Positions 1 through 64,000 of a stretch of 64,000 nucleotides of DNA are shown piece by piece. The stretch's first letter is position 1. Every line of letters begins with the position of its first letter. The stretch spans positions 248,001-312,000 of the forward strand of contig NZ_RRYH01000003.1 of the NCBI RefSeq assembly GCF_004010155.1, read 5' to 3'. Origin of the DNA: Solirhodobacter olei. GTDB taxonomy: Bacteria > Pseudomonadota > Alphaproteobacteria > Rhodobacterales > Rhodobacteraceae. The notes under the pieces were generated by a model. The model was not told the origin of the DNA and made no database searches. It saw only the letters and a program-made list of their open reading frames with translations. The position numbers were made by a program, and so were the translations under genes.

Positions 1-740
1 TCAACTACAGAGAAGCGCTGAATGCACCCCTTCTGGATGAGCAGGCCGAACGCGAGGCGATCCAGAACTGGCAGCGCAAGGGCGACCGGGCCGCGCTGGA
101 GCTGCTGGTGCGCACCCATGCCCGGCAGGTCTATTCCCAGGCGCAGCGCTGGACCTCGAACCCGGTTGAGCTGGAGGATCTGGTGGCCGAGGGGATGATC
201 GGGCTGATGCGCGCCGCCGACCAGTTCGATCTGGCCCACAAAGTTCGCTTCTCGACCTATGCGCATTGGTGGGTGATGACCTCGGTCTCCACCGCCGTGG
301 CGCGGATCCGGTCGCTCGTCGACATGCCGCCCAGGACCTACCTCGACGCGCGGATGGGGCGGTTGTCGGGGGCGGACAAGGATTTCGCGCTGCAGGCGAT
401 CCGGGGCTACGTGAACATCGACGCGATGGCAGGCGACCAGGACAGCCCACGCGGACAGGAGCTGGAGAGCCCGGATATGACGCCGGAGGAACGCTTCGCG
501 GCGGATTCCGCGCATGAGCTGCTGCGCCGGACCATTGCCGAGGCGCTGGAGGATCTGGCCGAGCCGGACCGCGAGGTGCTGGTGCGCCGCAAGCTGCAGG
601 CCACGCCCGAGACGGCGGAGGAGGTGGCCAGTTCGCTGGGCATCACCCGCGACCGTGTGCGGATGATCGAGCGGCGGGCGATGGCGCGGCTGAAGCTGTC
701 GCTGCAGCGGCTCGGCTTCACGCCGGCCATGCTGCATTGA
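1..740 (+). CDS. RpoH-like sigma-70 family factor, 5' end outside window
   Basis: The reading frame is open from base 3 to the TGA at 738-740, so the N-terminus lies to the left. Visible are sigma region 2 (GLMRAADQFD, then FSTYAHWW, the core-binding and -10 recognition helices) and region 4 with a helix-turn-helix (SLGITRDRVRMIERRAMARL). This domain plan matches alternative factors of the RpoH group rather than housekeeping RpoD. The region after FSTYAHWW (SVSTAVARIRSLVDMPP) differs from the usual RpoH sequence, so promoter specificity may differ. It lies 94 bp upstream of fliK on the same strand, which suggests, but does not show, a role in flagellar transcription. It could equally be a heat-shock type factor that happens to lie beside the cluster. 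Confidence 0.8.
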   Translation, partial: NYREALNAPLLDEQAEREAIQNWQRKGDRAALELLVRTHARQVYSQAQRWTSNPVELEDLVAEGMIGLMRAADQFDLAHKVRFSTYAHWWVMTSVSTAVARIRSLVDMPPRTYLDARMGRLSGADKDFALQAIRGYVNIDAMAGDQDSPRGQELESPDMTPEERFAADSAHELLRRTIAEALEDLAEPDREVLVRRKLQATPETAEEVASSLGITRDRVRMIERRAMARLKLSLQRLGFTPAMLH

Positions 741-834
741 GTGCGGCGGGCGCCGCGGGGCGCCGCCGGGGTGGGGAAAACGGGACCGGCCGGGAGGCGC
801 CGCAGGCGACCTCCCCTGGCCGGTGAGAGACGAG

Positions 835-3042
835 ATGGCCAAGGACCCGATGACGATTACGCCAGTTTCGAGCCAGACCGATGGTGTCTCGGCAGTGGGC
901 CTTTCGGCCGCGCGTTCGGCGGCAGCCGGGGGCGCCGATGGTGCGGCGGACGGGTTCGCCTCGCTTCTGAGCGCGCTGGCCGCGACCGCGCCGGGGACGG
1001 CGGGGAACCCGGGCACGGTTTCGGGCGACGGGGCAAAGGTGGCCTCGGGGCTGAGCCAGGCGGGGGCGAGCGGGCAGCAGCTTCTTTTCACCAGGGTGCG
1101 CTTCGCCGCCGGGCTGCGGCAGGTCGAGGCTGAGGTGAAGGCCGCGGTGCAGGCGGCCAATGCCCGGGGCGACAGCGCCGGGGCGCAGGCGATCGTGGCC
1201 GGGGCGGCGAAGGCCGTCGGCGCGCTGCTGTCGGAGGCCGACGCGGTGGCCGGCACCAACACCATCGCAGCCCTCAGGCAGGCGGTGGTGGCGCAGTTGC
1301 AGGCGGACGGCCAGGGTGTTGCGGGCGTCAAGGGCCCGGGCTCCGGCGCGGCGGCGGGTTCGGCTGGGGGTTCGGGCAATGCGACGGGCGCGGACGGGTC
1401 CGGCGGCGCGGCCCTGCAACAGCTCGAGGCGCTTTTCGGCTGGATGGCGAATGTGCTGGGGATCGACCGGCCGGCGCCGAAGCTGCAGATGACCGGCAGC
1501 CAGGTGCTGCTGGCGTCGGCCGATCCCGGTCAGCTTGGCGCCACAGGGGCCGCGGCCTCCACGGATCCGAACGCGCCGGTGGATGTGGCCGGGCTTACCC
1601 GGGCGCTGCAGGCGATCAGCGCATCGGGCGGCGTGGCTGGGGCCCAGGGCGCGGAGGGCAGCCAGGCCGCGGTGGCGTTGGCCGGCGGGCTGGCGGCGGC
1701 GCTGCAGGCCATGGCCTCGGCCGAGGGCGGGGTTCCGGGGCTGGAGGGTCATGGGACGGCGGGCGGCAGCGCGGGCGCCGCGACCGGGGCCGGGGCCGGC
1801 CGCGCGACGGGGCCTGCCGCCGATCTGGTGCAGATGCTGAGCACGCTGGCGGAGCAAAGCTCTCAGGCGCTGGTGGCCCATCCGGGCGCGGCGGCTGGGG
1901 CAGCGAGCCAGGGGCCGACGGCGGGCGGGCTGGCGGCGGTTCTGCGGGCCCTGGCGGCGACCGGCGGGGCGGCGGCCGACGAGGCGCAGGGTGCGGGCAC
2001 CGGCAACGGCGCTCCGGGCGGTGCGGCGGCGGGATCCGCCGGAGGGGCCATTGGCGGGGCGGCCGACATGCCCCCCACTGCGGGCGGTCTGGCGGCGGTG
2101 CTGCGTGCGCTGGCGGCGACGGCCGGGCGCGGGGCAGAGACCGGCGCGCAGGCGGCGACGCGGGGCGCGGCCGCAACGGATCAGGCGCAGTCCCGGGCAT
2201 CGGGCACGGCGCCGGCCGCGGCCCCATCCCTGCCGCTTGCGGCAGAGGCGGCGGCGCTTTCGGCAAAGGGCTTCATCGCGCCGGGGCTGGCCCTTGGGCG
2301 GCGCGGCGGAGGGGCGGGCGCGACCGCCGGTGCCGCGACGCAGGCGGCGGGACAGCCGGCGCAGAGCTCCGATAACGCGGTGGCGGCCCCTCCGGCGCTG
2401 CCGGCGCTGGCCGGGGCGCTTCTGGCAGGGGCGGCGGCGGCCGGGACCCAGGCTGGCGCGGCGGGCACGGGGCGGGGCGACGGCAGCGGGCGGCCGGCCG
2501 CCGATGCGATCGATTTCTTCGGGCTGATGGCGGCGCAGCCGTCCCCGGGCCTGCATGGGGGATCCTCCACCGCCTCCGGTGCCTCGGCCAGCGCGGGCGC
2601 GGCCGGGGGGGCGGGGGCGGCGGCGCAGGATGCGGCGCGGTTCTCGGCCATGGTGACGGGCCAGATCCGCAGCGCGAGCTTTACCGGCGACCAGACCGTG
2701 ATCGCGCTGAAGCCCGCGGGCCTGGGCGAGGTGCAGATCGACATGAAGCGCGACGACAGCGGGCATCTGCAGGTCGTGGTGCGGGCGGCGAATCCGATGG
2801 TTCTCGCCGCTCTGCGCAACGACCAGTCGACGCTGGCCAATATCCTTGCCAGCAATGGCTTCGCGGCGGCGGGCAGCACGCTCGACTTCCAGGACATGGG
2901 TAACGGCGACGGCGCCGCCGCGCGCCAGCAGCAGCGCGGGCGGGCCGGGGCGATCGATGCCGCGGCCGGCCTCGACGAGGCCGAGGCCGCGGCGGATTGG
3001 CAGCAAACCATCGGGTCGGGCCGGCTCGACATCAAGACGTGA
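835..3042 (+). CDS. fliK: Flagellar hook-length control protein FliK
   Basis: A 735-residue, extremely Ala/Gly-rich protein. The last ~130 residues form the conserved FliK C-terminal (Flg_hook) domain: GQIRSASFTGDQTVIALKP, GLGEVQIDMKRD, LRNDQSTLANILASNGF. FliK is exported during hook assembly and its C-domain switches the export gate from hook to filament substrates. The low-complexity middle is the expected ruler-like part and holds two copies of PTAGGLAAVLRALAAT (codons at 1915-1962 and 2074-2121). The start is uncertain: a GTG at 823 and an ATG at 850 (preceded by AAGGA) are in frame. flgD follows after 7 bp, as is usual for a hook operon. Confidence 0.88.
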   Translation: MAKDPMTITPVSSQTDGVSAVGLSAARSAAAGGADGAADGFASLLSALAATAPGTAGNPGTVSGDGAKVASGLSQAGASGQQLLFTRVRFAAGLRQVEAEVKAAVQAANARGDSAGAQAIVAGAAKAVGALLSEADAVAGTNTIAALRQAVVAQLQADGQGVAGVKGPGSGAAAGSAGGSGNATGADGSGGAALQQLEALFGWMANVLGIDRPAPKLQMTGSQVLLASADPGQLGATGAAASTDPNAPVDVAGLTRALQAISASGGVAGAQGAEGSQAAVALAGGLAAALQAMASAEGGVPGLEGHGTAGGSAGAATGAGAGRATGPAADLVQMLSTLAEQSSQALVAHPGAAAGAASQGPTAGGLAAVLRALAATGGAAADEAQGAGTGNGAPGGAAAGSAGGAIGGAADMPPTAGGLAAVLRALAATAGRGAETGAQAATRGAAATDQAQSRASGTAPAAAPSLPLAAEAAALSAKGFIAPGLALGRRGGGAGATAGAATQAAGQPAQSSDNAVAAPPALPALAGALLAGAAAAGTQAGAAGTGRGDGSGRPAADAIDFFGLMAAQPSPGLHGGSSTASGASASAGAAGGAGAAAQDAARFSAMVTGQIRSASFTGDQTVIALKPAGLGEVQIDMKRDDSGHLQVVVRAANPMVLAALRNDQSTLANILASNGFAAAGSTLDFQDMGNGDGAAARQQQRGRAGAIDAAAGLDEAEAAADWQQTIGSGRLDIKT

Positions 3043-3049
3043 GGGGACG

Positions 3050-3760
3050 ATGACGATCGATACCACGGCAGCCAGCCAGGCGGCGGCAGGGACGACGGGA
3101 CAGACCTCGGGCACGTCCTCCAGCGGGTCCTCGAGTTCGAATGCGCAGACTGCGGCAAACCAGCTGGGCGTCGACTACAACAACTTTCTGACGCTCCTGA
3201 CGGCGCAGATCCAGAACCAGGATCCGCTGCAGCCAATGGACTCCACCCAGTTCGTGTCGCAGCTGGCGCAGCTGAGCCAGGTGGAGCAGGCGGTGCAGAC
3301 CAACTCCAACCTGGAGTCGCTGAAGACCACGGCGGGCTCGATCTCGGGCCTGGTGAGCCTGGGGCTGGTGGGGCGGACGGTCACGGTGGCCTCTGACAAG
3401 ATGGTGCTGGCGAACGGGTCGGCCGCGACGAGCTACAAGCTGTCCTCGGACGCCTCAAGTGTGTCGGCGACGATCACCGATGGCAGCGGCAACGTGATCA
3501 AGACCCTGACGGGGTTGCCGACCACCGGCGGGGTGAACACGCCGCTGAGCTGGGACGGTATCGACGACAATGGCCAGAAAGTGGCGGGGGGGACCTATCA
3601 CGTCGCCATCAACGCAAAGGACGCCAGCGGCCAGACGGTGAGCTACAGCACCTATCCCACCACCACGGTGAGCAAGGTGGATTTCTCCGCCACCGGTGAC
3701 ACAGTGGAGCTGGCTAATGGCGACCAGGTGCCGGTGTCGCAGATCGTCTCGATCCAGTAG
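3050..3760 (+). CDS. flgD: Flagellar hook capping / scaffolding protein FlgD
   Basis: A 236-residue protein that caps the growing hook so that FlgE can polymerise. The N-terminal FlgD signature is clear (NNFLTLLTAQIQNQDPLQPMDSTQFVSQLAQLS), followed by the FLG-Ig/tudor-like C-terminal region with DGIDDNGQKVAGGTYHVAI. The ATG is preceded by GAGGGG. A longer in-frame start at 2846 would overlap fliK by nearly 200 bp and adds no family homology. It follows fliK by 7 bp and is probably cotranscribed with it. The gene to its right is convergent. Confidence 0.95.
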   Translation: MTIDTTAASQAAAGTTGQTSGTSSSGSSSSNAQTAANQLGVDYNNFLTLLTAQIQNQDPLQPMDSTQFVSQLAQLSQVEQAVQTNSNLESLKTTAGSISGLVSLGLVGRTVTVASDKMVLANGSAATSYKLSSDASSVSATITDGSGNVIKTLTGLPTTGGVNTPLSWDGIDDNGQKVAGGTYHVAINAKDASGQTVSYSTYPTTTVSKVDFSATGDTVELANGDQVPVSQIVSIQ

Positions 3761-3763
3761 GGC

Positions 3764-3806
3764 GGGGCGCTGCCCGGCGTCACTGCGTGCCGCGCATCGG
3801 GCGGGG
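3764..3806. repeat. 43-bp intergenic repeat, copy 1 of family B
   Basis: This segment between flgD and the convergent FliL-like gene matches 30973-31015 at about 34 of 43 positions without gaps. Shared blocks are GGGCGCTGCCCGG and CGCAT(C/T)GGGCGGGG. Both copies lie directly behind a gene on the + strand. It is non-coding and its function is unknown. Confidence 0.55.
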
Positions 3807-3823
3807 CTTCGCCCCAAAGGGGC
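3803..3823. terminator. Bidirectional hairpin between flgD and FliL-like gene
   Basis: GGGGC-TTC-GCCCC, immediately followed by AAAGGGGC, gives two alternative overlapping stems between convergent genes. There is no long U-tract, so intrinsic termination would be weak; it may mainly protect the 3' ends. Confidence 0.4.
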
Positions 3824-3834
3824 GGCTTGGCGGC

Positions 3835-4272
3835 TCAGGTGCGGGGGGAGGTCTGGGTGAGGGCGGATTTGACCTGGACGGCGAGTAGCCCGGGGACCTG
3901 GCCCGTAAGGCCGGATTGCAGGGCGGCGGCGACCTGGTCGGCGGTCACCGGGCCGGCGTGGAAAAGCGGCGTCTCGGCCGCGGCGAGGAGCACGCGGTAG
4001 GCGGCGTCGCGGACCCTGGCCTTGCCCTCGGGGCTTTCGAGGCTCGCCGCAGCATCCGCGTTCTTGACCTTCAGCGAGACCTCGGTGATCAACGTGCCGA
4101 TCTGGCGGACGTGGTAGATCTGAACCACCAGCTTGCCGAGGCTCACCTCCTGCGGGACCGCGGCCTGCGCCGCCTTGGCGCCGCTCTGGGCCTTCAGCAT
4201 CACGCCGGCGCCATAGCCGGCCCCGCCGCCCAGCAGCGGCAGCACCACCAGCAGGATCGGCGCAAGCTTCAT
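3835..4272 (-). CDS. Small membrane-anchored FliL-like flagellar protein
   Basis: 145 residues with one N-terminal hydrophobic helix (APILLVVLPLLGGGAGYGAG), then a periplasmic part with a FliL-like pattern (LGKLVVQIYHVRQIGTLITEVSLKVKN, then a helix and a C-terminal segment). FliL proteins sit beside the stator around the basal body. The start codon overlaps the flgH stop by one base, making it the last gene of flgF-flgG-flgA-flgH. In rhizobia fliL also follows flgH. A longer and more typical FliL is encoded at 25008-25589, so this copy is either a paralogue or a divergent accessory protein. Family assignment is by position and topology more than by sequence. Confidence 0.55.
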   Translation of the reverse strand: MKLAPILLVVLPLLGGGAGYGAGVMLKAQSGAKAAQAAVPQEVSLGKLVVQIYHVRQIGTLITEVSLKVKNADAAASLESPEGKARVRDAAYRVLLAAAETPLFHAGPVTADQVAAALQSGLTGQVPGLLAVQVKSALTQTSPRT

Positions 4273-5048
4273 CAGTAGGGCAGCACGACGTTCAGGAAGT
4301 CCTGGCCGTAGGGCGCCTCCTGCACCGAGCTGATCTGGCCCTTGCCGCCGTAGGTGATGCGGGCCTCGGCGATCTTCTGGTAGGGGATCGTGTTGTCGGT
4401 GGTGATGTCGGAGGGCCGGATGATGCCGGCCACGCGCAGCTCGCGCAGCTCCTGGTTGACCTTCACCTCCTGCCGGCCGGCGATCACCATCTCGCCGTTG
4501 GGAAGCTTTCGGATCACCATCGCGGCGACCTTGAGGTTGATCGTCTCCCCCCGCGCGATCGAGCCGGAGCCGTCATAGGAAGAGTTCGAGCCGAGATCGA
4601 CGGCATTGCTGCCGGTCGGGTAGTCGTTCTTGCCGATGCCGGGCAGCAGCTTGTAGAGCTTCTTGCCGTAGCCGAAGAAGGTCGGGTTGCCGAGCTGCTG
4701 GCTGCCGCTGCGCGAGCGCTTGCTTTCGTTGGAGAGCTTGGCGTTGTCGGCGATGTCGATGTCCACCGTCAGCAGGTCGCCGACCTTGGAGGCGCGCTGG
4801 TCGCCGAAGAACCCGCGCGAGCCGTTCTGCCAGAGCGAGGCAGCCTCGGCCCGGACCGGCCGGTGCCTGGCCTGCGGTGGCGGCATCGGGACCTGGACGT
4901 TGGCGGTCTCGGGCATGGTCTTGGCGTTGAGGTCCATGCCCTCCATCTGCGGGTTGCGGGCGTCGCGGATCTGGGCGCAGCCGGCCAGCGCCACGACGGC
5001 GGCGAGGCCCGCCAGCGCGGCGGAGCGGAGGAGGGGGGCGCGGTTCAT
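4272..5048 (-). CDS. flgH: Flagellar L-ring lipoprotein FlgH
   Basis: 258 residues with a lipoprotein signal (lipobox LAGC, acylated Cys24). Signature blocks are SLWQNGSRGFFGDQRASKVGD, LTVDIDIADNAKLSNES, and a C-terminal GEMVIAGRQEVKVNQELRELRVAGIIRPSDI. It forms the outer-membrane L ring around the distal rod. The start overlaps the flgA stop as ATGA and its stop overlaps the FliL-like start, so it is translationally coupled on both sides. The normal partner flgI lies about 9 kb away on the other strand. Confidence 0.96.
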   Translation of the reverse strand: MNRAPLLRSAALAGLAAVVALAGCAQIRDARNPQMEGMDLNAKTMPETANVQVPMPPPQARHRPVRAEAASLWQNGSRGFFGDQRASKVGDLLTVDIDIADNAKLSNESKRSRSGSQQLGNPTFFGYGKKLYKLLPGIGKNDYPTGSNAVDLGSNSSYDGSGSIARGETINLKVAAMVIRKLPNGEMVIAGRQEVKVNQELRELRVAGIIRPSDITTDNTIPYQKIAEARITYGGKGQISSVQEAPYGQDFLNVVLPY

Positions 5049-5713
5049 TGCGTGACCTCGACGATGCCACCGGGCCGGGCGATGCCGGTGACGGTGCGGT
5101 TGGAGGCGAGATTTACGACGCGGACCGTCTGGCCGGCCTCGGCCCCGGTGATGGCGCGGCCCGGCGCGGTCAGCGTCAGCCGGCCGTGGTTGTAGCTGAT
5201 CGAAACCCGCGCGCCGCGGTCGACGACGAGCGGGGGCGAGACCTGCTGGGTCAGCACCGGCCGGTCGGCGGACAGGACCTGGCGCACCTGCATGCCGGCC
5301 AGCTGCTTGATATCGGTGATCGTGAAGCGGCTGAGCCTCTGGTAAGGCAGGGGCACGACGCGGAAGTCGGCCTTGTTGAGGATCGTGTCGGGCATCAGGC
5401 GATGGGTCGGGATCGGTACCGGCACGGTCAGGACCGCCATGCCATAGACGCGCCGGGTCTCGCCGTCCGAGGTCACCACGTTGGCGGCGAACTGGCCAGT
5501 GGCGGGATCCATCCAGAAGGCGCTGACCAACTCTGCCTGGGTGGGCGAGGTGGTCTGCAGCGTCACGTCGTAGCTGGCGTTGGCCGGCATCGCGCCGTCG
5601 GCGTTGGCCGCGGCCTTCTCGGCGATGAGCGTTGTCACCTGAGTGGCCTCGGCGCGGGGCGCGAGTGGCGCGAGGCAGAGGCTCAGCAGCGTGGCGAGGA
5701 CGAGACGGGACAT
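5045..5713 (-). CDS. flgA: P-ring assembly chaperone FlgA
   Basis: 222 residues with a Sec signal peptide (LVLATLLSLCLAPLAPRAEA) and the SAF/FlgA C-terminal region: VVPLPYQRLSRFTITDIKQLAGMQVRQVLSADRPVL followed by GARVSISYNHGRLTLTAPGRAI. FlgA is a periplasmic chaperone for FlgI P-ring polymerisation. It lies between flgG (18 bp upstream) and flgH (4-bp overlap), the arrangement typical of alphaproteobacterial flagellar loci. Confidence 0.92.
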   Translation of the reverse strand: MSRLVLATLLSLCLAPLAPRAEATQVTTLIAEKAAANADGAMPANASYDVTLQTTSPTQAELVSAFWMDPATGQFAANVVTSDGETRRVYGMAVLTVPVPIPTHRLMPDTILNKADFRVVPLPYQRLSRFTITDIKQLAGMQVRQVLSADRPVLTQQVSPPLVVDRGARVSISYNHGRLTLTAPGRAITGAEAGQTVRVVNLASNRTVTGIARPGGIVEVTQ

Positions 5714-5731
5714 GGCGTCACCTGTTCGGGG

Positions 5732-6520
5732 TTACTTCATCTGGTTGGTGCTGCTCATCATCTGATCGGCGGTCTGCACGGCCTTGGAGTTCATCTCGTA
5801 GGCGCGCTGGGCGGAGATCAGATCGGTGATCTGCTGGATGATGTTGACGTTGGAGCTTTCGAGATAGCCCTGCCGCAGCACGCCCACGCCGGGATCGCCC
5901 GGGTTGGCGGTGGTGGCGGGGCCGGAGGCGGTGGTGGCCTGCAGCAGGTTGTTGCCGATCGGGTTCATGCCCGCCTCGTTGATGAAGGTGGCCATGGTAA
6001 TCTGGCCGAGGTTCACCGGCGTGGTGGAGGAGCCGACATAGGCCTGCACCAGGCCCTGCTGGTTGATCTCGACCTTCGTGGTGTTGGCGGGCACGTTGAT
6101 GCCGGGGGAGACCTCGTAGCCCTCCAGCGTAACGATCTGGCCGGTCGAGCTGATCTGGAAGTTGCCTGCGCGGGTGTAGGCCTGGCTGCCGTCGGGCATG
6201 TTGACGGTGAAATAGCCCTGCCCGTCGATGGCGAGGTCGAGGTCGTTGCCGGTCTGGGTCAGCCCGCCCTGGGTGTTGAGCCGCACCACGCCGGTCGCCT
6301 GCACGCCGAGGCCGATGTCGAGGCCCACCGGGCGGGTCGTGCCGGCCTGCGATGTGGTCGCGCCCTCGCGGTGCTCGGACTGGTAGACGAGGTCCTCGAA
6401 CGCCGCGCGGCCGGCCTTGAAGCCGGTCGTGTTGGCGTTGGCGATATTGTTCGAGATGACGTCCACGTTGGTCTGCTGGGCCAGCATGCCGGTCGCGGCG
6501 ATTCCGAGCGCTCTCATCAC
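5732..6520 (-). CDS. flgG: Distal rod protein FlgG
   Basis: 262 residues, the normal FlgG length. The N-terminal rod/hook signature is complete (GMLAQQTNVDVISNNIANANTTGFK), as is the C-terminal one (GYLESSNVNIIQQITDLISAQRAYEMNSKAVQTAD). The central D1 domain has DLDLAIDGQGYF. FlgG is exported through the flagellar apparatus and forms the distal rod. The ATG follows a good AAGGAG ribosome site and sits 9 bp after the flgF stop. Confidence 0.97.
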   Translation of the reverse strand: MMRALGIAATGMLAQQTNVDVISNNIANANTTGFKAGRAAFEDLVYQSEHREGATTSQAGTTRPVGLDIGLGVQATGVVRLNTQGGLTQTGNDLDLAIDGQGYFTVNMPDGSQAYTRAGNFQISSTGQIVTLEGYEVSPGINVPANTTKVEINQQGLVQAYVGSSTTPVNLGQITMATFINEAGMNPIGNNLLQATTASGPATTANPGDPGVGVLRQGYLESSNVNIIQQITDLISAQRAYEMNSKAVQTADQMMSSTNQMK

Positions 6521-6529
6521 TTAACTCCT

Positions 6530-7279
6530 TCAGGCGGGCGTCTGGCCGAGTTGGGTCAGCGTCTGCTGGCTCAGCGTGTTCTGGTCGGTCATCAGCGACA
6601 TCGCCCGTTCGTAGGCCCGCTGGATCTGCATCATGCGGGTGAGTTCGAGCACGGGCTGGACGTTGGATTGCTCGATGAAGCCCTGTGAGACCTTGGCGTC
6701 CGTCGCGAGCGCGGTGGAGGCGCCGGTGCCCGCAGGCGGCTGCATCATGCCGTCGCCGATGCGCTGGTAGGTGGCGATGTCGGGCACCGAGAAGACGCCG
6801 ATCTGCCCCAGCGTCTGGTTCCGCGCGTCGGTGATCGTGCCGTCGGACGCGATGTCGAGCCGGCCGGCATTGGGCGGGATCGCGATCGCCGAGCCGGAGG
6901 CGTCGAGGATGCGGGCGCCGGTCGTCGTCACCAGCATCCCGTTGGCGTCGACGGCGAGGCGGCCGTCGCGGCCATAGGCGGTCTGGCCGGTCGCGGTCTG
7001 GTAGCCGAACCAGCCGTCGCCGGTGATCGCCACGTCGAGCGGGTTGCCGGTCTTCAGGAGCGGGCCGGAGCTGGTGTCGAGGTGGAAGCCGGAGTTCAGG
7101 ACGAAGTTCACGTCAGTCGTGCCGTTGTTACCGAGGCTCTTGGAGACGAGGCTCTGGAAATCGGCACGCTCGGCCTTGAAGCCCGCGGTATTCGCGTTGG
7201 CGATATTGTTCGCGGTGATGTCGAGGCTCTGCTCCATGGTGCGAGCCAGCGACAGGGCGACGAAGGTCGAGTTGTCCAT
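6530..7279 (-). CDS. flgF: Proximal rod protein FlgF
   Basis: 249 residues. The N-terminus has LARTMEQSLDITANNIANANTAGFKAERADF and the middle has NPLDVAITGDGWFGY. The C-terminus has GFIEQSNVQPVLELTRMMQIQRAYERAMSLM, all rod-family signatures. It is the first gene of the flgF-flgG-flgA-flgH-FliL-like operon. The promoter must lie in the 144-bp divergent region shared with the TPR gene. No strong ribosome site precedes the ATG. A much longer open frame upstream is antisense shadow over the TPR gene. Confidence 0.95.
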   Translation of the reverse strand: MDNSTFVALSLARTMEQSLDITANNIANANTAGFKAERADFQSLVSKSLGNNGTTDVNFVLNSGFHLDTSSGPLLKTGNPLDVAITGDGWFGYQTATGQTAYGRDGRLAVDANGMLVTTTGARILDASGSAIAIPPNAGRLDIASDGTITDARNQTLGQIGVFSVPDIATYQRIGDGMMQPPAGTGASTALATDAKVSQGFIEQSNVQPVLELTRMMQIQRAYERAMSLMTDQNTLSQQTLTQLGQTPA

Positions 7280-7350
7280 CTTTGGTCTGCCTGACTGTCC
7301 TTGGTGCCTGTTTTTTCGCTTTGCTTGAGGTGTTGCGACGGATGATCTTA

Positions 7351-7380
7351 CTGTCCTTGCTTTTATCCTTAATATCCTTG
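7351..7380 (-). promoter_or_regulatory. Tandem YAAGGAYA elements in the flgF / TPR divergent promoter region
   Basis: On the minus strand three related 9-mers stand in a row: CAAGGATAT (7372-7380), TAAGGATAA (7363-7371) and CAAGGACAG (7351-7359). A fourth, CAAGGACAG, is at 7295-7303 close to the flgF start. The segment is AT-rich against a very GC-rich background. Similar 9-mers occur at 14181-14209 and 24907-24915, also in divergent flagellar promoter regions. Candidate operator for the FtcR-like regulator; no experimental basis. Confidence 0.4.
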
Positions 7381-7423
7381 ATAGTCGGCAAAGATCAAGT
7401 GAATTCGAGGTCACAGACGGGCG

Positions 7424-9316
7424 ATGGCGGGAAGAGGGCGCATCACTGGCGCTGCGGCGGGGCTTATGGTGCTGGCCCTGACCGGCGCGGCGGCCGCCGC
7501 GCCCGCTGCCCCCGTGCCCGCCGCTGCCACGCCCGCGCCGGCGGCACCCGCCGCCTCTTCCGCGACGGCGACGCCTGCCGCGCCGAAAGCCGAGGCACCC
7601 GCCGCCCCGCTGAGGGCCTTCGACTTCGCGCGCCATACCGACGCCCGCTTCAGCGAGGATCTGCGCGACGGAATCCAGACGCTCTCGGCGGCGCAGACGC
7701 GGCCGCAGCTGCAGGCGGCGCGGATGGACCTGGCGGAGCTTTACCTGGCGCATCTGATGCTGCCGGAGGGGCGGTCTGTCCTGAACGCTGTCTCGAAGGG
7801 GGATCTGGACGCGGCGGGCAAGGCGCGCTGGGGGGCGCTTTCGGCGGGCTTCACGCTGATGGGGGGCAAGGCGCTGGCGCCGGATGCGGCGGGCTCGCCC
7901 CTGACGCCGGCCAACAAGGGTTGGCCGGATTACGACTTCTGGGCCGCCATGCAGGCGATCCGCGCGCAGGACGCCAAGGGGATCAAGACGGATCTGCCCG
8001 GCGCCTTCGCGCGGCTCTCTGCCTATCCGCGGGTCTATGGCAGGACCTGCCTGCCGCTGTTCCTGGCCGCCGCGATCGACATTCAGGACTGGACGCTGGC
8101 CAAGCACATCGCGATGCGCTTCGACGCCTATCCGGAGCTGAAAGCGAAGCCGGTCTACAAATACCTTCTCGGCCAGGCGGCGCTGGGGGTGAACCGACCC
8201 GAGCAGGCGCATCAGGCGCTGTCGGAGGCGGCCGCGGGCACGGGGCCCTACGCAATGCGGGCGATGCTGGCGCTGGTCGATCTCGGCCAGCAGGATCATT
8301 CGGTCACCCCGGCGCAGGCGCGCAAGATGCTGGAGGCGGGGCTGGCCCATTGGTCGGGGGGCGAGATCGAGCTGGGTGCCCTGCGGCGGCTGGCGGTGGT
8401 CGACCGCGAGCTGGGGGACTGGCCGGGGCTGCTGAAGGTGCTCGGGCGGATCCTGCGGGACTTTCCGAAAAGCCCCGATGCGGCGCCCGCGAAGCGGCAG
8501 GCCGAAAGCCTGATCGCGGGCTACTATCCCTTCGCGATTTCCGACAAGGTGCCGCTGGCGCAGCTTCTGGCCACGCATCACGCCATCACCCCCTACTTCC
8601 GCTTCGACGACGTGTTCGAGACCCAGGCCGAGGCGCTGGCCGATCACCTTCTGGCGCTGGGGGCGACCGGGATGGCGGCGCAGGAATACCGCCGGATCGC
8701 CGAGACGCTGGGCGTGGTCAAGGATCTTGGCCTCTGGAAAGTCGCGCTGGAGCGTCTGGCGCGGTTGCGGCTGAAGGAGGCGGGCGCGCTGGCGCAGGGC
8801 GGGCAGATGAAGGCGGCGGCGCAGGCGCTGGCCGGGATCGACGGGATGACGCCGGCCCAGAAAGACAAGCTCGGCACGCTGAAGGCGCAGATCTACGCGG
8901 CGCTGGGCGATCAGGCCAAGGTGCTGGACCTGAGCGTGGCGGATCCGGGCCCGGCCTATCTGCGGCTGGTCGCCGAGGCGCATTTCGACCGCAAGGACTG
9001 GCAGGGCGCGGACGCGGCCTATCGGAAGCTCTGGGCCGCCCATGCCAAGGATTTCGGCGGAGTGGACGCGATCCGGCTGCTGATTGCGGCCTTCAAGGCC
9101 GGCGACGGGGCCACGGCCGACAAGGTGGCGGCGGCCTTTCCCAAGCTCGGCAACTCGCCGGAATGGACGCGGCTGGCGGCGGGGCTGGTGAAGGCGCCGG
9201 CGTCGATCGACCCGCTGAAGCTCTCTGCCGCAGATGCGCGGCTGAACAATGCACAAGGACTGATCCAGGGTCTCGGGGCCGCTGCGGCGGATCTCGGCGG
9301 GGCCGCGAAGAAGTAA
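7424..9316 (+). CDS. Secreted TPR-type helical repeat protein in the flagellar locus
   Basis: 630 residues. A signal peptide (GAAAGLMVLALTGAAAAAPAA) is followed by an Ala/Pro-rich linker to about residue 65 and then by an all-helical body. The body has TPR-like pairs, for example PVYKYLLGQAALGVNRPEQAHQALSEAA, MRAMLALVDLG and PAYLRLVAEAHFDRKDWQGADAAYRKLW. It is predicted periplasmic. It lies between flgF (divergent) and flgE (same strand, 153 bp away) inside an unbroken flagellar region, so a motility role is likely. Rhizobial MotC is a periplasmic motility protein in comparable loci but is shorter (about 430 residues), and I cannot show homology. Function unknown. Confidence 0.75.
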   Translation: MAGRGRITGAAAGLMVLALTGAAAAAPAAPVPAAATPAPAAPAASSATATPAAPKAEAPAAPLRAFDFARHTDARFSEDLRDGIQTLSAAQTRPQLQAARMDLAELYLAHLMLPEGRSVLNAVSKGDLDAAGKARWGALSAGFTLMGGKALAPDAAGSPLTPANKGWPDYDFWAAMQAIRAQDAKGIKTDLPGAFARLSAYPRVYGRTCLPLFLAAAIDIQDWTLAKHIAMRFDAYPELKAKPVYKYLLGQAALGVNRPEQAHQALSEAAAGTGPYAMRAMLALVDLGQQDHSVTPAQARKMLEAGLAHWSGGEIELGALRRLAVVDRELGDWPGLLKVLGRILRDFPKSPDAAPAKRQAESLIAGYYPFAISDKVPLAQLLATHHAITPYFRFDDVFETQAEALADHLLALGATGMAAQEYRRIAETLGVVKDLGLWKVALERLARLRLKEAGALAQGGQMKAAAQALAGIDGMTPAQKDKLGTLKAQIYAALGDQAKVLDLSVADPGPAYLRLVAEAHFDRKDWQGADAAYRKLWAAHAKDFGGVDAIRLLIAAFKAGDGATADKVAAAFPKLGNSPEWTRLAAGLVKAPASIDPLKLSAADARLNNAQGLIQGLGAAAADLGGAAKK

Positions 9317-9394
9317 TTTTGCCAGCCGCGAAGGAAAATGCGCTCGCGTTTTCCTTGTGATTCGCATGGGCTAGCACCGAAAAGTGCGAATTCT

Positions 9395-9410
9395 TTAACT
9401 CAGGCTAAAG
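9395..9410 (+). promoter_or_regulatory. CtrA-type box upstream of flgE
   Basis: TTAACTCAGGCTAAAG has TTAA-N7-TAAA, seven of eight positions of the CtrA consensus TTAA-N7-TTAA, with the correct 11-bp half-site spacing. It lies 60-75 bp upstream of the flgE ATG in an AT-richer gap. It shares AGGCTAARG with the element at 14188-14196. Confidence 0.5.
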
Positions 9411-9469
9411 AAGCCGAACGTATTTCTTGCTCGAACGACATCCGTCTTTGCGTGGGAAGGACTTCTGGC

Positions 9470-10774
9470 ATGAGCATATCGAGCGCGATGCAGACCGGGG
9501 TGAGCGGCCTCTATGCGAACTCGACCGCCGTCGGCAAGATTTCTGAAAATATCGCCAACGCGAATACCGACGGCTACAAGCGTCAGTTCTCGCAGATGGT
9601 GACGACGACGGCCTCGGGGGCCAACGGCAACGCGCCCTCGGGCGTGGAGGCGGTGAACACGGCCGACGTCTCGCTGGGCGGCACCATGCAATCGACCAGC
9701 TCGCCGACCGACCTGGCGGTGAACGGCAACGGTTTCTTCGTCGTCACGCCTTCGGCGAACGACGCGGTCGAATCGGATTACATGCTGACGCGCGCGGGCA
9801 GCTTCAAGCCGGACGCGAACGGCAACCTGGTGAACGCGGCGGGCTATTACCTCGCCGGTTACGCCTACAAGTCGGACGGCACGCTGGGCCCGGTCGACCG
9901 CAGCGGCTTCAGCGGGATGAGTACGGTGAACGTGCGGAACGCATCGCTGCCGCCGGCGGCGACGACGACGATCTCGGTGCAGGGCAACCTGCCGTCGCAG
10001 CAGACGGGCCTCACCACGCCCGGCGCGCCCTTCACCTCGTCCACCGCCTTCTTTTCGCCGCTGGGCCAGAGCGGGCAGCTGCAATTCTCCTGGCAGCCGA
10101 CGAGCACCGCGAACAAATGGACGATGACCGTCTCGGACAACAGCGGCAACACCTACGGCAGCGTCGATATCGCCTTCAACGACTCGGGCGCCAATGCCGG
10201 CTCGCCGGTGAGCTATTCCAACGTGCAGAACCTGGCGACGGCGCCCGCGGCCTTCAGCCTGGACCCGACCACCGGGATCGCGACGCTCTCGATCAACAAC
10301 GGCGCCACGCCGCAGTCGGTGACGCTGAAGCTCGGCGCGCCGAACAGCTCCTCCGGCATCACCCAGTTTGCCGGGGACTTCACGCCGCAGACCTTCGACA
10401 AGGACGGCTCGCCCTCCAGCAACCTCAGCCGGGTCGAGGTGGACAGCAGCGGCAACCTGATCGGCGTCTTCGACAACGGCGACCAGAAGAAGCTCTACCA
10501 GATCCCGCTCGGCAACGTGACCAACCCCGACGGGCTGACGCTGAACAACGGTAACGCCTACAAGCTGTCGACCGACTCGGGCGCCTATTCGAACCAGCCC
10601 GCGGGCACCGGTTCGGTCGGCACGATCGCCTCGAAGTCGCTTGAGGCTTCGAACGTCGATATCGCCCAGGAGCTGAGCAACCTGATCGTCGTGCAGCGGG
10701 CCTATTCGACGGATGCGAAGATCGTCACCACCATGGACCAGATGCTGAGCGTCACCACGCAGCTGAAGCAGTAA
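9470..10774 (+). CDS. flgE: Flagellar hook protein FlgE
   Basis: 434 residues. N-terminal signature: SSAMQTGVSGLYANSTAVGKISENIANANTDGYKRQF. Core: PTDLAVNGNGFFVV. C-terminal signature: SLEASNVDIAQELSNLIVVQRAYSTDAKIVTTMDQML. FlgE subunits are exported and form the curved hook. ATG 9470 was chosen because the N-terminal coiled-coil motif begins there; an in-frame ATG at 9338 would add 44 non-homologous residues running through the CtrA-type box. It starts a flgE-flgK-flgL run on the + strand. Confidence 0.96.
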   Translation: MSISSAMQTGVSGLYANSTAVGKISENIANANTDGYKRQFSQMVTTTASGANGNAPSGVEAVNTADVSLGGTMQSTSSPTDLAVNGNGFFVVTPSANDAVESDYMLTRAGSFKPDANGNLVNAAGYYLAGYAYKSDGTLGPVDRSGFSGMSTVNVRNASLPPAATTTISVQGNLPSQQTGLTTPGAPFTSSTAFFSPLGQSGQLQFSWQPTSTANKWTMTVSDNSGNTYGSVDIAFNDSGANAGSPVSYSNVQNLATAPAAFSLDPTTGIATLSINNGATPQSVTLKLGAPNSSSGITQFAGDFTPQTFDKDGSPSSNLSRVEVDSSGNLIGVFDNGDQKKLYQIPLGNVTNPDGLTLNNGNAYKLSTDSGAYSNQPAGTGSVGTIASKSLEASNVDIAQELSNLIVVQRAYSTDAKIVTTMDQMLSVTTQLKQ

Positions 10775-10801
10775 TCCGGCGGGATACTGAGGACTGACTG
10801 A

Positions 10802-12223
10802 ATGTCGCTGACAAGCGCGCTTGCCACCGCACAGAGTGGCCTTCAGGCCACCCAGGTGTGGTCGGATGTCACCTCGAACAACATCGCCAACGTCAACACC
10901 CAGGGTTACAACGCCAAGGAGGTAGCATTCTCCACCACGGCCTCTGGCGACAGCGGGGGGGTGCAGGTCAGCGACATCAAGCGCGAGGTCGACGCCTCGC
11001 TCGATGCGATGTACCGGCTGCAGTCGAGCCAGATGTCGACCCAGCAGGCGATCTACGAAGGGGTGCAGGCCTATACCGCGATCATCGGTCAGCCGAGCGA
11101 TGGCACCTCAGTGGTGGCGAAGCTGACCAACCTGCAGACGGCCTTCGGCACGCTGGCCAACTCGCCCGGCGACCCTGCGGCGCAGCAGGGGGTGCTGACC
11201 GCGGCGCAGCAGGTGACAAGTTCGCTCAACCAGGCCAATTCCACCCTGAGCGAGGTGAAGGGCGAGGTGACGACGGAGATCAAGTACAACGTCACCGATC
11301 TCAACACCTCGCTTTACCAGATCGCCGGGCTGAACAAGCAGATCGTGGCGGCGCAGCCGGGATCGGCGGCGGCGGCCAATCTGCAGGACCAGATGCAGCA
11401 GGCGGTGCAGAGCGTGTCGCAGGCGATGGACGTGCAGGTGAGCACCGGCTCGAACGGGCAGATCTCGCTCTTCACCCCGGGCGGGACCGCGCTGGTCGAT
11501 GGGCAGACGGTCAACGACGTCAGCTATAACGAGAGCACCGGCAAGCTATACTCCGGCACGCAGGAGATCACGCCGGGCACCACCGGAGTGCGCGGTTTCG
11601 AGAGCGGCAGCCTGGCCGGGCTCTTCCAGCTGAAGGACTCGATCCTGCCGACCTTCCAGTCGCAGCTCGACAATTTCGCCGGCAACCTGATGAAGAGCTT
11701 CCAATCCGCCGACGCCTCGCTTGCGCCGGGGCAGGCGGGGCTGTTCACCGATGCGGGCTCTGCCTACAACGCCGCAAACGAGCAGGGGCTGGCGGGGCGG
11801 ATCACCGTAAACGCCGCCGCCGATCCGACGCAGGGCGGTTCGCTGTCGCTCATCAAGGACGGGCTGGGGGCCACGACGCCGCTGGCCGCGGGCGACGCGA
11901 CGCAGGTAAACGCCTTCCTCAACGCCTTTTCCGGCACGGTGACGCCGGGGGCGAACACGGCGCTTTCGGGGGCGATGACGCTGACGGATTACGCCTCCAA
12001 CATGGTGACCTATCAGCAGGTCGCCGGGACAAATGCGCAGGCCAAGTACAACGCCCTGCAGACCTCGGCCCAGACGATCAACAGTTCGCGCCAGGGGATC
12101 GAGGGCGTCAATCTGGACAACGAACTGCAGAAGCTGATCGTGATCCAGCATTCCTACGCGGCCAACGCCAAGATGATGAGCACCATCTCCAGCATGATGG
12201 ATTCGCTGATCCAGGCGGTATGA
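10802..12223 (+). CDS. flgK: Hook-associated protein 1, FlgK
   Basis: 473 residues. N-terminus: SALATAQSGLQATQVWSDVTSNNIANVNTQGYNAKEVAF. Middle: STLSEVKGEVTTEIKYNVTDLNTSLYQIAGLNKQI. C-terminus: GVNLDNELQKLIVIQHSYAANAKMMSTISSMMDSLIQ. It forms the first of the two rings joining hook to filament. It follows flgE by 27 bp and precedes flgL by 13 bp, the usual order. Confidence 0.96.
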   Translation: MSLTSALATAQSGLQATQVWSDVTSNNIANVNTQGYNAKEVAFSTTASGDSGGVQVSDIKREVDASLDAMYRLQSSQMSTQQAIYEGVQAYTAIIGQPSDGTSVVAKLTNLQTAFGTLANSPGDPAAQQGVLTAAQQVTSSLNQANSTLSEVKGEVTTEIKYNVTDLNTSLYQIAGLNKQIVAAQPGSAAAANLQDQMQQAVQSVSQAMDVQVSTGSNGQISLFTPGGTALVDGQTVNDVSYNESTGKLYSGTQEITPGTTGVRGFESGSLAGLFQLKDSILPTFQSQLDNFAGNLMKSFQSADASLAPGQAGLFTDAGSAYNAANEQGLAGRITVNAAADPTQGGSLSLIKDGLGATTPLAAGDATQVNAFLNAFSGTVTPGANTALSGAMTLTDYASNMVTYQQVAGTNAQAKYNALQTSAQTINSSRQGIEGVNLDNELQKLIVIQHSYAANAKMMSTISSMMDSLIQAV

Positions 12224-12236
12224 CGGGAGAGCGAAG

Positions 12237-13319
12237 ATGACCTCGACGATCTTTGGGCCGGCATCGACGCTGGGCGTGCTGCAGCAGCAGCAGCTCAATG
12301 CCGAGAAGCTGAACTCGCAGCTGCAGCAGGCGAACCAGGAGGTCTCCACCGGGCTGAGGGCGAATGTCTATGCCGACCTGGGCCAGACCGCCTCGATCAC
12401 GCTGGAACTGCGCTCGCAGATGGACCAGGCCGATGCGCTGTCGACGTCGAACACGCTTCTGGGCAACAAGATGGACGTGATGTCCACCGCGCTTGGCAGC
12501 ATCGAGACGACGGCGCAAAGCGTGCTGTCGGCCGCGGTGAGCAACGTGAACTCGCCCACCCCCACGGCGGCGACGTTGCAGCAGACCGCGAAGGCGGCGC
12601 TGGCGACGCTGACGCAGGCGCTCAACACCAGCTATGCCGGGTCCTATCTCTTCTCGGGCACGGCGACCGACAAGCCGGCGGTGCAGGGCTACTCGCAGGT
12701 CAGCGCCGCGACCGGCAAGTCGCCCGAGCAGGCGGTGAACGCCGTCGTCGGCAGCGGGCCGGCCAGCGCCGCGGACGCCAGCACCATGATCGCGCAGCTC
12801 AACGCCATGTTCAGCTCCACCGCCACCGATCCGACGCAGAATTTCCAGGGCACCTTCTACAACGGCACGCCGGCGACCGACGCCTCCGGCAACCCGAGCC
12901 CGAGGGTGACCGCGCAGATCGCGCAGGGGCAGGTGATCAGCTACGGCGTGCAGGCCAACGATTCGGAAATCCGGAAGGTGATGCAGGGGCTGTCGATGCT
13001 CGCCTCCACCGATGTCAGCAAGATCTCCGACAGCGGGGCCTACCAGTCCTGGATGAAGAGCGCGGTCTCGCTGCTGTCGGGCGGGGTGACCGGGGTGACT
13101 GCCGCGCAGGCGGCGCTGGGGAGCCAGCAGCAGCTGGTCGCCGACACGGCGACGCGGCAGGGCGACATGCAGAAGGTCTACAACACCCGCATCCTCGGCT
13201 ACGAGGCGGTCGACCCCTACAAGGCGGCGAGCACGCTGTCGGCGCTGCAGACCCAGCTGCAGGCGACCTATGCCGCGACCTCGCAGCTGTCGAAGCTGTC
13301 GATCCTGAACTATCTCTGA
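12237..13319 (+). CDS. flgL: Hook-associated protein 3, FlgL
   Basis: 360 residues. The N-terminal flagellin-like helix (LNAEKLNSQLQQANQEVSTGLRANVYADLG) and the C-terminal partner (ALGSQQQLVADTATRQGDMQKVYNTRILGYEAVDPYKAASTLSALQTQLQATYAATSQLSKLSILNYL) match the hook-filament junction protein. The middle has the YAGSYLFSGTATDKPAV motif. It is the last gene of flgE-flgK-flgL and is followed by a hairpin before the convergent regulator gene. Confidence 0.95.
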   Translation: MTSTIFGPASTLGVLQQQQLNAEKLNSQLQQANQEVSTGLRANVYADLGQTASITLELRSQMDQADALSTSNTLLGNKMDVMSTALGSIETTAQSVLSAAVSNVNSPTPTAATLQQTAKAALATLTQALNTSYAGSYLFSGTATDKPAVQGYSQVSAATGKSPEQAVNAVVGSGPASAADASTMIAQLNAMFSSTATDPTQNFQGTFYNGTPATDASGNPSPRVTAQIAQGQVISYGVQANDSEIRKVMQGLSMLASTDVSKISDSGAYQSWMKSAVSLLSGGVTGVTAAQAALGSQQQLVADTATRQGDMQKVYNTRILGYEAVDPYKAASTLSALQTQLQATYAATSQLSKLSILNYL

Positions 13320-13337
13320 GGTTCCGCCCGGCCTGAG

Positions 13338-13358
13338 GATCCGCGTCGGGCGCGGATC
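13338..13358. terminator. Hairpin between flgL and the convergent ftcR-like gene
   Basis: A perfect 8-bp stem GATCCGCG / CGCGGATC with a TCGGG loop lies between the two convergent stop codons. It could end transcription from either side, though no U-tract is visible. Confidence 0.5.
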
Positions 13359-13376
13359 GCCTAGGGTTTGCCCGCG

Positions 13377-14147
13377 TCAGGCGCGGGCAGACGCGGCGTG
13401 TTCGGCCTGGCGGCCCCGGGGCATCTCGACGATATCGCCGGCCGGGTCTTCGGCATGGTCGTCATCTGCGGTTCCGAACTTGTAGCCGCGGCCGTAGACC
13501 GTCTCGATATACTGGTGGCCGCTGTCGGCGGCGGTGCCGATCTTCTTGCGCAGCTTGCAGATATAGACGTCGATCACCTTGTCGAAGGGCTGGGTGTCGT
13601 CCATGCCATAGACCGCATCGTAGATTGCCGCCTTCGAGATCACCCGGTTGGCGTTCAGCGCCAGGTGCTGGAAGATCGCGTGTTCGCGGCGCGAAAGCCG
13701 CAGCCGCTCGCCGCAGACCTGCGGGTCGCGGCCGTCGAAATAGGCGGTGACCTCGCCCACCGTCACGCTTTCGGCGGCATGGCCGTAGCTGCGGCGGATG
13801 ATCGAGTTGACGCGGCTGATGATCTCGATGCCCTTGATCGGGCTGACCATCACGTCATCCGCGCCCTGGTTGAGCGACTCCGAGGCATCGCGGGAATTCT
13901 TGAAATCGCGCATCACCAGAACCGGGTTCCGGCAGCCGGCGGCGCGGATGGCGCGGATATGTTCGGCCAGGTGCGGGGTTTCGCCGATCAGGATCGCGCG
14001 GGTATCGCTGCCCTTGCGGTTCAGGATCGAGAGGTCGGAGGCGAAGAATGCCTCCTCCACCACGATCGGAGACATCCTGACGCCCCGAAGCTCGGCCAGC
14101 AGCGCATCCCGTCGCCCGGCCCGCGGCTCAAAGACGTAGATGTACAT
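13377..14147 (-). CDS. ftcR: FtcR/CtrA-like OmpR-family regulator with degenerate receiver domain
   Basis: 256 residues. Residues 1-110 have the receiver fold pattern but lack the phosphorylation site. The position after beta-3 reads AILIGET (residues 51-57) with no Asp, and the usual Lys-Pro at the end is Ser-Pro (MVSPIKG). Residues ~125-230 are a winged-helix domain: RLRLSRREHAIFQHLALNANRVISKAAIYDAVYG, then DKVIDVYICKLRKKIG and YIETVYGRGYKF, close to the CtrA type. This matches rhizobial FtcR, a phosphorylation-independent class III flagellar regulator. ATG 14147 follows GGAGG; an upstream in-frame ATG at 14216 has no ribosome site. Divergent from flgI. The symbol is by similarity of architecture and context. 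Confidence 0.75.
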   Translation of the reverse strand: MYIYVFEPRAGRRDALLAELRGVRMSPIVVEEAFFASDLSILNRKGSDTRAILIGETPHLAEHIRAIRAAGCRNPVLVMRDFKNSRDASESLNQGADDVMVSPIKGIEIISRVNSIIRRSYGHAAESVTVGEVTAYFDGRDPQVCGERLRLSRREHAIFQHLALNANRVISKAAIYDAVYGMDDTQPFDKVIDVYICKLRKKIGTAADSGHQYIETVYGRGYKFGTADDDHAEDPAGDIVEMPRGRQAEHAASARA

Positions 14148-14180
14148 GGGATCCTCCAGGTTGCCCCGACAGTCGCGAAG

Positions 14181-14209
14181 TAAGGATAGGCTAAGGACTG
14201 CAAGAATAG
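14181..14209 (+). promoter_or_regulatory. Tandem TAAGGAYA elements between ftcR-like gene and flgI
   Basis: TAAGGATAG (14181-14189), TAAGGACTG (14192-14200) and CAAGAATAG (14201-14209) form a tandem array. The first two are 11 bp apart, the helical spacing used by OmpR/CtrA-type regulators. The array lies in the 169-bp divergent gap and is one of only a few AT-rich spots in the region. Candidate autoregulatory and flgI operator. Confidence 0.4.
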
Positions 14210-14316
14210 TTGTCAATCAGAAACGGAAAAGCAAGTAGACATACTGCTGCTCTGGATTTATACATGGACATACAAAGATTGATATGGGCTGTTCTATGCA
14301 GCCCGGGAGCAGCGGG

Positions 14317-15435
14317 ATGACGGATATCCATCGGATCTATCGCCGGGTGCTGGTGGTGCTGGCAGCGCTGCTGGTTGTTCTGCCGGCGGTTGCGACGGCG
14401 GAAGTGCGGATCAAGGATCTCGTCAGCTTCGAGGGGGTGCGCAAGAACCAGCTTGTAGGATACGGCCTTGTGGTCGGGCTCGACGGCACCGGGGACACGC
14501 TGCAGAACAGCCCCTTCACCCGCAAGTCGATGGAGGGGATGCTGGAGCGGCTGGGCGTCGGTAACCTCTCTGCCGACACGTTGAAGACCAAGAACACGGC
14601 GGCGGTGATGGTGACCGCGAACCTGCCGCCCTTTGCGCGGCGGGGCTCGGCGATCGATGTAACCGTGTCGTCTCTGGGGGACGCGTCGAGCCTGAGGGGC
14701 GGGACGCTGATCGTGACGCCGCTGACCGGCGCGGATGGCGAGGTCTATGCGGTGGCGCAGGGGCCGGTGGCCGTCGCGGGCTATTCGGCGCAGGGCAAGG
14801 CTGCGAGCCAGGTCAGTGGCGTGCCGACGGTGGCGCGGATCGATAACGGCGCCACGGTGGAACGCGAGATCAAGTTCGACCTCAACAGCCTGCGCTCGGT
14901 GCGCCTTGCACTGCGCACGCCCGATTTCACGACGGCCGAGCGGATCCATGACGTGATCAACGGCAAGCTCGGGTCGGGCTCCTCGCGGGTTCTCGATTCC
15001 GGCACCGTCGAGGTCGAGCGGCGCGGCAAGGAGGATATTCCCGGGCTTATGGCCTCGATCGAGAACCTTACGGTCAAGGCGGACGAGCCGGCCAAGGTGG
15101 TGATCGACGAGAAGACCGGCACGATCGTGATCGGCGAACATGTCAGGATCGACCGGGTGGCGATCAGCCAGGGTGGGCTGACGGTGCGGGTGCAGGAAAG
15201 CGCCAAGGTGAGCCAGCCGAAGCCGTTCTCGGTCGGTAACACGGTGGTGGTGCCGCAGACCAAGCTGAAGGTGACCGAGAAGAACACGAAGTTCACCGTG
15301 CTCGATGGGGACGTGAGCCTGCAGGACCTGGTCGACGGGCTGAACGCCATCGGGGTGACGGCGCGCCAGACCATCGCGATCCTGCAGGCGATCAAGGCGG
15401 CGGGCGCGCTTCATGCCGATCTGGAAATCATCTGA
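14317..15435 (+). CDS. flgI: Flagellar P-ring protein FlgI
   Basis: 372 residues with a Sec signal peptide (VLVVLAALLVVLPAVATAEV). The mature start is RIKDLVSFEGVRKNQLVGYGLVVGLDGTGD, near-invariant in FlgI. Further blocks are KNTAAVMVTANLPPFARRGS, GGTLIVTPLTGADGEVYAVAQGP and the C-terminal LQDLVDGLNAIGVTARQTIAILQAIKAAGALHADLEII. It forms the periplasmic P ring. ATG 14317 places the signal peptide correctly; an in-frame ATG at 14284 would add 11 residues. It heads flgI-flgJ-like-flgN-like, apart from flgA-flgH. Confidence 0.95.
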   Translation: MTDIHRIYRRVLVVLAALLVVLPAVATAEVRIKDLVSFEGVRKNQLVGYGLVVGLDGTGDTLQNSPFTRKSMEGMLERLGVGNLSADTLKTKNTAAVMVTANLPPFARRGSAIDVTVSSLGDASSLRGGTLIVTPLTGADGEVYAVAQGPVAVAGYSAQGKAASQVSGVPTVARIDNGATVEREIKFDLNSLRSVRLALRTPDFTTAERIHDVINGKLGSGSSRVLDSGTVEVERRGKEDIPGLMASIENLTVKADEPAKVVIDEKTGTIVIGEHVRIDRVAISQGGLTVRVQESAKVSQPKPFSVGNTVVVPQTKLKVTEKNTKFTVLDGDVSLQDLVDGLNAIGVTARQTIAILQAIKAAGALHADLEII

Positions 15436-15444
15436 GGCCGCGCA

Positions 15445-15747
15445 ATGGATCCGATCGGAAAATCCCAGCCCCTGCCCGTCACCCCGCCCGCGCCGTCATC
15501 TGCGCAGGCCAAGCAGGTCGGCGAGAAGTTCGAGGCTGTCTTTCTCACCGAGATGGTGAACCAGATGATGAGCACGGTGAAGGTCGGCAATCTCGACGGC
15601 GGCCACGCCGAGGAGACCTGGCGCTTCTTCATGGCCAAGGCGATGGCCGACCAGATCGCCAAGACCGGTACGACGGGGATCGCGCAATCCGTCGAGCATA
15701 TGCTGAAGGCCTATGGCGGGCGCCCTGGAGGGACTGAGAATGGGTGA
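15445..15747 (+). CDS. flgJ: Short FlgJ-type rod-binding protein
   Basis: 100 residues that correspond only to the N-terminal rod-binding domain of FlgJ (KQVGEKFEAVFLTEMVNQMMSTVKVG, then HAEETWRFFMAKAMADQIAKTGTTGIAQSVEHML). The peptidoglycan hydrolase half of enterobacterial FlgJ is missing, as in other alphaproteobacteria where a separate enzyme opens the wall. It follows flgI by 9 bp and overlaps the next gene by 8 bp. Confidence 0.85.
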   Translation: MDPIGKSQPLPVTPPAPSSAQAKQVGEKFEAVFLTEMVNQMMSTVKVGNLDGGHAEETWRFFMAKAMADQIAKTGTTGIAQSVEHMLKAYGGRPGGTENG

Positions 15748-16243
15748 GATGTCGCGTTTCTCGCGCCGGATCGCGGCCCGGCGCGCATTGGGGCCGGAGG
15801 CGGGCGCGTTGCCCACCGCGGTGATGACCGAGGAGGACCGCCGCAACATCGCGAATTTCGAGGCCGACGCCGGGGCGGTGACCGCGCTTCTCAGGCGTGA
15901 AGTCGCGGCGATCCAGGCCGGCAAGCTCGATGCGGTGACCGAGCTCTACGAGCAGAAGACCGCGCTGCTGAAGCGGATGGAAGTGCTGATGCCGGTGGTC
16001 GAGCCCTTCCTGAAGGTGCGGCTTGCCGAGGACGAGGCGCTGCGCGAGAGGCTTGCAGCGCTCAACGCCGCGGTGCAGGAAGACAGCGCGCTGCTGGAGC
16101 GCATGTCTTCCGCCACGTCGCAGATCGTGGGCGACCTGGAAAAGATCCGCGATCGCCACAGCCTGAAGGGGCTTTACGGCAAGAGCGGCAAAAGGGTCAC
16201 AGGACCCGAGGACAAGCGGCGGCGGATCGATAAAACGATCTGA
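15740..16243 (+). CDS. FlgN-like export chaperone
   Basis: 167 residues, almost entirely helical: DRRNIANFEADAGAVTALLRREVAAIQAGKLDAVTELYEQKTALLKRME, then VQEDSALLERMSSATSQIVGDLEKIRDRHSLKGLYGKSG. Length, the LLxxExxAxxxGdl-like pattern and the C-terminal YxxxG motif fit FlgN, the cytoplasmic chaperone of FlgK and FlgL. The ATG overlaps the flgJ-like stop by 8 bp. The FlgN assignment rests on pattern and position. Confidence 0.65.
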   Translation: MGEMSRFSRRIAARRALGPEAGALPTAVMTEEDRRNIANFEADAGAVTALLRREVAAIQAGKLDAVTELYEQKTALLKRMEVLMPVVEPFLKVRLAEDEALRERLAALNAAVQEDSALLERMSSATSQIVGDLEKIRDRHSLKGLYGKSGKRVTGPEDKRRRIDKTI

Positions 16244-16246
16244 TTT

Positions 16247-16262
16247 TTAACCAGCCCTTAAC
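16247..16262 (+). promoter_or_regulatory. Perfect CtrA-type box upstream of flagellin gene
   Basis: TTAACCAGCCCTTAAC is a full match to the CtrA consensus TTAA-N7-TTAAC. It starts right after the FlgN-like stop codon, about 90 bp upstream of fliC, in a promoter-sized gap. It could be bound by CtrA or by the CtrA-like regulator at 13377-14147. Confidence 0.6.
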
Positions 16263-16352
16263 CATTCCCGCAATTTGCCTCTCTGCGGCATTCGTCGCCT
16301 TTCGTCAGAAGACGGAAGTATATGTCCAGAACACGCATAGGGAGAGCGACGC

Positions 16353-17192
16353 ATGTCCTCCATTCTTACCAACACTTCCGCGATGCAGGCCCTTCAGACC
16401 CTGCAATCGATCAACACCAACCTCACCAAGACGCAGAACCAGATCTCGACCGGCCTGAAGATCCAGTCGGCTCAGGACAACGCGTCCTACTTCTCCATCT
16501 CGCAGTCGATGAAGGGCGACAGCGCGATGTACAAGCAGATCAACGACTCGCTCACCATGACCGGCAACGCGCTCGCGACTGCCGCTCTGGGGGCGTCCTC
16601 GGTGAACAACCTCGCGCAGAGCTTCGCGTCGCAGGTTGCCTTTGCCCAGGGTCAGGGCGTTGATTTGGCCAAGGTCAAGGACACGCTGAAAAGCTACGTG
16701 ACCCAGATCAAGACGGCGATCCAGCAGGCCACGTTCAACGGCGTGAGCCTTGTGAACGCAAGCGCGACGCAAAACGTTGTGACTGGCATCAGCCGGGCCA
16801 CGGGCGCCTTCAGCGTCACCACCATGAGCTTCAACTCGGTGAACCTGAGCGCAATCGGGTCGGCGCTGAGCTCCGTTGCCGGCACGTTTACTGCTACTGG
16901 CATGACCTCCTCGGCTCTGAGCCTTGCGTTGAGCAACGCAAACACGCAGCTAACGGCCGCTATCACTGCCTCGACCTCGATCGGTGTGGCCCAGACCCAG
17001 ATCACTGCGCAGCAGGACTTCCTGGGCAAGCTGACCAACCAGATCGATACCGGCGTTGGGGCCATGGTGGATGCCAACATGCAGCAGGAAGCCGCCAAGC
17101 TTCAGTCGCTGCAGGTGCAGCAGCAGCTGGCGACGCAATCGCTGTCGATCGCCAACAACGCGCCGCAGAGCATCCTGTCTCTGTTCCGCTAA
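16353..17192 (+). CDS. fliC: Flagellin
   Basis: 279 residues, short for a flagellin because the surface-exposed middle is reduced. N-terminal D0/D1: ILTNTSAMQALQTLQSINTNLTKTQNQISTGLKIQSAQDNASYFSIS. C-terminal D1/D0: FLGKLTNQIDTGVGAMVDANMQQEAAKLQSLQVQQQLATQSLSIANNAPQSILSLFR. It is the filament subunit. The ATG follows AGGGAG. The gene has its own CtrA-type box and is followed by a long hairpin and then by flaF and flbT, its secretion and translation regulators. Confidence 0.97.
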   Translation: MSSILTNTSAMQALQTLQSINTNLTKTQNQISTGLKIQSAQDNASYFSISQSMKGDSAMYKQINDSLTMTGNALATAALGASSVNNLAQSFASQVAFAQGQGVDLAKVKDTLKSYVTQIKTAIQQATFNGVSLVNASATQNVVTGISRATGAFSVTTMSFNSVNLSAIGSALSSVAGTFTATGMTSSALSLALSNANTQLTAAITASTSIGVAQTQITAQQDFLGKLTNQIDTGVGAMVDANMQQEAAKLQSLQVQQQLATQSLSIANNAPQSILSLFR

Positions 17193-17210
17193 GGCACGGC
17201 ATGACGAACA

Positions 17211-17237
17211 GGGCGGGCCCCTCACCGGGGCCCGCCC
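17211..17237 (+). terminator. Strong hairpin behind fliC
   Basis: An 11-bp perfect stem (17211-17221 with 17227-17237; GGGCGGGCCCC against its complement) with loop TCACC lies 19 bp after the flagellin stop. It has no U-tract, so it may be a partial terminator or a 3' stabiliser giving more fliC than flaF-flbT mRNA. Confidence 0.55.
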
Positions 17238-17314
17238 GACCCACGAAGATCGGGGTTGCCGGGCACAGGCGTCCGGGCAGAGATCGCGGCCGAGGCGCCC
17301 CTGGGAGACACTGA

Positions 17315-17752
17315 ATGAGCTTTTCCGCCTACAAGCGAATCCTCGAGCAGACCGAGAGCCCGCGCCAGATCGAACGCCGCATCCTGGCCCGGATCACCGC
17401 AAACCTGGAACAGCACCAGATCTATTTCGACGGGCTGCCGCCCACGGACCGGCTGGCGATCCTCGCCGGCGAACTGAACGCGGTTCTTTGGGAGAACCAG
17501 CAGTTCTGGCAGGCCTTGATGTTGGACCTGGCCGAACCCGGCAACCAGCTGCCGCCCGAGCTTCGGGCGGGCCTGCTGTCGATCGGGGCCTGGGTGGAGC
17601 GTCACACGCGGGCGGTCGTCGGCGGCATGGCCAATCTCGAGGCTCTGGTCGAGGTCAACCGCAACATCGAACGCGGGCTTGCCGGCGAGATCCGCCCGGC
17701 GCCTTCGGTCGGTCAGGGCGCTGCCCAGGGTCAAGAGCTGCACGGAGGGTGA
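17315..17752 (+). CDS. flaF: Flagellar biosynthesis regulator FlaF
   Basis: 145 residues with the FlaF pattern: AYKRILEQTESPRQIERRILARITANLE, then RLAILAGELNAVLWENQQFWQALMLDLAEPGNQLPPELRAGLLSIGAWVERHT. In Caulobacter FlaF is needed for flagellin secretion and translation and works against FlbT. The ATG follows GGGAG. It precedes flbT by one base, the conserved alphaproteobacterial pair. Confidence 0.93.
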   Translation: MSFSAYKRILEQTESPRQIERRILARITANLEQHQIYFDGLPPTDRLAILAGELNAVLWENQQFWQALMLDLAEPGNQLPPELRAGLLSIGAWVERHTRAVVGGMANLEALVEVNRNIERGLAGEIRPAPSVGQGAAQGQELHGG

Positions 17753-17753
17753 G

Positions 17754-18233
17754 ATGGGCCTGAAGCTGACGCTGAAGCCGAATGAGCGGGTGGTGGTCAA
17801 CGGCTGCGTGATCCGCAATTCCAACAAGCGTCACGTTCTGACCATCGAGAACCGTGCCGACGTGGTGCGCGGCGAGGACCTTCTTCTGGAGGCCTCGGTC
17901 GCGACGCCGGTGAAGCAGGCCTATTTCCTGATCCAGACGGCGCTGATCAGCCCCGAGACGCGCGAGAAGCTGATGCCGGTGATCAACGATATGCTGGTGA
18001 AGATCATCGGCGTGTTCAGCCGCGAACGCACCGGCTGCGTCTTTGATGCGGCAAATTTCGTCGCGACCCAGGATTACTACAAGGCGATGGCTGCGCTGCG
18101 CCCGCTGATGCGCTACGAGCAGACTGTGCTCGACTACGCCGCCGGTAACGGCGCGCCGCCGGCCAACGGGCCCGGGGTGGCGGCCGAGGCCACGGCGCCG
18201 GAGCCGGCAGAGGCCGCCACGGGCGAACGGTAG
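17754..18233 (+). CDS. flbT: Flagellin mRNA regulator FlbT
   Basis: 159 residues: GLKLTLKPNERVVVNGCVIRNSNKRHVLTIENRADVVRGED, then VKQAYFLIQTALISPETREKLMPVINDMLVKI, the FlbT family signature. FlbT binds the 5' leader of flagellin mRNA and represses its translation. The last ~30 residues are a low-complexity Ala/Pro/Glu tail not typical of the family. It follows flaF by one base and precedes the DUF1217 gene by 11 bp. Confidence 0.94.
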   Translation: MGLKLTLKPNERVVVNGCVIRNSNKRHVLTIENRADVVRGEDLLLEASVATPVKQAYFLIQTALISPETREKLMPVINDMLVKIIGVFSRERTGCVFDAANFVATQDYYKAMAALRPLMRYEQTVLDYAAGNGAPPANGPGVAAEATAPEPAEAATGER

Positions 18234-18244
18234 GGGAGGGGCGC

Positions 18245-19087
18245 ATGTCGATCTCGATCTCCGGGATGAGCACTACGCTGGCGCTGCAGCTGATCGACGC
18301 CACCAAGAGCCAGCAGCTGTCACTGACGCAGAACGATCCTGCCAACGCGCGGGCGATCACGAATTTCAAGAAGGAAGCGGCGTCGATCACCTCGGCGAAG
18401 GACTTCGTGAACAATTACGACGTCTACAATTTCGTCATGGACGCCTTCAATCTGCAGGCCGAGGCGCCCGGCAAGGCGCTGATCCAGAAGACGCTGGAAA
18501 GCGATCCGAACAAGACCGGCTCGCTGATCTCGGCCACCAGCAACCCCAATATCACCGCGCTCTTCAACTCGGTGGGCTTCGCGGTGGGCGGCACTGGCGG
18601 CAATTTCGCCGATACCAACTGGCAGAACACGATCGTCCAGAAATACGTCAGCCAGCAGTTCATCAACGACGAATCCTCGCAGAACAGCGCTGTCGGGACG
18701 GCGCTGGAGTTCGAGCAGAAGGCCTCGTCGATCAAGAGCTGGTACGACGTGCTGGACAATGCGAATCTGACCCAGTTCTTCCAGACCGCGCTGGGGCTGC
18801 CCTCGGCGATGTCGGGGCAGCCGCTGGATCAGCAGATCAAGGAGCTGAGCTCGAAATTCGACATCACCACGCTGTCGGATCCGAAGGTGGTCTCGTCACT
18901 GGTACAGAAGTTCGCGGTGCTGTCGGATGCGCAGAACGGCACGATGAGCGGCACGCAAAGCTCCATCCTCACCCTGATCAGCAGCGCCGTCTCTGCCGGC
19001 AGCGGAAAAGGGCAATATATCCCGGCGACGCTGGATATTACCTCGATCAACTTCTCGGCGCTGTCGGCCTCTAACCTTTACGGCTGA
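18245..19087 (+). CDS. DUF1217 flagellar-locus protein
   Basis: 280 residues. The pattern SISISGMSTTLALQLIDATKSQQL, NARAITNFKKEAASITSAKDFVNNYDVYNFVMDAFNL, then VQKYVSQQFIND, fits DUF1217, a family found in alphaproteobacterial flagellar clusters. The family has no signal peptide and resembles an exported axial or cap-related protein; its role is not established. It follows flbT in the same orientation, so it is probably cotranscribed. Its stop overlaps the stop of the convergent gene by 10 bp. Confidence 0.8.
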   Translation: MSISISGMSTTLALQLIDATKSQQLSLTQNDPANARAITNFKKEAASITSAKDFVNNYDVYNFVMDAFNLQAEAPGKALIQKTLESDPNKTGSLISATSNPNITALFNSVGFAVGGTGGNFADTNWQNTIVQKYVSQQFINDESSQNSAVGTALEFEQKASSIKSWYDVLDNANLTQFFQTALGLPSAMSGQPLDQQIKELSSKFDITTLSDPKVVSSLVQKFAVLSDAQNGTMSGTQSSILTLISSAVSAGSGKGQYIPATLDITSINFSALSASNLYG

Positions 19088-20103
19088 GCCGGACGGAGCG
19101 GGTCTTCTTCGGGCGGATACGGAACCGGGGCAGTGGGGTCCAGCGGCAGGGCGGCGCCGTCTTCCAGCACGATTTCCAGCGGACGGGCCCAGTCGCGGGC
19201 CAGCGTTTCGGCGCGGGCGCGGATGCGGTCGAGGAGTGCCGCGGGCAGCGGCGCGGCGGCGCTGAGGCTCAGCCGGATGCGGTCGGGGGCGAGATGGGCC
19301 TCGATCTTCAGGCGCCCGGCGCCCGCAAGCAGGAATTCCACCGCTGCGCGGCTGCCTGGATCGTCCTCGGTTGGCTCGCCGTCAAGGCCGGGTCCCGGCG
19401 CCGGGTCGAGCCAGGTTACGGCGAGAAGCTCTGCCGGGTCGACGATCTCGGTCAGGTCGAGCTCTGCCGTCTCGGGGTCCGCGTCCGTCCCGGCCGGTGG
19501 CGGGCCGTCCTCGGCGCCGGGCGGAGGGCGTTCGTCCTCCTCCTCGTCGGGGTGATAGGCGCGCCAGGCCTGGCGGCGCAAGGCGCGCGAGGGGCGGGCG
19601 GGGCGGCGGTCCGGCTGAGCGCCGGGGAAGAGGGCCGCGAGGAAGGCGAAGGCGGGGGATTCGGGCGACAGGCCCGGCGGGGGAGCGAGGCCCGGATGCC
19701 CGCCCGCGCCGGGCAGGAGAGGCTGCAGACCCGCGAGAACGGCAGACGACAGGGCGAGGTTGCGACCGAGCGGCGTGGAAAGCACCGGGGGCGGCAGGGC
19801 CTCCTCTGCCGCCGCGGCGCCCGGGGCTGCGGCGGTTGGCGCGCTGCCCGGCGGGTCGGCCTTGATGCGGCCGTTCTTCACGTCGAGCCGGAGGCGGACG
19901 AGGTCGCCCGGCAGGAAGGGCAGCGCGGCTTCCGTCACCGTCAGGATGCCGAAGGCGGTGGCAACGCGCAGCCCGCCGGGGCCGAGATCCGCCGTTACCC
20001 GCCCCTCCAATGCGCCCTGTGCCAGAAGCTGACGAACCGCTCCGTCGCCGCCGGCCGGCGCAACCCGCGGCGTCCCGGGGCCGGAGGGGCCGTCCAGGTT
20101 CAT
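19078..20103 (-). CDS. Uncharacterised FliK-like flagellar protein
   Basis: 341 residues in three parts. There is a beta-rich N-terminus (LEGRVTADLGPGGLRVATAFGILTVTEAALPFLPGDLVRLRLDV), a long Pro/Asp/Glu-rich linker, and a C-terminal alpha/beta domain (GRLKIEAHLAPDRIRLSLSAAAPLPAALLDRIRARAETLARDWARPLEIVLEDGA). The layout resembles FliK-type proteins, but the core motif is too diverged to assign. The ATG overlaps the fliG stop (ATGA), so it is the coupled last gene of fliF-fliH-fliN-fliP-fliG. An open frame extends upstream to 20784 but is shadow over fliG. Confidence 0.6.
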   Translation of the reverse strand: MNLDGPSGPGTPRVAPAGGDGAVRQLLAQGALEGRVTADLGPGGLRVATAFGILTVTEAALPFLPGDLVRLRLDVKNGRIKADPPGSAPTAAAPGAAAAEEALPPPVLSTPLGRNLALSSAVLAGLQPLLPGAGGHPGLAPPPGLSPESPAFAFLAALFPGAQPDRRPARPSRALRRQAWRAYHPDEEEDERPPPGAEDGPPPAGTDADPETAELDLTEIVDPAELLAVTWLDPAPGPGLDGEPTEDDPGSRAAVEFLLAGAGRLKIEAHLAPDRIRLSLSAAAPLPAALLDRIRARAETLARDWARPLEIVLEDGAALPLDPTAPVPYPPEEDPLRPAQP

Positions 20104-21155
20104 TCTATGATCACGTCGTCGTCGTCGATGGGCAGGCGGATGACCTCCTCGGCCGCCAGGTCGAGCGCAGCGTCGACCAGGGCCGATTGCGCGGCCTGCA
20201 CGTCGCGGCCGCGGACCGGGCCCATGGAGGACATCTCCTCCAGCAGCATCTCGCGCGACCGGGCGGGGAGCGCGCCGAGAAAGGCGTCGCGCACCTCCTT
20301 GCGGGCGCCGCGCAGTGCAAGCGGCAGGGTGTTGCCCTCGGCGGTGCGCATGACGCGGGCGAGGCCCTGCTGGTCGAGCTTGATGAGGTCGTCGAAGATG
20401 AACATGCGCTGCTTGATGGCGCCGAAGGCCTCGGGGATGCGGGCCTCGAGGGTTTCGGAGACCTCCTCGAAAAGGGTCCGGTCGAGCTTGTTGAAGAGAT
20501 CGGCCATGCGCTGGGTCGGGTCCGGCCCGGCAGAGCGGGCGGAGGCGGTCATGAACTCCTGCTGCAGCGTCTCCTCGATCTGCTGGAGGACCTGGCGCGG
20601 TACGGATTCGATGCCGATCATCCGTTCGATCACGTCCATCATCCGCTCGTTGCCGAGGAGCGGCAGGACCTTGGCGGAGACCTCGGGGCGGACCTTCGAC
20701 AGGATCGCGGCGATGGTCTGGTCGTGTTCGTCCTTCACCGCGTTCGCGATCACCTGGGCGTCGAGCTTGGAGAAGTTCTCCCACATGTTCCGGCCCATCA
20801 GGGGACCCTGGATATCGTCCATGATCTCCGAGACCCGGTTGGCGGGCAGGAAGTTCATCAGCATCGCCTCGGCCATGCCCATCGAGCCCACGACGCTGCC
20901 GCCGTGGCTGGCGGTTTCGAGAAACTCGTTGATGACGCCCTCGATCACCGGCTGCGGGATCGTGCCGAGGCCGGAGATGGCGCGGGTGATCTCGTGGATG
21001 TCGAATTCGTCGAGACGTTTCATCAGCTCGGCGCCGCGTTCCTCGCCGAGGCAGAGGAAGAGGACGGCGGCCTTCTCCGGGCCGCGCAGCTTTCGGTGGT
21101 CCTTGACGGGCTTCATGGCAGGGTCTCGTTCAAGTCTGGTTCCGGGTTGGGCCAT
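20100..21155 (-). CDS. fliG: Flagellar rotor/switch protein FliG
   Basis: 351 residues. N-terminus: LRGPEKAAVLFLCLGEERGAELMKRLDEFDIHEITRAISGLG. Middle: MENFxKLDAQ-like block (WENFSKLDAQVIANAVKDEHDQTIAAILSKV). C-terminus: IPEAFGAIKQRMFIFDDLIKLDQQGLARVMR, which carries the charged torque-helix residues that face MotA. It bridges the MS ring and the C ring. It lies after fliP, not directly after fliF. The start 21155 is 7 bp from the fliP stop; ATG 21116 is an alternative. Confidence 0.96.
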   Translation of the reverse strand: MAQPGTRLERDPAMKPVKDHRKLRGPEKAAVLFLCLGEERGAELMKRLDEFDIHEITRAISGLGTIPQPVIEGVINEFLETASHGGSVVGSMGMAEAMLMNFLPANRVSEIMDDIQGPLMGRNMWENFSKLDAQVIANAVKDEHDQTIAAILSKVRPEVSAKVLPLLGNERMMDVIERMIGIESVPRQVLQQIEETLQQEFMTASARSAGPDPTQRMADLFNKLDRTLFEEVSETLEARIPEAFGAIKQRMFIFDDLIKLDQQGLARVMRTAEGNTLPLALRGARKEVRDAFLGALPARSREMLLEEMSSMGPVRGRDVQAAQSALVDAALDLAAEEVIRLPIDDDDVIIE

Positions 21156-21162
21156 GGCGGGC

Positions 21163-22020
21163 TCAGCCTCCGCCTGTGTAGCTGAGGTAGGAGTGCATGA
21201 GGCTGCCGGCGAGCATATACCAGCCGTCGATCAGCACGAAGAAGATCACCTTGCAGGGCAGCGAGATCATCACCGGTGGCAGCATCATCATGCCCGCGCT
21301 CATCATCACCGAGGCGACGATCAGGTCGATGGCGAGGAAGGGCAGGTAGATCAGGAAGCCGATGGTGAAGGCGCGGCGCAGCTCGGAAATCATGAAGGCG
21401 GGGATGAGGACGCGCCAGCTGACCTCGTCGGGCGTCTTCGGGGCGGTCTTGGGCGTGGCTGGCGCGGGGGCCGGGGTCGTGGCGGTGGCGGGCTTGGGCT
21501 GGGTGAGGTTCTGGAACAGGCTGACGTCGATCGGCCTGGTGTTGACGAACATGAAGTCCTTGAACGGCGTCCCCATCCGGGTGAGCGCCTGCTGATCGGT
21601 GATCTGGTTCTGCAGCAGCGGGTCGAGGCCCTTGGTCCAGGCATCGTTGAAGACCGGCTGCATGACGAAGAACGTCATGAAGAGCGCCATCGCGTTCAGA
21701 ACCATATTCGGCGGCGTCTGGTTGAGGCCGAGCGCCGAGCGCAGCATGGAGAAGACGATGACGAAGCGGGTGAAGCTGGTCATGACGACCAGCAGCCCCG
21801 GCGCGATCGAAAGCACCGTCATCAGCGCGATGAGCTGGATGATCCGGCCCGAGAGCGTGGCCCCCCCGGCGCTGCCCGGCGCGCCGCCGCCGAAGGTCTG
21901 GGACAGCCCGCCCAGAACATCGCCCGCCGATTGCGCCTGGACTGCGCCCGCCACGGCCAGCACCACGACCCCGGCGAGGGCCGGGATCAGCAGGAGGCGG
22001 GCGGTGGATTTCAGGCTCAT
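21163..22020 (-). CDS. fliP: Flagellar export gate protein FliP
   Basis: 285 residues with a signal peptide and four membrane helices. Signatures: IIQLIALMTVLSIAPGLLVVMTSFTRFVIVFSMLRSALGLNQTPPNMVLNAMALFMTFFVM, and FTIGFLIYLPFLAIDLIVASVMMSAGMMMLPPVMISLPCKVIFFVLIDGW. FliP forms the core of the export gate with FliQ and FliR, neither of which is here. Compared with the usual ~245 residues it has a Pro/Ala/Thr-rich insertion of about 30 residues after DVSLFQNLTQ, in the large periplasmic loop. Confidence 0.96.
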   Translation of the reverse strand: MSLKSTARLLLIPALAGVVVLAVAGAVQAQSAGDVLGGLSQTFGGGAPGSAGGATLSGRIIQLIALMTVLSIAPGLLVVMTSFTRFVIVFSMLRSALGLNQTPPNMVLNAMALFMTFFVMQPVFNDAWTKGLDPLLQNQITDQQALTRMGTPFKDFMFVNTRPIDVSLFQNLTQPKPATATTPAPAPATPKTAPKTPDEVSWRVLIPAFMISELRRAFTIGFLIYLPFLAIDLIVASVMMSAGMMMLPPVMISLPCKVIFFVLIDGWYMLAGSLMHSYLSYTGGG

Positions 22021-22026
22021 CTGCGG

Positions 22027-22452
22027 TCAGCTGCGCTTTGTGACGTAATCCTTGACGATCTCGGTCAGCGTGACGCCGACGCGGTTCTCGCCGACCTTGA
22101 CGAGATCGCCGCGGGCGACGAGGCGGTCGTTGATCATCACGTCGATCGGCTCGCCGATCTTCTTGTCGAGCTCGATCACCGAGCCGCGGGAGAGGCCGAG
22201 CAGCTGCGAGATCGGCATCCGGCTTTGGCCGAGCACGATCTGCACGTTCAGCGCCACGTTCAGCATGGCGTTGATGTTATGGCCGCTGCCCTGGCCCTCG
22301 GCGCCATCCTCGCCGGTCTGTTCGCCGACCATGGACTCGATCACCGTCTCCGCCCTGGGCGCGGGGGTGGGCGCGGACTGGGGTGCGGACGGGGACCCGG
22401 GCTCGGCGGCCTGCGGGGTGTCCTGCGGGGTGGGGGTATCGTTCTCAGCCAT
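22027..22452 (-). CDS. fliN: C-ring switch protein FliN
   Basis: 141 residues. A 55-residue Pro/Ala-rich leader is followed by the SpoA domain: MLNVALNVQIVLGQSRMPISQLLGLSRGSVIELDKKIGEPIDVMINDRLVARGDLVKVGENRVGVTLTEIV. FliN forms the lower C ring with FliM and docks FliH. The ATG overlaps the fliH stop (ATGA) and fliP follows after 6 bp, so the three genes are translationally linked. Confidence 0.96.
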   Translation of the reverse strand: MAENDTPTPQDTPQAAEPGSPSAPQSAPTPAPRAETVIESMVGEQTGEDGAEGQGSGHNINAMLNVALNVQIVLGQSRMPISQLLGLSRGSVIELDKKIGEPIDVMINDRLVARGDLVKVGENRVGVTLTEIVKDYVTKRS

Positions 22453-23111
22453 CACATCGCCTTCCTGATCGGCGCGGCCGGGCGGCCCGCCGTTGCGCGC
22501 AGGGCATCGAGGATGCCGTTGCAGATCTTCTCGAAACTGTATTCCATGAAGCCGTCCTCCCAGATGACCCGGGCCTCGCCCTCGGCCAGCGCGGGATCGA
22601 CGGCGACCTCGATCGCGCCGGCGTCGAGGCGGTTGCGGGCCATCGCCTCGATCTCCGGCGCGATAAGGTCTCGGGTGGCGGCGGACAGCTGGACGCGCAG
22701 GCGCGGGCTGTGCAGCGCCAGTGCCAGCGTGCGGCGGACTTCCTCGGCCGCGGCGGTGGCGGAGCGGGTGGCGACGAATTCCGGAAAGACCTTTTCGGCC
22801 ACCGTAAGCGCGAAGCCGACCATCTGGCGTTCGAGCGCGGCGTGATGGGCCAGGCGGTCCTCGATCATCCGGTCGAGCTGCGGCGCGATGGCCTGCAGCG
22901 CCTCGGCCTGACGCGCGCCGATCTCGCCGCGCGCCTCGGCCAGCCCCTCGGCATGGCCCGCGGCGCGGCCGGCGGCATGGCCGCGCATCTCGGCGGCGGC
23001 CACCGCCTCGTCCACGTCTTCCTGGGTGAACTTGCAGGCACGTGCGCGGGCGGCGGCGCGGGCCTCCTCTGCGATCTCGGCGTCGAAGTCGCGGTGGTAG
23101 AGCGTCGTCAT
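22452..23111 (-). CDS. fliH: Flagellar export stator protein FliH
   Basis: 219 residues. The N-terminal half has Ala/Glu/Gly-rich helices with AxxxGxxxG spacing (MRGHAAGRAAGHAEGLAEARGEIG), characteristic of FliH. The C-terminal half (VEVxVdPxL-like: IEVAVDPALAEGEARVIWEDGFMEYSFEKICNGI) resembles the FliH/YscL domain that binds the FliI ATPase. It is cytoplasmic and brings the ATPase to the C ring. It overlaps fliF (4 bp) and fliN (1 bp). Confidence 0.88.
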   Translation of the reverse strand: MTTLYHRDFDAEIAEEARAAARARACKFTQEDVDEAVAAAEMRGHAAGRAAGHAEGLAEARGEIGARQAEALQAIAPQLDRMIEDRLAHHAALERQMVGFALTVAEKVFPEFVATRSATAAAEEVRRTLALALHSPRLRVQLSAATRDLIAPEIEAMARNRLDAGAIEVAVDPALAEGEARVIWEDGFMEYSFEKICNGILDALRATAGRPAAPIRKAM

Positions 23112-24877
23112 TGCATCTCCACCTCATGGCTGAGCCAGCCGCGCAGCACCTTCATCGCCTCGTTCGGGTCGGAGTCGACGAGGCCGCGGACCGCCTCCAC
23201 CCGGCGCTTGAGCGCGCTGCTCTGGACCGAGATCGCCTCCAGTATCCCCTCGTCGCCGGGGTTGAAGTGCATCGGTGCCTGGCCACCCGCGCCCCCGGCG
23301 GCATAGCCGCCGCCGCCCCCGGCCATGCGGCCGGCCGGCAGTGTGCGCATCGCGCTTGGCACCGTGCCGCGCGGTTCGGGGCCGGAGATCGCCGAGATCG
23401 CATCGCCGTCCTCCCCGGGCGCACCGGGGCCCTCGAGGGTGCCCTGCGGCTCTGCCGGGGGCAGGGCGGGCGGCGCGTCGAAGACGCGGTTCAGCACCGG
23501 GCGGACGCCGAAGATCATGGCGATGGCGACGATGGCAAGGCCGATGAGCCATTGCACGATGCTGATGACGTTGTTTTCCAGACGCTGCACCAGCGTTGGC
23601 CCGGAGGGCGCGCCGAGGTCCATCGAGTAATCCATGAAGCGCAGGCTTTCGACAGTCACCTCGTCGCCCCGGGCTTTGTCGAAGCCGATCGCCGATTTCA
23701 CCAGGTTGGTGAGCTGGTCCAGCTCCGCCTTGGTGCGGGGCTCGTAGTGATAGGCGCCGTCCTTGCCCTTCGCGTAGATGCCGTTGACCAGCACCGCGAC
23801 CGAGAGCCGCTTGATCGCACCGGGCTGCGTGGTCGTCTGACTGCGGGTGTTGCCGATGTCGTAAGTGGTGGATTCGTTGTTGCTGTTGCTCGACTTCGTA
23901 TTGGTCGGACTGTTCGAGTTCGGCGATTGCAGGGCCGGCGGCAGGTTCGCGGTGACGCCGACCTGGCCGTTGGCCTGGCTGTTCTGGGTCTTGTCGGAGC
24001 GGGTGGAGGTCGAGCGGACGACCTGCTGATCGGGGTTGAAGCTCTGCTGCACCACGACCTGGCTGGAATGGTCGAGCTGCACCGTCACCTGCACCCGCGC
24101 GTTGCCAGCGCCAACGCGGGCCATCAGGATCTGCTGCAGGTTCTGTGACATCCGGTCTTCCAGCGCCGCCCTCGTGCCGTCGAGCGAGCCGGAATCGGCG
24201 CCGCCGTTGCCGGAGTTCTCGGCAAGGATCGTGTCGCCCCGGGCCGAAAGGACGGCGACGCGGGTGGGCGACATGTTGGCGACGGCCGCCGCGATCAGGT
24301 TTCGGATCGCCACCGCCTGGACCCGCGAGATCTGATGATTCGGCGTAGCGCGGACGATGACCGAGGCGCTCGGGTCCGGCACCTGGGTGGAAAACGCCTG
24401 CCGGTCCGGCAGCACGAGGTGGACGCGGGCGGTCTGCACCCCGTCGAGCGTCTCGATCGAGCGGGCGAGTTCCCCCTCCATCGCGCGCAGGCGATTGATC
24501 TTCTGCATGAAGGTATCCATGCCGAAGCCGGAGGTCTTGTCGAACAGCTCCCAGCCCGGAGAGCCGTCCTGCGGCAGCCCCTTCTGCGCCAGCGCCATGC
24601 GGGCGCGGGCCATGTCAGGCATGGGCACGCTGACGGAGCTGCCGTCGGGGCTGACCTTGGTGGAGATGCCGGCCTTCTGCAGCGCGTCGACCATGCTGGC
24701 GGCGCTGCCGGGCGAAAGCTGGCTGTAGAGCATGGCGTAGTTCGGCGTGGTCACCACCGAGAGGCCGAAGAGCAGGGCCGCGACCCCTGCGAGCCCGACG
24801 GCACCAAGAATTATCAGCCTCGTCCGGCCGAGAGCCAGGAGATTGTCCAGGATCTGTTTCACGACTGCTGCGCCCAA
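23108..24877 (-). CDS. fliF: Flagellar MS-ring protein FliF
   Basis: 589 residues. The first membrane helix is at about 20-42 (LIILGAVGLAGVAALLFGLSVV). The ring-building motifs follow: YSQLSPGSAASMVDALQKAGI, LPQDGSPGWELFDK, GFGMDTFMQKINRLRAMEGELARSIETLDGVQTARVHLVLPDRQAF. A Ser/Asn-rich insertion precedes the second helix near residue 450, and the tail is the FliG-binding end. It founds the basal body. The start is uncertain: TTG 24877 is used here, GTG 24862 (VKQILDN) is equally possible, and neither has a strong ribosome site. First gene of fliF-fliH-fliN-fliP-fliG. Confidence 0.95.
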   Translation of the reverse strand: MGAAVVKQILDNLLALGRTRLIILGAVGLAGVAALLFGLSVVTTPNYAMLYSQLSPGSAASMVDALQKAGISTKVSPDGSSVSVPMPDMARARMALAQKGLPQDGSPGWELFDKTSGFGMDTFMQKINRLRAMEGELARSIETLDGVQTARVHLVLPDRQAFSTQVPDPSASVIVRATPNHQISRVQAVAIRNLIAAAVANMSPTRVAVLSARGDTILAENSGNGGADSGSLDGTRAALEDRMSQNLQQILMARVGAGNARVQVTVQLDHSSQVVVQQSFNPDQQVVRSTSTRSDKTQNSQANGQVGVTANLPPALQSPNSNSPTNTKSSNSNNESTTYDIGNTRSQTTTQPGAIKRLSVAVLVNGIYAKGKDGAYHYEPRTKAELDQLTNLVKSAIGFDKARGDEVTVESLRFMDYSMDLGAPSGPTLVQRLENNVISIVQWLIGLAIVAIAMIFGVRPVLNRVFDAPPALPPAEPQGTLEGPGAPGEDGDAISAISGPEPRGTVPSAMRTLPAGRMAGGGGGYAAGGAGGQAPMHFNPGDEGILEAISVQSSALKRRVEAVRGLVDSDPNEAMKVLRGWLSHEVEMQ

Positions 24878-25007
24878 TTCATGTATTAGTTGCAGATCAC
24901 TCTAGTCTATTCTTGTGTTGCAAGTAAAGGACGTATCGATATACTTGTCTCACGAAGGATGAACGCCGCCCCGAGGTGGCGTGGATGGAAGAACAGGGTT
25001 TCGCGCC
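24863..25007. promoter_or_regulatory. Divergent promoter region between fliF and fliL
   Basis: An AT-rich gap in a GC-rich region. It contains CAAGAATAG on the minus strand (24907-24915), identical to 14201-14209, and CAAGTAAAGGAC on the plus strand (24921-24932). Candidate regulator sites for both operons; no clear -35/-10 pair can be chosen by eye. Confidence 0.35.
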
Positions 25008-25589
25008 ATGACGGACGCAACCAGTGATGTCGCCACAGCAGAAGCCGAGGCCCCCAAGGGCTTTCTGGGCCGTCTTCTGGCGCGCAAGAAGCTGGTCATC
25101 ATCATCGCGGTGCTGCTGTTTCTGCTTGCGGCGGGCGGCGGCCTCTGGATGGCGATGGGCACGCGTGGGGTCACCGCGCTGGTGGGCGTCAAGCCCGCCG
25201 CGAAGGCCCAGGCCCACGCCCCGGCCGGCGTCGCCGGTGGCGATGCGCAGGGTGCGGCCCAGCCGACGGAGACGGAGATCCTGCCCTTCAAGGATATCGT
25301 GGTGAACATCTCCGGCAGCACGGCGACGGGGGCGACGACGACCCGCTTCCTGAAGATCGACCTCGACATGGTCTATGCCGCCTCGGCGGCCAACAAGGCG
25401 CTGATGGAGAAGAAGCAGCCCTATCTGCGCGACGCGATCGTGGGCTACCTGCGGCAGCTTTCCGAGGATGACCTGCGCGGGACGGACGGGCTGCTGCTGC
25501 TGAAGGCGGAGCTGTTGAAGCGGGCGCGCGCGGTGGTCGGCAGCGACGCGCCGCAGGAATTCCTCGTCGGCGATCTGGTGATGCAATGA
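25008..25589 (+). CDS. fliL: Flagellar basal-body associated protein FliL
   Basis: 193 residues: a cytoplasmic tail, one membrane helix (LVIIIAVLLFLLAAGGGLWMAMG), an Ala-rich linker and the FliL periplasmic domain (LPFKDIVVNISGSTATGATTTRFLKIDLDMVYA, then LRDAIVGYLRQLSEDDLRGTDGLLLLKAELLKRA). FliL surrounds and supports the stator. A GTG at 24981 would add nine residues; ATG 25008 is preferred. It overlaps fliM by 4 bp. Confidence 0.92.
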   Translation: MTDATSDVATAEAEAPKGFLGRLLARKKLVIIIAVLLFLLAAGGGLWMAMGTRGVTALVGVKPAAKAQAHAPAGVAGGDAQGAAQPTETEILPFKDIVVNISGSTATGATTTRFLKIDLDMVYAASAANKALMEKKQPYLRDAIVGYLRQLSEDDLRGTDGLLLLKAELLKRARAVVGSDAPQEFLVGDLVMQ

Positions 25590-26557
25590 CAAAGGCAGGA
25601 TCTGAAGGAGAGGCGGCAGTGACGGATCGGGTGGTTCCCGTCGAGGAACAGATCATCCAGATGTCGATGCTCAATTACGAGCCGCTGCCGATGCTGGAGG
25701 TGATCGCGGAGCGCTTCGTGCTGTCGCTCACCAGCTCACTGAAGACGCAGACGGCCTCGGTCGTCGACGTGAAGCTCTCCCGCTTCGATTACATGTCCTA
25801 TGCCGCGGCGATGGCGGAGCTGCCCGGGCAGGGGCTGATCGCGGTCTGCAATGCCGAACCGTGGGACAATTCGCTGCTGATGGCGATGGATTCGCGGTTC
25901 CTCTTCGCCGCGCTGGAGCTGATGCTGGGCGGGCAGCTGAACAAATCCACCGGCAAGGCCGCGACCAAGCCCGGCGGGCATACCTTCACCACGATCGAGC
26001 GGCGGATGGGCCAGAAGCTTGCGGAGCTGACGCTGGCCGAGCTGCGCGAGGGGATGCAGCAGGTCTCGGACGTGAACTTCGTCGTGGAACGCATGGAAAG
26101 CAATCCACATTTCGCGACCATCGCCCAGCCGAACAGCGCCGCCGTCCTGATGTCGCTGGATGTCGATTTCGAAGGCACCAAGGGCAGCGTGGCGATCATC
26201 ATTCCCTATGGCACTCTGGACCCGATCCGGCCGCTGCTGACCAAGGTGTTCTACGGCGAACGGTACGGCGACGACGCCTGGCGCAAGCATCTATCGGAGC
26301 GGATCGAGACCTCCACCGTCACGCTGACGGCGCTGCTGCACGAGCGCAGTTACCCGATGGCAGAGGTGCTCTGCTGGGCGGTGGGTGACACGATCGACCT
26401 GCGCCTGGAGGAAGACCATCCGGCCACGGTGCTCTGTTCCGGGGTGCCGATGTTCAAGGGTGTCCTGGGCAAGAAACAGAACGGGTCGTCCGCACTGCGG
26501 GTGACCGAAGATCTCAACGGAAGGGATGAACTGAGCCATGTTGTCGACCCTGATTAA
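25586..26557 (+). CDS. fliM: C-ring switch protein FliM, without the usual N-terminal CheY-binding peptide
   Basis: 323 residues. The middle domain is clear (LPMLEVIAERFVLSLTSSLKTQTASVVDVKLSRFDYMSYAAAM, RFLFAALELMLGG, FTTIERRMGQKLAELTLAELREG, PYGTLDPIRPLLTK), with a C-terminal SpoA domain (GDTIDLRLEEDHPATVLCSGVPMFKGVLGKK). The first 30 residues (MTKAGSEGEAAVTDRVVPVE) lack the LSQxEIDALL motif that binds phospho-CheY in most FliM proteins. The ATG overlaps the fliL stop (ATGA), so the start is well fixed. Confidence 0.94.
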   Translation: MTKAGSEGEAAVTDRVVPVEEQIIQMSMLNYEPLPMLEVIAERFVLSLTSSLKTQTASVVDVKLSRFDYMSYAAAMAELPGQGLIAVCNAEPWDNSLLMAMDSRFLFAALELMLGGQLNKSTGKAATKPGGHTFTTIERRMGQKLAELTLAELREGMQQVSDVNFVVERMESNPHFATIAQPNSAAVLMSLDVDFEGTKGSVAIIIPYGTLDPIRPLLTKVFYGERYGDDAWRKHLSERIETSTVTLTALLHERSYPMAEVLCWAVGDTIDLRLEEDHPATVLCSGVPMFKGVLGKKQNGSSALRVTEDLNGRDELSHVVDPD

Positions 26558-26909
26558 CCTCCTGTTCCTCGTGCTTCTGGCGGTCGTGATGGGCTATGGC
26601 GTCCTGCTCAGCCGACGGGTGAACCGGCTGATGGCGGCGCTGGCCGAACTGGGGCCGGCGGTGAAGGCCTTCTCTGACGCGGTGGAGAAATCCGAGCAGT
26701 CGGTGACCGCGATGAAGGCGGCGGCGGTGGAAGCCGGGCAGGGCGTGGCCCGCGAGGCCGAGGCGCTGCGCGAGAGCGCGGCGGCGGCGGCCTTCACCTC
26801 GATCCGCCGGCAGCCGATTGCCGGTATGACGCGGCTGACCGGCAAGTCGGAGCTGGTGAAGAGCTTCTTCGAGCGCGGCCGGGCGGTGGAGACCGCGCGG
26901 CAATGGTGA
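26538..26909 (+). CDS. DUF6468 flagellar-operon membrane protein
   Basis: 123 residues: an N-terminal membrane helix (LINLLFLVLLAVVMGYGVLLSRRVNRLM), then an amphipathic helix with coiled-coil character (AVKAFSDAVEKSEQSVTAMKAAAVEAGQGVAREAEALRESA). It overlaps fliM by 20 bp and the next gene by 7 bp. Proteins of this shape are found between fliM and motE-like genes across alphaproteobacteria. Function not established. Confidence 0.75.
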   Translation: MLSTLINLLFLVLLAVVMGYGVLLSRRVNRLMAALAELGPAVKAFSDAVEKSEQSVTAMKAAAVEAGQGVAREAEALRESAAAAAFTSIRRQPIAGMTRLTGKSELVKSFFERGRAVETARQW

Positions 26910-27541
26910 GGCTGCCGACAGTCCGGACGCTGTTCTGGCTTCTGGCGCTGGCCGGTGCGGCCAAGGCGGCGACCGGGTTCGCCGCGCCCGATGCGGCGGC
27001 GCCCCGCGCGCGGCTGATCCTGGCCTCGGCGACCGTCCCGGCGGGCGGGGCGGCGGGGGGCGCGGCCAAGCCCGCGGCCAGCCCGGCGGCGGCCGCGCCC
27101 GGCGGCTGCGACACCCCTGAAAGCCTGCTGCAATCGGTGCGGCAGGAACGGGCGCTTCTGGCCAAGGAGAAGTCCGCTCTCGACGCCCGCTCGGCCAAGC
27201 TGGACCTCGCCAAGCAGGGCATCGACGCCGAGACACAGCGACTGGGCGAGCTGAAGACGACGGTGCAGGGGCTGCTCGACAAAGCCAAGCAGGCGCATAG
27301 CGCCGATGTCGACCGGCTGGTGAAGCTCTATCAGGCGATGAAACCCGCCGCTGCGGCGGGGATGCTGGATTCGGTCGATCTGCAGGTGGCGGTGATGGTG
27401 CTGGCAACGATGAAGGCCCGCAATGCGGCGCAGATCATGGCGCAGATGGCGCCGGACCGGGTGCAGGCGATCTCCAAGATCATCCTCGACCGCAACAAGC
27501 TGCCGGGCGACCAGAACCAGGTGGTGGTGCAGGTAAACTGA
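26903..27541 (+). CDS. MotE-like periplasmic chaperone-type protein
   Basis: 212 residues: a signal or anchor helix (TLFWLLALAGAAKAATG), an Ala/Gly/Pro linker, a coiled coil (ESLLQSVRQERALLAKEKSALDARSAKLDLAKQGIDAETQRLGELK), and an MgtE-N/FliG-like helical domain (VDRLVKLYQAMKPAAAAGMLDSVDLQVAVMVLATMKARNAAQIMAQMAPDRVQAISKII). In rhizobia MotE, of the same plan, is a periplasmic chaperone for MotC. Last gene of fliL-fliM-DUF6468-motE-like. It ends 17 bp from the convergent pyrD. Confidence 0.75.
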   Translation: MVRLPTVRTLFWLLALAGAAKAATGFAAPDAAAPRARLILASATVPAGGAAGGAAKPAASPAAAAPGGCDTPESLLQSVRQERALLAKEKSALDARSAKLDLAKQGIDAETQRLGELKTTVQGLLDKAKQAHSADVDRLVKLYQAMKPAAAAGMLDSVDLQVAVMVLATMKARNAAQIMAQMAPDRVQAISKIILDRNKLPGDQNQVVVQVN

Positions 27542-27558
27542 AGCGGGGCGAGGCGGCG

Positions 27559-28617
27559 CTAGAGCCAGTCGCTCCGGCCGGTGCCGACAGCCTCCTCCAC
27601 GGTGTCGAACCCTTCCAGGGCGAGGAGCGCGTCGAGGTCGCGGGCGATGCGCGGGACGAGGCCGAGCCCCTCATAGGCCATCGCGGTGTAGAGCTGTACG
27701 GCAGAGGCCCCGGCACGGATCTTGGCATAGGCCTGATCGGCGGAGGCGATGCCGCCGACCCCGATCAGCGGCAGCTTGCCTGCCGTCAGCTGGGAAAGCC
27801 GGGCGAGAATCCGCGTGGACTTTTCGAACAATGGCGCCCCGGATAACCCACCCTTCTCACCAAAATTTGCACTTTTCAAACCTTCACGCGCCAAGGTGGT
27901 GTTTGTCGCGATGATCGCGTCGATGCCCGAGGCCAGCGCGACCTCGGCCACGTCCTCCAGCCCCTGCGGGTCCAGGTCGGGGGCGATCTTCAGGAAGATC
28001 GGGATGGCGCGGGGCAGGGCGGCGCGGGCCTCGACCACGCCGGCGAGGAGTGCGGCGAGCGCTGCCTTGCCCTGCAGGTCGCGCAGCCGCTCGGTGTTGG
28101 GCGAGGAGACATTGACGGTGGCGAAATCGATATGAGGGCCGCAGGTCGCCAGCACCTCGGCGAAGTCGCGGGCGCGGTTCTCACTGTCCTTGTTGGCGCC
28201 GAGGTTGAGACCGATCGGAAGTCCCGCGGGTTTCCGGGCAAGCCGGGAGGCGATGACGGCGGCGCCGTCGTTGTTGAAGCCGAAGCGGTTGATGGCGGCA
28301 CGGTCCTCGGTCAGCCGGAAGAGCCGGGGGCGCGGATTGCCGGGCTGCGGCCGGGGCGTGGCGGCGCCGACCTCCAGAAAGCCGAAGCCCGCCCGGGCGA
28401 GGGGGGCGAGGGCGACGGCGTTCTTGTCATAGCCCGCGGCGAGGCCGATCGGGTTGGCCAGGTGCAGCCCCGCGACCGTCGTCGCCAGCCGGGGCGAGAC
28501 GTAGGGCTTCGGCAGCGGGGCGAGGCCCGAGCGCAGGGCCATAAGCGAAAGCGTATGGGCCCGCTCCGGGTCGACCCGGTGCAGAAGCGCGAGGCCCGCG
28601 CATTCGATCAGGCTCAC
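27559..28617 (-). CDS. pyrD: Dihydroorotate dehydrogenase (quinone), class 2
   Basis: 352 residues. It oxidises dihydroorotate to orotate in pyrimidine synthesis and passes electrons to quinone at the inner membrane. FMN and substrate motifs: [65 protein letters not shown] (catalytic Ser), [52 protein letters not shown]. The N-terminal helix typical of class 2 is present. The start is a GTG that overlaps the DUF952 stop (GTGA). Confidence 0.96.
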
Positions 28618-28952
28618 GGCATGCCCGCCGGGAAGATATGGCCGGTCGCGCCCAGCGGCAGCGATTTGTCCCAGACCACCTCGGTGATCCGCAGCGTCCG
28701 GTAGAGATGGGGGAAGAGCGCGCCGCCGCGCGAGGGTTCCCATTTCAGCATCGGGCCAAGGCCGTCGGCCTCCACCGCGACGAGGACGAGGTCGCTTTCG
28801 GTGGCGAAATGCTTCGCCGCCGTCTCGGCCACCTGGCCAAGGGTGGAGAAGTGGATGAAGCCGTCGGCCAGGTCGATCGGGGCGCCCGCAGTCTCGCCCG
28901 CGTCGCGGAAATCGTCCCATTCCGGGCGGCGAAAGATCTTGTAGATCAGCAT
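28614..28952 (-). CDS. DUF952 family protein
   Basis: 112 residues: [82 protein letters not shown]. This is the DUF952 pattern (GFIHfS, LkWE, FPHlY). The function of the family is unknown. ATG 28952 follows GGAGGGG; an in-frame ATG at 29015 adds only unrelated residues. It overlaps pyrD by 4 bp, a pairing I associate with alphaproteobacteria. Confidence 0.88.
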
Positions 28953-29355
28953 GCCGGCCCCTCCGCTGGCTGCCACTTCACCCCGCTGTGCGACGGCGGC
29001 GCTGCGCGGCGCCACAGGCCGGGGATGCCCGCGACCCGACGGCCCGGCAGCTCTTTTCTGATGCTCACGATCATGGCGGCCCTTCTCTTCGCGGCCCGGC
29101 CGGCCGAATGTGCCCGGTTTGGATGCCCGATCCGGGGGGCCGGGTCAATATTGGCCCGCCGGGCGGAGCGGCCGCGCCCAGGCGGAAGGTGCTGAAAGAA
29201 TGGGCGGCCGCCGCGTGCGGCGCCCCCTGGTGCCGCCGTCATCGCCCTGTCACCCTGCGCTGTCAGGAGGGGGTGGGGCCGGTGCCCGGATCGGCTTTGA
29301 CTTGGGGTGCCGCTCTCGGCAAGCTCACCGGATGTTCAACGAGGGGAGACTCGGA
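28953..29355. other. 403-bp gap before the UshA-like gene
   Basis: No confident gene. One 56-codon + strand ORF (29025-29195, MPATRRPGSSFLMLTIMAAL...) has a hydrophobic signal-like stretch but no clear ribosome site and an Arg-rich tail. It must hold the divergent promoters of the DUF952-pyrD pair and of the UshA-like gene; no convincing -35/-10 was found by eye. Confidence 0.4.
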
Positions 29356-30882
29356 ATGCAACGCAGTAGAAGCAGAATCGCCGTGGCGCTGGTCGCGGCC
29401 ACGGCGCTTTCCGGCCTCGCAGCACCGCCCGTGCTTGCCGCAGACAGCCATGTGAAGCTGACCATTCTCGGCGTCGGCGACCTCTACAATTTTGATGCCG
29501 GCAAGGTGCGGGGCGGTTTTGCCCGGCTGAATGCGCTGGCCAAGGCGGAGAAAGCGAAGAACCCGAATTTCCTTTATGTTTTTGACGGGGACATGCTGTC
29601 GCCCTCGCTGCTTTCGGGCCTCGACAAGGGCGAGAATACGATCACGCTGACCAATATCGTGCCCTTCGACATCGCCGTGCCCGGCAACCACGAGTTCGAC
29701 TTCGGTCCGGCCAATTTCTTCGCCAAGGTGAAGGACTCGAAATACCCCTGGGCCACGGTCACGATCACCGAACCTGACGGGTCGCAGCCTCCCGGCCTTT
29801 CCCGGGTGATGTGGAAGACGATCGCCGGGCTGAAGATCGCGCTGATTCCGATCTCGGAGGATGACACGCCTACCGTGTCGAGCCCGGGCGACCTGAAGTT
29901 CCTGCCCTCGGTCCCCACCGGCATCGCCGCGGCGAAGGCGGCGCGCAAGGAGGGGGCGGACCTGGTGATCGCGGTGGCGCAGACGCCGCACACCCAGGAT
30001 TTCGAGCTGATGGCCTCGCACGCCTTCGACGTGATCATGTCGGGCGATGACCATGATTACATGACCGCCTATGACGGCATCACCGCCTATGTCGAGACCT
30101 CGATCGACGCGCAATACATGGATCCGCTCGACCTCAACATCACGGTGAGCGAGAAGAACGGCAAGAAGGTGGTGAAGTGGACGCCGGACTTCCGCTTCGT
30201 CGATACCGCCACGGTGAAGCCCGATCCCGAGACGCAGAAGGTGATCGACGGGCTGAAGAAGAAGCTCGACAAGAACCTCGGCGTGGTGATCGGGGTGACG
30301 GATGTGAAGCTGGACTCGCGGCGCAACGTGGTGCGGAGCGAAGAGAGCTCGATGGGCGATCTGGTCGCGGATTCGATGAAGGTGGCCACCGGCGCCGACA
30401 TCGCCATCACCAACGGCGGCGGGATCCGGGGCGACAAGGTCTACGAGCCGGGCACGAAGCTTACCCGCAAGGATGTGCTGACCGAGCTGCCCTTCGGCAA
30501 CAAGACGGTGGTGACCGAGATCCCGGGCAGCCAGGTGCTCGCCGCGCTGGAGAACGGCTTCAGCCAGGTCGAGAACGGTGCGGGGCGGTTCCCGCAGATC
30601 TCCGGCATGAACGTGGTCTGGGACCCGAGCGCGCCGCCGGGCTCGCGCGTGGCCTCGGTCAAGGTGGGCGGGCAGCCCCTCGACAAGGCCAAGCTCTACA
30701 AGGTCGCGACCAACGATTACATGCTGGACGGCGGGGACGGCTATACCGCGCTGGGCGGCGGCAAGGTGGTGGTGAACGCGACCGCCGGCGGGCTGATGGC
30801 CAATGACGTGATGACCTTCATCGAGAAGGTCGGCCATGTCACCGAGCAGGTCGACGGGCGGATCAAGAAGGTCGGTGGCTGA
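29356..30882 (+). CDS. Periplasmic UshA-like metallophosphatase/5'-nucleotidase with altered metal site
   Basis: 508 residues: signal peptide (IAVALVAATALSGLAAPPVLAAD), an N-terminal calcineurin-like phosphoesterase domain, and a C-terminal 5'-nucleotidase domain (SMGDLVADSMKVATGADIAITNGGGIRGD, LPFGNKTVVTEIPGSQVLAALENG, YKVATNDYMLDGGDGY). Metal-site motifs retained are FDGDM (Asp79), GNHEFDFG (Asn111, His112), His212 and His233. The first motif is GVGDLYN, so the DxH His is Tyr44, and GHxH is GDDH, with Asp231. Such changes could alter the metal or the activity. ATG 29356 follows GAGGGGAG. It is probably secreted to salvage phosphate from nucleotides, but the substrate is unproven. Confidence 0.85.
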   Translation: MQRSRSRIAVALVAATALSGLAAPPVLAADSHVKLTILGVGDLYNFDAGKVRGGFARLNALAKAEKAKNPNFLYVFDGDMLSPSLLSGLDKGENTITLTNIVPFDIAVPGNHEFDFGPANFFAKVKDSKYPWATVTITEPDGSQPPGLSRVMWKTIAGLKIALIPISEDDTPTVSSPGDLKFLPSVPTGIAAAKAARKEGADLVIAVAQTPHTQDFELMASHAFDVIMSGDDHDYMTAYDGITAYVETSIDAQYMDPLDLNITVSEKNGKKVVKWTPDFRFVDTATVKPDPETQKVIDGLKKKLDKNLGVVIGVTDVKLDSRRNVVRSEESSMGDLVADSMKVATGADIAITNGGGIRGDKVYEPGTKLTRKDVLTELPFGNKTVVTEIPGSQVLAALENGFSQVENGAGRFPQISGMNVVWDPSAPPGSRVASVKVGGQPLDKAKLYKVATNDYMLDGGDGYTALGGGKVVVNATAGGLMANDVMTFIEKVGHVTEQVDGRIKKVGG

Positions 30883-30972
30883 GGACGTCGCTCAGGTGCG
30901 ACAGGGCGGGGCTGTGCTGCCCGCCCGATCCTCTGGCCGCGAAGGAGGGCAGTGCCCGCCCCTCCGGGCGGT

Positions 30973-31015
30973 CGGGCGCTGCCCGGTGGTGCTGCGCACC
31001 ACGCATTGGGCGGGG
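30973..31015. repeat. 43-bp intergenic repeat, copy 2 of family B
   Basis: Matches 3764-3806 at about 34 of 43 positions. It sits about 90 bp behind the UshA-like gene in a 213-bp intergenic stretch that contains nothing else except a terminator for the opposite strand. Confidence 0.55.
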
Positions 31016-31023
31016 GGCTCATG

Positions 31024-31055
31024 AAAAGAGCCATGTCGGTTGCCCGGCATGGCTC
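31024..31055 (-). terminator. Rho-independent terminator of the ClC transporter gene
   Basis: On the minus strand a 12-bp stem starting GAGCCATG (one G-T pair, 4-nt loop) is followed directly by TTTT. It lies about 40 bp after the stop codon of the minus-strand ClC gene. Confidence 0.75.
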
Positions 31056-31095
31056 GTGATCGTGGATGCCTGGTCGCGGCTCCGTCCATCCCGCG

Positions 31096-32481
31096 TCAGG
31101 AGACGGCCGGGGTCGCTGTCTCCGGCGCGGGGGCCGTGCTCTCCGCGCGGCGGCGGCGGATCGCGTCGGCGGTGAAGTCGCGCGACAGGCCGTGATAGAG
31201 CGGCGCCGGCGAGATCATCCGGGAGACCCCGAAACCGATCATCGCGGAGGCCATGATGGGCACCAGGTTGGCGTTGTTGTCGGTCATCTCGACGATGATC
31301 ACGAAGGCGGTCATCGGCGCCTGCACGACGCCCGCGAAATAGCCCGCCATGCCAAGCACCGCCGCCAGCCCGACGCTGGAGCCGAGGATCGTGCCGATGG
31401 TGGAGCCGAGCCCCGCGCCTACGGCAAGCGACGGGGCAAAGAGGCCGCCCGGGATGCCGGAGAGGGTGGAGGCGATGGTGGCGATGAACTTGGTGATGAA
31501 GAAGGTCGACGGCAGCGCCGTGCCCTCGATCGCGCCGCGGGCCTGGGAATAGCCGGTGCCGAAGGTCGCGCCCCCGGTGGCGACGCCGATCCCGGCGACG
31601 AGGAGGCCGGCGGTCAGCGCCACGGCGGCGACCTTCCAGAGCGGCGCGACGCTGCGCCAGCGCCGCAGCGACTTGGTGATGAACAGCACCCCGCCGGAGA
31701 ACAGAGCGCCGAGCGCGCCGCCGACCACGCCACAGGTGACGATCAGCGGCCAGTCGCCCGGGAAGGTGGTGAACTGCGCGGCGATCCCGTGATAGGTGCC
31801 GAAATAGGTGTAGTTGCCGACCAGAGCGAGCGCCGAGATACCGGAGATGATCACGGTATAAAGGACGATGCCGTTGGTGCGGGCCTGGTAGGAGCGGCTC
31901 ATCTCCTCGATCGCGAAGACGACCCCGGCGAGCGGCGTGTTGAACGCAGCGGCGATCCCGGCGGCGGAGCCAGCGAGGATCAGCCCGCGGGCATGAACCA
32001 GCCGGCCGATCTTGGCGACCTTCAGCATCATCGCCGCGCCGATCTGAACGGTCGGGCCTTCGCGGCCGATCGAGGCGCCGGCGCAGAGTGCGAGGATGGT
32101 CATCACGACCTTGCCGATCACCACCTTCATCGTCAGGTAGCCGCCGCGCTCCTCGTCCTCATGCAGGTGCCGGGCCGCGATCACCTGCGGGATGCCGGAC
32201 CCCTGGGCGCCCTCGAACTGCAGCTTGGTGGCAATGGCGCAGGCCAGGAAGACCACGGGGGTCAGCACGATCGGGATGTAGGAATGCCAGCCACCACCGC
32301 CGGTGATGCCCTCGAAAACCTTCTGGGCCATGTCGGCGACGCTGGCGAAGATCGAGGAGATCACGCCGATGGCAAGTGCGCCGACCCAGAACACCAGCCG
32401 CGCGCGCCAGTGTCGCGACGAGCCCACAAGGGCCCGCGACCGCCGCAAAACCCTCAAACGCCCGTACCGCTGCCCGGCCAT
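31096..32481 (-). CDS. clcA: ClC-family chloride channel / H+-Cl- antiporter
   Basis: 461 residues with about 10 or more membrane helices and the ClC selectivity motifs: GSGIP (94-98), GREGP (139-143) with the gating Glu141, and GGLFAPSLAVGAGLG. A Glu-Glu pair in AIEEMSRS (192-193) sits at the position of the proton-pathway glutamate of exchangers, which favours an antiporter over a channel. No C-terminal CBS domains. It probably acts in ion balance or acid resistance. It stands alone, with its own terminator. Confidence 0.92.
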   Translation of the reverse strand: MAGQRYGRLRVLRRSRALVGSSRHWRARLVFWVGALAIGVISSIFASVADMAQKVFEGITGGGGWHSYIPIVLTPVVFLACAIATKLQFEGAQGSGIPQVIAARHLHEDEERGGYLTMKVVIGKVVMTILALCAGASIGREGPTVQIGAAMMLKVAKIGRLVHARGLILAGSAAGIAAAFNTPLAGVVFAIEEMSRSYQARTNGIVLYTVIISGISALALVGNYTYFGTYHGIAAQFTTFPGDWPLIVTCGVVGGALGALFSGGVLFITKSLRRWRSVAPLWKVAAVALTAGLLVAGIGVATGGATFGTGYSQARGAIEGTALPSTFFITKFIATIASTLSGIPGGLFAPSLAVGAGLGSTIGTILGSSVGLAAVLGMAGYFAGVVQAPMTAFVIIVEMTDNNANLVPIMASAMIGFGVSRMISPAPLYHGLSRDFTADAIRRRRAESTAPAPETATPAVS

Positions 32482-32732
32482 TGCGACCCTCCGTCATTGC
32501 CTGCGAAGCCGATGCACCTTTGGCCGCTTGGCTGCAACCCCCTTTGCCGGGGCGTGCCGGGAATGGGTGCGAAAACCGGGGGTATGAGGGGGTAAACCGA
32601 CCCCAGGGGCCGGGGCTGCGGCATTTTGGCCCAGCCCTTGCCTTCTTGGTTCTGCGCTGCGGCGAAGACGCTTCCAGGGGGCGCGAATCTCTGCGCGGTA
32701 ACGTCAAGTCACTTTTCGGATGGCGGGCGGGA

Positions 32733-33722
32733 TCAGGCCCCGCCGATCCGACCGCCGAGCTCCTCCTCGACATGCTGACGGATGATCGCGTCAAAGCTGG
32801 CGTCCGGCCGGAAGCCCAGGTCGCGGGCGCGGGCGGTGTCGAAGTCGCGCGGCCAGCCCGCAACGATGCGGGCCACGGCCTCGTCCGGCGCCTCGCGGAT
32901 CAGCTTCACCGCCGCGGGCCCGGCGACCCGCTCCAGTGCCGCGATCTCCTCGGCCACGGTGGCGGAGAGGCCGGGCGCGCTGAGGCAGCGGCGGGCGCCG
33001 AGCTCTGCGGTGTCGAGCGTGGCGGCATGGGTCAGGTAGCCCACCGCCGCGCGGGGGGAGCAGAACCAGTGCCGCGTCTCGCGCGGGACCGGGAGCGTCG
33101 CCTCCATCCCCACCAGCGGCTCGCGCAGGATGGAGGAGAAAAAGCCCGAGGCGGCCTTGTTCGGCTTGCCGGGCCGGATCACCACCGTCGGCAGGCGGAT
33201 GCCGATCCCATCGAGGAACCCTCGGCGGGAATAGTCGTTCAGCAGGAGCTCGCCGATCGCCTTCTGGGTGCCGTAGCTGGTCAGCGGGGCCAGCAGGAAG
33301 CGGTCGCCGATCTTGTCGGGGAAGGGCGCGCCGAAGACGGCGATGGAGGAGGTGAAGACGACACGCGGGCAATAGGGCTCCTTCGCGCCTTCGGCCCGGA
33401 TCGCTTCGAAGAGGTAGCGCGTGCCGTCGAGGTTGATGGCATAGCCCTTGTCGAAATCCGCCTCGGCCTCGCCGGAGACGACGGCGGCGAGGTGGAAGAT
33501 CACGTCGGGGCGGCGGGCGACGAGGGACGGGGCGGTGGCCGGGTCGGAAAGGTCGCAGGCCAGCACCTTCACCGGCAAGTCGGTTTCCGGCTGCGGCGGC
33601 TCGACGATATCGGCGAGCGTCAGCCGGTCGATGCCATGGCCGCGGATGCCGCCATGGGAGAGCAGTTCGGCGGTGAGTTTTCGGCCGACCATGCCGGCCG
33701 CGCCGATGATGAGGACGTGCAT
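32733..33722 (-). CDS. denD: D-erythronate dehydrogenase-like NAD epimerase/dehydratase family protein
   Basis: 329 residues, extended SDR fold: Rossmann motif IGAAGMVGRKL, HLAAVVSGEAEADFDKGYAINLDGT, and the catalytic pair YGTQK (SYGTQKAIGE). The sequence type (LLNDYSRRGFLDGIGIRLPTVVIRPGKPNKAASGFFSSILREPL) is that of DenD, which oxidises D-erythronate at C2 in tetronate breakdown. It follows the 3-hydroxyisobutyrate-dehydrogenase family gene by one base. An isomerase of the same pathway is divergent next door, supporting the assignment. Confidence 0.85.
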   Translation of the reverse strand: MHVLIIGAAGMVGRKLTAELLSHGGIRGHGIDRLTLADIVEPPQPETDLPVKVLACDLSDPATAPSLVARRPDVIFHLAAVVSGEAEADFDKGYAINLDGTRYLFEAIRAEGAKEPYCPRVVFTSSIAVFGAPFPDKIGDRFLLAPLTSYGTQKAIGELLLNDYSRRGFLDGIGIRLPTVVIRPGKPNKAASGFFSSILREPLVGMEATLPVPRETRHWFCSPRAAVGYLTHAATLDTAELGARRCLSAPGLSATVAEEIAALERVAGPAAVKLIREAPDEAVARIVAGWPRDFDTARARDLGFRPDASFDAIIRQHVEEELGGRIGGA

Positions 33723-33723
33723 G

Positions 33724-34614
33724 TCAGGCTCCGTTCGCGCGGGCGATGAAATCGACGAGATGGGGGACGTAGTCTTCCGGTCCGTCGCCGCCGGTGGCCA
33801 TGGCGCCGGCGAAGCTCATCTTCGCGGCCGAGGCCAAGGGCGCGGCCATCGTGGCGCCATTGGCCATCGCCTCGACGTAGCGCAGGTCCTTCCATGCGTT
33901 GGAGATGGTGAAGCGGTGCGCCTCGCGGTTACCCTCCAGCGCATAGCCCATGAAGGTCTGGTAGAAGCCGCAATCCATCCGGCCGCCGCGGATCACGTTG
34001 TCGAATTTCTCGACCGGGATGCCGGCCTTCTTCGCCAGCGTCAGCGCTTCGGCATAGAGGGCGGCATAGCCGAGCGAGATGAAGTTGTTCAGAAGCTTCA
34101 TCTTGTGCCCGTCGCCGACCTCGCCGACCCGGACGATCTTGCCCGCGAAGGCGGCGAGCGCCGGTTCGATCCGGGCAAAAGTGTCCGCTGCCGCGCCGAC
34201 CATGCAGTCGAGCGTGCCCTCCCAGGCCTCCTTGGGGGTGCGCGAGAGCGGCGCGTCGGCGTAGGAGACGCCCTGCGCTTTCATCTCGGCGGCGAGAGCG
34301 AGGGTCACCCCGGGCTCGCCGGTGGAGCAGTCGACGATGGTCGATCCGGCGGCGAGGCCGGGGGCCATGGCACGGACCGTGGCCTCCGCCTCCGGCGCGC
34401 CGGTGAGGCAGAGGAAGACGATGTCGGAGGCGCGGGCGAGATCCACGAGGCTTTTGGCCTCCGTGGCGCCGCGGGAGACGAGATCCTCTACCGCCTCGCG
34501 CTTGCGGTGGGCGATCACGGTGAGGGGAAAGCCCTTCTCGACCAGGTTCTTCGCCATGCCGTGGCCCATCAGGCCGACGCCGACGAATCCGATGCGTGGT
34601 TTTTCTGCGCTCAT
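33724..34614 (-). CDS. 3-hydroxyisobutyrate dehydrogenase family protein, possible L-threonate dehydrogenase
   Basis: 296 residues: Rossmann GFVGVGLMGHGMAKNL, DCSTGEPGVTLALA, YADAPLSRTPKEAWEGTL, and the catalytic Lys in DGHKMKLLNNFISLGY. Members near denD and otnI often act on C4 sugar acids (LtnD oxidises L-threonate). The family also includes tartronate semialdehyde and hydroxyisobutyrate enzymes, so the substrate is open. ATG 34614 follows GGGAGG; the frame is open 41 codons further, into the opposite promoter. Divergent from the isomerase gene, 85 bp apart. Confidence 0.8.
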   Translation of the reverse strand: MSAEKPRIGFVGVGLMGHGMAKNLVEKGFPLTVIAHRKREAVEDLVSRGATEAKSLVDLARASDIVFLCLTGAPEAEATVRAMAPGLAAGSTIVDCSTGEPGVTLALAAEMKAQGVSYADAPLSRTPKEAWEGTLDCMVGAAADTFARIEPALAAFAGKIVRVGEVGDGHKMKLLNNFISLGYAALYAEALTLAKKAGIPVEKFDNVIRGGRMDCGFYQTFMGYALEGNREAHRFTISNAWKDLRYVEAMANGATMAAPLASAAKMSFAGAMATGGDGPEDYVPHLVDFIARANGA

Positions 34615-34699
34615 CCTCTTACCTCCCGCTCTGGCCTTCCCGGCCCCGGCGGCTATCATCGCGACACGGCGCCGGAAGGCAAGGCGCCGGAGGAGGACC

Positions 34700-35476
34700 A
34701 TGCTGCGCTTCGCCGCCAATCTCACGATGCTGTTCACCGAGCGCCCGCTGGAAGAGCGGTTTGGCGCCGCGGCCGGGGCGGGGTTCGACGGGGTGGAGGT
34801 GCTCTTTCCCTACGAGCTGCCGGCGGAGAGGCTGGCAGCTCTCGTTTCGGAGGCCGGCCTGCCGCTGGCGCTGATCAACGCGCCGCCGGGGGACTGGGCG
34901 GCGGGCGAGCGGGGCCTCGCCGCGCTGCCGGGGCGGGAGGCGGAGTTCATGGCCTCGGTCGAGACGGCGCGGGACTATGCAAAGGCGACAGGCGTGCCGC
35001 GTGTTCATGTGATGAGCGGGATCGCGCCGCCCGGTGATGCGGCGGCAGAAGCGGCCTGGCGCGGGGCGATGGGCCGGGCTGCGGATACACTTGGCGCGGC
35101 CGGGATCGAGCTGCTGGTCGAGCCGCTGAACGGGCGCGACATGCCGGGCTATTTCCTTGACGATTTCGACCGGGCGGCGGAGCTGATCGCGGCGCTCGGG
35201 CGGCCCAACGTGCGGCTGCAATTCGACATCTACCACCGGCAGATCCTGCATGGCGATGTGATCGCGGGGCTGAAGCGCTACCGAGACCTCATAGGCCATG
35301 TGCAGATTGCCTCCGTCCCGGGGCGGGCGGAGCCGGGGACGGGAGAGCTGGACGATTTCCGCGTTCTGGGGGAGCTTGGCGCGCTGGGATATGCGGGCTG
35401 GGTGGGCTGCGAATACCGCCCGGCCCGGCGGACGGAAGAGGGGCTGGGCTGGCTGGCCCGCGCCCGTGAGGTTTGA
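34700..35476 (+). CDS. otnI: Hydroxypyruvate isomerase family protein, probably 2-oxo-tetronate isomerase
   Basis: 258 residues with a TIM-barrel: RFAANLTMLFTERPLEERFGAAAGAGFDGVEVLFPYELP, LLVEPLNGRDMPGYFLDDFD (metal and catalytic Glu), QFDIYHRQILHGDV, IGHVQIASVPGRAEPGTGELD, GWVGCEYRP (second Glu). OtnI isomerises 2-oxo-tetronate to 3-oxo-tetronate, directly after DenD or LtnD. Hydroxypyruvate isomerase (Hyi) is the alternative. The ATG follows GGAGGAGG. Confidence 0.85.
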   Translation: MLRFAANLTMLFTERPLEERFGAAAGAGFDGVEVLFPYELPAERLAALVSEAGLPLALINAPPGDWAAGERGLAALPGREAEFMASVETARDYAKATGVPRVHVMSGIAPPGDAAAEAAWRGAMGRAADTLGAAGIELLVEPLNGRDMPGYFLDDFDRAAELIAALGRPNVRLQFDIYHRQILHGDVIAGLKRYRDLIGHVQIASVPGRAEPGTGELDDFRVLGELGALGYAGWVGCEYRPARRTEEGLGWLARAREV

Positions 35477-35486
35477 GGAGGAAAGA

Positions 35487-36308
35487 ATGCATCCGGCGAT
35501 AGCGAAGGGAAATCTGGCGGTGGTGACGGGGGCGGCCTCCGGCATCGGGCTGGCGGCGGCGAAGCGGCTGGCGGCCGAGGGCATGCGGGTGGTGCTGGTC
35601 GACCTGCCCGGCGCGCGGCTCGACGCGGCGGCGGCCGAGGTCGCGGGCGGGATCGCGATGGGGTCCGATGTCGGCTCCCTGGCGGAGCTGCGGGCCCTGG
35701 AGGCCGCGGTGACAAGCCGGCACGGGCCTGTCTCCGTTCTGATGAACAACGCGGGGATTCAGCCCGGCTCCTCCATCTTCGATGCGGAGGGGAACTGGGA
35801 CCGGATCCTGGACGTGAACCTGAAGGGGGTGATCCGCGGCAGCCAGGTCTTCGCGCCGGGGATGATCGCGGCGGGCGGGCCGGGGCTGATCGTGAATACC
35901 GGCTCCAAGCAGGGGATCACGACGCCGCCGGGCGATCCGGCCTATAACGTCGCCAAGGCCGGGGTGAAGGCGTTCACGGAGGCGCTGCAGCATGCGCTCA
36001 GGAACACAGACGGGTGCCGGGTCGAGGCGCGGCTCTTCATCCCGGGCTTCGTCTTCACGCCGCTGACCGCGAACGGGCGGACCGAGAAACCCGCGGGCGC
36101 CTGGACGCCGGAGCAGGTGGTGGCCTTCCTCTTCGACGCGCTGAAGGGCCCGGATTTCTACATCCTCTGCCCGGATAACGAGGTCGACCGGGCGACCGAC
36201 GAAAAGCGCATCCTCTGGGCGGCGGGCGACATCGTCGAGAACCGGCCGCCGTTGTCGCGCTGGCACGAGGACTGGGGCGAGGCGTTCAAGATCTGGCTGG
36301 AGAAGTAG
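35487..36308 (+). CDS. Short-chain dehydrogenase/reductase
   Basis: 273 residues, classical SDR: TGAASGIGLAAAKRLA (cofactor), NNAGIQPG, and a catalytic Ser in NTGSKQG with AYNVAKAG (Tyr, Lys). Asp after beta-2 (VVLVDLP) favours NAD over NADP. It follows otnI by 10 bp with GAGGAGGAAAG before the ATG, so it is probably part of the same pathway; the substrate is unknown. Its 3' end overlaps the convergent P450 gene by 23 bp. Confidence 0.85.
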   Translation: MHPAIAKGNLAVVTGAASGIGLAAAKRLAAEGMRVVLVDLPGARLDAAAAEVAGGIAMGSDVGSLAELRALEAAVTSRHGPVSVLMNNAGIQPGSSIFDAEGNWDRILDVNLKGVIRGSQVFAPGMIAAGGPGLIVNTGSKQGITTPPGDPAYNVAKAGVKAFTEALQHALRNTDGCRVEARLFIPGFVFTPLTANGRTEKPAGAWTPEQVVAFLFDALKGPDFYILCPDNEVDRATDEKRILWAAGDIVENRPPLSRWHEDWGEAFKIWLEK

Positions 36309-37689
36309 CGCCGAGCGGCGTGACGTTCAGGGTGAGGCCGCCCTTCGGCCAGAGCGTGACGCGCGCCAGCGGCTCGGGCGGCGGGCCGCCGGGCCAGTCG
36401 AACCGCGCGCCGCGCAGGAGCGTGGCCAGCATGGCCACGCCCTCGGTGCGCGAGAAGGCGGTGCCGATGCAGATCCGCGGGCCGAAGCCGAACGGCATGA
36501 ACTGGGTGCGCCGGATCGTGCCGCGCAGATCGGGGGCGAAGCGTTCGGGGCGGAACATCTCCGGCTCGGACCACAGTCTGCGGTGGCGGTGGACCGCCCA
36601 GATCGGGATGAAGATGACGGAGCCGGCGTTCAGCCGGACCCCGCCGAGGTCGCAGTCCTCGGCGGCGAGCCGCGTCAGCACCGGCGCCGGAGCGTAGAGG
36701 CGCATCGCCTCCTCGAAGACCTGGCGGGTAAGGCTGAGCCGGTCGATATGCCGGCCTTCGATTGGGCCGGTGCCCGCGATGGCAAAGGCCTCCTCGCGCA
36801 GGCGGTCCTGCCAGACCGGCTCCTGTGCGAGCAGGTAGAGCGTCCAGATCAGCGCCTTGGCGGTAGTCTCGTGGCCGGCGTTGAGGAAGGTCAGCAGGTT
36901 GTTGACCAGCCGCTCGCGCGAGATGCCGCCGTCCCGTCCCGGCTCCTCCGCGGCGAGGAGCTTGCCAAGGAGGTGCCGACCGTCGAGGTCGCCGCCCGCC
37001 TGCCAGCGGTCCAGAAGCCGCTCGACGGCGGCGCGCATGGCTTGGCTTGCCCGGCGCATGCGGCCCTGGCCCGGGTGCCAGGACCAGTCCGGCAGGCCAG
37101 CCAGTGTGGCGGCGATGACCCAGCTCGTGGCGTTCAGATAGTGGTCGACGGCTGTCTGGATGGCGCGACCCTCGGGCAGGGCCTCGCCGCCGAAGAGGGT
37201 GGTGGAGATCGCCTCGTAGGTGGCGCCGGTCAGGGCGTGGTCGATCCGGCGGGGGCCGGCGCCGGTGCCGTGCCAGCGGGCGAGCAGCGCCTCGGCCGCG
37301 CTGGCCATGCCGGGGACATAGCCGAGGATGTCTTCGTGCCGGAACAGGCCGGAGACGGCGTGGCGCTGCCAGCGCCAGTCCTCGCCCTGGGAGGTCAGGA
37401 TGCTCTTGCCCAGCGGATCGGAGAAGACGCGCTGCTCCAGCGGCGGCTTGGGGAATGCGGCGTGGTGGGAGAGGAAGATCGTCTCGGTCAGATCCGGGTC
37501 GGTGACCCAGGCGGTTCGGAGCGCGCCGATCCGGTAGGGGACGATCGGCTCCTCATAGACCGAGCGCGGCAGGCAGCGCAGCGGATTGCGGACGAAATGG
37601 TAGAGAAAGAGCGGCGCCGGATATGGCCGCGCGGGCGCCGCGATGCCGGGCCAGCTCCGGTCCCGTGACAGGGGCGTGCAGTCCGTCAT
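36286..37689 (-). CDS. Cytochrome P450
   Basis: 467 residues: I-helix AGHETT (271-276), ExxR (Glu327-Arg330, EEAMR), PERF, and the heme loop FGFGPRICIG with Cys407 as the iron ligand. No membrane anchor, so it is soluble and needs a ferredoxin system not seen here. The type (FGFGPRICIGTAFSRTEGVAMLATLLR) resembles class I bacterial P450s related to the fatty-acid hydroxylase-like group; the substrate is unknown. ATG 37689 chosen; an in-frame ATG at 37755 adds 22 non-homologous residues. Confidence 0.92.
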   Translation of the reverse strand: MTDCTPLSRDRSWPGIAAPARPYPAPLFLYHFVRNPLRCLPRSVYEEPIVPYRIGALRTAWVTDPDLTETIFLSHHAAFPKPPLEQRVFSDPLGKSILTSQGEDWRWQRHAVSGLFRHEDILGYVPGMASAAEALLARWHGTGAGPRRIDHALTGATYEAISTTLFGGEALPEGRAIQTAVDHYLNATSWVIAATLAGLPDWSWHPGQGRMRRASQAMRAAVERLLDRWQAGGDLDGRHLLGKLLAAEEPGRDGGISRERLVNNLLTFLNAGHETTAKALIWTLYLLAQEPVWQDRLREEAFAIAGTGPIEGRHIDRLSLTRQVFEEAMRLYAPAPVLTRLAAEDCDLGGVRLNAGSVIFIPIWAVHRHRRLWSEPEMFRPERFAPDLRGTIRRTQFMPFGFGPRICIGTAFSRTEGVAMLATLLRGARFDWPGGPPPEPLARVTLWPKGGLTLNVTPLGATSPARS

Positions 37690-37884
37690 GCGCAGCCGGT
37701 CTCCCCCAAGTGCCCCGCAGCGCCTGCGCTCGGGGTCGTATGATAAATCATGCACAAAACGGAATGTGTTTCAATGGTCCGCTGAGGGAGAGGCGGTCGT
37801 CTTGGCCGCGGCCCGCGGTGCCGGGTGCTGGCCCGGCGGCGCGTAACGCGCCCTGGTTTCTGGCCTGGGGTCAGAAAATGGAGA

Positions 37885-37908
37885 CGCCGGGCGGTTTCCC
37901 GCCCGGCG
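37885..37908. terminator. Hairpin behind the OFA transporter gene
   Basis: A 10-bp perfect stem (CGCCGGGCGG and its complement) with loop TTTC lies 24 bp after the stop codon of the minus-strand transporter gene, flanked by A/T-rich stretches on both sides. It probably works as its terminator. Confidence 0.6.
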
Positions 37909-37932
37909 CGATCTTTTCCAATCAGCGGCGGC

Positions 37933-39567
37933 CTAGAACAGCGCCGCACCCTTGGCCAGGGCGATCCAGACGCCGATCAGGAACGGGATCCCGACCGCCA
38001 GCCAGAAGATCACGCCCGTCGTGCCGAAGGACCCGCGCGCGGCCGTGGCTGCCGCCGCGCCGCCGGTCTTGTCGTGCTGCAGCGCGCGCTCTCGGCCCAG
38101 CTCCTCCTCGTCCATGAAGTGCTTGTCATGGACCGGCTTGACCAGCGCGTTGCAGATCAGCCCGAGGAACAGCAGCCCCGCCATGATGTAGAGCGTCCGG
38201 TCGTAGACCAGGTTATGCGCCACGCCATGATCGAGCTGGTACTGCCGGACGCCCGCGATCAGCATCGGGCCGATGATCCCCGCCGCCGACCACGCCGTGA
38301 TCAGCCGACCGTGGATGGCGCCGACCATCTGGGTGCCGAAGATGTCGGCCAGATAGGCCGGCACGGTCGAGAACCCGCCGCCATACATCGTCAGGATGAT
38401 GCAGATCGACAGCACGAAGAGGCTGGCGACGCCCATGTGGCCCCAGGTCGGCAGCAGTACGTAGAGCACGATGCCGAGGACGAAGAAGCAGTAATAGGTG
38501 GTCTTTCGCCCGATCTTGTCGCTGAGCGAGGCCCAGAACAGCCGCCCCAGCGAGTTGAAGAGGCTGATGAGACCCACCAGGCCCGCCGCTGCCGCGACGA
38601 TCGCAGCCTTCTGCGCATCCGGGCTCATCCCCGCGCCGCCATTGCCCAGCAGGTGGGCGCCGAAAACGTCCTGGAGCATCGGGCTCGCCATCGAGATCAC
38701 GCCGATGCCGGCGGTCACGTTCAGGCAGAGCACCAGCCAGATCAGCCAGAACTGCGGCGTGCCGAGTACCTTGTCGAGGTGGACATGCCGACTGGTGATC
38801 ATGGCGTTGGCCTTGGCCGCGTCGGCCTCGGACCAGCCCTCCGGCCGCCAGCCCGTGGGGGCAACGCGGAAGGAGAAGGCGCCGATGGCCATGACCACGA
38901 AGTAGATCAGGCCGAGGATCACCATGCTTTCCCAGACGCCCTGGGTGCCGCCGGCGGCAAAGTCCTTCATCAGCCAGACGGCGAGCGGCGCACCGATCAT
39001 CGCGCCCCCGCCGTAGCCCATGATGGCAAAGCCCGTCGCCATGCCGCGCCGGTCGGGGAACCATTTGATCAGGGTGGAGACTGGGGTGATGTAGCCCAGC
39101 CCCTGGCCCACGCCGCCGATTACCCCGGTGCCGAGGTAGAACAGCCAGAGCTGGTGCCACATGACACCCAAGCCCCCGAGCGCCATGCCGCCGCCCCAGC
39201 AGAGCGCCGCGATGAAGCCCGCCTTGCGCGGCCCCGCATGTTCCAGCCAGCCGCCCCAGATCGCGGCGGAGATGCCGAGAATGGCGATGAAGGTCTCGAA
39301 CACGTGGGTTTCGGCCGGAACCGACCAGTTGCACTGGGTCGTGGTCAGCATGCCGATGAAGCCCATGCCGGTGCAGCTTGCCGCCGGATGTTCGATCAGC
39401 TTCGACATCGGCAGCCAGAAAACGGAGAATCCGTAAGCCATACCGATGCACAGGTGAATGCAGAGCGCGGCAGGTACCACGAGCCAGCGGTTATAGCCGG
39501 GGCCCGCGATGATACTTTCGCGCGACATGAACGAGGACGGCGCACCGTCCGTTGCCATGGTAGCCAT
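37933..39567 (-). CDS. OFA-family major facilitator transporter (oxalate/formate antiporter type)
   Basis: 544 residues with about 12-14 membrane helices. OFA features: N-terminal YNRWLVVPAALCIHLCIGMAYGFSVFWLP, a long loop between helices 1 and 2 (HPAASCTGMGFIGMLTTTQCNWSVPAETHVFE), WFPDRRGMATGFAIMGYGGGAMIGAPLA, and SLFNSLGRLFWASLSDKIGRK. A C-terminal extra helix follows a charged segment. Family members carry oxalate/formate or other small carboxylates. The ATG follows GGGAGGGG. A HisD-family gene lies upstream on the same strand with 271 bp between, so it has its own promoter. Confidence 0.87.
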   Translation of the reverse strand: MATMATDGAPSSFMSRESIIAGPGYNRWLVVPAALCIHLCIGMAYGFSVFWLPMSKLIEHPAASCTGMGFIGMLTTTQCNWSVPAETHVFETFIAILGISAAIWGGWLEHAGPRKAGFIAALCWGGGMALGGLGVMWHQLWLFYLGTGVIGGVGQGLGYITPVSTLIKWFPDRRGMATGFAIMGYGGGAMIGAPLAVWLMKDFAAGGTQGVWESMVILGLIYFVVMAIGAFSFRVAPTGWRPEGWSEADAAKANAMITSRHVHLDKVLGTPQFWLIWLVLCLNVTAGIGVISMASPMLQDVFGAHLLGNGGAGMSPDAQKAAIVAAAAGLVGLISLFNSLGRLFWASLSDKIGRKTTYYCFFVLGIVLYVLLPTWGHMGVASLFVLSICIILTMYGGGFSTVPAYLADIFGTQMVGAIHGRLITAWSAAGIIGPMLIAGVRQYQLDHGVAHNLVYDRTLYIMAGLLFLGLICNALVKPVHDKHFMDEEELGRERALQHDKTGGAAAATAARGSFGTTGVIFWLAVGIPFLIGVWIALAKGAALF

Positions 39568-39805
39568 GGTCTGTCCCCTCCCGTTCAGATTGCACCCCGC
39601 GACGGGCGATGCCCGCGCCTCCCAGGGGTGTCGCGGCGGACTGCCGCGGCGGAATTTTTAACCGACCTCACGAATTGGTCAAATATTATCTCCAATCCAT
39701 GAAGTGTAACGGAAAGTTGTGGGGATTTTGCCCTGGCGGGTGCGGAAATGCCTTCGGCCGCGCAGCCCTGGCGGGCGCGCGGCGCGGAACTCAGTTAGGA
39801 GATTT

Positions 39806-39820
39806 CGGGGCGGAGCCCCG
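39806..39820 (-). terminator. Hairpin behind the HisD-family gene
   Basis: A GGGGC-TCC-GCCCC type hairpin (6-bp stem) lies about 20 bp after the minus-strand stop codon and is followed by GAAATCT. Weak intrinsic terminator candidate. Confidence 0.45.
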
Positions 39821-39838
39821 GCGGCGGGGCGTGGCGGT

Positions 39839-41140
39839 TCAGCCCCGTTTCAACCGCAGGTCGGCGGTGCGGGCATGCGCCTCCATGCCCTCGTGGCGGG
39901 AGATCCTTGCCGTGACGTCGGCGAGGCGCGGCAGCGCCTCCGGCGCGACGCGCTGCCAGGTGACGGTGCGCAGGAACTTGTGGACCGAAAGCCCGCCGGT
40001 GTAGCGCGCGGCGCCGGAGGTCGGCAGCACGTGGTTCGGCCCGGAGGCCTTGTCGCCGAAGGCCACGGTCGCCTCGGGCCCGAGGAAGAGCGAGCCGTAT
40101 GCGTTGAGGCTGGCCTTCCACCAGTCGAGATCCGCCGCCTGGACGTGAAGGTGCTCGGGCGCGATGCGGTCTGCCTCGGCCACCATGGCGGCGCGGTCGG
40201 GGACGGTGATGATCTGTGCCAGCCCCTCCCACGCAAGCGCGGCCGCGGAGCGGTTCGGTTCTGGCAGGGCGGCGATGCAGGCCGGGGCCTCGCGGGCCAC
40301 GGCCTCGGCCAGCGCCGGGCTGTCGGTGACGAGCCAGACCGGCGTGTTCGGTCCGTGCTCGCACTGGCCGACGAGGTCGAGCGCCACGGTGTGGGGGTCG
40401 GCGGTGGCATCGGCCACCACCAGCACGTCGGTCGGCCCGGCCAGCATGTCAATGCCGACGCGCCCGAAGAGCTGGCGCTTGGCTTCGGTCACGTAGTCGT
40501 TGCCGGGGCCGACGATCATGTCCGATTTCGGCAGGCCGAAGAGGCCGAAGGCCAGCGCCGCGACGCCCTGGATCCCGCCGATGGCGAGCACCTTCGTCGC
40601 GCCGCAGAGCTTCAGGGTATAAAGGATCGCGTCGGGCACGCCGGCCGGCGCGTCGGCGCGCGGCGGCGAGACGGCGGAGATCTGCGGCACGCCGGCAACG
40701 CGTGCGGTCGTCACCGTCATCAGCGCCGAGGCGATATGGCTGTAGCGCCCGCCCGGCACATAGGCCCCGGCGGCGGCGACCGGCAGCAGGCGCTGGCCGG
40801 CGAAGAGGCCGGGGCGCAGTTCCACCTCCATCTCGGTCAGCGTGGCGCGCTGAGCTTCGGCGAAGCGGGTGATGTTTTCATGCGCCCAGTCGATCGCGTC
40901 GCGCAGGTCGGCGGGGACGCGGGCGCAGGCGGCCTCGATCGCATCATCGGGCACAACGATCTCGCCCTGCCAGCCGTCGAGCTTGCGGGCATGGGCAAGG
41001 GCGGCTTCCTCGCCGCCGGCCTCGATCTCGGCCAGCATGCGGGCGGCGGTCTGGGCGACCGTCTGGGCGGCGGAGTTGGGGGATGCCTGCTCTGCCGCGT
41101 CGGTCCGCGGCAGGCTGCGCTTCGGGAAGCTTTCGGTCAT
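39839..41140 (-). CDS. HisD-family dehydrogenase, HpsN-like rather than biosynthetic histidinol dehydrogenase
   Basis: 433 residues. Zinc ligands of the family are all present (Gln259, His262, Asp363, His422), as is the catalytic Glu329-His330 pair (APEHLH). The fold is a NAD-dependent two-step alcohol to acid dehydrogenase. The substrate-binding segment reads AYVPGGRYSHIASALM, unlike the YVPGGTAxxPSxxLM type of histidine-biosynthetic HisD and like sulfopropanediol 3-dehydrogenase (HpsN) as I recall it. No other his genes are nearby. HpsN turns 2,3-dihydroxypropane-1-sulfonate into sulfolactate; the true substrate here is open. Confidence 0.75.
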   Translation of the reverse strand: MTESFPKRSLPRTDAAEQASPNSAAQTVAQTAARMLAEIEAGGEEAALAHARKLDGWQGEIVVPDDAIEAACARVPADLRDAIDWAHENITRFAEAQRATLTEMEVELRPGLFAGQRLLPVAAAGAYVPGGRYSHIASALMTVTTARVAGVPQISAVSPPRADAPAGVPDAILYTLKLCGATKVLAIGGIQGVAALAFGLFGLPKSDMIVGPGNDYVTEAKRQLFGRVGIDMLAGPTDVLVVADATADPHTVALDLVGQCEHGPNTPVWLVTDSPALAEAVAREAPACIAALPEPNRSAAALAWEGLAQIITVPDRAAMVAEADRIAPEHLHVQAADLDWWKASLNAYGSLFLGPEATVAFGDKASGPNHVLPTSGAARYTGGLSVHKFLRTVTWQRVAPEALPRLADVTARISRHEGMEAHARTADLRLKRG

Positions 41141-41231
41141 TCTGGGATCCTGCTGCCGCGACTGCTCGGGCGTGTGGGTAGCGATCCGGGGGCGGATGTC
41201 CAGTGATTTCTCCGCCCCCGGTCGCGCCGGT

Positions 41232-41801
41232 TCAGCCCACGTCCTCTGGCCCGGGGGCGCGTTTCTTGCCTGTAATCATGGCCAGGATCAGGCTTTCGCC
41301 ATGCCTGCGGCTGGCCAGCAGCACCCCGGCGAGGTGCATCAGCACCAGCAACAACAATCCGTGCGCGCACAGAGAATGCAGGATCTGCACCCAGGCGATG
41401 CCGTAATAGGCGTCGGTCGTCTCCATCCAGCCAGTGAGCGCGGTGGCGAGCATCCCCAGCATCAGGGCCACCACCATCGCGCCGCCGGCCGGGTTGTGGC
41501 CGATGTAGCGCGCCTCGCGCCCGGTCGCGATGTCGCGGAGATAGGCGAGGATCACGGCCGGATGGCGCACGAACTGGGAAAACCGCGCGTAGGGCGTGCC
41601 GACGACGCCCCAGAGGAGCCGCATCAGCACCAGCGCGCCCGCCGCGTAGCCCGCCCAGTGATGGATCGCGGAAAGCCCCCCCTCATGCGAGAGGTAGGCC
41701 ACGACGAAGCTCGTCACCAGGGACCAGTGGAAGAGGCGGACGAAGGGGTCCCAGACCCGCGCCAGGCCGGAGGCCTGGCGCGTCTGATCGTGCGGGGGCA
41801 C
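41232..41801 (-). CDS. Cytochrome b561-type membrane cytochrome b
   Basis: 189 residues with four membrane helices and paired heme His residues: RLFHWSLVTSFVVAYLSHEG, IHHWAGYAAGALVLMRLLWGVVGTPYARFSQFV, and LHSLCAHGLLLLVLMHLAGVLLASRRHGESLILAMITGKKR. This is the Ni,Fe-hydrogenase-type/b561 group that passes electrons across the membrane. The start is GTG, 1 bp after the PepSY gene stop, so the two are cotranscribed; together they may form a small redox module. Confidence 0.87.
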   Translation of the reverse strand: MPPHDQTRQASGLARVWDPFVRLFHWSLVTSFVVAYLSHEGGLSAIHHWAGYAAGALVLMRLLWGVVGTPYARFSQFVRHPAVILAYLRDIATGREARYIGHNPAGGAMVVALMLGMLATALTGWMETTDAYYGIAWVQILHSLCAHGLLLLVLMHLAGVLLASRRHGESLILAMITGKKRAPGPEDVG

Positions 41802-41802
41802 C

Positions 41803-42078
41803 TCAGCCCTCGCCGGCTTCGGCGTTGTCGACCTTCTCCAGCGTCTCGGCGTTGAAGGCGACGTTGACGCGCTTGCCGTGGCCGTCGAGCGCGTAGACCT
41901 CGTAGCAGCCGCCCTCGGTCTTGATGCGGCGGACCTTGAGGCCCTGGGCGTGGAGCTTCTTCGTCAGCGTGGTCTTGGGCTGGAACTTGGATGCCGGGGC
42001 GTGGCTGCACATTCCGCCGGCGAGTGCGGGACCCGCGAGGGTGGCCATGGAGACGGTCACGATCAGGGTACGAAGCAT
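41803..42078 (-). CDS. Small secreted PepSY-domain protein
   Basis: 91 residues: a signal peptide (LIVTVSMATLAGPALAGG), then one PepSY unit (KKLHAQGLKVRRIKTEGGCYEVYALDGHGKRVNVAFNAETLEKV). Mature Cys residues near CSHAP and GGCYEV may form a disulfide or bind a cofactor. Paired with a b-type cytochrome; such pairs are common in Rhodobacteraceae. Its role is unknown. ATG 42078 is preferred over an in-frame ATG four codons upstream. Confidence 0.8.
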   Translation of the reverse strand: MLRTLIVTVSMATLAGPALAGGMCSHAPASKFQPKTTLTKKLHAQGLKVRRIKTEGGCYEVYALDGHGKRVNVAFNAETLEKVDNAEAGEG

Positions 42079-42285
42079 GGAATTCTCCAAAGATTTAAGG
42101 GCGGAAATGTCCGCCGGGTTTGCCTGTCAGGCGGCCTTTATGGCCGTCCCGGGGGCGGGATATCTGCGGCGGGCTGTCAGCTTCCTGACGCGTTCGGGGG
42201 CGGGTGAAATACGTTGCAATTTCTTGCCAGCCGGGGAAACTCGACGCATCGGGGCAGCATCAGACAGCCCATGGGAGGACTGCGG

Positions 42286-43620
42286 ATGATCAAGCGCGAG
42301 GCGGCCGCCCCGGCGCGGCGGATCACGGCCGAGGCGGCGGCCGCGATGGTCGAACCCGGCATGTGGCTGGACTACGGCGCGATCGTGAACCAGCCGGACG
42401 CCTTCGATGCGGCCCTGGCGAAGAGGGTCGGCGAGCTTTCCGGCATCAAGGTGCGCTCCTGCCTGACCGTCCGGCCGCGCGCGATCGTGGAGGCGGACCC
42501 GGAGGGCGCGCATGTCCATTGGGTGAGTCTGCATTTCTCCGGCTACGACCGGAAGAAGCACGACAGCGGGGTCTCCCACTACATGCCTGTGAATCTTGGA
42601 GAAATCCCGGATTACTACCGGCGCTTCATCGACCCGGTGGACATCGTCGTCATCAAGACCTGCCCGATGGACGAGAACGGCTATTTCAACTTCTCCTGCG
42701 GGACGCTCTGGCATCACGCGGTGATCGAGCGGGCGCGCTGCGTGATCGTGGAGGAATGCGAGGGGCTTCCCTACGTCATGGGGGCGGAGACCGGGGTGCA
42801 TGTCTCGGAGGTCGACTACATCATTCCCGGCGACGGCCGCGCTGCGCCGGAGCTGCCGAACCCGCCGCCCTGCGACGTGGACCGCGCCGTGGCCCGCCAG
42901 ATCTGCGCCGAGATCGACGACGGGGCCTGCCTGCAGATCGGGATCGGGGGCATGCCGAACGCCGTCTGCGGGCTGATCGCAGAGGCCGGGATCAAGGATC
43001 TCGGGATCCATACCGAGATGCTGACGGACGGGATCGTGGAGCTTTACAAGGCCGGCCTCATCACCGGGGCGAGAAAGCAGATCGACGTGGGGAAGATCGT
43101 GGCGACCTTCGGGCTCGGCTCGAAGATTCTCTACGATGCCATTGATCGCAATGCGGATTTCGACTTCCAGCCGGTGGACCATACCAACCTGCCGCACCGG
43201 ATCATGCTCAACGACAACGCGGTGGCGATCAACAACACCACGCAGATCGACCTGCAGGGACAGGCGGCCTCGGAAAGCGACGGGCACCGGCAGATCTCGG
43301 GCACCGGCGGGCAGCTGCAGTTCGTGCGGGGGAGCTATGCTTCGAAGGGGGGCAAGAGCTTCATGTGCCTGTCGTCGGTCTATGAGCGGAACGGGGTCAG
43401 GAAAAGCCGGATCGTGCCGCGGATGACGCCGGGGAATACGGTGACGACGCCGCGGACGGACATGATGTATGTGGTGACCGAATACGGGATGGTGAACCTG
43501 AAGGGGAAGTCGGTGCCGGAGCGGGCGCGGGCGCTGATCTCCATCGCCCATCCCGATTTCCGCGAGGAGCTGGAGCGGGAGGCCTACGAGGCTCGGATGA
43601 TCCCGCGGGGGTTTTTCTGA
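42286..43620 (+). CDS. Acetyl-CoA hydrolase/transferase family protein (4-hydroxybutyrate or butyrate CoA-transferase type)
   Basis: 444 residues. Conserved blocks: LDYGAIVNQPDAFDAALAKR, VDIVVIKTCPMDENGYFNFSCG, GACLQIGIGGMPNAVCGLI, and IHTEMLTDGIVELYKAG, in which the Glu is the CoA-ester nucleophile. Later blocks are GGQLQFVRGSYASKGGKSFM and MMYVVTEYGMVNLKGKSVPERARALISIAHPDFREELEREA. It moves CoA between short carboxylates. ATG 42286 follows GGGAGGAC; ATG 42271 and 42214 are in frame but lack a ribosome site. Single gene, divergent from the PepSY gene. Confidence 0.9.
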   Translation: MIKREAAAPARRITAEAAAAMVEPGMWLDYGAIVNQPDAFDAALAKRVGELSGIKVRSCLTVRPRAIVEADPEGAHVHWVSLHFSGYDRKKHDSGVSHYMPVNLGEIPDYYRRFIDPVDIVVIKTCPMDENGYFNFSCGTLWHHAVIERARCVIVEECEGLPYVMGAETGVHVSEVDYIIPGDGRAAPELPNPPPCDVDRAVARQICAEIDDGACLQIGIGGMPNAVCGLIAEAGIKDLGIHTEMLTDGIVELYKAGLITGARKQIDVGKIVATFGLGSKILYDAIDRNADFDFQPVDHTNLPHRIMLNDNAVAINNTTQIDLQGQAASESDGHRQISGTGGQLQFVRGSYASKGGKSFMCLSSVYERNGVRKSRIVPRMTPGNTVTTPRTDMMYVVTEYGMVNLKGKSVPERARALISIAHPDFREELEREAYEARMIPRGFF

Positions 43621-43818
43621 AAATCGGTTAACCGGGGGGTGCCGGGGCGGACGGGCGGCCGGGGCGGCGGCCTGAGCCTTGCTGCGCAAGCCGCTGTTGT
43701 GGCTTGAAAAACGGGGTGCCGATTCAACACAGCTTTCGCACCGCTTTGACACCGTAATGTACCGTATTTCGGGACGGTGGTGGGGTGGTTTGCGCAACGG
43801 GTTCGACCCGACGGAGTG

Positions 43819-43842
43819 GTGCGCAATGAATGCGCACCCTAC
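43819..43842. repeat. 24-bp palindromic repeat, copy 1 of family A
   Basis: GTGCGCA-ATGA-ATGCGCAC followed by CCTAC: 7-8 bp arms around a short loop. The same element is at 48242-48265 and, with one change, at 63661-63684. This copy and the third also share a tail GGTGAGGAGGG(T/G)CAGGG about 20 bp downstream. It lies in the 283-bp gap behind the CoA-transferase gene, which otherwise holds nothing I can identify. Confidence 0.85.
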
Positions 43843-43903
43843 CGGTCATCGCGGTGAGGAGGGTCAGGGAGCGCCCGCCGTCACGCCGGAGGCGTCAGCC
43901 TCG

Positions 43904-45583
43904 CTATTGGCCGGGAAACAGCGCTCTCAACTCGGCCTCGGAGTAATAGCCCATGGCGAGGTCGTGGGCGACGGCCTCGGGGTCTCGCCGGGCGGGATTG
44001 CCGTAGCCGCCGCCGCCGGGGGTGCGGACTTCGACGCGGTCTCCCGGCTTCAGGGGGATGTCCTGGGCCTTCGACAGATGCTCGGGCGTGATCGGGGTGC
44101 CGTTCTGCCAGACCGTGACCTCGTTCACCGCGCCGTCGGAGCCTCCGAGCGCGCCCTGGGGGCCGAAGCGGCCGTGGTCCATAACGAAGCTCGCGCGGGC
44201 CTCTCCACGGCGAAGCTCGACCATGTAGTCGAGCCCGAAGCCGCCGCGGTGCTCGCCCGCGCCGCCGGAGCCCTCGCGCAGGCGGTAGTGGTGGTAGAGG
44301 ACGGGGAACTGCTGCTCCATGATCTCGACCGGCGGCGCCTTGGAGATGCCGATGGTGGAGCAGCCGTTGGAGATGCCGTCGCCCGAGGCCGCGCCGCCGT
44401 AGCCGCCGCCCGAAAGCTGGTACATGACGAAGTCGCGCCCGGTTTCCGGATCGTGGCCGCCAAGGGCGAAGTTGCCCGAGGTGCCGGCAGGGGCGGCGGT
44501 GACGCGCTTCGGCAGGGCCGGGGCGAGTGCGGCGAAGACGGCCTCCGCGATCCTCTGGGAGACCTCGGCCGCGCAGCCGGAGACGGGGCGGGGGTAATGC
44601 GCGTCGAGGAAGGTGCCCTCGATGCCCGTCACCTCCAGCGGTTCGAAGGCGCCGGCGCTGATCGGGACCTCGGGGAAGATGTGGCGCATGGCGAGGTAGA
44701 CGGAGGAGAGGGTTGTGGCCCTGACCGAGTTCATCGGTCCGGTGCAGGGGGCGGAGGAGCCGGTGAAGTCGAAGCGGAGGCCCTCGCCCTGCCGCGTGAC
44801 GGCAAGGCGGATGGCGAGCGGTTCGTTCACCACGCCGTCGCTGTCGACCCAGGCGGTGGCCTCGTGGCGGCCCTCCGGTATCTCGGCGATGAAGCTTTCC
44901 ATCTGGCGGGCGGCGCGGCGGCGCAGCTCGGCAATGGCCCCGGCCACGGTGTCGTCCCCATAGCGGTCCATCAGGGCGGAGAGGCGCTCCTCTCCCACCA
45001 TCAGCGCCGCCGCCTGCGCCTTCACATCGCCGATGCGTTGCGAGGCGACGCGGATGTTGGAACAGATGATGGCGTAGATCTCGGCGTCGAGCGTGCCTTC
45101 CTTGAAGAGGCGCACCGGGGGCAGGCGCAGGCCCTCCTGCTCGACAGAGGTGGCCGAGGCGGAGAAGCCGCCGGGCACCGCGCCGCCGGTGTCGGGCCAG
45201 TGGCCGGTGTTCGACAGCCAGCAGAAGATTTTTCCGCCCCGGTAGAAGGGCTTGGCGAAGCGCACGTCCATCAGGTGGGTGCCGCCGAGGTAGGGGTCGT
45301 TGACGATGTAGATGTCGCCGGGTTTCGGGGCTGCGGCCTCTCCCTTCGCGATCATGGCGATCAGCGTGCGGGTGGAGGCCTGCATGGTGCCGACGAAGAC
45401 CGGAAGGCCGCCCGCGCCTTGCGCGATCAGGCTGCCGTCGGCGGCGTCGTAGATCCCGTCGGAGCGGTCGTTGGCCTCGGCGATCACCGGCGAGAAGGCG
45501 GCGCGGGAGAAGGTGAGGTCCATCTCGTCGCAGACCTGCTGCAGGCCGGCCTCGATGACCGAGAGCGTGATCGGGTCGATCAT
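43904..45583 (-). CDS. hyuB: Hydantoinase/oxoprolinase family protein B subunit
   Basis: 559 residues, complete hydantoinase B fold: ITLSVIEAGLQQVCDEMDLTFSRAAFSPVIAEANDRSDGIYDA, GDIYIVNDPYLGGTHLMDV, SNTGHWPDTGGAVPGGFSASATSVEQEGLRLPPVRLF, NIRVASQRIGDVKAQAAAL, and GISKAPPVEIMEQQFPVLYHHYRLREGSGGAGEHRGGFGL. With HyuA it hydrolyses cyclic amides (hydantoins, 5-oxoproline, lactam-like rings) using ATP. The ATG overlaps the hyuA stop (ATGA). Which ring is opened cannot be read from the sequence; the neighbouring operon suggests an N-heterocycle. Confidence 0.92.
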   Translation of the reverse strand: MIDPITLSVIEAGLQQVCDEMDLTFSRAAFSPVIAEANDRSDGIYDAADGSLIAQGAGGLPVFVGTMQASTRTLIAMIAKGEAAAPKPGDIYIVNDPYLGGTHLMDVRFAKPFYRGGKIFCWLSNTGHWPDTGGAVPGGFSASATSVEQEGLRLPPVRLFKEGTLDAEIYAIICSNIRVASQRIGDVKAQAAALMVGEERLSALMDRYGDDTVAGAIAELRRRAARQMESFIAEIPEGRHEATAWVDSDGVVNEPLAIRLAVTRQGEGLRFDFTGSSAPCTGPMNSVRATTLSSVYLAMRHIFPEVPISAGAFEPLEVTGIEGTFLDAHYPRPVSGCAAEVSQRIAEAVFAALAPALPKRVTAAPAGTSGNFALGGHDPETGRDFVMYQLSGGGYGGAASGDGISNGCSTIGISKAPPVEIMEQQFPVLYHHYRLREGSGGAGEHRGGFGLDYMVELRRGEARASFVMDHGRFGPQGALGGSDGAVNEVTVWQNGTPITPEHLSKAQDIPLKPGDRVEVRTPGGGGYGNPARRDPEAVAHDLAMGYYSEAELRALFPGQ

Positions 45584-47625
45584 GCCGCCCCTCCCAGCGT
45601 TATGAGGATGTTGCCGTCGGCGTCGGTCCCGGCCCGGTCGCCGGGCTCGATGACGGTGGTGGTGTCCATCTGCTCCAGGATCGCGGGGCCGGTCAGCGCC
45701 GCGTCGGCGGGCAGGTGGTCGCGCCAGTAGACCGGCGTCTGGTGCCAGGCGCCGGCGAAGCGGACCCGGCGGGTGCCGGTCTGCGCCTCTGCCAGGGTGG
45801 CGCGGCGCTGGGCGGGGTCGATCAGGGTGGAGAGGTCGAGCGCGGCGCGGGTGCCGATGACCGAGGTGTTGGCGTTGACCACCGCCGCCGCGGCACCGGG
45901 CAGGCGGATGCGGAAGCGGTTGTAATAGACCTCCTCGAAGCGGGCGAGCAGGGCCTCGCGGGTGATCTCGGGCCCGTCGAGCGGGACGCGGAGGAGGTGG
46001 GTCTGGCCGCGGTACTGCATGTCGACCGAATGGAGGCGGCGGAGCGCGCGCAGGGCGACCGGTTCGGCGCGGATCAGGCGCTCGCCTTCGGTGGCCTGCT
46101 CTTCCAGCGTTTCGGAAAGCCGCGCCATATCAAGGGTGTCGAGGGGCGTGTTCAGCGTGTGGACGAAGTCGTGGCGGAGGTCGGCGACGGTGCAGCCGAG
46201 CGCATTTGTGATGCCCGGGCGGGCCGGGATCAGGACGCGGGGGATGCCGAGTTCACGCGCCAGCGCCGTTGCGTGGAGGGGGCCCGCGCCGCCGAAGGCG
46301 AAGAGCGTGAAATCCCGCGGGTCGGCCCCGAGCGAGACGGAGACCATGCGGATCGCGCCGGCCATCCTAATGTTGGCGAGGCGGATCACCGCCTCTGCCG
46401 CGTCGAGGGCGGAGAGATCCAGGGGTTTGCCGAGCTTTTCGGCGAAGGCGGCCTCGACGGCGGCGAGGGGGGTGGCGGAGGCGGTGAACTTAGCCGGGTC
46501 GAGGCGGCCGAGCAGCAGGTTCGCGTCGGAGATCGTGGGCTCCGTTCCGCCGCGCCCGTAGCAGATGGGTCCGGGCTGGGCGCCGGCGCTTTCGGGGCCG
46601 ACGGCCAGCAGGCCCGCGGCGGTGACGCGCGCGATGGAGCCGCCGCCCGCGCCGACGGTCCTCACGTCGACCATCGGGACGTGGATCGGCATGGCGTATT
46701 CGATCTCGATCTCGTTCGAGACCGGCGGCTCTGCGCCGCGGATCAGGGCGACGTCGGTGGAGGTGCCGCCCATGTCGTAGGTGATGAGGTTGGCAAGGCC
46801 TGCGCGGCGGCCGGTATAGGCGGCGGCCATGACGCCCGAGGCGGGGCCGGACATCACCGTCTTGGCGGCCTCGCGGCTGACGGTGAGGGCGGAGACCATG
46901 CCGCCGTTGCCGTTCATCACCAGCACCTCGCCCCTGTAGCCGCCTTGGGCCAGCTCGCCGGTCAGCCGGGCGAGGTAGCGTTCGAGGAGCGGCTGGACCG
47001 AGGCGTTGACGGCGGCTGTCACGCCGCGCTCGAATTCCCGGCTTTCGGAGAGGAGGGAATGGCCGGTGGTGATATGGGCGTTGGGCCAGAAACGGGCGAG
47101 GATCTCTGCCGCGCGCCGCTCGTGGGCGGGGTTCGCGTAGGCGTGGAGGAAATGGACCACGACGGAGACGCAGCCCTCGTCGAGGAGCTGGCGGCCGGCG
47201 GCCTCGACCGCGGCCTCGTCAAGCGGGATCAGCGGGTGGCCGGTGGCGTCCATCCGTTCTGGCACCTCGAGGCGGAGGTTGCGGGGGATGACCGGCGTGA
47301 AGCTGCCCGTCATGCCGTAGGCCTGCGGCCGCGTGCGGCGGCCAAGCTCGAGGATGTCGCGGAAGCCCTGCGTGGTGATCAGGCCGGTCTTCGCCAGTTT
47401 CCGCTCCAGCACCGCGTTGGTCGTGGTGGTGGTGCCGTGGACGATCAGCGCCGTGGCGGGCAGGTCGGCGCCGGCGGCAGTGAGCGCGGCGAGCACGCCG
47501 TGGGCCTGGTTTTCCGGCGTGGTCGGGACCTTGGCGAGGCGGACGGCGCCGCTTTGCGGGTCCGTCAGGATCAGGTCGGTGAAGGTTCCGCCGACGTCGA
47601 CGCCGATCAGCTGGCCCTCGGCCAT
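45580..47625 (-). CDS. hyuA: Hydantoinase/oxoprolinase family protein A subunit
   Basis: 681 residues, ASKHA ATPase fold: N-terminal phosphate loop IGVDVGGTFTDLILTD, VHGTTTTTNAVLERK, TTQGFRDILELGRRTRPQAYG, second ATP segment YDMGGTSTDVALI, VDVRTVGAGGGSIARV, GPGPICYGRGGTEPTISDANLLLGRL-like block, FAFGGAGPLHA. It phosphorylates the cyclic amide to activate it for hydrolysis by HyuB. First gene of hyuA-hyuB. A GTTTGTATGC element (minus strand) stands 21 bp before the ATG and is repeated before the divergent Mo-hydroxylase operon. Confidence 0.93.
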   Translation of the reverse strand: MAEGQLIGVDVGGTFTDLILTDPQSGAVRLAKVPTTPENQAHGVLAALTAAGADLPATALIVHGTTTTTNAVLERKLAKTGLITTQGFRDILELGRRTRPQAYGMTGSFTPVIPRNLRLEVPERMDATGHPLIPLDEAAVEAAGRQLLDEGCVSVVVHFLHAYANPAHERRAAEILARFWPNAHITTGHSLLSESREFERGVTAAVNASVQPLLERYLARLTGELAQGGYRGEVLVMNGNGGMVSALTVSREAAKTVMSGPASGVMAAAYTGRRAGLANLITYDMGGTSTDVALIRGAEPPVSNEIEIEYAMPIHVPMVDVRTVGAGGGSIARVTAAGLLAVGPESAGAQPGPICYGRGGTEPTISDANLLLGRLDPAKFTASATPLAAVEAAFAEKLGKPLDLSALDAAEAVIRLANIRMAGAIRMVSVSLGADPRDFTLFAFGGAGPLHATALARELGIPRVLIPARPGITNALGCTVADLRHDFVHTLNTPLDTLDMARLSETLEEQATEGERLIRAEPVALRALRRLHSVDMQYRGQTHLLRVPLDGPEITREALLARFEEVYYNRFRIRLPGAAAAVVNANTSVIGTRAALDLSTLIDPAQRRATLAEAQTGTRRVRFAGAWHQTPVYWRDHLPADAALTGPAILEQMDTTTVIEPGDRAGTDADGNILITLGGAA

Positions 47626-47646
47626 GGCTGCCTCCGGAGATTGTTC

Positions 47647-47656
47647 GCATACAAAC
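47647..47656 (-). promoter_or_regulatory. GTTTGTATGC element before hyuA
   Basis: On the minus strand GTTTGTATGCGAACAAT lies 21 bp before the hyuA ATG. It contains TTGT-N6-ACAA, a short inverted repeat of MarR-operator type. The same 10-mer stands before the Mo-hydroxylase operon (48331-48340). It could be an operator or a shared -10-like element. Confidence 0.5.
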
Positions 47657-47707
47657 GATGCCCGGCGGCGGGGCGCCTGTCAACGGGGCTGGCGGGGTGG
47701 GGCGGGC

Positions 47708-48133
47708 CTAGCCGAGCCGGGTGAGGAGGGCGAGGAAGGTCTCGGCCTCGTCCTCGGTCAGGGGGGCGAGGGTTTCGCTGGTGATGCGATGGGCGGAGGG
47801 GCGGGCCCTCGCGTAGGCGGCCTTGCCCTCCGGCGTGGGGGCGAGGACGAGGCGGCGGCGGTCGGCGGCATCGGGCAGGGCCGCGACGAGGCCCTTGTGG
47901 CGGAGGCGGTCGACCACGCCCTTGATCGTCGCCGCGTCCATCGAGGTGGCGCGGCCGAGGGCGTTCTGCGAGATGGGGCCGAGCTCGCAGAGCTTGGCGA
48001 GGGCGGCGAACTGGGTGGGGGTGAGGCCGGGGAGCTGCGCGGCGAAGATCGCCAAGTGGCGCTGGTTCGCCCGGCGCAGGAGGAAGCCGACCTGGATGTC
48101 GAGCTGATAATCGTCGGGCGGTGTATGATCCAT
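47708..48133 (-). CDS. MarR-family transcriptional regulator
   Basis: 141 residues: DYQLDIQVGFLLRRANQRHLAIFAAQLPGLTPTQFAALAKL, then the winged helix ISQNALGRATSMDAATIKGVVDRLRHKGLVAALPDAADRRRLVLAPTPEGKAAYARA, where the DxRRxxL wing is typical of MarR. Such regulators bind short palindromes and release them with small aromatic or heterocyclic ligands. It lies between hyuAB and the Mo-hydroxylase operon and probably controls both. ATG 48133; the upstream gap holds a related GTTTGTGCAAGC (48159-48170). Confidence 0.9.
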   Translation of the reverse strand: MDHTPPDDYQLDIQVGFLLRRANQRHLAIFAAQLPGLTPTQFAALAKLCELGPISQNALGRATSMDAATIKGVVDRLRHKGLVAALPDAADRRRLVLAPTPEGKAAYARARPSAHRITSETLAPLTEDEAETFLALLTRLG

Positions 48134-48158
48134 GCGGGAATGATCCCGCCCCGGGCGG

Positions 48159-48170
48159 GTTTGTGCAAGC
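48159..48170 (-). promoter_or_regulatory. Possible third MarR site, before the marR gene
   Basis: The plus-strand sequence GTTTGTGCAAGC shares GTTTGT with the elements before hyuA and the Mo-hydroxylase operon and lies 26 bp upstream of the regulator's own start. Only a weak match; a guess at autoregulation. Confidence 0.25.
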
Positions 48171-48241
48171 GGATTTGGGGGGGCGGGCGGTGTGGGCTTG
48201 GTGGTGAGGAGGCCGGGGGAAGGCGTGGACGCCGGGGCAAG

Positions 48242-48265
48242 GTGCGCAATGAATGCGCACCCTAC
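48242..48265. repeat. 24-bp palindromic repeat, copy 2 of family A
   Basis: Identical over all 24 bases to 43819-43842 (GTGCGCA-ATGA-ATGCGCAC then CCTAC). It lies in the divergent gap between marR and the Mo-hydroxylase operon, about 65 bp upstream of the GTTTGTATGC element. Confidence 0.85.
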
Positions 48266-48330
48266 GGCGGGCCCGGGCCCGCGGGTGCCATTTTGAATTG
48301 ACAGGGCGGGGGAGGCGGACGCAGGATAAT

Positions 48331-48340
48331 GTTTGTATGC
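48331..48340 (+). promoter_or_regulatory. GTTTGTATGC element before the Mo-hydroxylase operon
   Basis: The 10-mer is identical to the one before hyuA and ends 28 bp before the TTG start of the FAD subunit gene. The flank TGTATGCTAAT could also serve as an extended -10. Confidence 0.5.
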
Positions 48341-48368
48341 TAATGAATATCTGACCGGGGAGGCAGAG

Positions 48369-49202
48369 TTGGCCGAGTATGTCCGGCCCCGCAGCCTTGA
48401 GGAGGCGCTGGCGATTGCCGGGCGCGGGGCCAAACCGCTTGCGGGCTGCACCGATCTTTTCCCGGCGACGGACCGGCCGGCGCTCGGGGGGGCGCTGCTC
48501 GATCTGACAGGGGTCGAGGGGCTTTCGGGGATCACGAGGACCGACCGGGGCTGGCGCATCGGGGCGGTGACGCGCTGGGCCGAGGTGGCGGGCGCCGCGC
48601 TGCCGCCCGCCTTCGACGGGCTCCGTGCGGCGGCGCGCGAGGTCGGGGCGATCCAGATCCAGAACGCGGGAACGGTGGGCGGCAATCTCTGCAACGCCTC
48701 TCCGGCGGCCGACGGGGTGCCGCCGCTGCTGACGCTCGACGCGAGGGTAGAGCTCGCCTCTGCCGCCGGGCGGCGGGAGATGGCGCTGGCGGAGTTCGTC
48801 ACCGGGCCGCGGAGGACGGCGCTGGCGGAGGGGGAGATCCTGACGGCGGTGATCGTGCCCGAGCCGGCGGGGCGCGGGGCGTTCCTGAAGCTCGGGGCGC
48901 GGTCCTCGCTGGTGATCTCCATCGTCATGGCGGCGGGGCGGATCGACGTGGCCGGGGGCCGGGTGGCGGAGGCGGCGTTCTCTGTCGGGGCGTGTTCGCC
49001 CGTGGCGGTGCGGCTGCCGGCGCTGGAGGCGGCGCTGGCGGGGCTGCCGGTGGCGGAGGCCGCGGACCGCGTCGAGGCGGGGCTGGTAGTGCCGGCGCTC
49101 TCGGCGCTGAGCGACCTGCGGGCGGAGGCCGGCTATCGGGCCGAGGCCTCGGTGGTGCTGATCCGGCGGCTGGTGGCCGGGCTGACGGGAGGGGCGGCAT
49201 GA
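48369..49202 (+). CDS. FAD-binding subunit of xanthine-dehydrogenase-family hydroxylase
   Basis: 277 residues, CoxM/XdhB type: YVRPRSLEEALAIAGRGAKPLAGCTDL (first FAD loop), IGAVTRWAEVAG, AAREVGAIQIQNAGTVGGNLCNASPAADGVPPLL (second FAD loop TVGGNLC), AFLKLGARSSLVISIVMAAGRID. It passes electrons from the Fe-S clusters of the partner to an acceptor. The start is taken as TTG 48369 because GGGGAGG stands 5 bp before it; upstream in-frame codons run through the promoter element. It overlaps the next gene by 4 bp (ATGA). Confidence 0.88.
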   Translation: MAEYVRPRSLEEALAIAGRGAKPLAGCTDLFPATDRPALGGALLDLTGVEGLSGITRTDRGWRIGAVTRWAEVAGAALPPAFDGLRAAAREVGAIQIQNAGTVGGNLCNASPAADGVPPLLTLDARVELASAAGRREMALAEFVTGPRRTALAEGEILTAVIVPEPAGRGAFLKLGARSSLVISIVMAAGRIDVAGGRVAEAAFSVGACSPVAVRLPALEAALAGLPVAEAADRVEAGLVVPALSALSDLRAEAGYRAEASVVLIRRLVAGLTGGAA

Positions 49203-51934
49203 ACCGGCGGGCGGATATGGTGGAGCTGACGGTCAACGGCGCCCGGGTGGCGGTGGCGGCGGACCCCGCGCGGCGGCTTTCGGAGGTCCTGCGCGAGGAT
49301 CTGGGGCTCCGCGGCACCAAGGTCGGCTGCGACGCGGGCGATTGCGGGGCCTGCACGGTGCGGGTCGACGGCGCGGCGGTCTGCGCCTGCCTGATGCCCT
49401 TCGGCCAGGCCGTGGGGCGGAATGTCGAGACCGTCGAGGGGCTGGGGGGAGAGCGGCTCTCGGCCCTGCAGGAGAGCTTTCTGCGCCACGGGGCGGCGCA
49501 ATGCGGGATCTGCACGCCGGGGATGCTGATGGCGGCGGCGGTGCTGCTGGACGCGGTGGCGCAGCCGAGCCGGGCGCAGGTGGAAGACGCGCTGGCGGGC
49601 GTTCTGTGCCGCTGCACGGGCTACGCGGCGATCGTCGATGCGGTCGTGGCGGTGGGCCAGGGCGCGGCCGGGCCGGTGCCGGAGGCGGGTGCTGCGGTGG
49701 GCCAGCGGGTCGAGCGGCTCGACGGGCGGGCGAAGGTGACGGGGGCGGAGGCCTTCGGGGCCGATGCGGCGCCGGAGGGGGCGCTGGTCGCCCGCGCGGT
49801 GCGCTCGCCCCATTTCGCGGCGCGGTTTTCCTTCGGCGACCTGGCGGGCTGGGCCGCGGCGCGCGGCGTCGAGGTGTTCACCGCCGCGGATATCGAAGGG
49901 ATCAACAGCTTCGGCGTGATCCCCGATTTCGCCGATCAGCCGGCGCTGGCGGAAGGCGAGGTGCGCTTCCGCGGCGAGGCGGTCGCGGTCGTCGCGGGCG
50001 AGGCGGAGATGATGGCGGCGCTCGATCTGGGCGATTTCCCGGTGAGCTGGGTGCCGCTGGAGGCGATCACCGATCCGGGCGCGGCCATCGGCGGGCGGCC
50101 GGTGCTGCCGTCGCGGTCCCAGAACGTGCTGGTGCGCGGCCGGGTGGCGCGGGGTGCGCCGGAGGCGGCACTGGCGGGCGCGGCGGTCGTGGCGGAGGCC
50201 GAGGTCCGCACCGCCTTTGTCGAGCATGCCTATATCGAGCCGGAGGCGGGTGTGGCCTGGATGGAGGGCGACGTGCTCGCCATCCGCGCCTGCACCCAGG
50301 CGCCGGGGATGGACCGGGCGGATGTGGCCCGCGTCCTCGGCCTTCCGGCGGAGCGGGTGCGGATCATCCCCTCGGCCACCGGCGGGGGGTTCGGCTCGAA
50401 GCTGGACCTGTCGCTGCAGCCGCTGATCGGGCTGGTGGCGCTGAAGACGGGGCGGGCCTGCCGGATGGTCTATTCGCGAGCGGAATCGCTGCAATCGACC
50501 ACCAAGCGGCATCCGGCGCGGATGACCGGGCGGATCGGGACGGATGCGGCGGGACGCGTCACGGGGATGGTGTTTCAGGGCGCCTTCGACACCGGGCCCT
50601 ATGCGAGCTGGGGCCCGACGGTGGCAAACCGGGTGCCGGTCCATGCCTCCGGCCCGTACCTGACGCCCAATTACCTGGCCGAGACAGTGGCCCTGCACAC
50701 CAACAACCCGGTCTGCGGCGCGTTCCGGGGTTTCGGCGTGCCGCAGGCGGCGCTGCTGCAGGAGCTTCTCTACGACGACCTCGCCGGGCGGCTGGGGATG
50801 GACCGGCTGGCCTTCCGGCAGGTCAATGCGCTGCCGGAGGGCGGGCCCTCCGTCTGCGGGCAGGAGATGCGGGGCGTCGGCATCGGCGCCTGCCTCGACG
50901 CGCTGGCGCCGCGCTGGGCGGAGGCCTTGGGCGAGGTCGAGGCGTTCAACGCGGGGGGCGGGCGCAGCCGCCGCGGGATCGGGGTGGCGAGCTGCTGGTA
51001 CGGGTGCGGGAACACCGCGCTGCCCAACCCCTCGACGATCCGGATCGGGATCACGCGGGATGGGCGGCTGAGGCTGCACCAGGGGGCGACGGATATCGGG
51101 CAGGGCTCCAACACCGTGATCGCGCAGATCGCGGCGGACGGGCTGGGCGTGGCGCTGTCGGCGATCGAACTCATCGGGCCGGATACCGCGCTGACGCCGG
51201 ATGCGGGCAAGACTTCTGCCTCGCGCCAGACGGTGGTCACCGGCAAGGCGGCGCTGAGGGCGGCCGAGGCGCTGCGCGCGGCGATCCTCGGGCGGACGAA
51301 CAAGGGGCCGGAGGCGCGGATCGCCTTCGGGCCGGGCCGGGTGCTGGTGAGCGATGCCACGGGGACGGCGGAGATCGCGCTGGCGGGCCTTGCCGAGGAT
51401 GCGCGGGGCTATGTGCTCTCTGTTGAGGAGAGCTATGACCCGCCGACGCTGGCGCTGGACGAGAACGGGCAGGGCTCTCCCTATGCCGTCTACGGCTACG
51501 GCGCGCAGATGGCGGAGGTCGAGGTGGACATGGAGCTCGGCACCGTGAAGGTCACGCGGATCACCGCGGCGCATGACCTTGGCCGGGTCATCAACCCGAT
51601 GCTGGCCGAGGGGCAGATCGCGGGCGGGATCGCGCAGGGCCTCGGGATGGCGCTGATGGAGGATTACGTGCCGGGGCGGACGGAGAACCTGCACGACTAC
51701 CTGATCCCCACCGTGGGCGACATGCCGGAGATCGTGCCGATCCTGATCGAGGTGCCGGACCCGGAGGGGCCCCTGGGCGCCAAGGGCCTTGGCGAGCATG
51801 CGCTCATTCCGACGGCGCCGGCGATCCTGTCGGCGGTGCGCCATGCCTCGGGCGCGCGCATCACGCGGCTGCCGGCGCTGCCGCACCGGGTGCTGGCGGC
51901 GATCCGGGCGCCCGGGCAGGAGGCCGCGAAATGA
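49199..51934 (+). CDS. Molybdenum hydroxylase, fused 2Fe-2S and molybdopterin-binding subunits
   Basis: 911 residues. Residues 8-85 are a plant-type 2Fe-2S domain (Cys44, Cys49, Cys52, Cys64); 90-160 hold the second cluster (Cys102, Cys105, Cys137, Cys139). The rest is the xanthine-dehydrogenase Mo domain: ATGGGFGSKLD, GAFRGFGVPQAALL (the FRGFG Arg of purine/N-heterocycle hydroxylases, not the CO-dehydrogenase Cys loop), QGATDIGQGSNTVIAQ, and the catalytic Glu in KGLGEHALIPTAPAI. It hydroxylates a ring carbon next to nitrogen or an aldehyde with water as oxygen source. The single-chain fusion recalls aldehyde oxidoreductase, but a separate FAD subunit is kept here. Confidence 0.9.
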   Translation: MNRRADMVELTVNGARVAVAADPARRLSEVLREDLGLRGTKVGCDAGDCGACTVRVDGAAVCACLMPFGQAVGRNVETVEGLGGERLSALQESFLRHGAAQCGICTPGMLMAAAVLLDAVAQPSRAQVEDALAGVLCRCTGYAAIVDAVVAVGQGAAGPVPEAGAAVGQRVERLDGRAKVTGAEAFGADAAPEGALVARAVRSPHFAARFSFGDLAGWAAARGVEVFTAADIEGINSFGVIPDFADQPALAEGEVRFRGEAVAVVAGEAEMMAALDLGDFPVSWVPLEAITDPGAAIGGRPVLPSRSQNVLVRGRVARGAPEAALAGAAVVAEAEVRTAFVEHAYIEPEAGVAWMEGDVLAIRACTQAPGMDRADVARVLGLPAERVRIIPSATGGGFGSKLDLSLQPLIGLVALKTGRACRMVYSRAESLQSTTKRHPARMTGRIGTDAAGRVTGMVFQGAFDTGPYASWGPTVANRVPVHASGPYLTPNYLAETVALHTNNPVCGAFRGFGVPQAALLQELLYDDLAGRLGMDRLAFRQVNALPEGGPSVCGQEMRGVGIGACLDALAPRWAEALGEVEAFNAGGGRSRRGIGVASCWYGCGNTALPNPSTIRIGITRDGRLRLHQGATDIGQGSNTVIAQIAADGLGVALSAIELIGPDTALTPDAGKTSASRQTVVTGKAALRAAEALRAAILGRTNKGPEARIAFGPGRVLVSDATGTAEIALAGLAEDARGYVLSVEESYDPPTLALDENGQGSPYAVYGYGAQMAEVEVDMELGTVKVTRITAAHDLGRVINPMLAEGQIAGGIAQGLGMALMEDYVPGRTENLHDYLIPTVGDMPEIVPILIEVPDPEGPLGAKGLGEHALIPTAPAILSAVRHASGARITRLPALPHRVLAAIRAPGQEAAK

Positions 51935-53409
51935 GCGAGGCGCCGGACCTGCGCGGCGATACCTCGGGCGGCACCCCGCATGAGGGCCGGGTGCGGGCGG
52001 AGAAGATCCGCTGCGATGCCTGCCCCGTGATGTGCTACATCGCCGAGGGTCAGGCCGGGGCCTGCGACCGCTATGCCAACGAGGCGGGACAGATCATCCG
52101 GGTCGATCCGCTGACCGTCTTCGACCGGCGGCTGGCGGCGGGGGACGAGATCCGGCCGTTTCTGGCGGGTGAGGCCGGGGCCGGGGCGGGCGGCGATCTG
52201 GAGATCACCGCCATCGGGGCGGGGACGACCTATCCCGATTACAAGCCCGCGCCCTTCATCGTCAGCCGCGAGATCGAGGGGGTCGACACGGTCACGGTCG
52301 TCACCGAGGCGATCTACTCCTATTGCGGCGTGAAGGTGAAGATCGACACCGACCGGCATATCGGCGAGGAGGCCTCGGTCGTCCGGGCCGGGGGCGAGGC
52401 GGTGGGTCTGGTGATGACCTCGGAATACGGGTCCCGCATGCTGTCGCTGGGGGGCGTCGATCACCTCACCGGCGGCACGAAGGCGGAGGGGCGGGCGACG
52501 CTTTCGACGCTGATGGACCTCTGCAACCGCAAGCCCGTGGAGCTGTCGGTGGAGGGCGGCGCGACGCTCATCGTCGAGGCCGGGAAGGCGCCGGTGGTCG
52601 ACGGGGTGCCGGAGGCGCGGATGCGGGTCGGCTGCGGATCGGCCACCATCGGGATGTTCGCGAGCCAGTGGCAGGGCCTGGTCGACGAGGTGGTGGTGGT
52701 CGACGACCATATCACCGGCGTCGTGAGCGAGCATCAGGCGGGCAAGGTGCTGGGCTGGCCGGATACCGGGATCAGGATCCTGGGCCACCGCTCCACCCCG
52801 GGGCGGTATTTCCGGGTGGCGGGACCGGGGCTCGGCTGGGGCGGCACGGATATTTCCGACCCGCTGGCGATCCTCGGCGAGTGGCGCGCGGCCAAGGGCG
52901 CGCGGCCGGGGCTGACGCTGCTGATGGTCTCCACCACCGGCGAGCATTCGGGGTTCTACGAGCTTGACGCCGATCTGCGCCCGGTGGCGCGGGAGATGCC
53001 GGAGGCGCTCAGCGCCTCGGTCGCGCTGATCGCGGAGAACTGCGAGCCGGCGCTTTGCACCGTGATGTTCGTCGCGGGCTCCGGCGGGTCGCTGCGCTCG
53101 GGGGTGACGCGGAACCCGGTGCGGCTGACCCGGGCGGTGCAGGCGGGACGCGTCAAGGTCTCCTGCGGCGGGGCGCCGTGCTACATCTGGCCGGGCGGCG
53201 GGATCACCATGATGGTCGATGTGATGCAGGTGCCGGAGGGGGCCTTCGGATCGGTGCCGACGCCGGCCCTGGTGGCGCCGCTGGAGTTCACCATGGCGCG
53301 GGACGACTACCGCGCGATCGGCGGGCATGACGCGGCGGTGCGGAGCCTTGCGGATGTGCTGGCGAAGGGCGGCGACTACGGCAGCGCGGTCCGGGCGCTC
53401 GGGCCATGA
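51931..53409 (+). CDS. 6-hydroxynicotinate-reductase-like iron-sulfur flavoprotein
   Basis: 492 residues. The N-terminal cluster motif CDACPVMC plus Cys45 (Cys28, 31, 35, 45) suits a 4Fe-4S centre; further Cys are in VGCGSATIG, AENCEPALC and SCGGAPCYIWPGGG. The family takes its name from Hnr of Eubacterium barkeri, which reduces 6-hydroxynicotinate to 1,4,5,6-tetrahydro-6-oxonicotinate and was reported to contain covalent flavin and several Fe-S clusters. The protein has no signal or membrane helix, so it is cytoplasmic. It overlaps the Mo-hydroxylase and UPF0280 genes by 4 bp each. The substrate is inferred as a hydroxylated N-heterocycle. Confidence 0.75.
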   Translation: MSEAPDLRGDTSGGTPHEGRVRAEKIRCDACPVMCYIAEGQAGACDRYANEAGQIIRVDPLTVFDRRLAAGDEIRPFLAGEAGAGAGGDLEITAIGAGTTYPDYKPAPFIVSREIEGVDTVTVVTEAIYSYCGVKVKIDTDRHIGEEASVVRAGGEAVGLVMTSEYGSRMLSLGGVDHLTGGTKAEGRATLSTLMDLCNRKPVELSVEGGATLIVEAGKAPVVDGVPEARMRVGCGSATIGMFASQWQGLVDEVVVVDDHITGVVSEHQAGKVLGWPDTGIRILGHRSTPGRYFRVAGPGLGWGGTDISDPLAILGEWRAAKGARPGLTLLMVSTTGEHSGFYELDADLRPVAREMPEALSASVALIAENCEPALCTVMFVAGSGGSLRSGVTRNPVRLTRAVQAGRVKVSCGGAPCYIWPGGGITMMVDVMQVPEGAFGSVPTPALVAPLEFTMARDDYRAIGGHDAAVRSLADVLAKGGDYGSAVRALGP

Positions 53410-54221
53410 GCGCGGTGGCGGCAAGGCTGCCCGACGGACGGCGGCTGCATCTGCAGCACGGGCCGATCGACCTGATCGTGGAGGCCGACGCGGGCCATCG
53501 CGAGGCGGCCTACGCGCGGGCCTCGGCCCGGTTCGCGACGGTGCTGGACGAGCTGGTGGCCGAGCTGCCGGTGCTGCGGCAGCCGGCGGGGACGGGGGTG
53601 CTTCGCGGTCCGGTGGCGCGGCGGATGGAGGCGGCGTGCCTGCCGCATCTGCCGGTCTTCGTGACGCCGATGGCGGCGGTCGCCGGGGCGGTGGCCGACG
53701 AGATCCTGGCCGCGATGGCCGGGGTTACGGGCCTGGAAAAGGCATGGGTGAACGATGGCGGGGATATTGCGCTGCATCTGACCGGGGCGGAACGCTTCAC
53801 GGCCGCGATGGCGGGTGGCCGGGTGGAGATTTCGGCCGCGGATCCCTGGCGCGGGGTCGCGACGTCGGGCTGGCGGGGGCGGAGCCATTCGCTGGGGATC
53901 GCCGACGCGGTGACGGTGATCGCCGGGACGGCGGCCGCGGCCGATGTGGCGGCGACGCTGATCGCCAACGCGGTAGACCTGCCGGGCCATCCCGGGATCG
54001 CGCGGCGGCCCGCCTGCGAGCTTGCGCCGGACAGTGACCTCGGCGCGCGGCCGGTGACGGTGGGCGTGGGGCGGCTTTCGCCCGGCGAGGTGGCCGAGGC
54101 GCTGGTCCGCGGGCTGGCGGTGGCCGAAGAGATGCGGGCGGGGGGGCTGATCGGCGCGGCCTTCCTGGCCCTGAACGACCAGACCTGCGCCACGGCGCTG
54201 AAGGAGCTCAACCATGCCTGA
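53406..54221 (+). CDS. UPF0280 (ApbE-like fold) protein, possible flavin transferase
   Basis: 271 residues. UPF0280 belongs to the ApbE-like structural superfamily as I recall. ApbE-type landmarks are visible: FVTPMAAVAGAVADEILAAM, a NxGGD-like VNDGGDIALHL (116-120), ATSGWRGRSHSLGIADAVTVIAGTAAAADVAATLIANAV (152-190), which parallels the STSG...H..DP and ADA.AT.L stretches of ApbE. ApbE attaches FMN covalently to Ser/Thr of target proteins. Here the gene is coupled (ATGA) to the Hnr-like reductase, whose relative carries covalent flavin. Function is inferred, not known. Confidence 0.85.
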   Translation: MSAVAARLPDGRRLHLQHGPIDLIVEADAGHREAAYARASARFATVLDELVAELPVLRQPAGTGVLRGPVARRMEAACLPHLPVFVTPMAAVAGAVADEILAAMAGVTGLEKAWVNDGGDIALHLTGAERFTAAMAGGRVEISAADPWRGVATSGWRGRSHSLGIADAVTVIAGTAAAADVAATLIANAVDLPGHPGIARRPACELAPDSDLGARPVTVGVGRLSPGEVAEALVRGLAVAEEMRAGGLIGAAFLALNDQTCATALKELNHA

Positions 54222-54795
54222 CTTTCCGATCCGCAAGACCATGATCTTCGTCGAGGACATCCATCACGACGGCGGGCCGGTGGCCAAGCTGCCGCGGCGG
54301 CGGGCGGCGATCGTGGCTGTGGTCGCGAACCCCTATGCCGGGGCCTATGTCGAGGACCTGGCGCCGGGGATGGAGGCGCTTAAGCCCCTCGGGCTGATGA
54401 TGACGGACCGCCTTATCGAGGCGATGGGCGGGATCGAGGGGATCGACGGCTACGGCAAGGCCGCCATGGCGGGCGAGGCGGGCGAGCTGGAGCATTCCGC
54501 GCTCTGGCATGTGCCGGGCGGCTATTCGATGCGCGAGCGGCTGGGAGAAGCGAAGGCGATCGTGCCGTCCTCGATGAAGGTGGGCGGGCCGGGGACGCGG
54601 ATCGACATCCCGCTTGGCCATATCAACGCGGCCTATGTGAGAAGCCATTTCGACGCGATGGAGGTCGGGCTGCCGGATGCGCCGAAGGCGGGGGAGCTGA
54701 TGTTCGCGCTCGCCATGTCGCGCGGCGGGCGGGTGCATGACCGGATGGGCGGGCTTGCCGTCGCGGATGTGAAGGGGCTCGACGGATTGCGGTAG
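54214..54795 (+). CDS. PF06684 amino acid synthesis family protein (DUF1185)
   Basis: 193 residues: IRKTMIFVEDIHHDGG, RRAAIVAVVANPYAGAYVEDLAPGM, GIDGYGKAAMAGEAGELEHSALWHVPGGYSMRERLGEAKAIVPSSMKVGGPGTRIDIPLGHINAAYVRSHFDAMEV. This is the PF06684 family, whose solved members have a chorismate-mutase/YjgF-like trimer fold and no proven activity. It overlaps UPF0280 by 8 bp with AAGGAG at 54201, ending the five-gene operon. The pairing with an Hnr-like gene suggests a role in handling a ring-reduced intermediate. Confidence 0.85.
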   Translation: MPDFPIRKTMIFVEDIHHDGGPVAKLPRRRAAIVAVVANPYAGAYVEDLAPGMEALKPLGLMMTDRLIEAMGGIEGIDGYGKAAMAGEAGELEHSALWHVPGGYSMRERLGEAKAIVPSSMKVGGPGTRIDIPLGHINAAYVRSHFDAMEVGLPDAPKAGELMFALAMSRGGRVHDRMGGLAVADVKGLDGLR

Positions 54796-54846
54796 GGGCG
54801 CTGGCCCGGCGAGCTGCGCCCGCTGTTTCGGGCCGGGGGCCGGGGG

Positions 54847-56322
54847 TCAGGGGCGGGTACGGCAGTCCCTCAGACCCTCGACCGGGGTGGCCGTGTAGCG
54901 CTCGATCACGGCGCCTCGGGAGCGGCGGGCGAGGGGAACCGTCGCGCCGTGGCTTGCGAAGCGGGCCAGGCTTGCCGGGGCCGGGGCGCCGACGGTGACG
55001 AGGAGCGCGGGCTCGGCGCAGAGCGCCTTCGGCAGCGGACCGCGGAACAGGTAACGCCGGGCGCCGGTCAGCGACCAGACCGGCAGGTCGGTCATGTACC
55101 AGGTGAGTGAGCCGGTCAGGCCATAGGCGTCTGTGGCGATCCAGCGGGCCTTTGCGTCATGGGCCTCGTTGGCGATGTCGGCGGTGAAGGCAGTCCAGCC
55201 CTTGGTCTCGTTCGGGGGATTGCGACCGGGGAAGACCGGCACGCCGGGGCGGAAGGCCAGCGTCAGGGCCAGCGCCCCGAGGGCGAGGCCGCTGCCGGCG
55301 GCGATCCAGGTGGCCCGGCGCGTGCGGGTGCGCAAGCCGAGCGCGGCGAGGACGGCGGCCATCGGGTAGAGCGGCGCGAGCCAGTTGGCCTGCACCTTCG
55401 CATGCATCGCGTGGAGCGCCATGTAGGCCAGCAGCGGCAGGCTGAGCCACAGAAGCAGGCGGGCGGCCCCCTTCGCACGCAGGGCGCCGAAGCAGGCGGC
55501 GGCGAAGATGAGCGGCGTGGTCAGCAGCACCGTCGTCACGACGTAGCCCAGAAGGCCGGTCGGGTGCGGCGGGGCGGCGGCGTCGAGCCGGCCGAACTGG
55601 CGGGTGAGACCGGCGTAGTGATGCGCGAAGTTCCAGCGCGCCATCGGTACGAGGACGAGCAGCGCGAGGCCCGCAGAGGCCCAGACCGCCGGACGGCGGA
55701 GCGCGCGGCGGCCCCGGGGCGTGGCGACCAGCCAGCCCGCGAGGCCGAGCCAGAGGAAGAGGTTGGTGAATTTCGACAGCACCCCCAGCCCGGCCCCGAG
55801 CCCGGCGAGGAGCCACCACTGCGCGGTCTCGATGCGTGGACCCGTCGCCGCCTGCGCCTCCATCACCGCCCAGGCGGTGAGCGCCCAGAAGAAGACGGAG
55901 GGCGCATCCGGTGTCGCGGTGAAGCCGAGCGCGAGGATCGGCAGCGTGGCGTTCAGCATCAGCGCCGCCGCGCGCGCGGTGCGGCGGTTGCCGCCGGCCA
56001 GCAGGGCGATGCGGCCGACCAGCATGGTTGTGGCGGCAAAGCCGAGGATGGGGAGGAGGCGCACGCCGAGGCGGGTCGCGCCGAAAAGCGCCTCTCCCCC
56101 CGCAATCCACCAGGCGATCATCGGCGGGTGGTCGTAATAGCCCGCCGAGGGCACCGTGGCCCAGAGGGCGTAATAGGCCTCGTCCTCCACCAGCGGGATC
56201 GCCAGGGCGAGGGCGAAGTGAAGCGCGAGGAAGACGAGCGCGGTCCAGGCGACGGGCGGAAGAGGCAGGGCGGCGGGGGCGGTCGGGGCCTCTATCCGGC
56301 CGAGGGTCTGGTCGCTGGGCAT
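54847..56322 (-). CDS. ArnT/GT39-like membrane glycosyltransferase
   Basis: 491 residues with 10-12 membrane helices and the PMT_2 signature: LALAIPLVEDEAYYALWATVPSAGYYDHPPMIAWWIAGGEALFG (acidic catalytic Asp/Glu in VEDEAYY), GRIALLAGG, TATPDAPSVFFWALTAW, GLGAGLGVLSKFTNLFLW. A periplasmic C-terminal domain follows. Such enzymes move a sugar from a polyprenyl phosphate to lipid A, glycan or protein. The GT2-GtrA gene that probably makes the lipid-linked sugar is divergent next door. Confidence 0.87.
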   Translation of the reverse strand: MPSDQTLGRIEAPTAPAALPLPPVAWTALVFLALHFALALAIPLVEDEAYYALWATVPSAGYYDHPPMIAWWIAGGEALFGATRLGVRLLPILGFAATTMLVGRIALLAGGNRRTARAAALMLNATLPILALGFTATPDAPSVFFWALTAWAVMEAQAATGPRIETAQWWLLAGLGAGLGVLSKFTNLFLWLGLAGWLVATPRGRRALRRPAVWASAGLALLVLVPMARWNFAHHYAGLTRQFGRLDAAAPPHPTGLLGYVVTTVLLTTPLIFAAACFGALRAKGAARLLLWLSLPLLAYMALHAMHAKVQANWLAPLYPMAAVLAALGLRTRTRRATWIAAGSGLALGALALTLAFRPGVPVFPGRNPPNETKGWTAFTADIANEAHDAKARWIATDAYGLTGSLTWYMTDLPVWSLTGARRYLFRGPLPKALCAEPALLVTVGAPAPASLARFASHGATVPLARRSRGAVIERYTATPVEGLRDCRTRP

Positions 56323-56532
56323 GGGTCTTTCTGTCTTTCTCCGCTGTCGGGTCGCCGCGGTCTGGCGCGGGCCTGCTGACGGGCCGCTGACGAGGTTCGG
56401 GCCAGTCTGACGGCAGGCTGACGAAAGCGCCGGTTTGGCCGCCTATTTTTTGTCGGACGCGAAAATAAGGGTTTGCGACAGGGGGTTTGCGCTGCCTAGA
56501 AGCGGGCTGTTTCTGCCAGGAGCCCCCCATTC

Positions 56533-57687
56533 GTGACCGATCTCGCCGCCAACTCTTTCGATACCCCGGCCGTGTCGGCGGCTTCCACCGCGCCCGCCGC
56601 GCCGGCGCTGACAGTGGTTGTGCCGACCTATAACGAGCGCGAGAACGTCCGCCCGATGGTCAAGCGGCTGGCCGTGGCCCTGGAGGGGATTGCCTGGGAG
56701 GTCGTCTTTGTCGACGACGACAGCCCGGATGGCACGGCGCGCGAGGTCCGGGCGGTCGCGCGGCAGGACGCGCGCGTGCGGCTGCACCAGCGGATCGGGC
56801 GGCGCGGGCTGGCCGGAGCCTGTATCGAGGGGATCCTCTCTTCCGTTGCGCCGCTCGTGGCGGTGATCGACGCCGACCTGCAGCATGACGAGGGCCTGCT
56901 GCCGCGGATGTTCCGCGCGCTCGAGTCCGATCCGGAGCTGCAGCTCGTCATCGGCTCGCGCCGGGTGGCGAGCGGGTCGAATGGCTCGGGCCTCTCGCGG
57001 CTGCGCGCATGGGGTTCGGGCCGGGCGAACGGGGTGGCGCGACGGCTTCTGGGGATCGAGGCGCAGGATCCGATGAGCGGCTTCTTCATGGTCCGGCGCG
57101 GCGCCTTCAACGAGGTGGTGCTGGATCTGCAGAAGCAGGGGTTCAAGATCCTGGCCGACATGCTTTCCGCCTCTGGCGGGCGGTGGCGGGTGCTGGAGCT
57201 GCCCTATACGTTCCGCCCGCGCGTTGCGGGGGAGTCGAAGCTCGACGGGGCGGTGACGCTGGAGTTCCTGGGGCTGCTGCTTGCGCGGCTGACCGGGGGG
57301 CTGCTGCCGATCCGCTTCATCCTGTTCCTGATGGTCGGCGCGACCGGGGTGGTGATTCAACTTTCCGTGGTTCGCGCGGCGATGGCGCTGGCCGGCGAGG
57401 GCTTCGTGGTGGCGCAGCCGATGGGCGTGCTGGTCGCGATGACGACGAATTACATGCTGAACAACGCCGTCACCTGGCGCGACCGGCGGCTGCGGGGGCG
57501 GGCCTTCCTGCGAGGACTGTTCTCCTTCTATGCGGTCTGCGCGCTGGGGGCCGTGGCCAATATCGGCACCGCCGACGCCACCTATTCGATGCTGAACAGC
57601 TGGATCGCGGCGAGCCTTGCCGGGGCCGGGATCGGGGCGCTCTGGAACTTCTGGGCCAGCCTGATCGTCACCTGGCGGGCGCGCTGA
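56533..57687 (+). CDS. Polyprenyl-phosphate glycosyltransferase (GT2) fused to GtrA-like membrane domain
   Basis: 384 residues. Residues ~25-250 are a DPM1-type GT2 domain: VVPTYNERENVRPMVKRL, VVFVDDDSPDGTA, AVIDADLQHDEG (metal-binding DAD), ESKLDGAVTLEFLGLLL. Residues ~255-380 are a GtrA domain with four membrane helices (IRFILFLMVGATGVVIQLSVVRAAMAL, TNYMLNNAVTWRDRRLRG). It makes a polyprenyl-phosphate sugar and probably helps flip it. GTG start. Partner of the GT39 enzyme on the other strand; the sugar is unknown. Confidence 0.88.
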   Translation: MTDLAANSFDTPAVSAASTAPAAPALTVVVPTYNERENVRPMVKRLAVALEGIAWEVVFVDDDSPDGTAREVRAVARQDARVRLHQRIGRRGLAGACIEGILSSVAPLVAVIDADLQHDEGLLPRMFRALESDPELQLVIGSRRVASGSNGSGLSRLRAWGSGRANGVARRLLGIEAQDPMSGFFMVRRGAFNEVVLDLQKQGFKILADMLSASGGRWRVLELPYTFRPRVAGESKLDGAVTLEFLGLLLARLTGGLLPIRFILFLMVGATGVVIQLSVVRAAMALAGEGFVVAQPMGVLVAMTTNYMLNNAVTWRDRRLRGRAFLRGLFSFYAVCALGAVANIGTADATYSMLNSWIAASLAGAGIGALWNFWASLIVTWRAR

Positions 57688-57755
57688 GGGGGACTGGACA
57701 GCCCCGGGGGCGCGCTACAGGTTGTCCGCGACACGTAGCGGAACAGGAGCGAGCC

Positions 57756-58496
57756 ATGCCCAAACGCGAGATCAGGATCACCACGGAAGACGGCGCGGCC
57801 CCGGCCGGGCTGTTCCTGCCGGAGGGCGGGATCGGCGCGGCCAGGGCGGGCGTCATCCTCTACATGGACGCCTTCGGGCCGCGCGCCGCGCTGGACACGA
57901 TGGCGGAGCGGATGGCTGCGGCGGGGCGGGCGGTGCTGGTGCCGGACCTCTTCTACCGCGCCGGGACCTACGGGCCCTTTGACGCGGCCACCGCCTTTGG
58001 CGACGAGGCCAAGCGGGCCGAGCTGATGGCGCTGATCGGCGGCACCAGCCAGGCGATGACGGCGAAGGACAGCGGCGCCTTCCTCGACGCGCTGGCCGAG
58101 GCCGGGGCGACCGGGCCCGTCGGCACCGTCGGCTATTGCATGGGCGGCGCGCGGGCGCTGACGGCGGCGGCGGAATATCCCGGCCGCGTCCGGGCGGCGG
58201 CGAGCTTCCACGGCGGCAACCTCGCCTCGGAGGCGGAGGACAGCCCGCATCGCCGGGCGGGCGAGATCAAGGCCCGGGTCTATGTTGGCATGGCCGGCGA
58301 GGACCGCAGCTTTCCGCCCGCGCAATCCGCGCTGCTGGCGCAGGCGCTGCGCGAAGCGGGCGTCGATTACGCGCTGGAGAACTACCCCGGCTGCGCCCAT
58401 GGCTGGTGCGTCTCCGACCATTCCGTTTTCAACGAGGCGGGGGCGGAGCGGCACTGGCGCCGGCTCGGGGTGTTCTTCGACGAGACCCTCGGCTGA
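57756..58496 (+). CDS. Dienelactone hydrolase family protein
   Basis: 246 residues, alpha/beta hydrolase with a Cys nucleophile: GYCMGG (Cys128), Asp183 in AGEDRSFPP and His215 in GCAHGW complete the triad. N-terminal VILYMDAFGPRAALDTMAERMAAAGRAVLVPDLFYRAG is typical. Dienelactone hydrolases open lactones in chloroaromatic breakdown, but many members have other roles, and no aromatic-pathway gene is beside it. It follows the GT2 gene by 68 bp. Confidence 0.88.
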   Translation: MPKREIRITTEDGAAPAGLFLPEGGIGAARAGVILYMDAFGPRAALDTMAERMAAAGRAVLVPDLFYRAGTYGPFDAATAFGDEAKRAELMALIGGTSQAMTAKDSGAFLDALAEAGATGPVGTVGYCMGGARALTAAAEYPGRVRAAASFHGGNLASEAEDSPHRRAGEIKARVYVGMAGEDRSFPPAQSALLAQALREAGVDYALENYPGCAHGWCVSDHSVFNEAGAERHWRRLGVFFDETLG

Positions 58497-58530
58497 GGCC
58501 GTCGCCCCGCGGGGAATCTTTCGCGGAATA

Positions 58531-58551
58531 TTGGTCAGTCCTGTTGACCAG
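58531..58551. promoter_or_regulatory. TTGGTCA...TTGACCAG inverted repeat
   Basis: TGGTCA and TGACCA arms around 7 bp, the symmetry used by many GntR/FadR-type regulators. GTTGACCAG occurs again at 58820-58828, about 90 bp before the binding-protein gene. No regulator gene of that type is in the window. Confidence 0.3.
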
Positions 58552-58733
58552 GTAGGCGTGCGCGGCCCCCGGCTGCGCGCGTTTTCTTGTTACCGCTACC
58601 ATCCCGGGCGGGCCTCCGGAGGAGGGGCGGATGCCCGGTCCGGGCGGGTGCCCGACGTTTCTGCATGTGCTCAAACGATAGGCCTCATTGTCAATCAACT
58701 TTCCGTGATCTACGTTAAATTGCGCTGACGGAA

Positions 58734-58769
58734 TGGCCGCCATGCAAAAAACTTCTGGCATGGCGGCCA
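58734..58769. promoter_or_regulatory. 12-bp perfect inverted repeat in the leader of the ABC transporter operon
   Basis: TGGCCGCCATGC (58734-58745) and its exact complement (58758-58769) enclose a 12-nt loop AAAAAACTTCTG. It can form a strong RNA hairpin or serve as a dimer operator. The 415-bp gap 58497-58911 holds this, the TGGTCA repeat and a 60-codon open frame (58733-58915, starts MAAMQKTSGMAAK, stop overlaps the binding-protein ATG) that I do not count as a gene but that might be a leader ORF. Confidence 0.5.
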
Positions 58770-58911
58770 AAAGACGGTATGCGTCGGATTGGGGAGAAGA
58801 GGTCGAATTGGCCAAGCGAGTTGACCAGTTCGGCCGGTCTTCGTCAGATACCCGACATCCGGCGCCCTGTATCGCGCCGGGAATGATCAACCGGTCCATG
58901 GGAGGTGGATT

Positions 58912-60180
58912 ATGACGACAGATGGAAATTCCTGGAACCCGACACGTCGGCGGCTCCTGCAGGCGGGGGCCGTGCTGGGCACGGCGCAGCTTGCCTCGCC
59001 CTTCGTTCAGCTGGCGCGTGCCGCGGATGTCGTGCGGATCGGCATGGATAACCCGCTGACGGGCACCTATGCGGCGCTCGGCAAGAACGAGCAGACCGGC
59101 GCCCAGATGGCGGTGGACCAGATCAATGCCAAGGGCGGCATTCTCGGCCGCAAGGTGGAACTGCTGATCGAGGACTCGACCTCGGGCGACGCCGGCGTGG
59201 CCGTGCAGAAGGCGCGCAAGCTGATCGACCGCGACCAGGTCAACTTCATCATCGGCAACGTGAACTCCGCCCTGGCCCAGGCGATCGCCAACGTGGCCAA
59301 CGAGAAGCGCGTGTTCCATGTCGTGCCGGGCGGCCATACCGACTCGGTCACCGGCAAGAACTGCCACTGGAGCACCTTCCGGGTCTGCAACACCACGCAG
59401 ACGGAAGCCAACGCGGTGGCCTCGGCGCTGGTCAAGAAGGCCGGCAAGAAGTGGTACTACCTGACGCCGGACTACGCCTTCGGCCACACGCTGCAGGCGG
59501 GCCTCGAGGCGGCGGGCAAGAAGCTTGGCGTGACCAAGGTCGGCGGCGCGCTGACCCCGCTCGGCACCACCGACTTCTCGTCCTACCTGATCAAGGCGCA
59601 GGCGGCCAATCCGGACGTCATCATCTTCCTGCAGGCGGGTGACGACGCGGTGAACGCGCTGAAGCAGGCGGTGCAGTTCGGGCTGAACAAGCGCTTCCAC
59701 CTGGCCGGCGCCCAGCAGGAGCTGGAAGTGCTGGAAGGCCTGCCGCCGGAAGCCCGGGTCGGCACCTGGGTCTTCGAATGGTACTGGAACCAGCCGAACG
59801 TGCCGCATGTCGCCGACTTCGTGGCCGAGACGCGCAAGCGGACCGGCGGCCATGTGCCGACCGCGCGCCACTACTTCGGCCATACCGCGATCTGGACCTG
59901 CGCGCTGGCGGCCCAGAAGGCCAATTCGCTCGACGCCGTGAAGATGGCGCGCGCGATGCAGGGCTTCGAACTGCCGCCGGAGATCGCGCTGATGCCGGAC
60001 GGGGCGTTCTACCGCGCCGGGCAGAACCAGATGATCGGCGACCTCTATGTCGGCCATGCCCAGTCGAAGGGCGCGTCCGATCCCGAGGATCTGTTCGTGG
60101 TCGACCAGGTCGTGGACGGCAAGAAGGTTTCGCCGACGCTGGCGGAGACCATGTGCCACCAGGACTGGCCGAAGGCCTGA
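58912..60180 (+). CDS. ABC transporter substrate-binding protein, branched-chain amino acid (LivK) type
   Basis: 422 residues. The N-terminus has a Tat-like signal, TRRRLLQAGAVLGTAQLASPFVQLARAA, so it may be exported folded. The mature part is a type I periplasmic binding fold: IGMDNPLTGTYAALGKNEQTGAQMAVDQINAKGGILGRKVELLIEDSTSGDAGVAVQKARKLI, YLTPDYAFGHTLQAGLEAAGKKLG, TDFSSYLIKAQAANPDVIIFLQAG. Many such proteins bind amides, aromatic acids or amino acids; the ligand is not readable here. The ATG follows GGGAGGTGG. First gene of a five-gene transport operon. Confidence 0.9.
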   Translation: MTTDGNSWNPTRRRLLQAGAVLGTAQLASPFVQLARAADVVRIGMDNPLTGTYAALGKNEQTGAQMAVDQINAKGGILGRKVELLIEDSTSGDAGVAVQKARKLIDRDQVNFIIGNVNSALAQAIANVANEKRVFHVVPGGHTDSVTGKNCHWSTFRVCNTTQTEANAVASALVKKAGKKWYYLTPDYAFGHTLQAGLEAAGKKLGVTKVGGALTPLGTTDFSSYLIKAQAANPDVIIFLQAGDDAVNALKQAVQFGLNKRFHLAGAQQELEVLEGLPPEARVGTWVFEWYWNQPNVPHVADFVAETRKRTGGHVPTARHYFGHTAIWTCALAAQKANSLDAVKMARAMQGFELPPEIALMPDGAFYRAGQNQMIGDLYVGHAQSKGASDPEDLFVVDQVVDGKKVSPTLAETMCHQDWPKA

Positions 60181-60186
60181 TCCACC

Positions 60187-60210
60187 GAGGGGGGCCCTGC
60201 GGGGCCCCTC
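60187..60210 (+). terminator. Hairpin between binding protein and first permease genes
   Basis: GAGGGG...CCCCTC with an inner CCC-TGCG-GGG stem stands 7 bp after the binding-protein stop and is followed by ATTTCC. Such processing or partial-termination hairpins let the binding protein be made in excess over the permeases. Confidence 0.55.
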
Positions 60211-60283
60211 ATTTCCAGAAAACGGCTGTCCTCGGCCCGCGTTTGCATCGCGGGCCGGTTCGCAACATCAGAGCGCTGGACGT

Positions 60284-61150
60284 ATGACGCAACTCATCCT
60301 CTTCAACGTGGCGAACGGCCTGATCATCGGCGCATTCTATGCGCTCATGGCGATCGGGCTTTCGCTGATCATGAGCCTGTCGGACGTGATCAACTTCGCG
60401 CACGGCGGGTTTCTGACCGTAGGTGCCTATCTTGCCTATACGCTGGCGCCCTACGTCGGCTTCTGGGGCGGGCTGGTCCTCGCCCCGATCTTCACGGCGA
60501 TCATCGGCCTGATCGTGGAGAAATTCCTGATAAGCCGGGTCTATGGGCGCGATCCACTCTACTCGCTGCTGCTGACCTTCGGGCTGGCCTTCATGTTCGA
60601 GGACGGCTCGCGCTTCATCTGGGGCGCGCAGAGCGTGCCTTACCAGGTGCCGGGCTGGCTGATGCAGCCGCTGTCGCTGAACTACTTCTTCCTGACCGGG
60701 TACCGCATGTTCATGGTGGCGCTGGTCGCGATCGCGGTCGGCGGTCTGTTCTGGATCATGAGCAAGACCCGGCTGGGCCTGCGGATCCGGGCCGGGACGC
60801 TGGACCTCGAGACGGTGTCCGTCCTCGGCGTGAACGTGCGGATCCTGCGCAACCTGAACTTCGGCATCGGCATCTACCTCGCCGGTCTGGCCGGGGTGCT
60901 GGCCGCGGGGCAGCTGGGCCTGCAGCCGACGATCGGCGGCTCGGTCCTGATGCCGAGCTTCGTCGCGATCATCATCGGCGGCCTCGGCAGCCTGACCGGG
61001 ACTTTGCTGGGCGGGCTTCTGATCGGCGTCGCCTCGGGGATGACCGCGGTGTTTTGGCCGCCGGCTTCGGAGGCGGTGATCTACGTGATGATGGCGCTTG
61101 TCCTTCTGGTGCGGCCGCAGGGCCTGCTGGGTGAAGAGGGGCGGTTCTGA
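60284..61150 (+). CDS. livH: Branched-chain amino acid-type ABC permease, LivH family
   Basis: 288 residues with about eight membrane helices: NGLIIGAFYALMAIGLSLIMSLSDVINFAHGGFLTVGAYLAYTL (the LivH INFAHG motif), SRVYGRDPLYSLLLTFGLAFMFED, and the cytoplasmic coupling segment GLRIRAGTLDLETVSVLGVNV. Ends with IIGGLGSLTGTLLGGLLIGVASG. It forms the membrane channel with LivM. ATG 60284; a longer in-frame start would run through the terminator hairpin. Confidence 0.94.
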   Translation: MTQLILFNVANGLIIGAFYALMAIGLSLIMSLSDVINFAHGGFLTVGAYLAYTLAPYVGFWGGLVLAPIFTAIIGLIVEKFLISRVYGRDPLYSLLLTFGLAFMFEDGSRFIWGAQSVPYQVPGWLMQPLSLNYFFLTGYRMFMVALVAIAVGGLFWIMSKTRLGLRIRAGTLDLETVSVLGVNVRILRNLNFGIGIYLAGLAGVLAAGQLGLQPTIGGSVLMPSFVAIIIGGLGSLTGTLLGGLLIGVASGMTAVFWPPASEAVIYVMMALVLLVRPQGLLGEEGRF

Positions 61151-61152
61151 CC

Positions 61153-62109
61153 ATGAAATTCGATCTCAGGCAGAATGCGCTCAACATTGTCATCTGGGTG
61201 CTGCTCATCACCATGCCGGCGTGGATGAACGCGATCGGCGGCTATACGCAACTCGGGACCCAGGTCGTCATCATGGGCTTGGCCGCGATGGCGCTGAACT
61301 TCCTTCTGGGCCATACCGGCGTGCTTTCCTTCGGCCATGCGGCCTATTTCGGCCTTGGCGCCTACGGGGTGGGGATGACGATCCGTTACCTCGACGCCTC
61401 GACGCCGCTGGGGCTTCTGGTCGGCGTGCTGGCCGGCGCGGTCGCCGCGGCGCTGATCGGGCCGCTGATCGTGCGCCGTCGCGGGGTCTATTTCGCGATG
61501 GTCACGATCGCCTTCGGGCAGGTCTTCTACTTCATCGCCGTGCGCTGGAACACGGTGACCGGCGGCGACGACGGGCTGACCAACTGGCACAGGCAGAACA
61601 TCGACCTCGGCCTGTTCAAGATCAACATCATGGATTCGGCGATCCACTTCTACTACTTCGCCCTGGTGATCTTCGCGCTGGCGGTGGGGCTGATGGCGTC
61701 TATCCTGCACAGCCCGTTCGGACGGACGCTGATCGCGATCCGCGAGAACGAGCGGCGGACGCGCTTCATCGGGATCAACGTCAACTTCCACATCTGGATG
61801 TCCTGGCTGGTCTCCTGCACCTTCATGGCGCTGGCCGGTGCGCTCTTCGCGCTGCAGAACAACTTCGTCGACCCGCACTCGCTCTACTGGACCCAGTCGG
61901 GGATCTTCGTGATCATGTGTGTGCTGGGCGGGATGCGCAGCTTCTGGGGGCCGCTTGTGGGCGCCGCGATCTACGTGGTGCTGCAGGACTACCTTTCGAG
62001 CCTGGTCTCCGACTACTGGCAATTCTTCATCGGCCTCGTCTTCGTCGCCGTCGTGCTGTTCTTCCCGCGCGGCGTGATGGGCATGCTGCGCCGGAGGGCT
62101 GTGGAATGA
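61153..62109 (+). CDS. livM: Branched-chain amino acid-type ABC permease, LivM family
   Basis: 318 residues: QVVIMGLAAMALNFLLGHTGVLSFGHAAYFGLGAYGVGMTI (LivM LSFGHA motif), IVRRRGVYFAMVTIAFGQVFYFIAVRWNTVTGGDDGLTNW, SPFGRTLIAIRENERRTRFIGINV (coupling helix), CVLGGMRSFWGPLVGAAIYVVLQDYLS. It starts 2 bp after livH and overlaps the ATPase gene by 4 bp. Confidence 0.94.
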   Translation: MKFDLRQNALNIVIWVLLITMPAWMNAIGGYTQLGTQVVIMGLAAMALNFLLGHTGVLSFGHAAYFGLGAYGVGMTIRYLDASTPLGLLVGVLAGAVAAALIGPLIVRRRGVYFAMVTIAFGQVFYFIAVRWNTVTGGDDGLTNWHRQNIDLGLFKINIMDSAIHFYYFALVIFALAVGLMASILHSPFGRTLIAIRENERRTRFIGINVNFHIWMSWLVSCTFMALAGALFALQNNFVDPHSLYWTQSGIFVIMCVLGGMRSFWGPLVGAAIYVVLQDYLSSLVSDYWQFFIGLVFVAVVLFFPRGVMGMLRRRAVE

Positions 62110-62855
62110 GCTTCCTGAAAGTCGAGAACGTCTCCAGGCACTTCGGCAACCTGGTTGCCGTGGACGGGGTGTCGATGACGGTGGAGCCGGGCGAATGCCG
62201 GGCGGTGATCGGGCCGAACGGCGCGGGAAAGACCACCTTCTTCAACCTGATCACCGGGATGCTCGGCCTGACCACGGGCCGGGTGCTGCTGGAGGACAAG
62301 GACCTGGCGGGGATCGACCCGACGCACCGGGTGAAGCTTGGCATGGCGCGGACCTTCCAGATCACCGAGATCTTCCCGGAGCTGACGGTGAGCGAGAACA
62401 TCCGCATCCCCGTCGAGACCGCGGCGGGCCTGTCGATGAAAGCCCGGATGTCGGCCTCGCAGAGGTCCGGCGTGCGGCAGCGCATCGACCAGCTTCTGGA
62501 GGAGGGCGGGCTCTCCCGGATCGCGCATCGCTATGCGGGGGAGCTGTCCCACGGCGACCAGCGGGCCACCGAGATCATGATGGCGCTGGCGCTGAACCCG
62601 CGGCTTCTGCTGCTCGATGAGCCGACGGCGGGGATGGGCGATGACGAGACCCATGCCGTCGCCCGGCTGATCAAGCGGATCCACCGCGAGAGCCGCATGA
62701 CCATCGTGCTGATCGAGCATGACATGCGCGTGGTCTTCAACCTGGCCGACAAGATCACCGTGCTGGCCGAAGGCCGCCCGCTGGCCGAAGGCACGCCGGC
62801 GGAAATCACGGCCAACGCAAAGGTCCAGGCGGCCTATCTTGGGGGGGCGGCATGA
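62106..62855 (+). CDS. livG: ABC transporter ATPase, LivG family
   Basis: 249 residues: Walker A GPNGAGKTT, Q-loop in ARTFQITEIFPELTVSENIRIPVE, signature LSHGDQR (LSGGQ variant), Walker B LLLLDEPTAGMGDDE, and H-loop VLIEHDM. Together with the next gene it powers uptake. The serine-to-histidine change in LSHGD is common in the LivG family. The ATG overlaps the livM stop. Confidence 0.95.
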   Translation: MSFLKVENVSRHFGNLVAVDGVSMTVEPGECRAVIGPNGAGKTTFFNLITGMLGLTTGRVLLEDKDLAGIDPTHRVKLGMARTFQITEIFPELTVSENIRIPVETAAGLSMKARMSASQRSGVRQRIDQLLEEGGLSRIAHRYAGELSHGDQRATEIMMALALNPRLLLLDEPTAGMGDDETHAVARLIKRIHRESRMTIVLIEHDMRVVFNLADKITVLAEGRPLAEGTPAEITANAKVQAAYLGGAA

Positions 62856-63574
62856 CCGGCTACGCACTTACGGCCGATGGGCTGCACACCTATTACGGCA
62901 AGAGCCACATCCTGCATGGCGTGAGCCTGAAGGTGGCCGAGGGCAAGATCACCACCATCCTCGGCCGCAACGGGGCGGGGAAGTCGACGACGCTGAGAAG
63001 CCTCGTCGGCCTCACCCCGGCGCGGGAGGGGAATGTCCAGATCTTCGGGAAGGACACGACCCGGTTGCCGCCCTACGCGATCGCCGGGCTCGGCGTGGGC
63101 TTCGTGCCCGAGGGGCGGAAGATCTTCCCCAGCCTGACGGTGGAGGAGAACCTGAAGGTGCCCGCCGACCGTCCCGGCCCGTGGACCATCGACACGGTCT
63201 ACGAGCTGTTCCCCCGGCTGAAGGAACGGCGCAACAACAAGGGCCGGCAGATGTCGGGCGGCGAGCAGGAGATGCTCTCCATCGCGCGGGCGCTTCTGCT
63301 GAACCCGAAGCTCTTGATCCTCGACGAACCCTCGCAGGGGCTGGCGCCGCTGATCGTGCGCGAGGTCTTCAACATCGTCGTGCGGATGCGCGAGGCGGGG
63401 ATGTCGGTGCTGCTGGTGGAGCAGAACGTGCGGATGACGCTGGAGGTCGCCGACTACGCCTATGTCCTCAACGACGGCGAGATCGCCTTCGAGGGCACGG
63501 CAGCGGAGCTGTCGGCCGACGAGGCGCGGCTGCAGGAGCTTGCCGGCGTCAGCGCCGAGACCTGGGAAATCTGA
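62852..63574 (+). CDS. livF: ABC transporter ATPase, LivF family
   Basis: 240 residues: Walker A GRNGAGKST, LGVGFVPEGRKIFPSLTVEENLKVPA (family-typical), signature MSGGEQEML, Walker B LLILDEPSQGLAPLI, H-loop LLVEQNV. ATG overlaps the livG stop by 4 bp. Last gene of the operon, 33 bp before an intrinsic terminator. Confidence 0.95.
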   Translation: MTGYALTADGLHTYYGKSHILHGVSLKVAEGKITTILGRNGAGKSTTLRSLVGLTPAREGNVQIFGKDTTRLPPYAIAGLGVGFVPEGRKIFPSLTVEENLKVPADRPGPWTIDTVYELFPRLKERRNNKGRQMSGGEQEMLSIARALLLNPKLLILDEPSQGLAPLIVREVFNIVVRMREAGMSVLLVEQNVRMTLEVADYAYVLNDGEIAFEGTAAELSADEARLQELAGVSAETWEI

Positions 63575-63606
63575 TCCCTAGGCGGGGGTGACGACCCGCC
63601 GGACCT

Positions 63607-63639
63607 GTGCCGGGCCTTCGGGCCCGGCACTTTTTGTTT
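63607..63639 (+). terminator. Rho-independent terminator of the ABC operon
   Basis: A 10-bp perfect stem starting GTGCCGGGCC, with a TTCG tetraloop, is followed directly by TTTTTGTTT. A textbook intrinsic terminator 33 bp after the livF stop. Confidence 0.95.
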
Positions 63640-63660
63640 CAGGGCGGGCGGTGTGGTGCG

Positions 63661-63684
63661 GTGCGCAATCAATGCGCACCCTAC
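63661..63684. repeat. 24-bp palindromic repeat, copy 3 of family A
   Basis: Differs from the copies at 43819 and 48242 by one base in the loop (ATCA for ATGA); arms and the CCTAC tail are identical. It sits between the terminator and prfB and is followed by GGTGAGGAGGGGCAGGG, a tail shared with copy 1. Confidence 0.85.
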
Positions 63685-63837
63685 GCCGGGGGGGGCGGTG
63701 AGGAGGGGCAGGGCCCGATGGCGCGCGCGCCCGCTGTTTCCGGCCCGGGGGGAGGGGCCTCGCGGCCCCCGCCACGCTTGCCCCCCGGCGGGCGAGACGT
63801 TATCTGACCGGCTGGAACCAGGACCGGGGAGAGGGCG

Positions 63838-64000
63838 ATGCGCGCCGAGATGCAGAATGTCGTCGAAGCCATCGAGAAATCGCTGGCGCTTCTGGCGCAG
63901 CGGATGGACTGGGAGACGGCGCCGCACCGGCTGGAGGAGTTCGACGCGCTGATCGAGGATGGCGACCTCTGGTCCGATCCCACCCGCGCGCAGAAGCTGA
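63838..64000 (+). CDS. prfB: Peptide chain release factor 2, 5' part
   Basis: The first 54 codons are present (MRAEMQNVVEAIEKSLALLAQRMDWETAPHRLEEFDALIEDGDLWSDPTRAQKL), matching the RF2 N-terminus with the LExxxedpdLWxDpxxAQxL motif. RF2 releases proteins at UGA and UAA stops. The ATG follows GGGGAGAGGG. The frame is continuous through codon 54, so the CUU-UGA programmed frameshift found near codon 25 in many prfB genes is absent. The gene runs off the right edge. Confidence 0.9.
   Translation, partial: MRAEMQNVVEAIEKSLALLAQRMDWETAPHRLEEFDALIEDGDLWSDPTRAQKL

Follow-up and report, generated by a model that had tools for sequence, protein, structure and literature searches.

A gene cluster in a window of Solirhodobacter olei DNA (the whole stretch that was analysed, 64,000 nucleotides) combines a molybdenum hydroxylase, a 6-hydroxynicotinate reductase-like protein (Hnr) and a two-subunit HyuAB enzyme, and raises the question of which ring compound is degraded and which enzyme opens the ring. 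Five overlapping genes form an operon on the + strand, with overlaps of 4, 4, 4 and 8 bp between neighbours, and marR and hyuAB lie divergently from it on the opposite (-) strand. The gene order, the overlaps, the divergent marR/hyuAB and an operator-like 10-mer shared by the two sides are all as the preliminary description had claimed. The features are as follows:

43904..45583, - strand: hyuB, HyuB/CapB-type metal-binding subunit of an ATP-dependent lactam hydrolase (PF02538, 526 bits)
45580..47625, - strand: hyuA, HyuA/CapA-type ATP-binding subunit (PF05378/PF01968; PDB 7hk5, 6yra)
47647..47656, - strand: operator-like 10-mer GTTTGTATGC, 5' of hyuA
47708..48133, - strand: marR, MarR-family regulator (PF01047, 42 bits)
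48331..48340, + strand: operator-like 10-mer GTTTGTATGC, 5' of the FAD gene and thus of the hydroxylase-hnr operon
48369..49202, + strand: FAD subunit of the Mo hydroxylase, TTG start (PF00941, PF03450)
49199..51934, + strand: fused 2Fe-2S/molybdopterin subunit (PF00111, PF01799, PF02738, PF20256; PF01315 below its cut-off)
51931..53409, + strand: Hnr, 6-hydroxynicotinate reductase-like by the annotation of its orthologs
53406..54221, + strand: UPF0280, remote ApbE relative (NCBIfam NF003322, 357 bits vs cut-off 290)
54214..54795, + strand: PF06684 protein (AA_synth, DUF1185; 229.8 bits, cut-off 27; PDB 3byq, 2qtp)

The Pfam matches of the window's proteins were to Hydantoinase_A/B, FAD_binding_5, Fer2/MoCoBD, MarR and AA_synth. 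The reading frame of the FAD gene opens at 48333, and a start at its first TTG was replaced, as judged by eye, by the TTG at 48369, which has the ribosome site GGGGAGG upstream.

We consider it very probable that this locus serves nicotinate catabolism of the reductive type, under MarR control and passing through 1,4,5,6-tetrahydro-6-oxonicotinate (THON), with HyuAB in the place of enamidase. The first-step enzyme of the reductive nicotinate pathway, a Mo-containing hydroxylase, is present by family match. In the order of reactions that we infer, this hydroxylase (FAD and fused 2Fe-2S/Mo subunits) would convert nicotinate to 6-hydroxynicotinate, Hnr would reduce this to THON, and HyuAB would use ATP to open THON, a six-membered enamide lactam, yielding 2-(aminomethylene)glutarate, or 2-formylglutarate after the loss of ammonia. 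UPF0280 would attach flavin to Hnr, and we propose that the PF06684 protein deaminates or decarboxylates the compound left after ring opening. The assignment of Hnr as 6-hydroxynicotinate reductase-like follows its orthologs, which are 55-82% identical and are mostly so labelled among the plasmid records listed. According to the available part of PMC9304392, THON is the substrate of enamidase, the amidohydrolase that opens the ring in the known pathway, and the available part of PMC3511419 describes a strain with an Hnr cluster for the first three steps that degrades nicotinate via 6-hydroxynicotinate.

The main sample consisted of 289 genomes of the window's class, 51 with Hnr and 238 without. 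Each Hnr-positive genome contained either a HyuA ortholog (30 genomes) or an enamidase homologous to PDB 2VUN (21 genomes), with none containing both and none containing neither; the Fisher p for this exclusion was 9e-15, a figure that ignores kinship. Among the Hnr-negative genomes, the HyuA ortholog was found in 3/238 (G139, G227 and G302) and enamidase in 1/238 (G109), or in 9/238 and 3/238 at the looser limits of the table, and 30 of the 33 carriers of the HyuA ortholog were Hnr-positive. The preliminary description had named the failure of the five-gene block and hyuAB to co-occur in other genomes as grounds for rejecting it; they do co-occur, and its scheme of hydroxylating, reducing and opening the ring fits the evidence and is supported by this result. 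The line for a HyuA ortholog (E <= 1e-240) was set after the table had been viewed; at E <= 1e-190, HyuA was found in 39 genomes, of which still 30 were Hnr-positive, with zero overlap with enamidase among those with Hnr. The enamidase set was the identical 21 Hnr-positive genomes at 1e-90 and at 1e-170. Sequence comparison identifies the enzyme being replaced as enamidase (PDB 2VUN, E 2.4e-111), and the enamidase family was absent from the window's whole genome (G000) at E <= 1e-90.

The exclusivity and joint completeness nearly held in a second set of 65 Hnr-positive genomes, which comprised 49 of 80 named loci together with every one of the 16 further Hnr-positive relatives. Over all 116 Hnr-positive genomes, 82 had HyuA only, 28 enamidase only, 3 both and 3 neither. 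Both enzymes were present in three Mesorhizobium genomes. Of those with neither, G020 has an hnr interrupted by 5 stops and another is a SAR116 assembly of 2.2 Mb whose completeness is not stated; the third, G035, is a true exception at 97% completeness. In G065, the hnr match falls in two pieces. At the level of the locus, 143 were read, with hyuA in 51, enamidase in 16 and both in none.

It is highly improbable that HyuAB only shares regulation with its neighbours and serves some other purpose, such as hydantoin or 5-oxoproline use, its link to Hnr then reflecting chance or shared ecology. HyuAB families are common, and hyuA lay beyond the stretch read in 31 of 63 HyuA-type loci, but the complementarity with enamidase is full (51/51 genomes), nearly all carriers of the ortholog have Hnr, an operator is common to both operons, and HyuAB accompanies Hnr in several arrangements, such as the run hnr-UPF0280-PF06684-hyuA-hyuB (L190).

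On the Hnr tree, HyuA-type and enamidase-type proteins intermingle, with at least five switches between HyuA and enamidase on the starred branches. This was a quick LG+G4 tree that left out L153, L180 and L029 (no long enough match) and the Hnr-positive genomes without a fetched locus. Three rows with both enzymes and two with neither were missing from the tree set and entered only at the stage of independent pairs, in which 0 pairs were the same and 5.9 on average were opposite (median p 0.03, with about six informative pairs). The complementary distribution, together with the switches on the tree, makes it most likely that HyuAB stands in for enamidase and uses ATP to hydrolyse THON. Because the two types of Hnr are interleaved, the Hnr product is most likely the same in both.

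The shared product also bears on an unlikely alternative, namely that another N-heterocycle (a pyridine carboxylate or an N-methylated pyridine) is degraded and that HyuAB opens its reduced lactam, nicotinate not being the substrate. This would suit the breadth of the Mo hydroxylase and HyuAB families, a HyuAB substrate that is not deducible from sequence, the failure of tblastn to find a pncA match in the window, and a nearby transporter unlike the common one; against it stand the interleaved Hnr types, the identity of THON as the enamidase substrate, and a nicotinamidase gene in 35/143 loci. Of the nicotinamidase loci that were typed, 14 are of the HyuA type and 1 of the enamidase type, and one copy passes NF008623 (217 bits vs 174). 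Nicotinate itself is the probable substrate. The preliminary description had expected either a new substrate or a new ring-opening step; the latter is strongly favoured, given the exchange of HyuA and enamidase and the nicotinamidase genes.

Two neighbouring candidates were set aside as parts of the pathway. The branched-chain-type ABC transporter at 58912-63574 has a binding protein that is 28% identical to the usual one of the cluster and is not clearly the same, and the CoA-transferase-like gene at 42214-43620 had no match in any of the 143 loci.

HyuAB has the features of the ATP-dependent HyuAB/oxoprolinase lactamases, with HyuA and HyuB domains and with ATP-site and metal-site residues. 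HyuB matched PDB 6yra_B (E 1.5e-73) and keeps the metal ligands D39, H103, D106 and H128, as do 41/41 copies at Hnr loci, the window's included; in HyuA, the ATP-site residues are conserved, D10 and D284 corresponding to CapA D11 and D295. The caprolactamase equivalog cut-offs (NF050156 and NF050157, 1000 bits) were missed, at 488 and 298 bits, and since the nearest characterised relatives also act on other lactams, the substrate of HyuAB cannot be read from its sequence. HyuAB could also act on a fully reduced lactam, 6-oxopiperidine-3-carboxylate, after one extra ring reduction in the HyuA-type organisms, ATP being needed because that lactam is stable and the enamide THON is not. ATP-dependent hydrolysis does suit stable saturated lactams: in the parts of the sources available, OplAB opens delta-valerolactam with ATP (PMC11033972), and the hydrolysis of caprolactam is uphill by 23 kJ/mol. 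However, Hnr of both types is 55-74% identical to the window's, and no extra reductase family is conspicuously gained in the HyuA-type loci, as far as their partial annotation extends, and we judge this course of events decidedly unlikely. On the reading that we favour, with HyuAB acting on THON, the ring-opening step is the new element in a known pathway, and the variant is real and widespread; no link between HyuAB and nicotinate was found in the open-licence literature among the matches listed.

In terms of regulation, GTTTGTATGC had 3 matches at <=1 mismatch within the window, a number equalled in 3/100 shuffles and so weak alone. The operator gains its support from the comparison of upstream regions at many loci with their shuffles, in which the TTTGTATGCNAA form at <=2 mismatches was found 5' of the FAD gene at 79/121 loci (shuffled 3/121) and 5' of hyuA in 9/51 copies (shuffled 0). 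All nine belonged to the 35 hyuA copies without a listed close same-strand gene upstream, with none among the 16 operon-internal copies. The same form, at the same limit, was absent before operon-internal genes (0/126, 0/138 and 0/87; shuffled 0, 2 and 1), and it preceded marR in 30/101, hnr in 9/143 and enamidase in 3/15 cases. The upstream regions of marR and the FAD gene often overlap. The support for the operator does not come from an exact scan of 20 genomes, which gave 9 matches (3 before the FAD gene, 2 before hyuA, 1 before fpr and 3 before no searched gene) against 23 for the backwards control pattern, of which G001 alone contributed 19. The operator-like site is real across loci. MarR orthologs were present at 44/63 HyuA-type and 20/23 enamidase-type loci, and we infer that the MarR regulator controls both operons. 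The gene for ferredoxin-NADP reductase (fpr) in the window's own genome has a perfect operator copy, and fpr-like genes lie in 23/143 cluster loci; fpr itself was found in 28/28 genomes searched, with no operator copy in six genomes of the same genus (best match, 5 mismatches), and is kept as a lead only and not as a regulon member.

UPF0280 was found in exactly the same 51/289 genomes as Hnr and in 0/238 of those without it. Because of this identical distribution and a remote homology to ApbE (hhalign 95.95%, E 5e-9, including the TSG and AD-x-x-AT segments), UPF0280 may serve Hnr alone, as its flavin transferase or as a maturation factor. The catalytic triad of ApbE is Asp-Ser-His, according to the available part of PMC12052999; in UPF0280, Ser154 and Asp180, which correspond to the Ser and Asp of ApbE, never vary (58/58), whereas position 161, that of the catalytic His, is mostly occupied by F, L, H or Q. 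No Pfam hit, ApbE PF02424 included, was obtained for UPF0280 at E <= 1, and the structure predicted from the single sequence was unusable (pLDDT 36.7).

Hnr itself matched no Pfam or NCBIfam model, and its profile found no match among PDB sequences. Its AlphaFold2 model was fair (pLDDT 79.8, pTM 0.76) but gave no function because no fold in the PDB matched it at E <= 0.001. Seven Cys residues (28, 31, 35, 45, 132, 235 and 371) are invariant. The canonical flavinylation motif D-x-x-[ST]-G-A-[ST] was absent (0/59), and a relaxed motif, S-L-R-[SA]-G-V-T, was present in 58/59, with S387-L-R-S-G-V-T393 as the candidate site. The Hnr of Eubacterium barkeri reportedly carries a covalent flavin. This last point, the relaxed motif, the remote homology and the invariant Ser and Asp all speak against UPF0280 being some other Hnr-specific factor (for cluster assembly, a substrate step or as a chaperone) instead of a flavin transferase, while the variable His position, the missing canonical motif and the missing Pfam match to ApbE favour it, and we give that alternative an even chance.

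A wider reading is offered tentatively, as somewhat less than probable: that two unrelated THON openers swap across the Alphaproteobacteria, one a metal amidohydrolase and the other HyuAB, which would attack an enamide lactam at the expense of ATP; that UPF0280 is a new ApbE-type branch with Hnr as its single client, the flavin being placed on Thr393 within the non-canonical motif S-x-x-[SA]-G-V-T; and that the Hnr fold is new to the PDB. If the main reading is true, a widespread HyuAB subfamily whose members now go under the names hydantoinase or acetophenone carboxylase would gain a substrate, the unknown families UPF0280 and PF06684 would both be tied to one pathway, and the one-for-one exchange of HyuAB and enamidase would be an unusually clean non-orthologous replacement. 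It would also suggest vitamin B3 (nicotinate) as a nutrient for roseobacters, SAR116 and mesorhizobia, by a route missed when searching for enamidase. The pairing of UPF0280 with Hnr makes the source of the covalent flavin reported for Hnr directly testable.

Among known systems, the nicotinate fermentation cluster of E. barkeri is said to comprise nicotinate dehydrogenase, Hnr and enamidase (reportedly Alhapel 2006). It would share with the window the logic of a Mo hydroxylase followed by Hnr, with ring opening on THON, but it uses enamidase where the window has HyuAB, and the window's 2Fe-2S/Mo subunit is a fused one. CapAB, OplAB and N-methylhydantoinase resemble the window's HyuAB in their two subunits, conserved ATP site and metal site; the match to caprolactamase CapAB is full length but below the equivalog cut-offs, and the predicted substrate here is an enamide lactam. 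The ApbE flavin transferases align with UPF0280 over 95 columns, but have a catalytic His that is not conserved there. The PF06684 protein matches BB2672 and SPO0826 (PDB 3byq, 2qtp) over its full length (E 2.4e-50); in the available part of a 2010 paper (PMC2954203), a place in amino-acid metabolism was suggested for this family from context, whereas the context here is nicotinate breakdown. The Azorhizobium/Bradyrhizobium-type cluster of strain SG-6C, as given in the available part of PMC3511419, covers the first three steps and hence has a ring-opening enzyme, and in the window it is HyuAB that occupies this place.

All eight genes of the proposed N-heterocycle block were found in the window at the positions that the preliminary description had assigned to them. 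Overlaps of 4, 4, 4 and 8 bp join the five plus-strand genes (FAD subunit, fused 2Fe-2S/Mo hydroxylase, Hnr, UPF0280 and PF06684); the opposite strand carries hyuB, hyuA and marR. Family searches agreed with the names originally proposed, except that Hnr had no match among the Pfam or NCBIfam models; its name is retained because public plasmid records describe its orthologs as '6-hydroxynicotinate reductase'. The block region (window 44001-56000) has a G+C content of 0.72-0.74 and a GC skew of 0.15-0.18, and the rest of the window is mostly at 0.65-0.70 with a skew below 0.10, the first 4 kb (0.73, 0.14) being the exception.

To describe the spread of the cluster, Hnr was counted in 61 genomes consisting of the own genome and its relatives (19/61), in a sample of 289 genomes drawn evenly across the class of the window, Alphaproteobacteria to judge by the relatives named (51/289), and in a public genome collection, where at least 586 stretches carried it and 80 were kept for analysis. 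The preliminary description had proposed conservation of the block in other genomes as a check, and its members do recur across Hnr loci. The FAD gene and the Mo gene were each present in 58 of 63 HyuA-type loci of at least 18 kb, UPF0280 in all 63 and PF06684 in 47; for 23 enamidase-type loci the corresponding numbers, in this order, were 21, 22, 23 and 15. Hnr genes were also found on 26 of 72,556 plasmid records, one of them a plasmid of Sagittula stellata typed as conjugative, and the cluster may therefore move between strains. Two plasmid loci, L191 and L194, carry annotated nicA/nicB near hnr and hyuAB, and a close FAD/Mo pair was not seen within the stretch read; at L194 the nicA/nicB name is the depositors' own, since NCBIfam gives the pair no nicotinate-specific name.

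A second PF06684 paralog (aas2, labelled by best match; enamidase-type loci among L029-L037 and L171-L189) occurs in 20/23 enamidase-type loci vs 2/63 HyuA-type loci. In the own genome, a second PF06684 match at C29:147429-147736 (L197, L198) is divided across two frames and is probably a frameshifted or degraded copy. At G065:C1:2969814-2971195 (L153), the hnr match consists of two overlapping, frameshift-like pieces, with a HyuA ortholog about 6 kb away in the same genome.

The main result concerns the proposed ring opener. At L192, a betaproteobacterial plasmid locus, hyuAB was not found in the stretch read, and hnr is adjoined by an amidohydrolase whose top PDB match is the enamidase 2VUN (E 2.4e-111). 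In the 289-genome sample, a HyuA ortholog (E <= 1e-240) was present in 33 genomes, 30 of them Hnr-positive, and an enamidase of the L192 kind (E <= 1e-170) in 22, of which 21 were Hnr-positive; the 51 Hnr-positive genomes thus divide into 30 with HyuA and 21 with enamidase, with no overlap and no remainder. HyuA is present in the own genome, and the search for enamidase there gave no match. A second set of 65 Hnr-positive genomes gave 55 with HyuA and 10 with enamidase, including three with both, and three with neither, so that the pooled 116 comprise 82 with HyuA only, 28 with enamidase only, three with both and three with neither. Of the 143 loci read, 51 have hyuA and 16 have enamidase; none has the two together. 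The genomes with both are three Mesorhizobium, whose enamidase shares 60-62% identity with the query, compared with 65-75% in enamidase-only genomes. The genomes with neither are G020, G035 and an SAR116 assembly of 2.2 Mb. In G020 (L021/L038), hnr contains five in-frame stops and both openers are absent, which may point to a pathway in decay. G035, at 97% completeness, is a true exception.

The complementarity of HyuA and enamidase is not just a product of ancestry. On a quickly built Hnr tree without bootstrap (102 proteins, 77 of HyuA type and 25 of enamidase type), the type label needs seven changes, at least five of them forced by starred branches, and families f1, f32 and f93 each contain both types. 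Phylogenetically independent pairs drawn from 107 rows were opposite in 5.9 cases on average, in the same direction in none, and without difference in 1.1; the median p of the sign test was 0.031.

Nicotinate is the probable substrate. A nicotinamidase gene was present in 35/143 loci, mostly mesorhizobial, with others scattered (e.g. Pararhizobium, SAR116, Limibaculum and Notoacmeibacter); one copy was confirmed by NCBIfam (217 bits, cut-off 174). For a bradyrhizobial strain with an Hnr cluster that covers the first three steps, the authors showed degradation of nicotinate, in the course of which 6-hydroxynicotinate appeared (PMC3511419). No link between HyuAB and nicotinate was found in the titles and abstract openings of the matches listed, mostly without subscription papers or preprints. 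Three further features, near the block or in other Hnr loci, were noted:

Window 42214-43620, plus strand: acetyl-CoA hydrolase/CoA-transferase-like gene adjoining hyuB (TIGR03948, 476 bits, under the 674.8 cut-off).
Window 58912-63574, plus strand: ABC transporter of branched-chain type, some 4 kb downstream of the block.
L193 14897-16270 and relatives: gene with no assigned function, adjoining the transporter binding protein.

The CoA-transferase-like gene had no match across the 143 Hnr loci. Many relatives carry a branched-chain-type ABC transporter within the Hnr cluster itself, but the binding protein of the window transporter is only 28% identical to theirs. The L193 gene has matches in 29/143 loci including its own, the others being 26-78% identical; for a family placed similarly, a 345 aa representative (L041) had no Pfam match.

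The proposed MarR target is a near-palindrome of about TTTGYATRCRAA. Sites with at most two mismatches to TTTGTATGCNAA within about 140 bp were found before the FAD gene in 79/121 loci (3/121 in the single plain shuffle used for each comparison), before the transporter binding protein in 11/37, hyuA in 9/51 and the cluster fpr genes in 3/23 (shuffled, 0 each), and before operon-internal genes in 0/126, 0/138 and 0/87 (shuffled 0, 2 and 1). All nine operator-bearing hyuA copies are among the 35 without a listed same-strand gene close upstream, which leaves 26 such copies without a site. Three exact copies occur in the own genome: one precedes hyuA, one the FAD gene, and the third is at the following position:

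L001 1501-1512 (own genome C34:80900): perfect operator copy some 50 bp upstream of a ferredoxin-NADP reductase gene.

This last copy was absent in six same-genus genomes. The distribution of sites supports, but does not prove, a single MarR regulon that would cover ring hydroxylation, reduction and HyuAB.

UPF0280 (E <= 1e-8) was present in the identical 51/289 genomes as Hnr and in 0/238 others, and the family is a strong lead; the name UPF0280 was found in none of the open-licence papers covered. A profile comparison aligned UPF0280 with the ApbE flavin transferases (hhalign 95.95%, E 5e-9, 95 columns) and also with PDB 2o34, an entry titled 'Hypothetical protein'. Compared with the ApbE catalytic triad of Ser, Asp and His (PMC12052999), the Ser and Asp positions are invariant in UPF0280, whereas the His is not conserved. 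In the ApbE target motif, replacement of Asp is described as having a minor effect, and Ala to Val as reducing flavinylation to about half (PMC12052999). The canonical motif was found in 0/59 Hnr proteins; a single site, S387-L-R-[SA]-G-V-T393, resembles it, with T393 kept in 58/59. The Hnr of E. barkeri reportedly carries a covalently bound flavin. UPF0280 is therefore a plausible candidate flavin transferase for Hnr.

The locus is best read as a real, conserved and informative variant of the reductive nicotinate pathway, new in that the ring-opening enzyme would be replaced. The enamidase step is the hydrolysis of the reduced ring, 1,4,5,6-tetrahydro-6-oxonicotinate (THON; PMC9304392), here the proposed product of Hnr. 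Because HyuA-type and enamidase-type Hnr proteins are intermixed on the tree, HyuAB is best read as performing the same step, and it is predicted to hydrolyse THON using ATP in place of enamidase. Hydrolysed at its ring amide, THON would become the enamine 2-(aminomethylene)glutarate, which would lose ammonia to yield 2-formylglutarate. At its ATP site the window HyuAB has D10 and D284, and as metal ligands it has D39, H103, D106 and H128; among the HyuAB copies of Hnr loci, including that of the window, the metal ligands are present in 41/41, D284 in 48/48 and D10 in 44/48 (four gaps). Relatives of HyuAB are described as ATP-dependent lactam hydrolases, for example caprolactamase, which uses ATP because its hydrolysis reaction is uphill (PMC8453981). 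The substrates of OplAB include delta-valerolactam (PMC11033972), which is, like THON, a six-membered ring.
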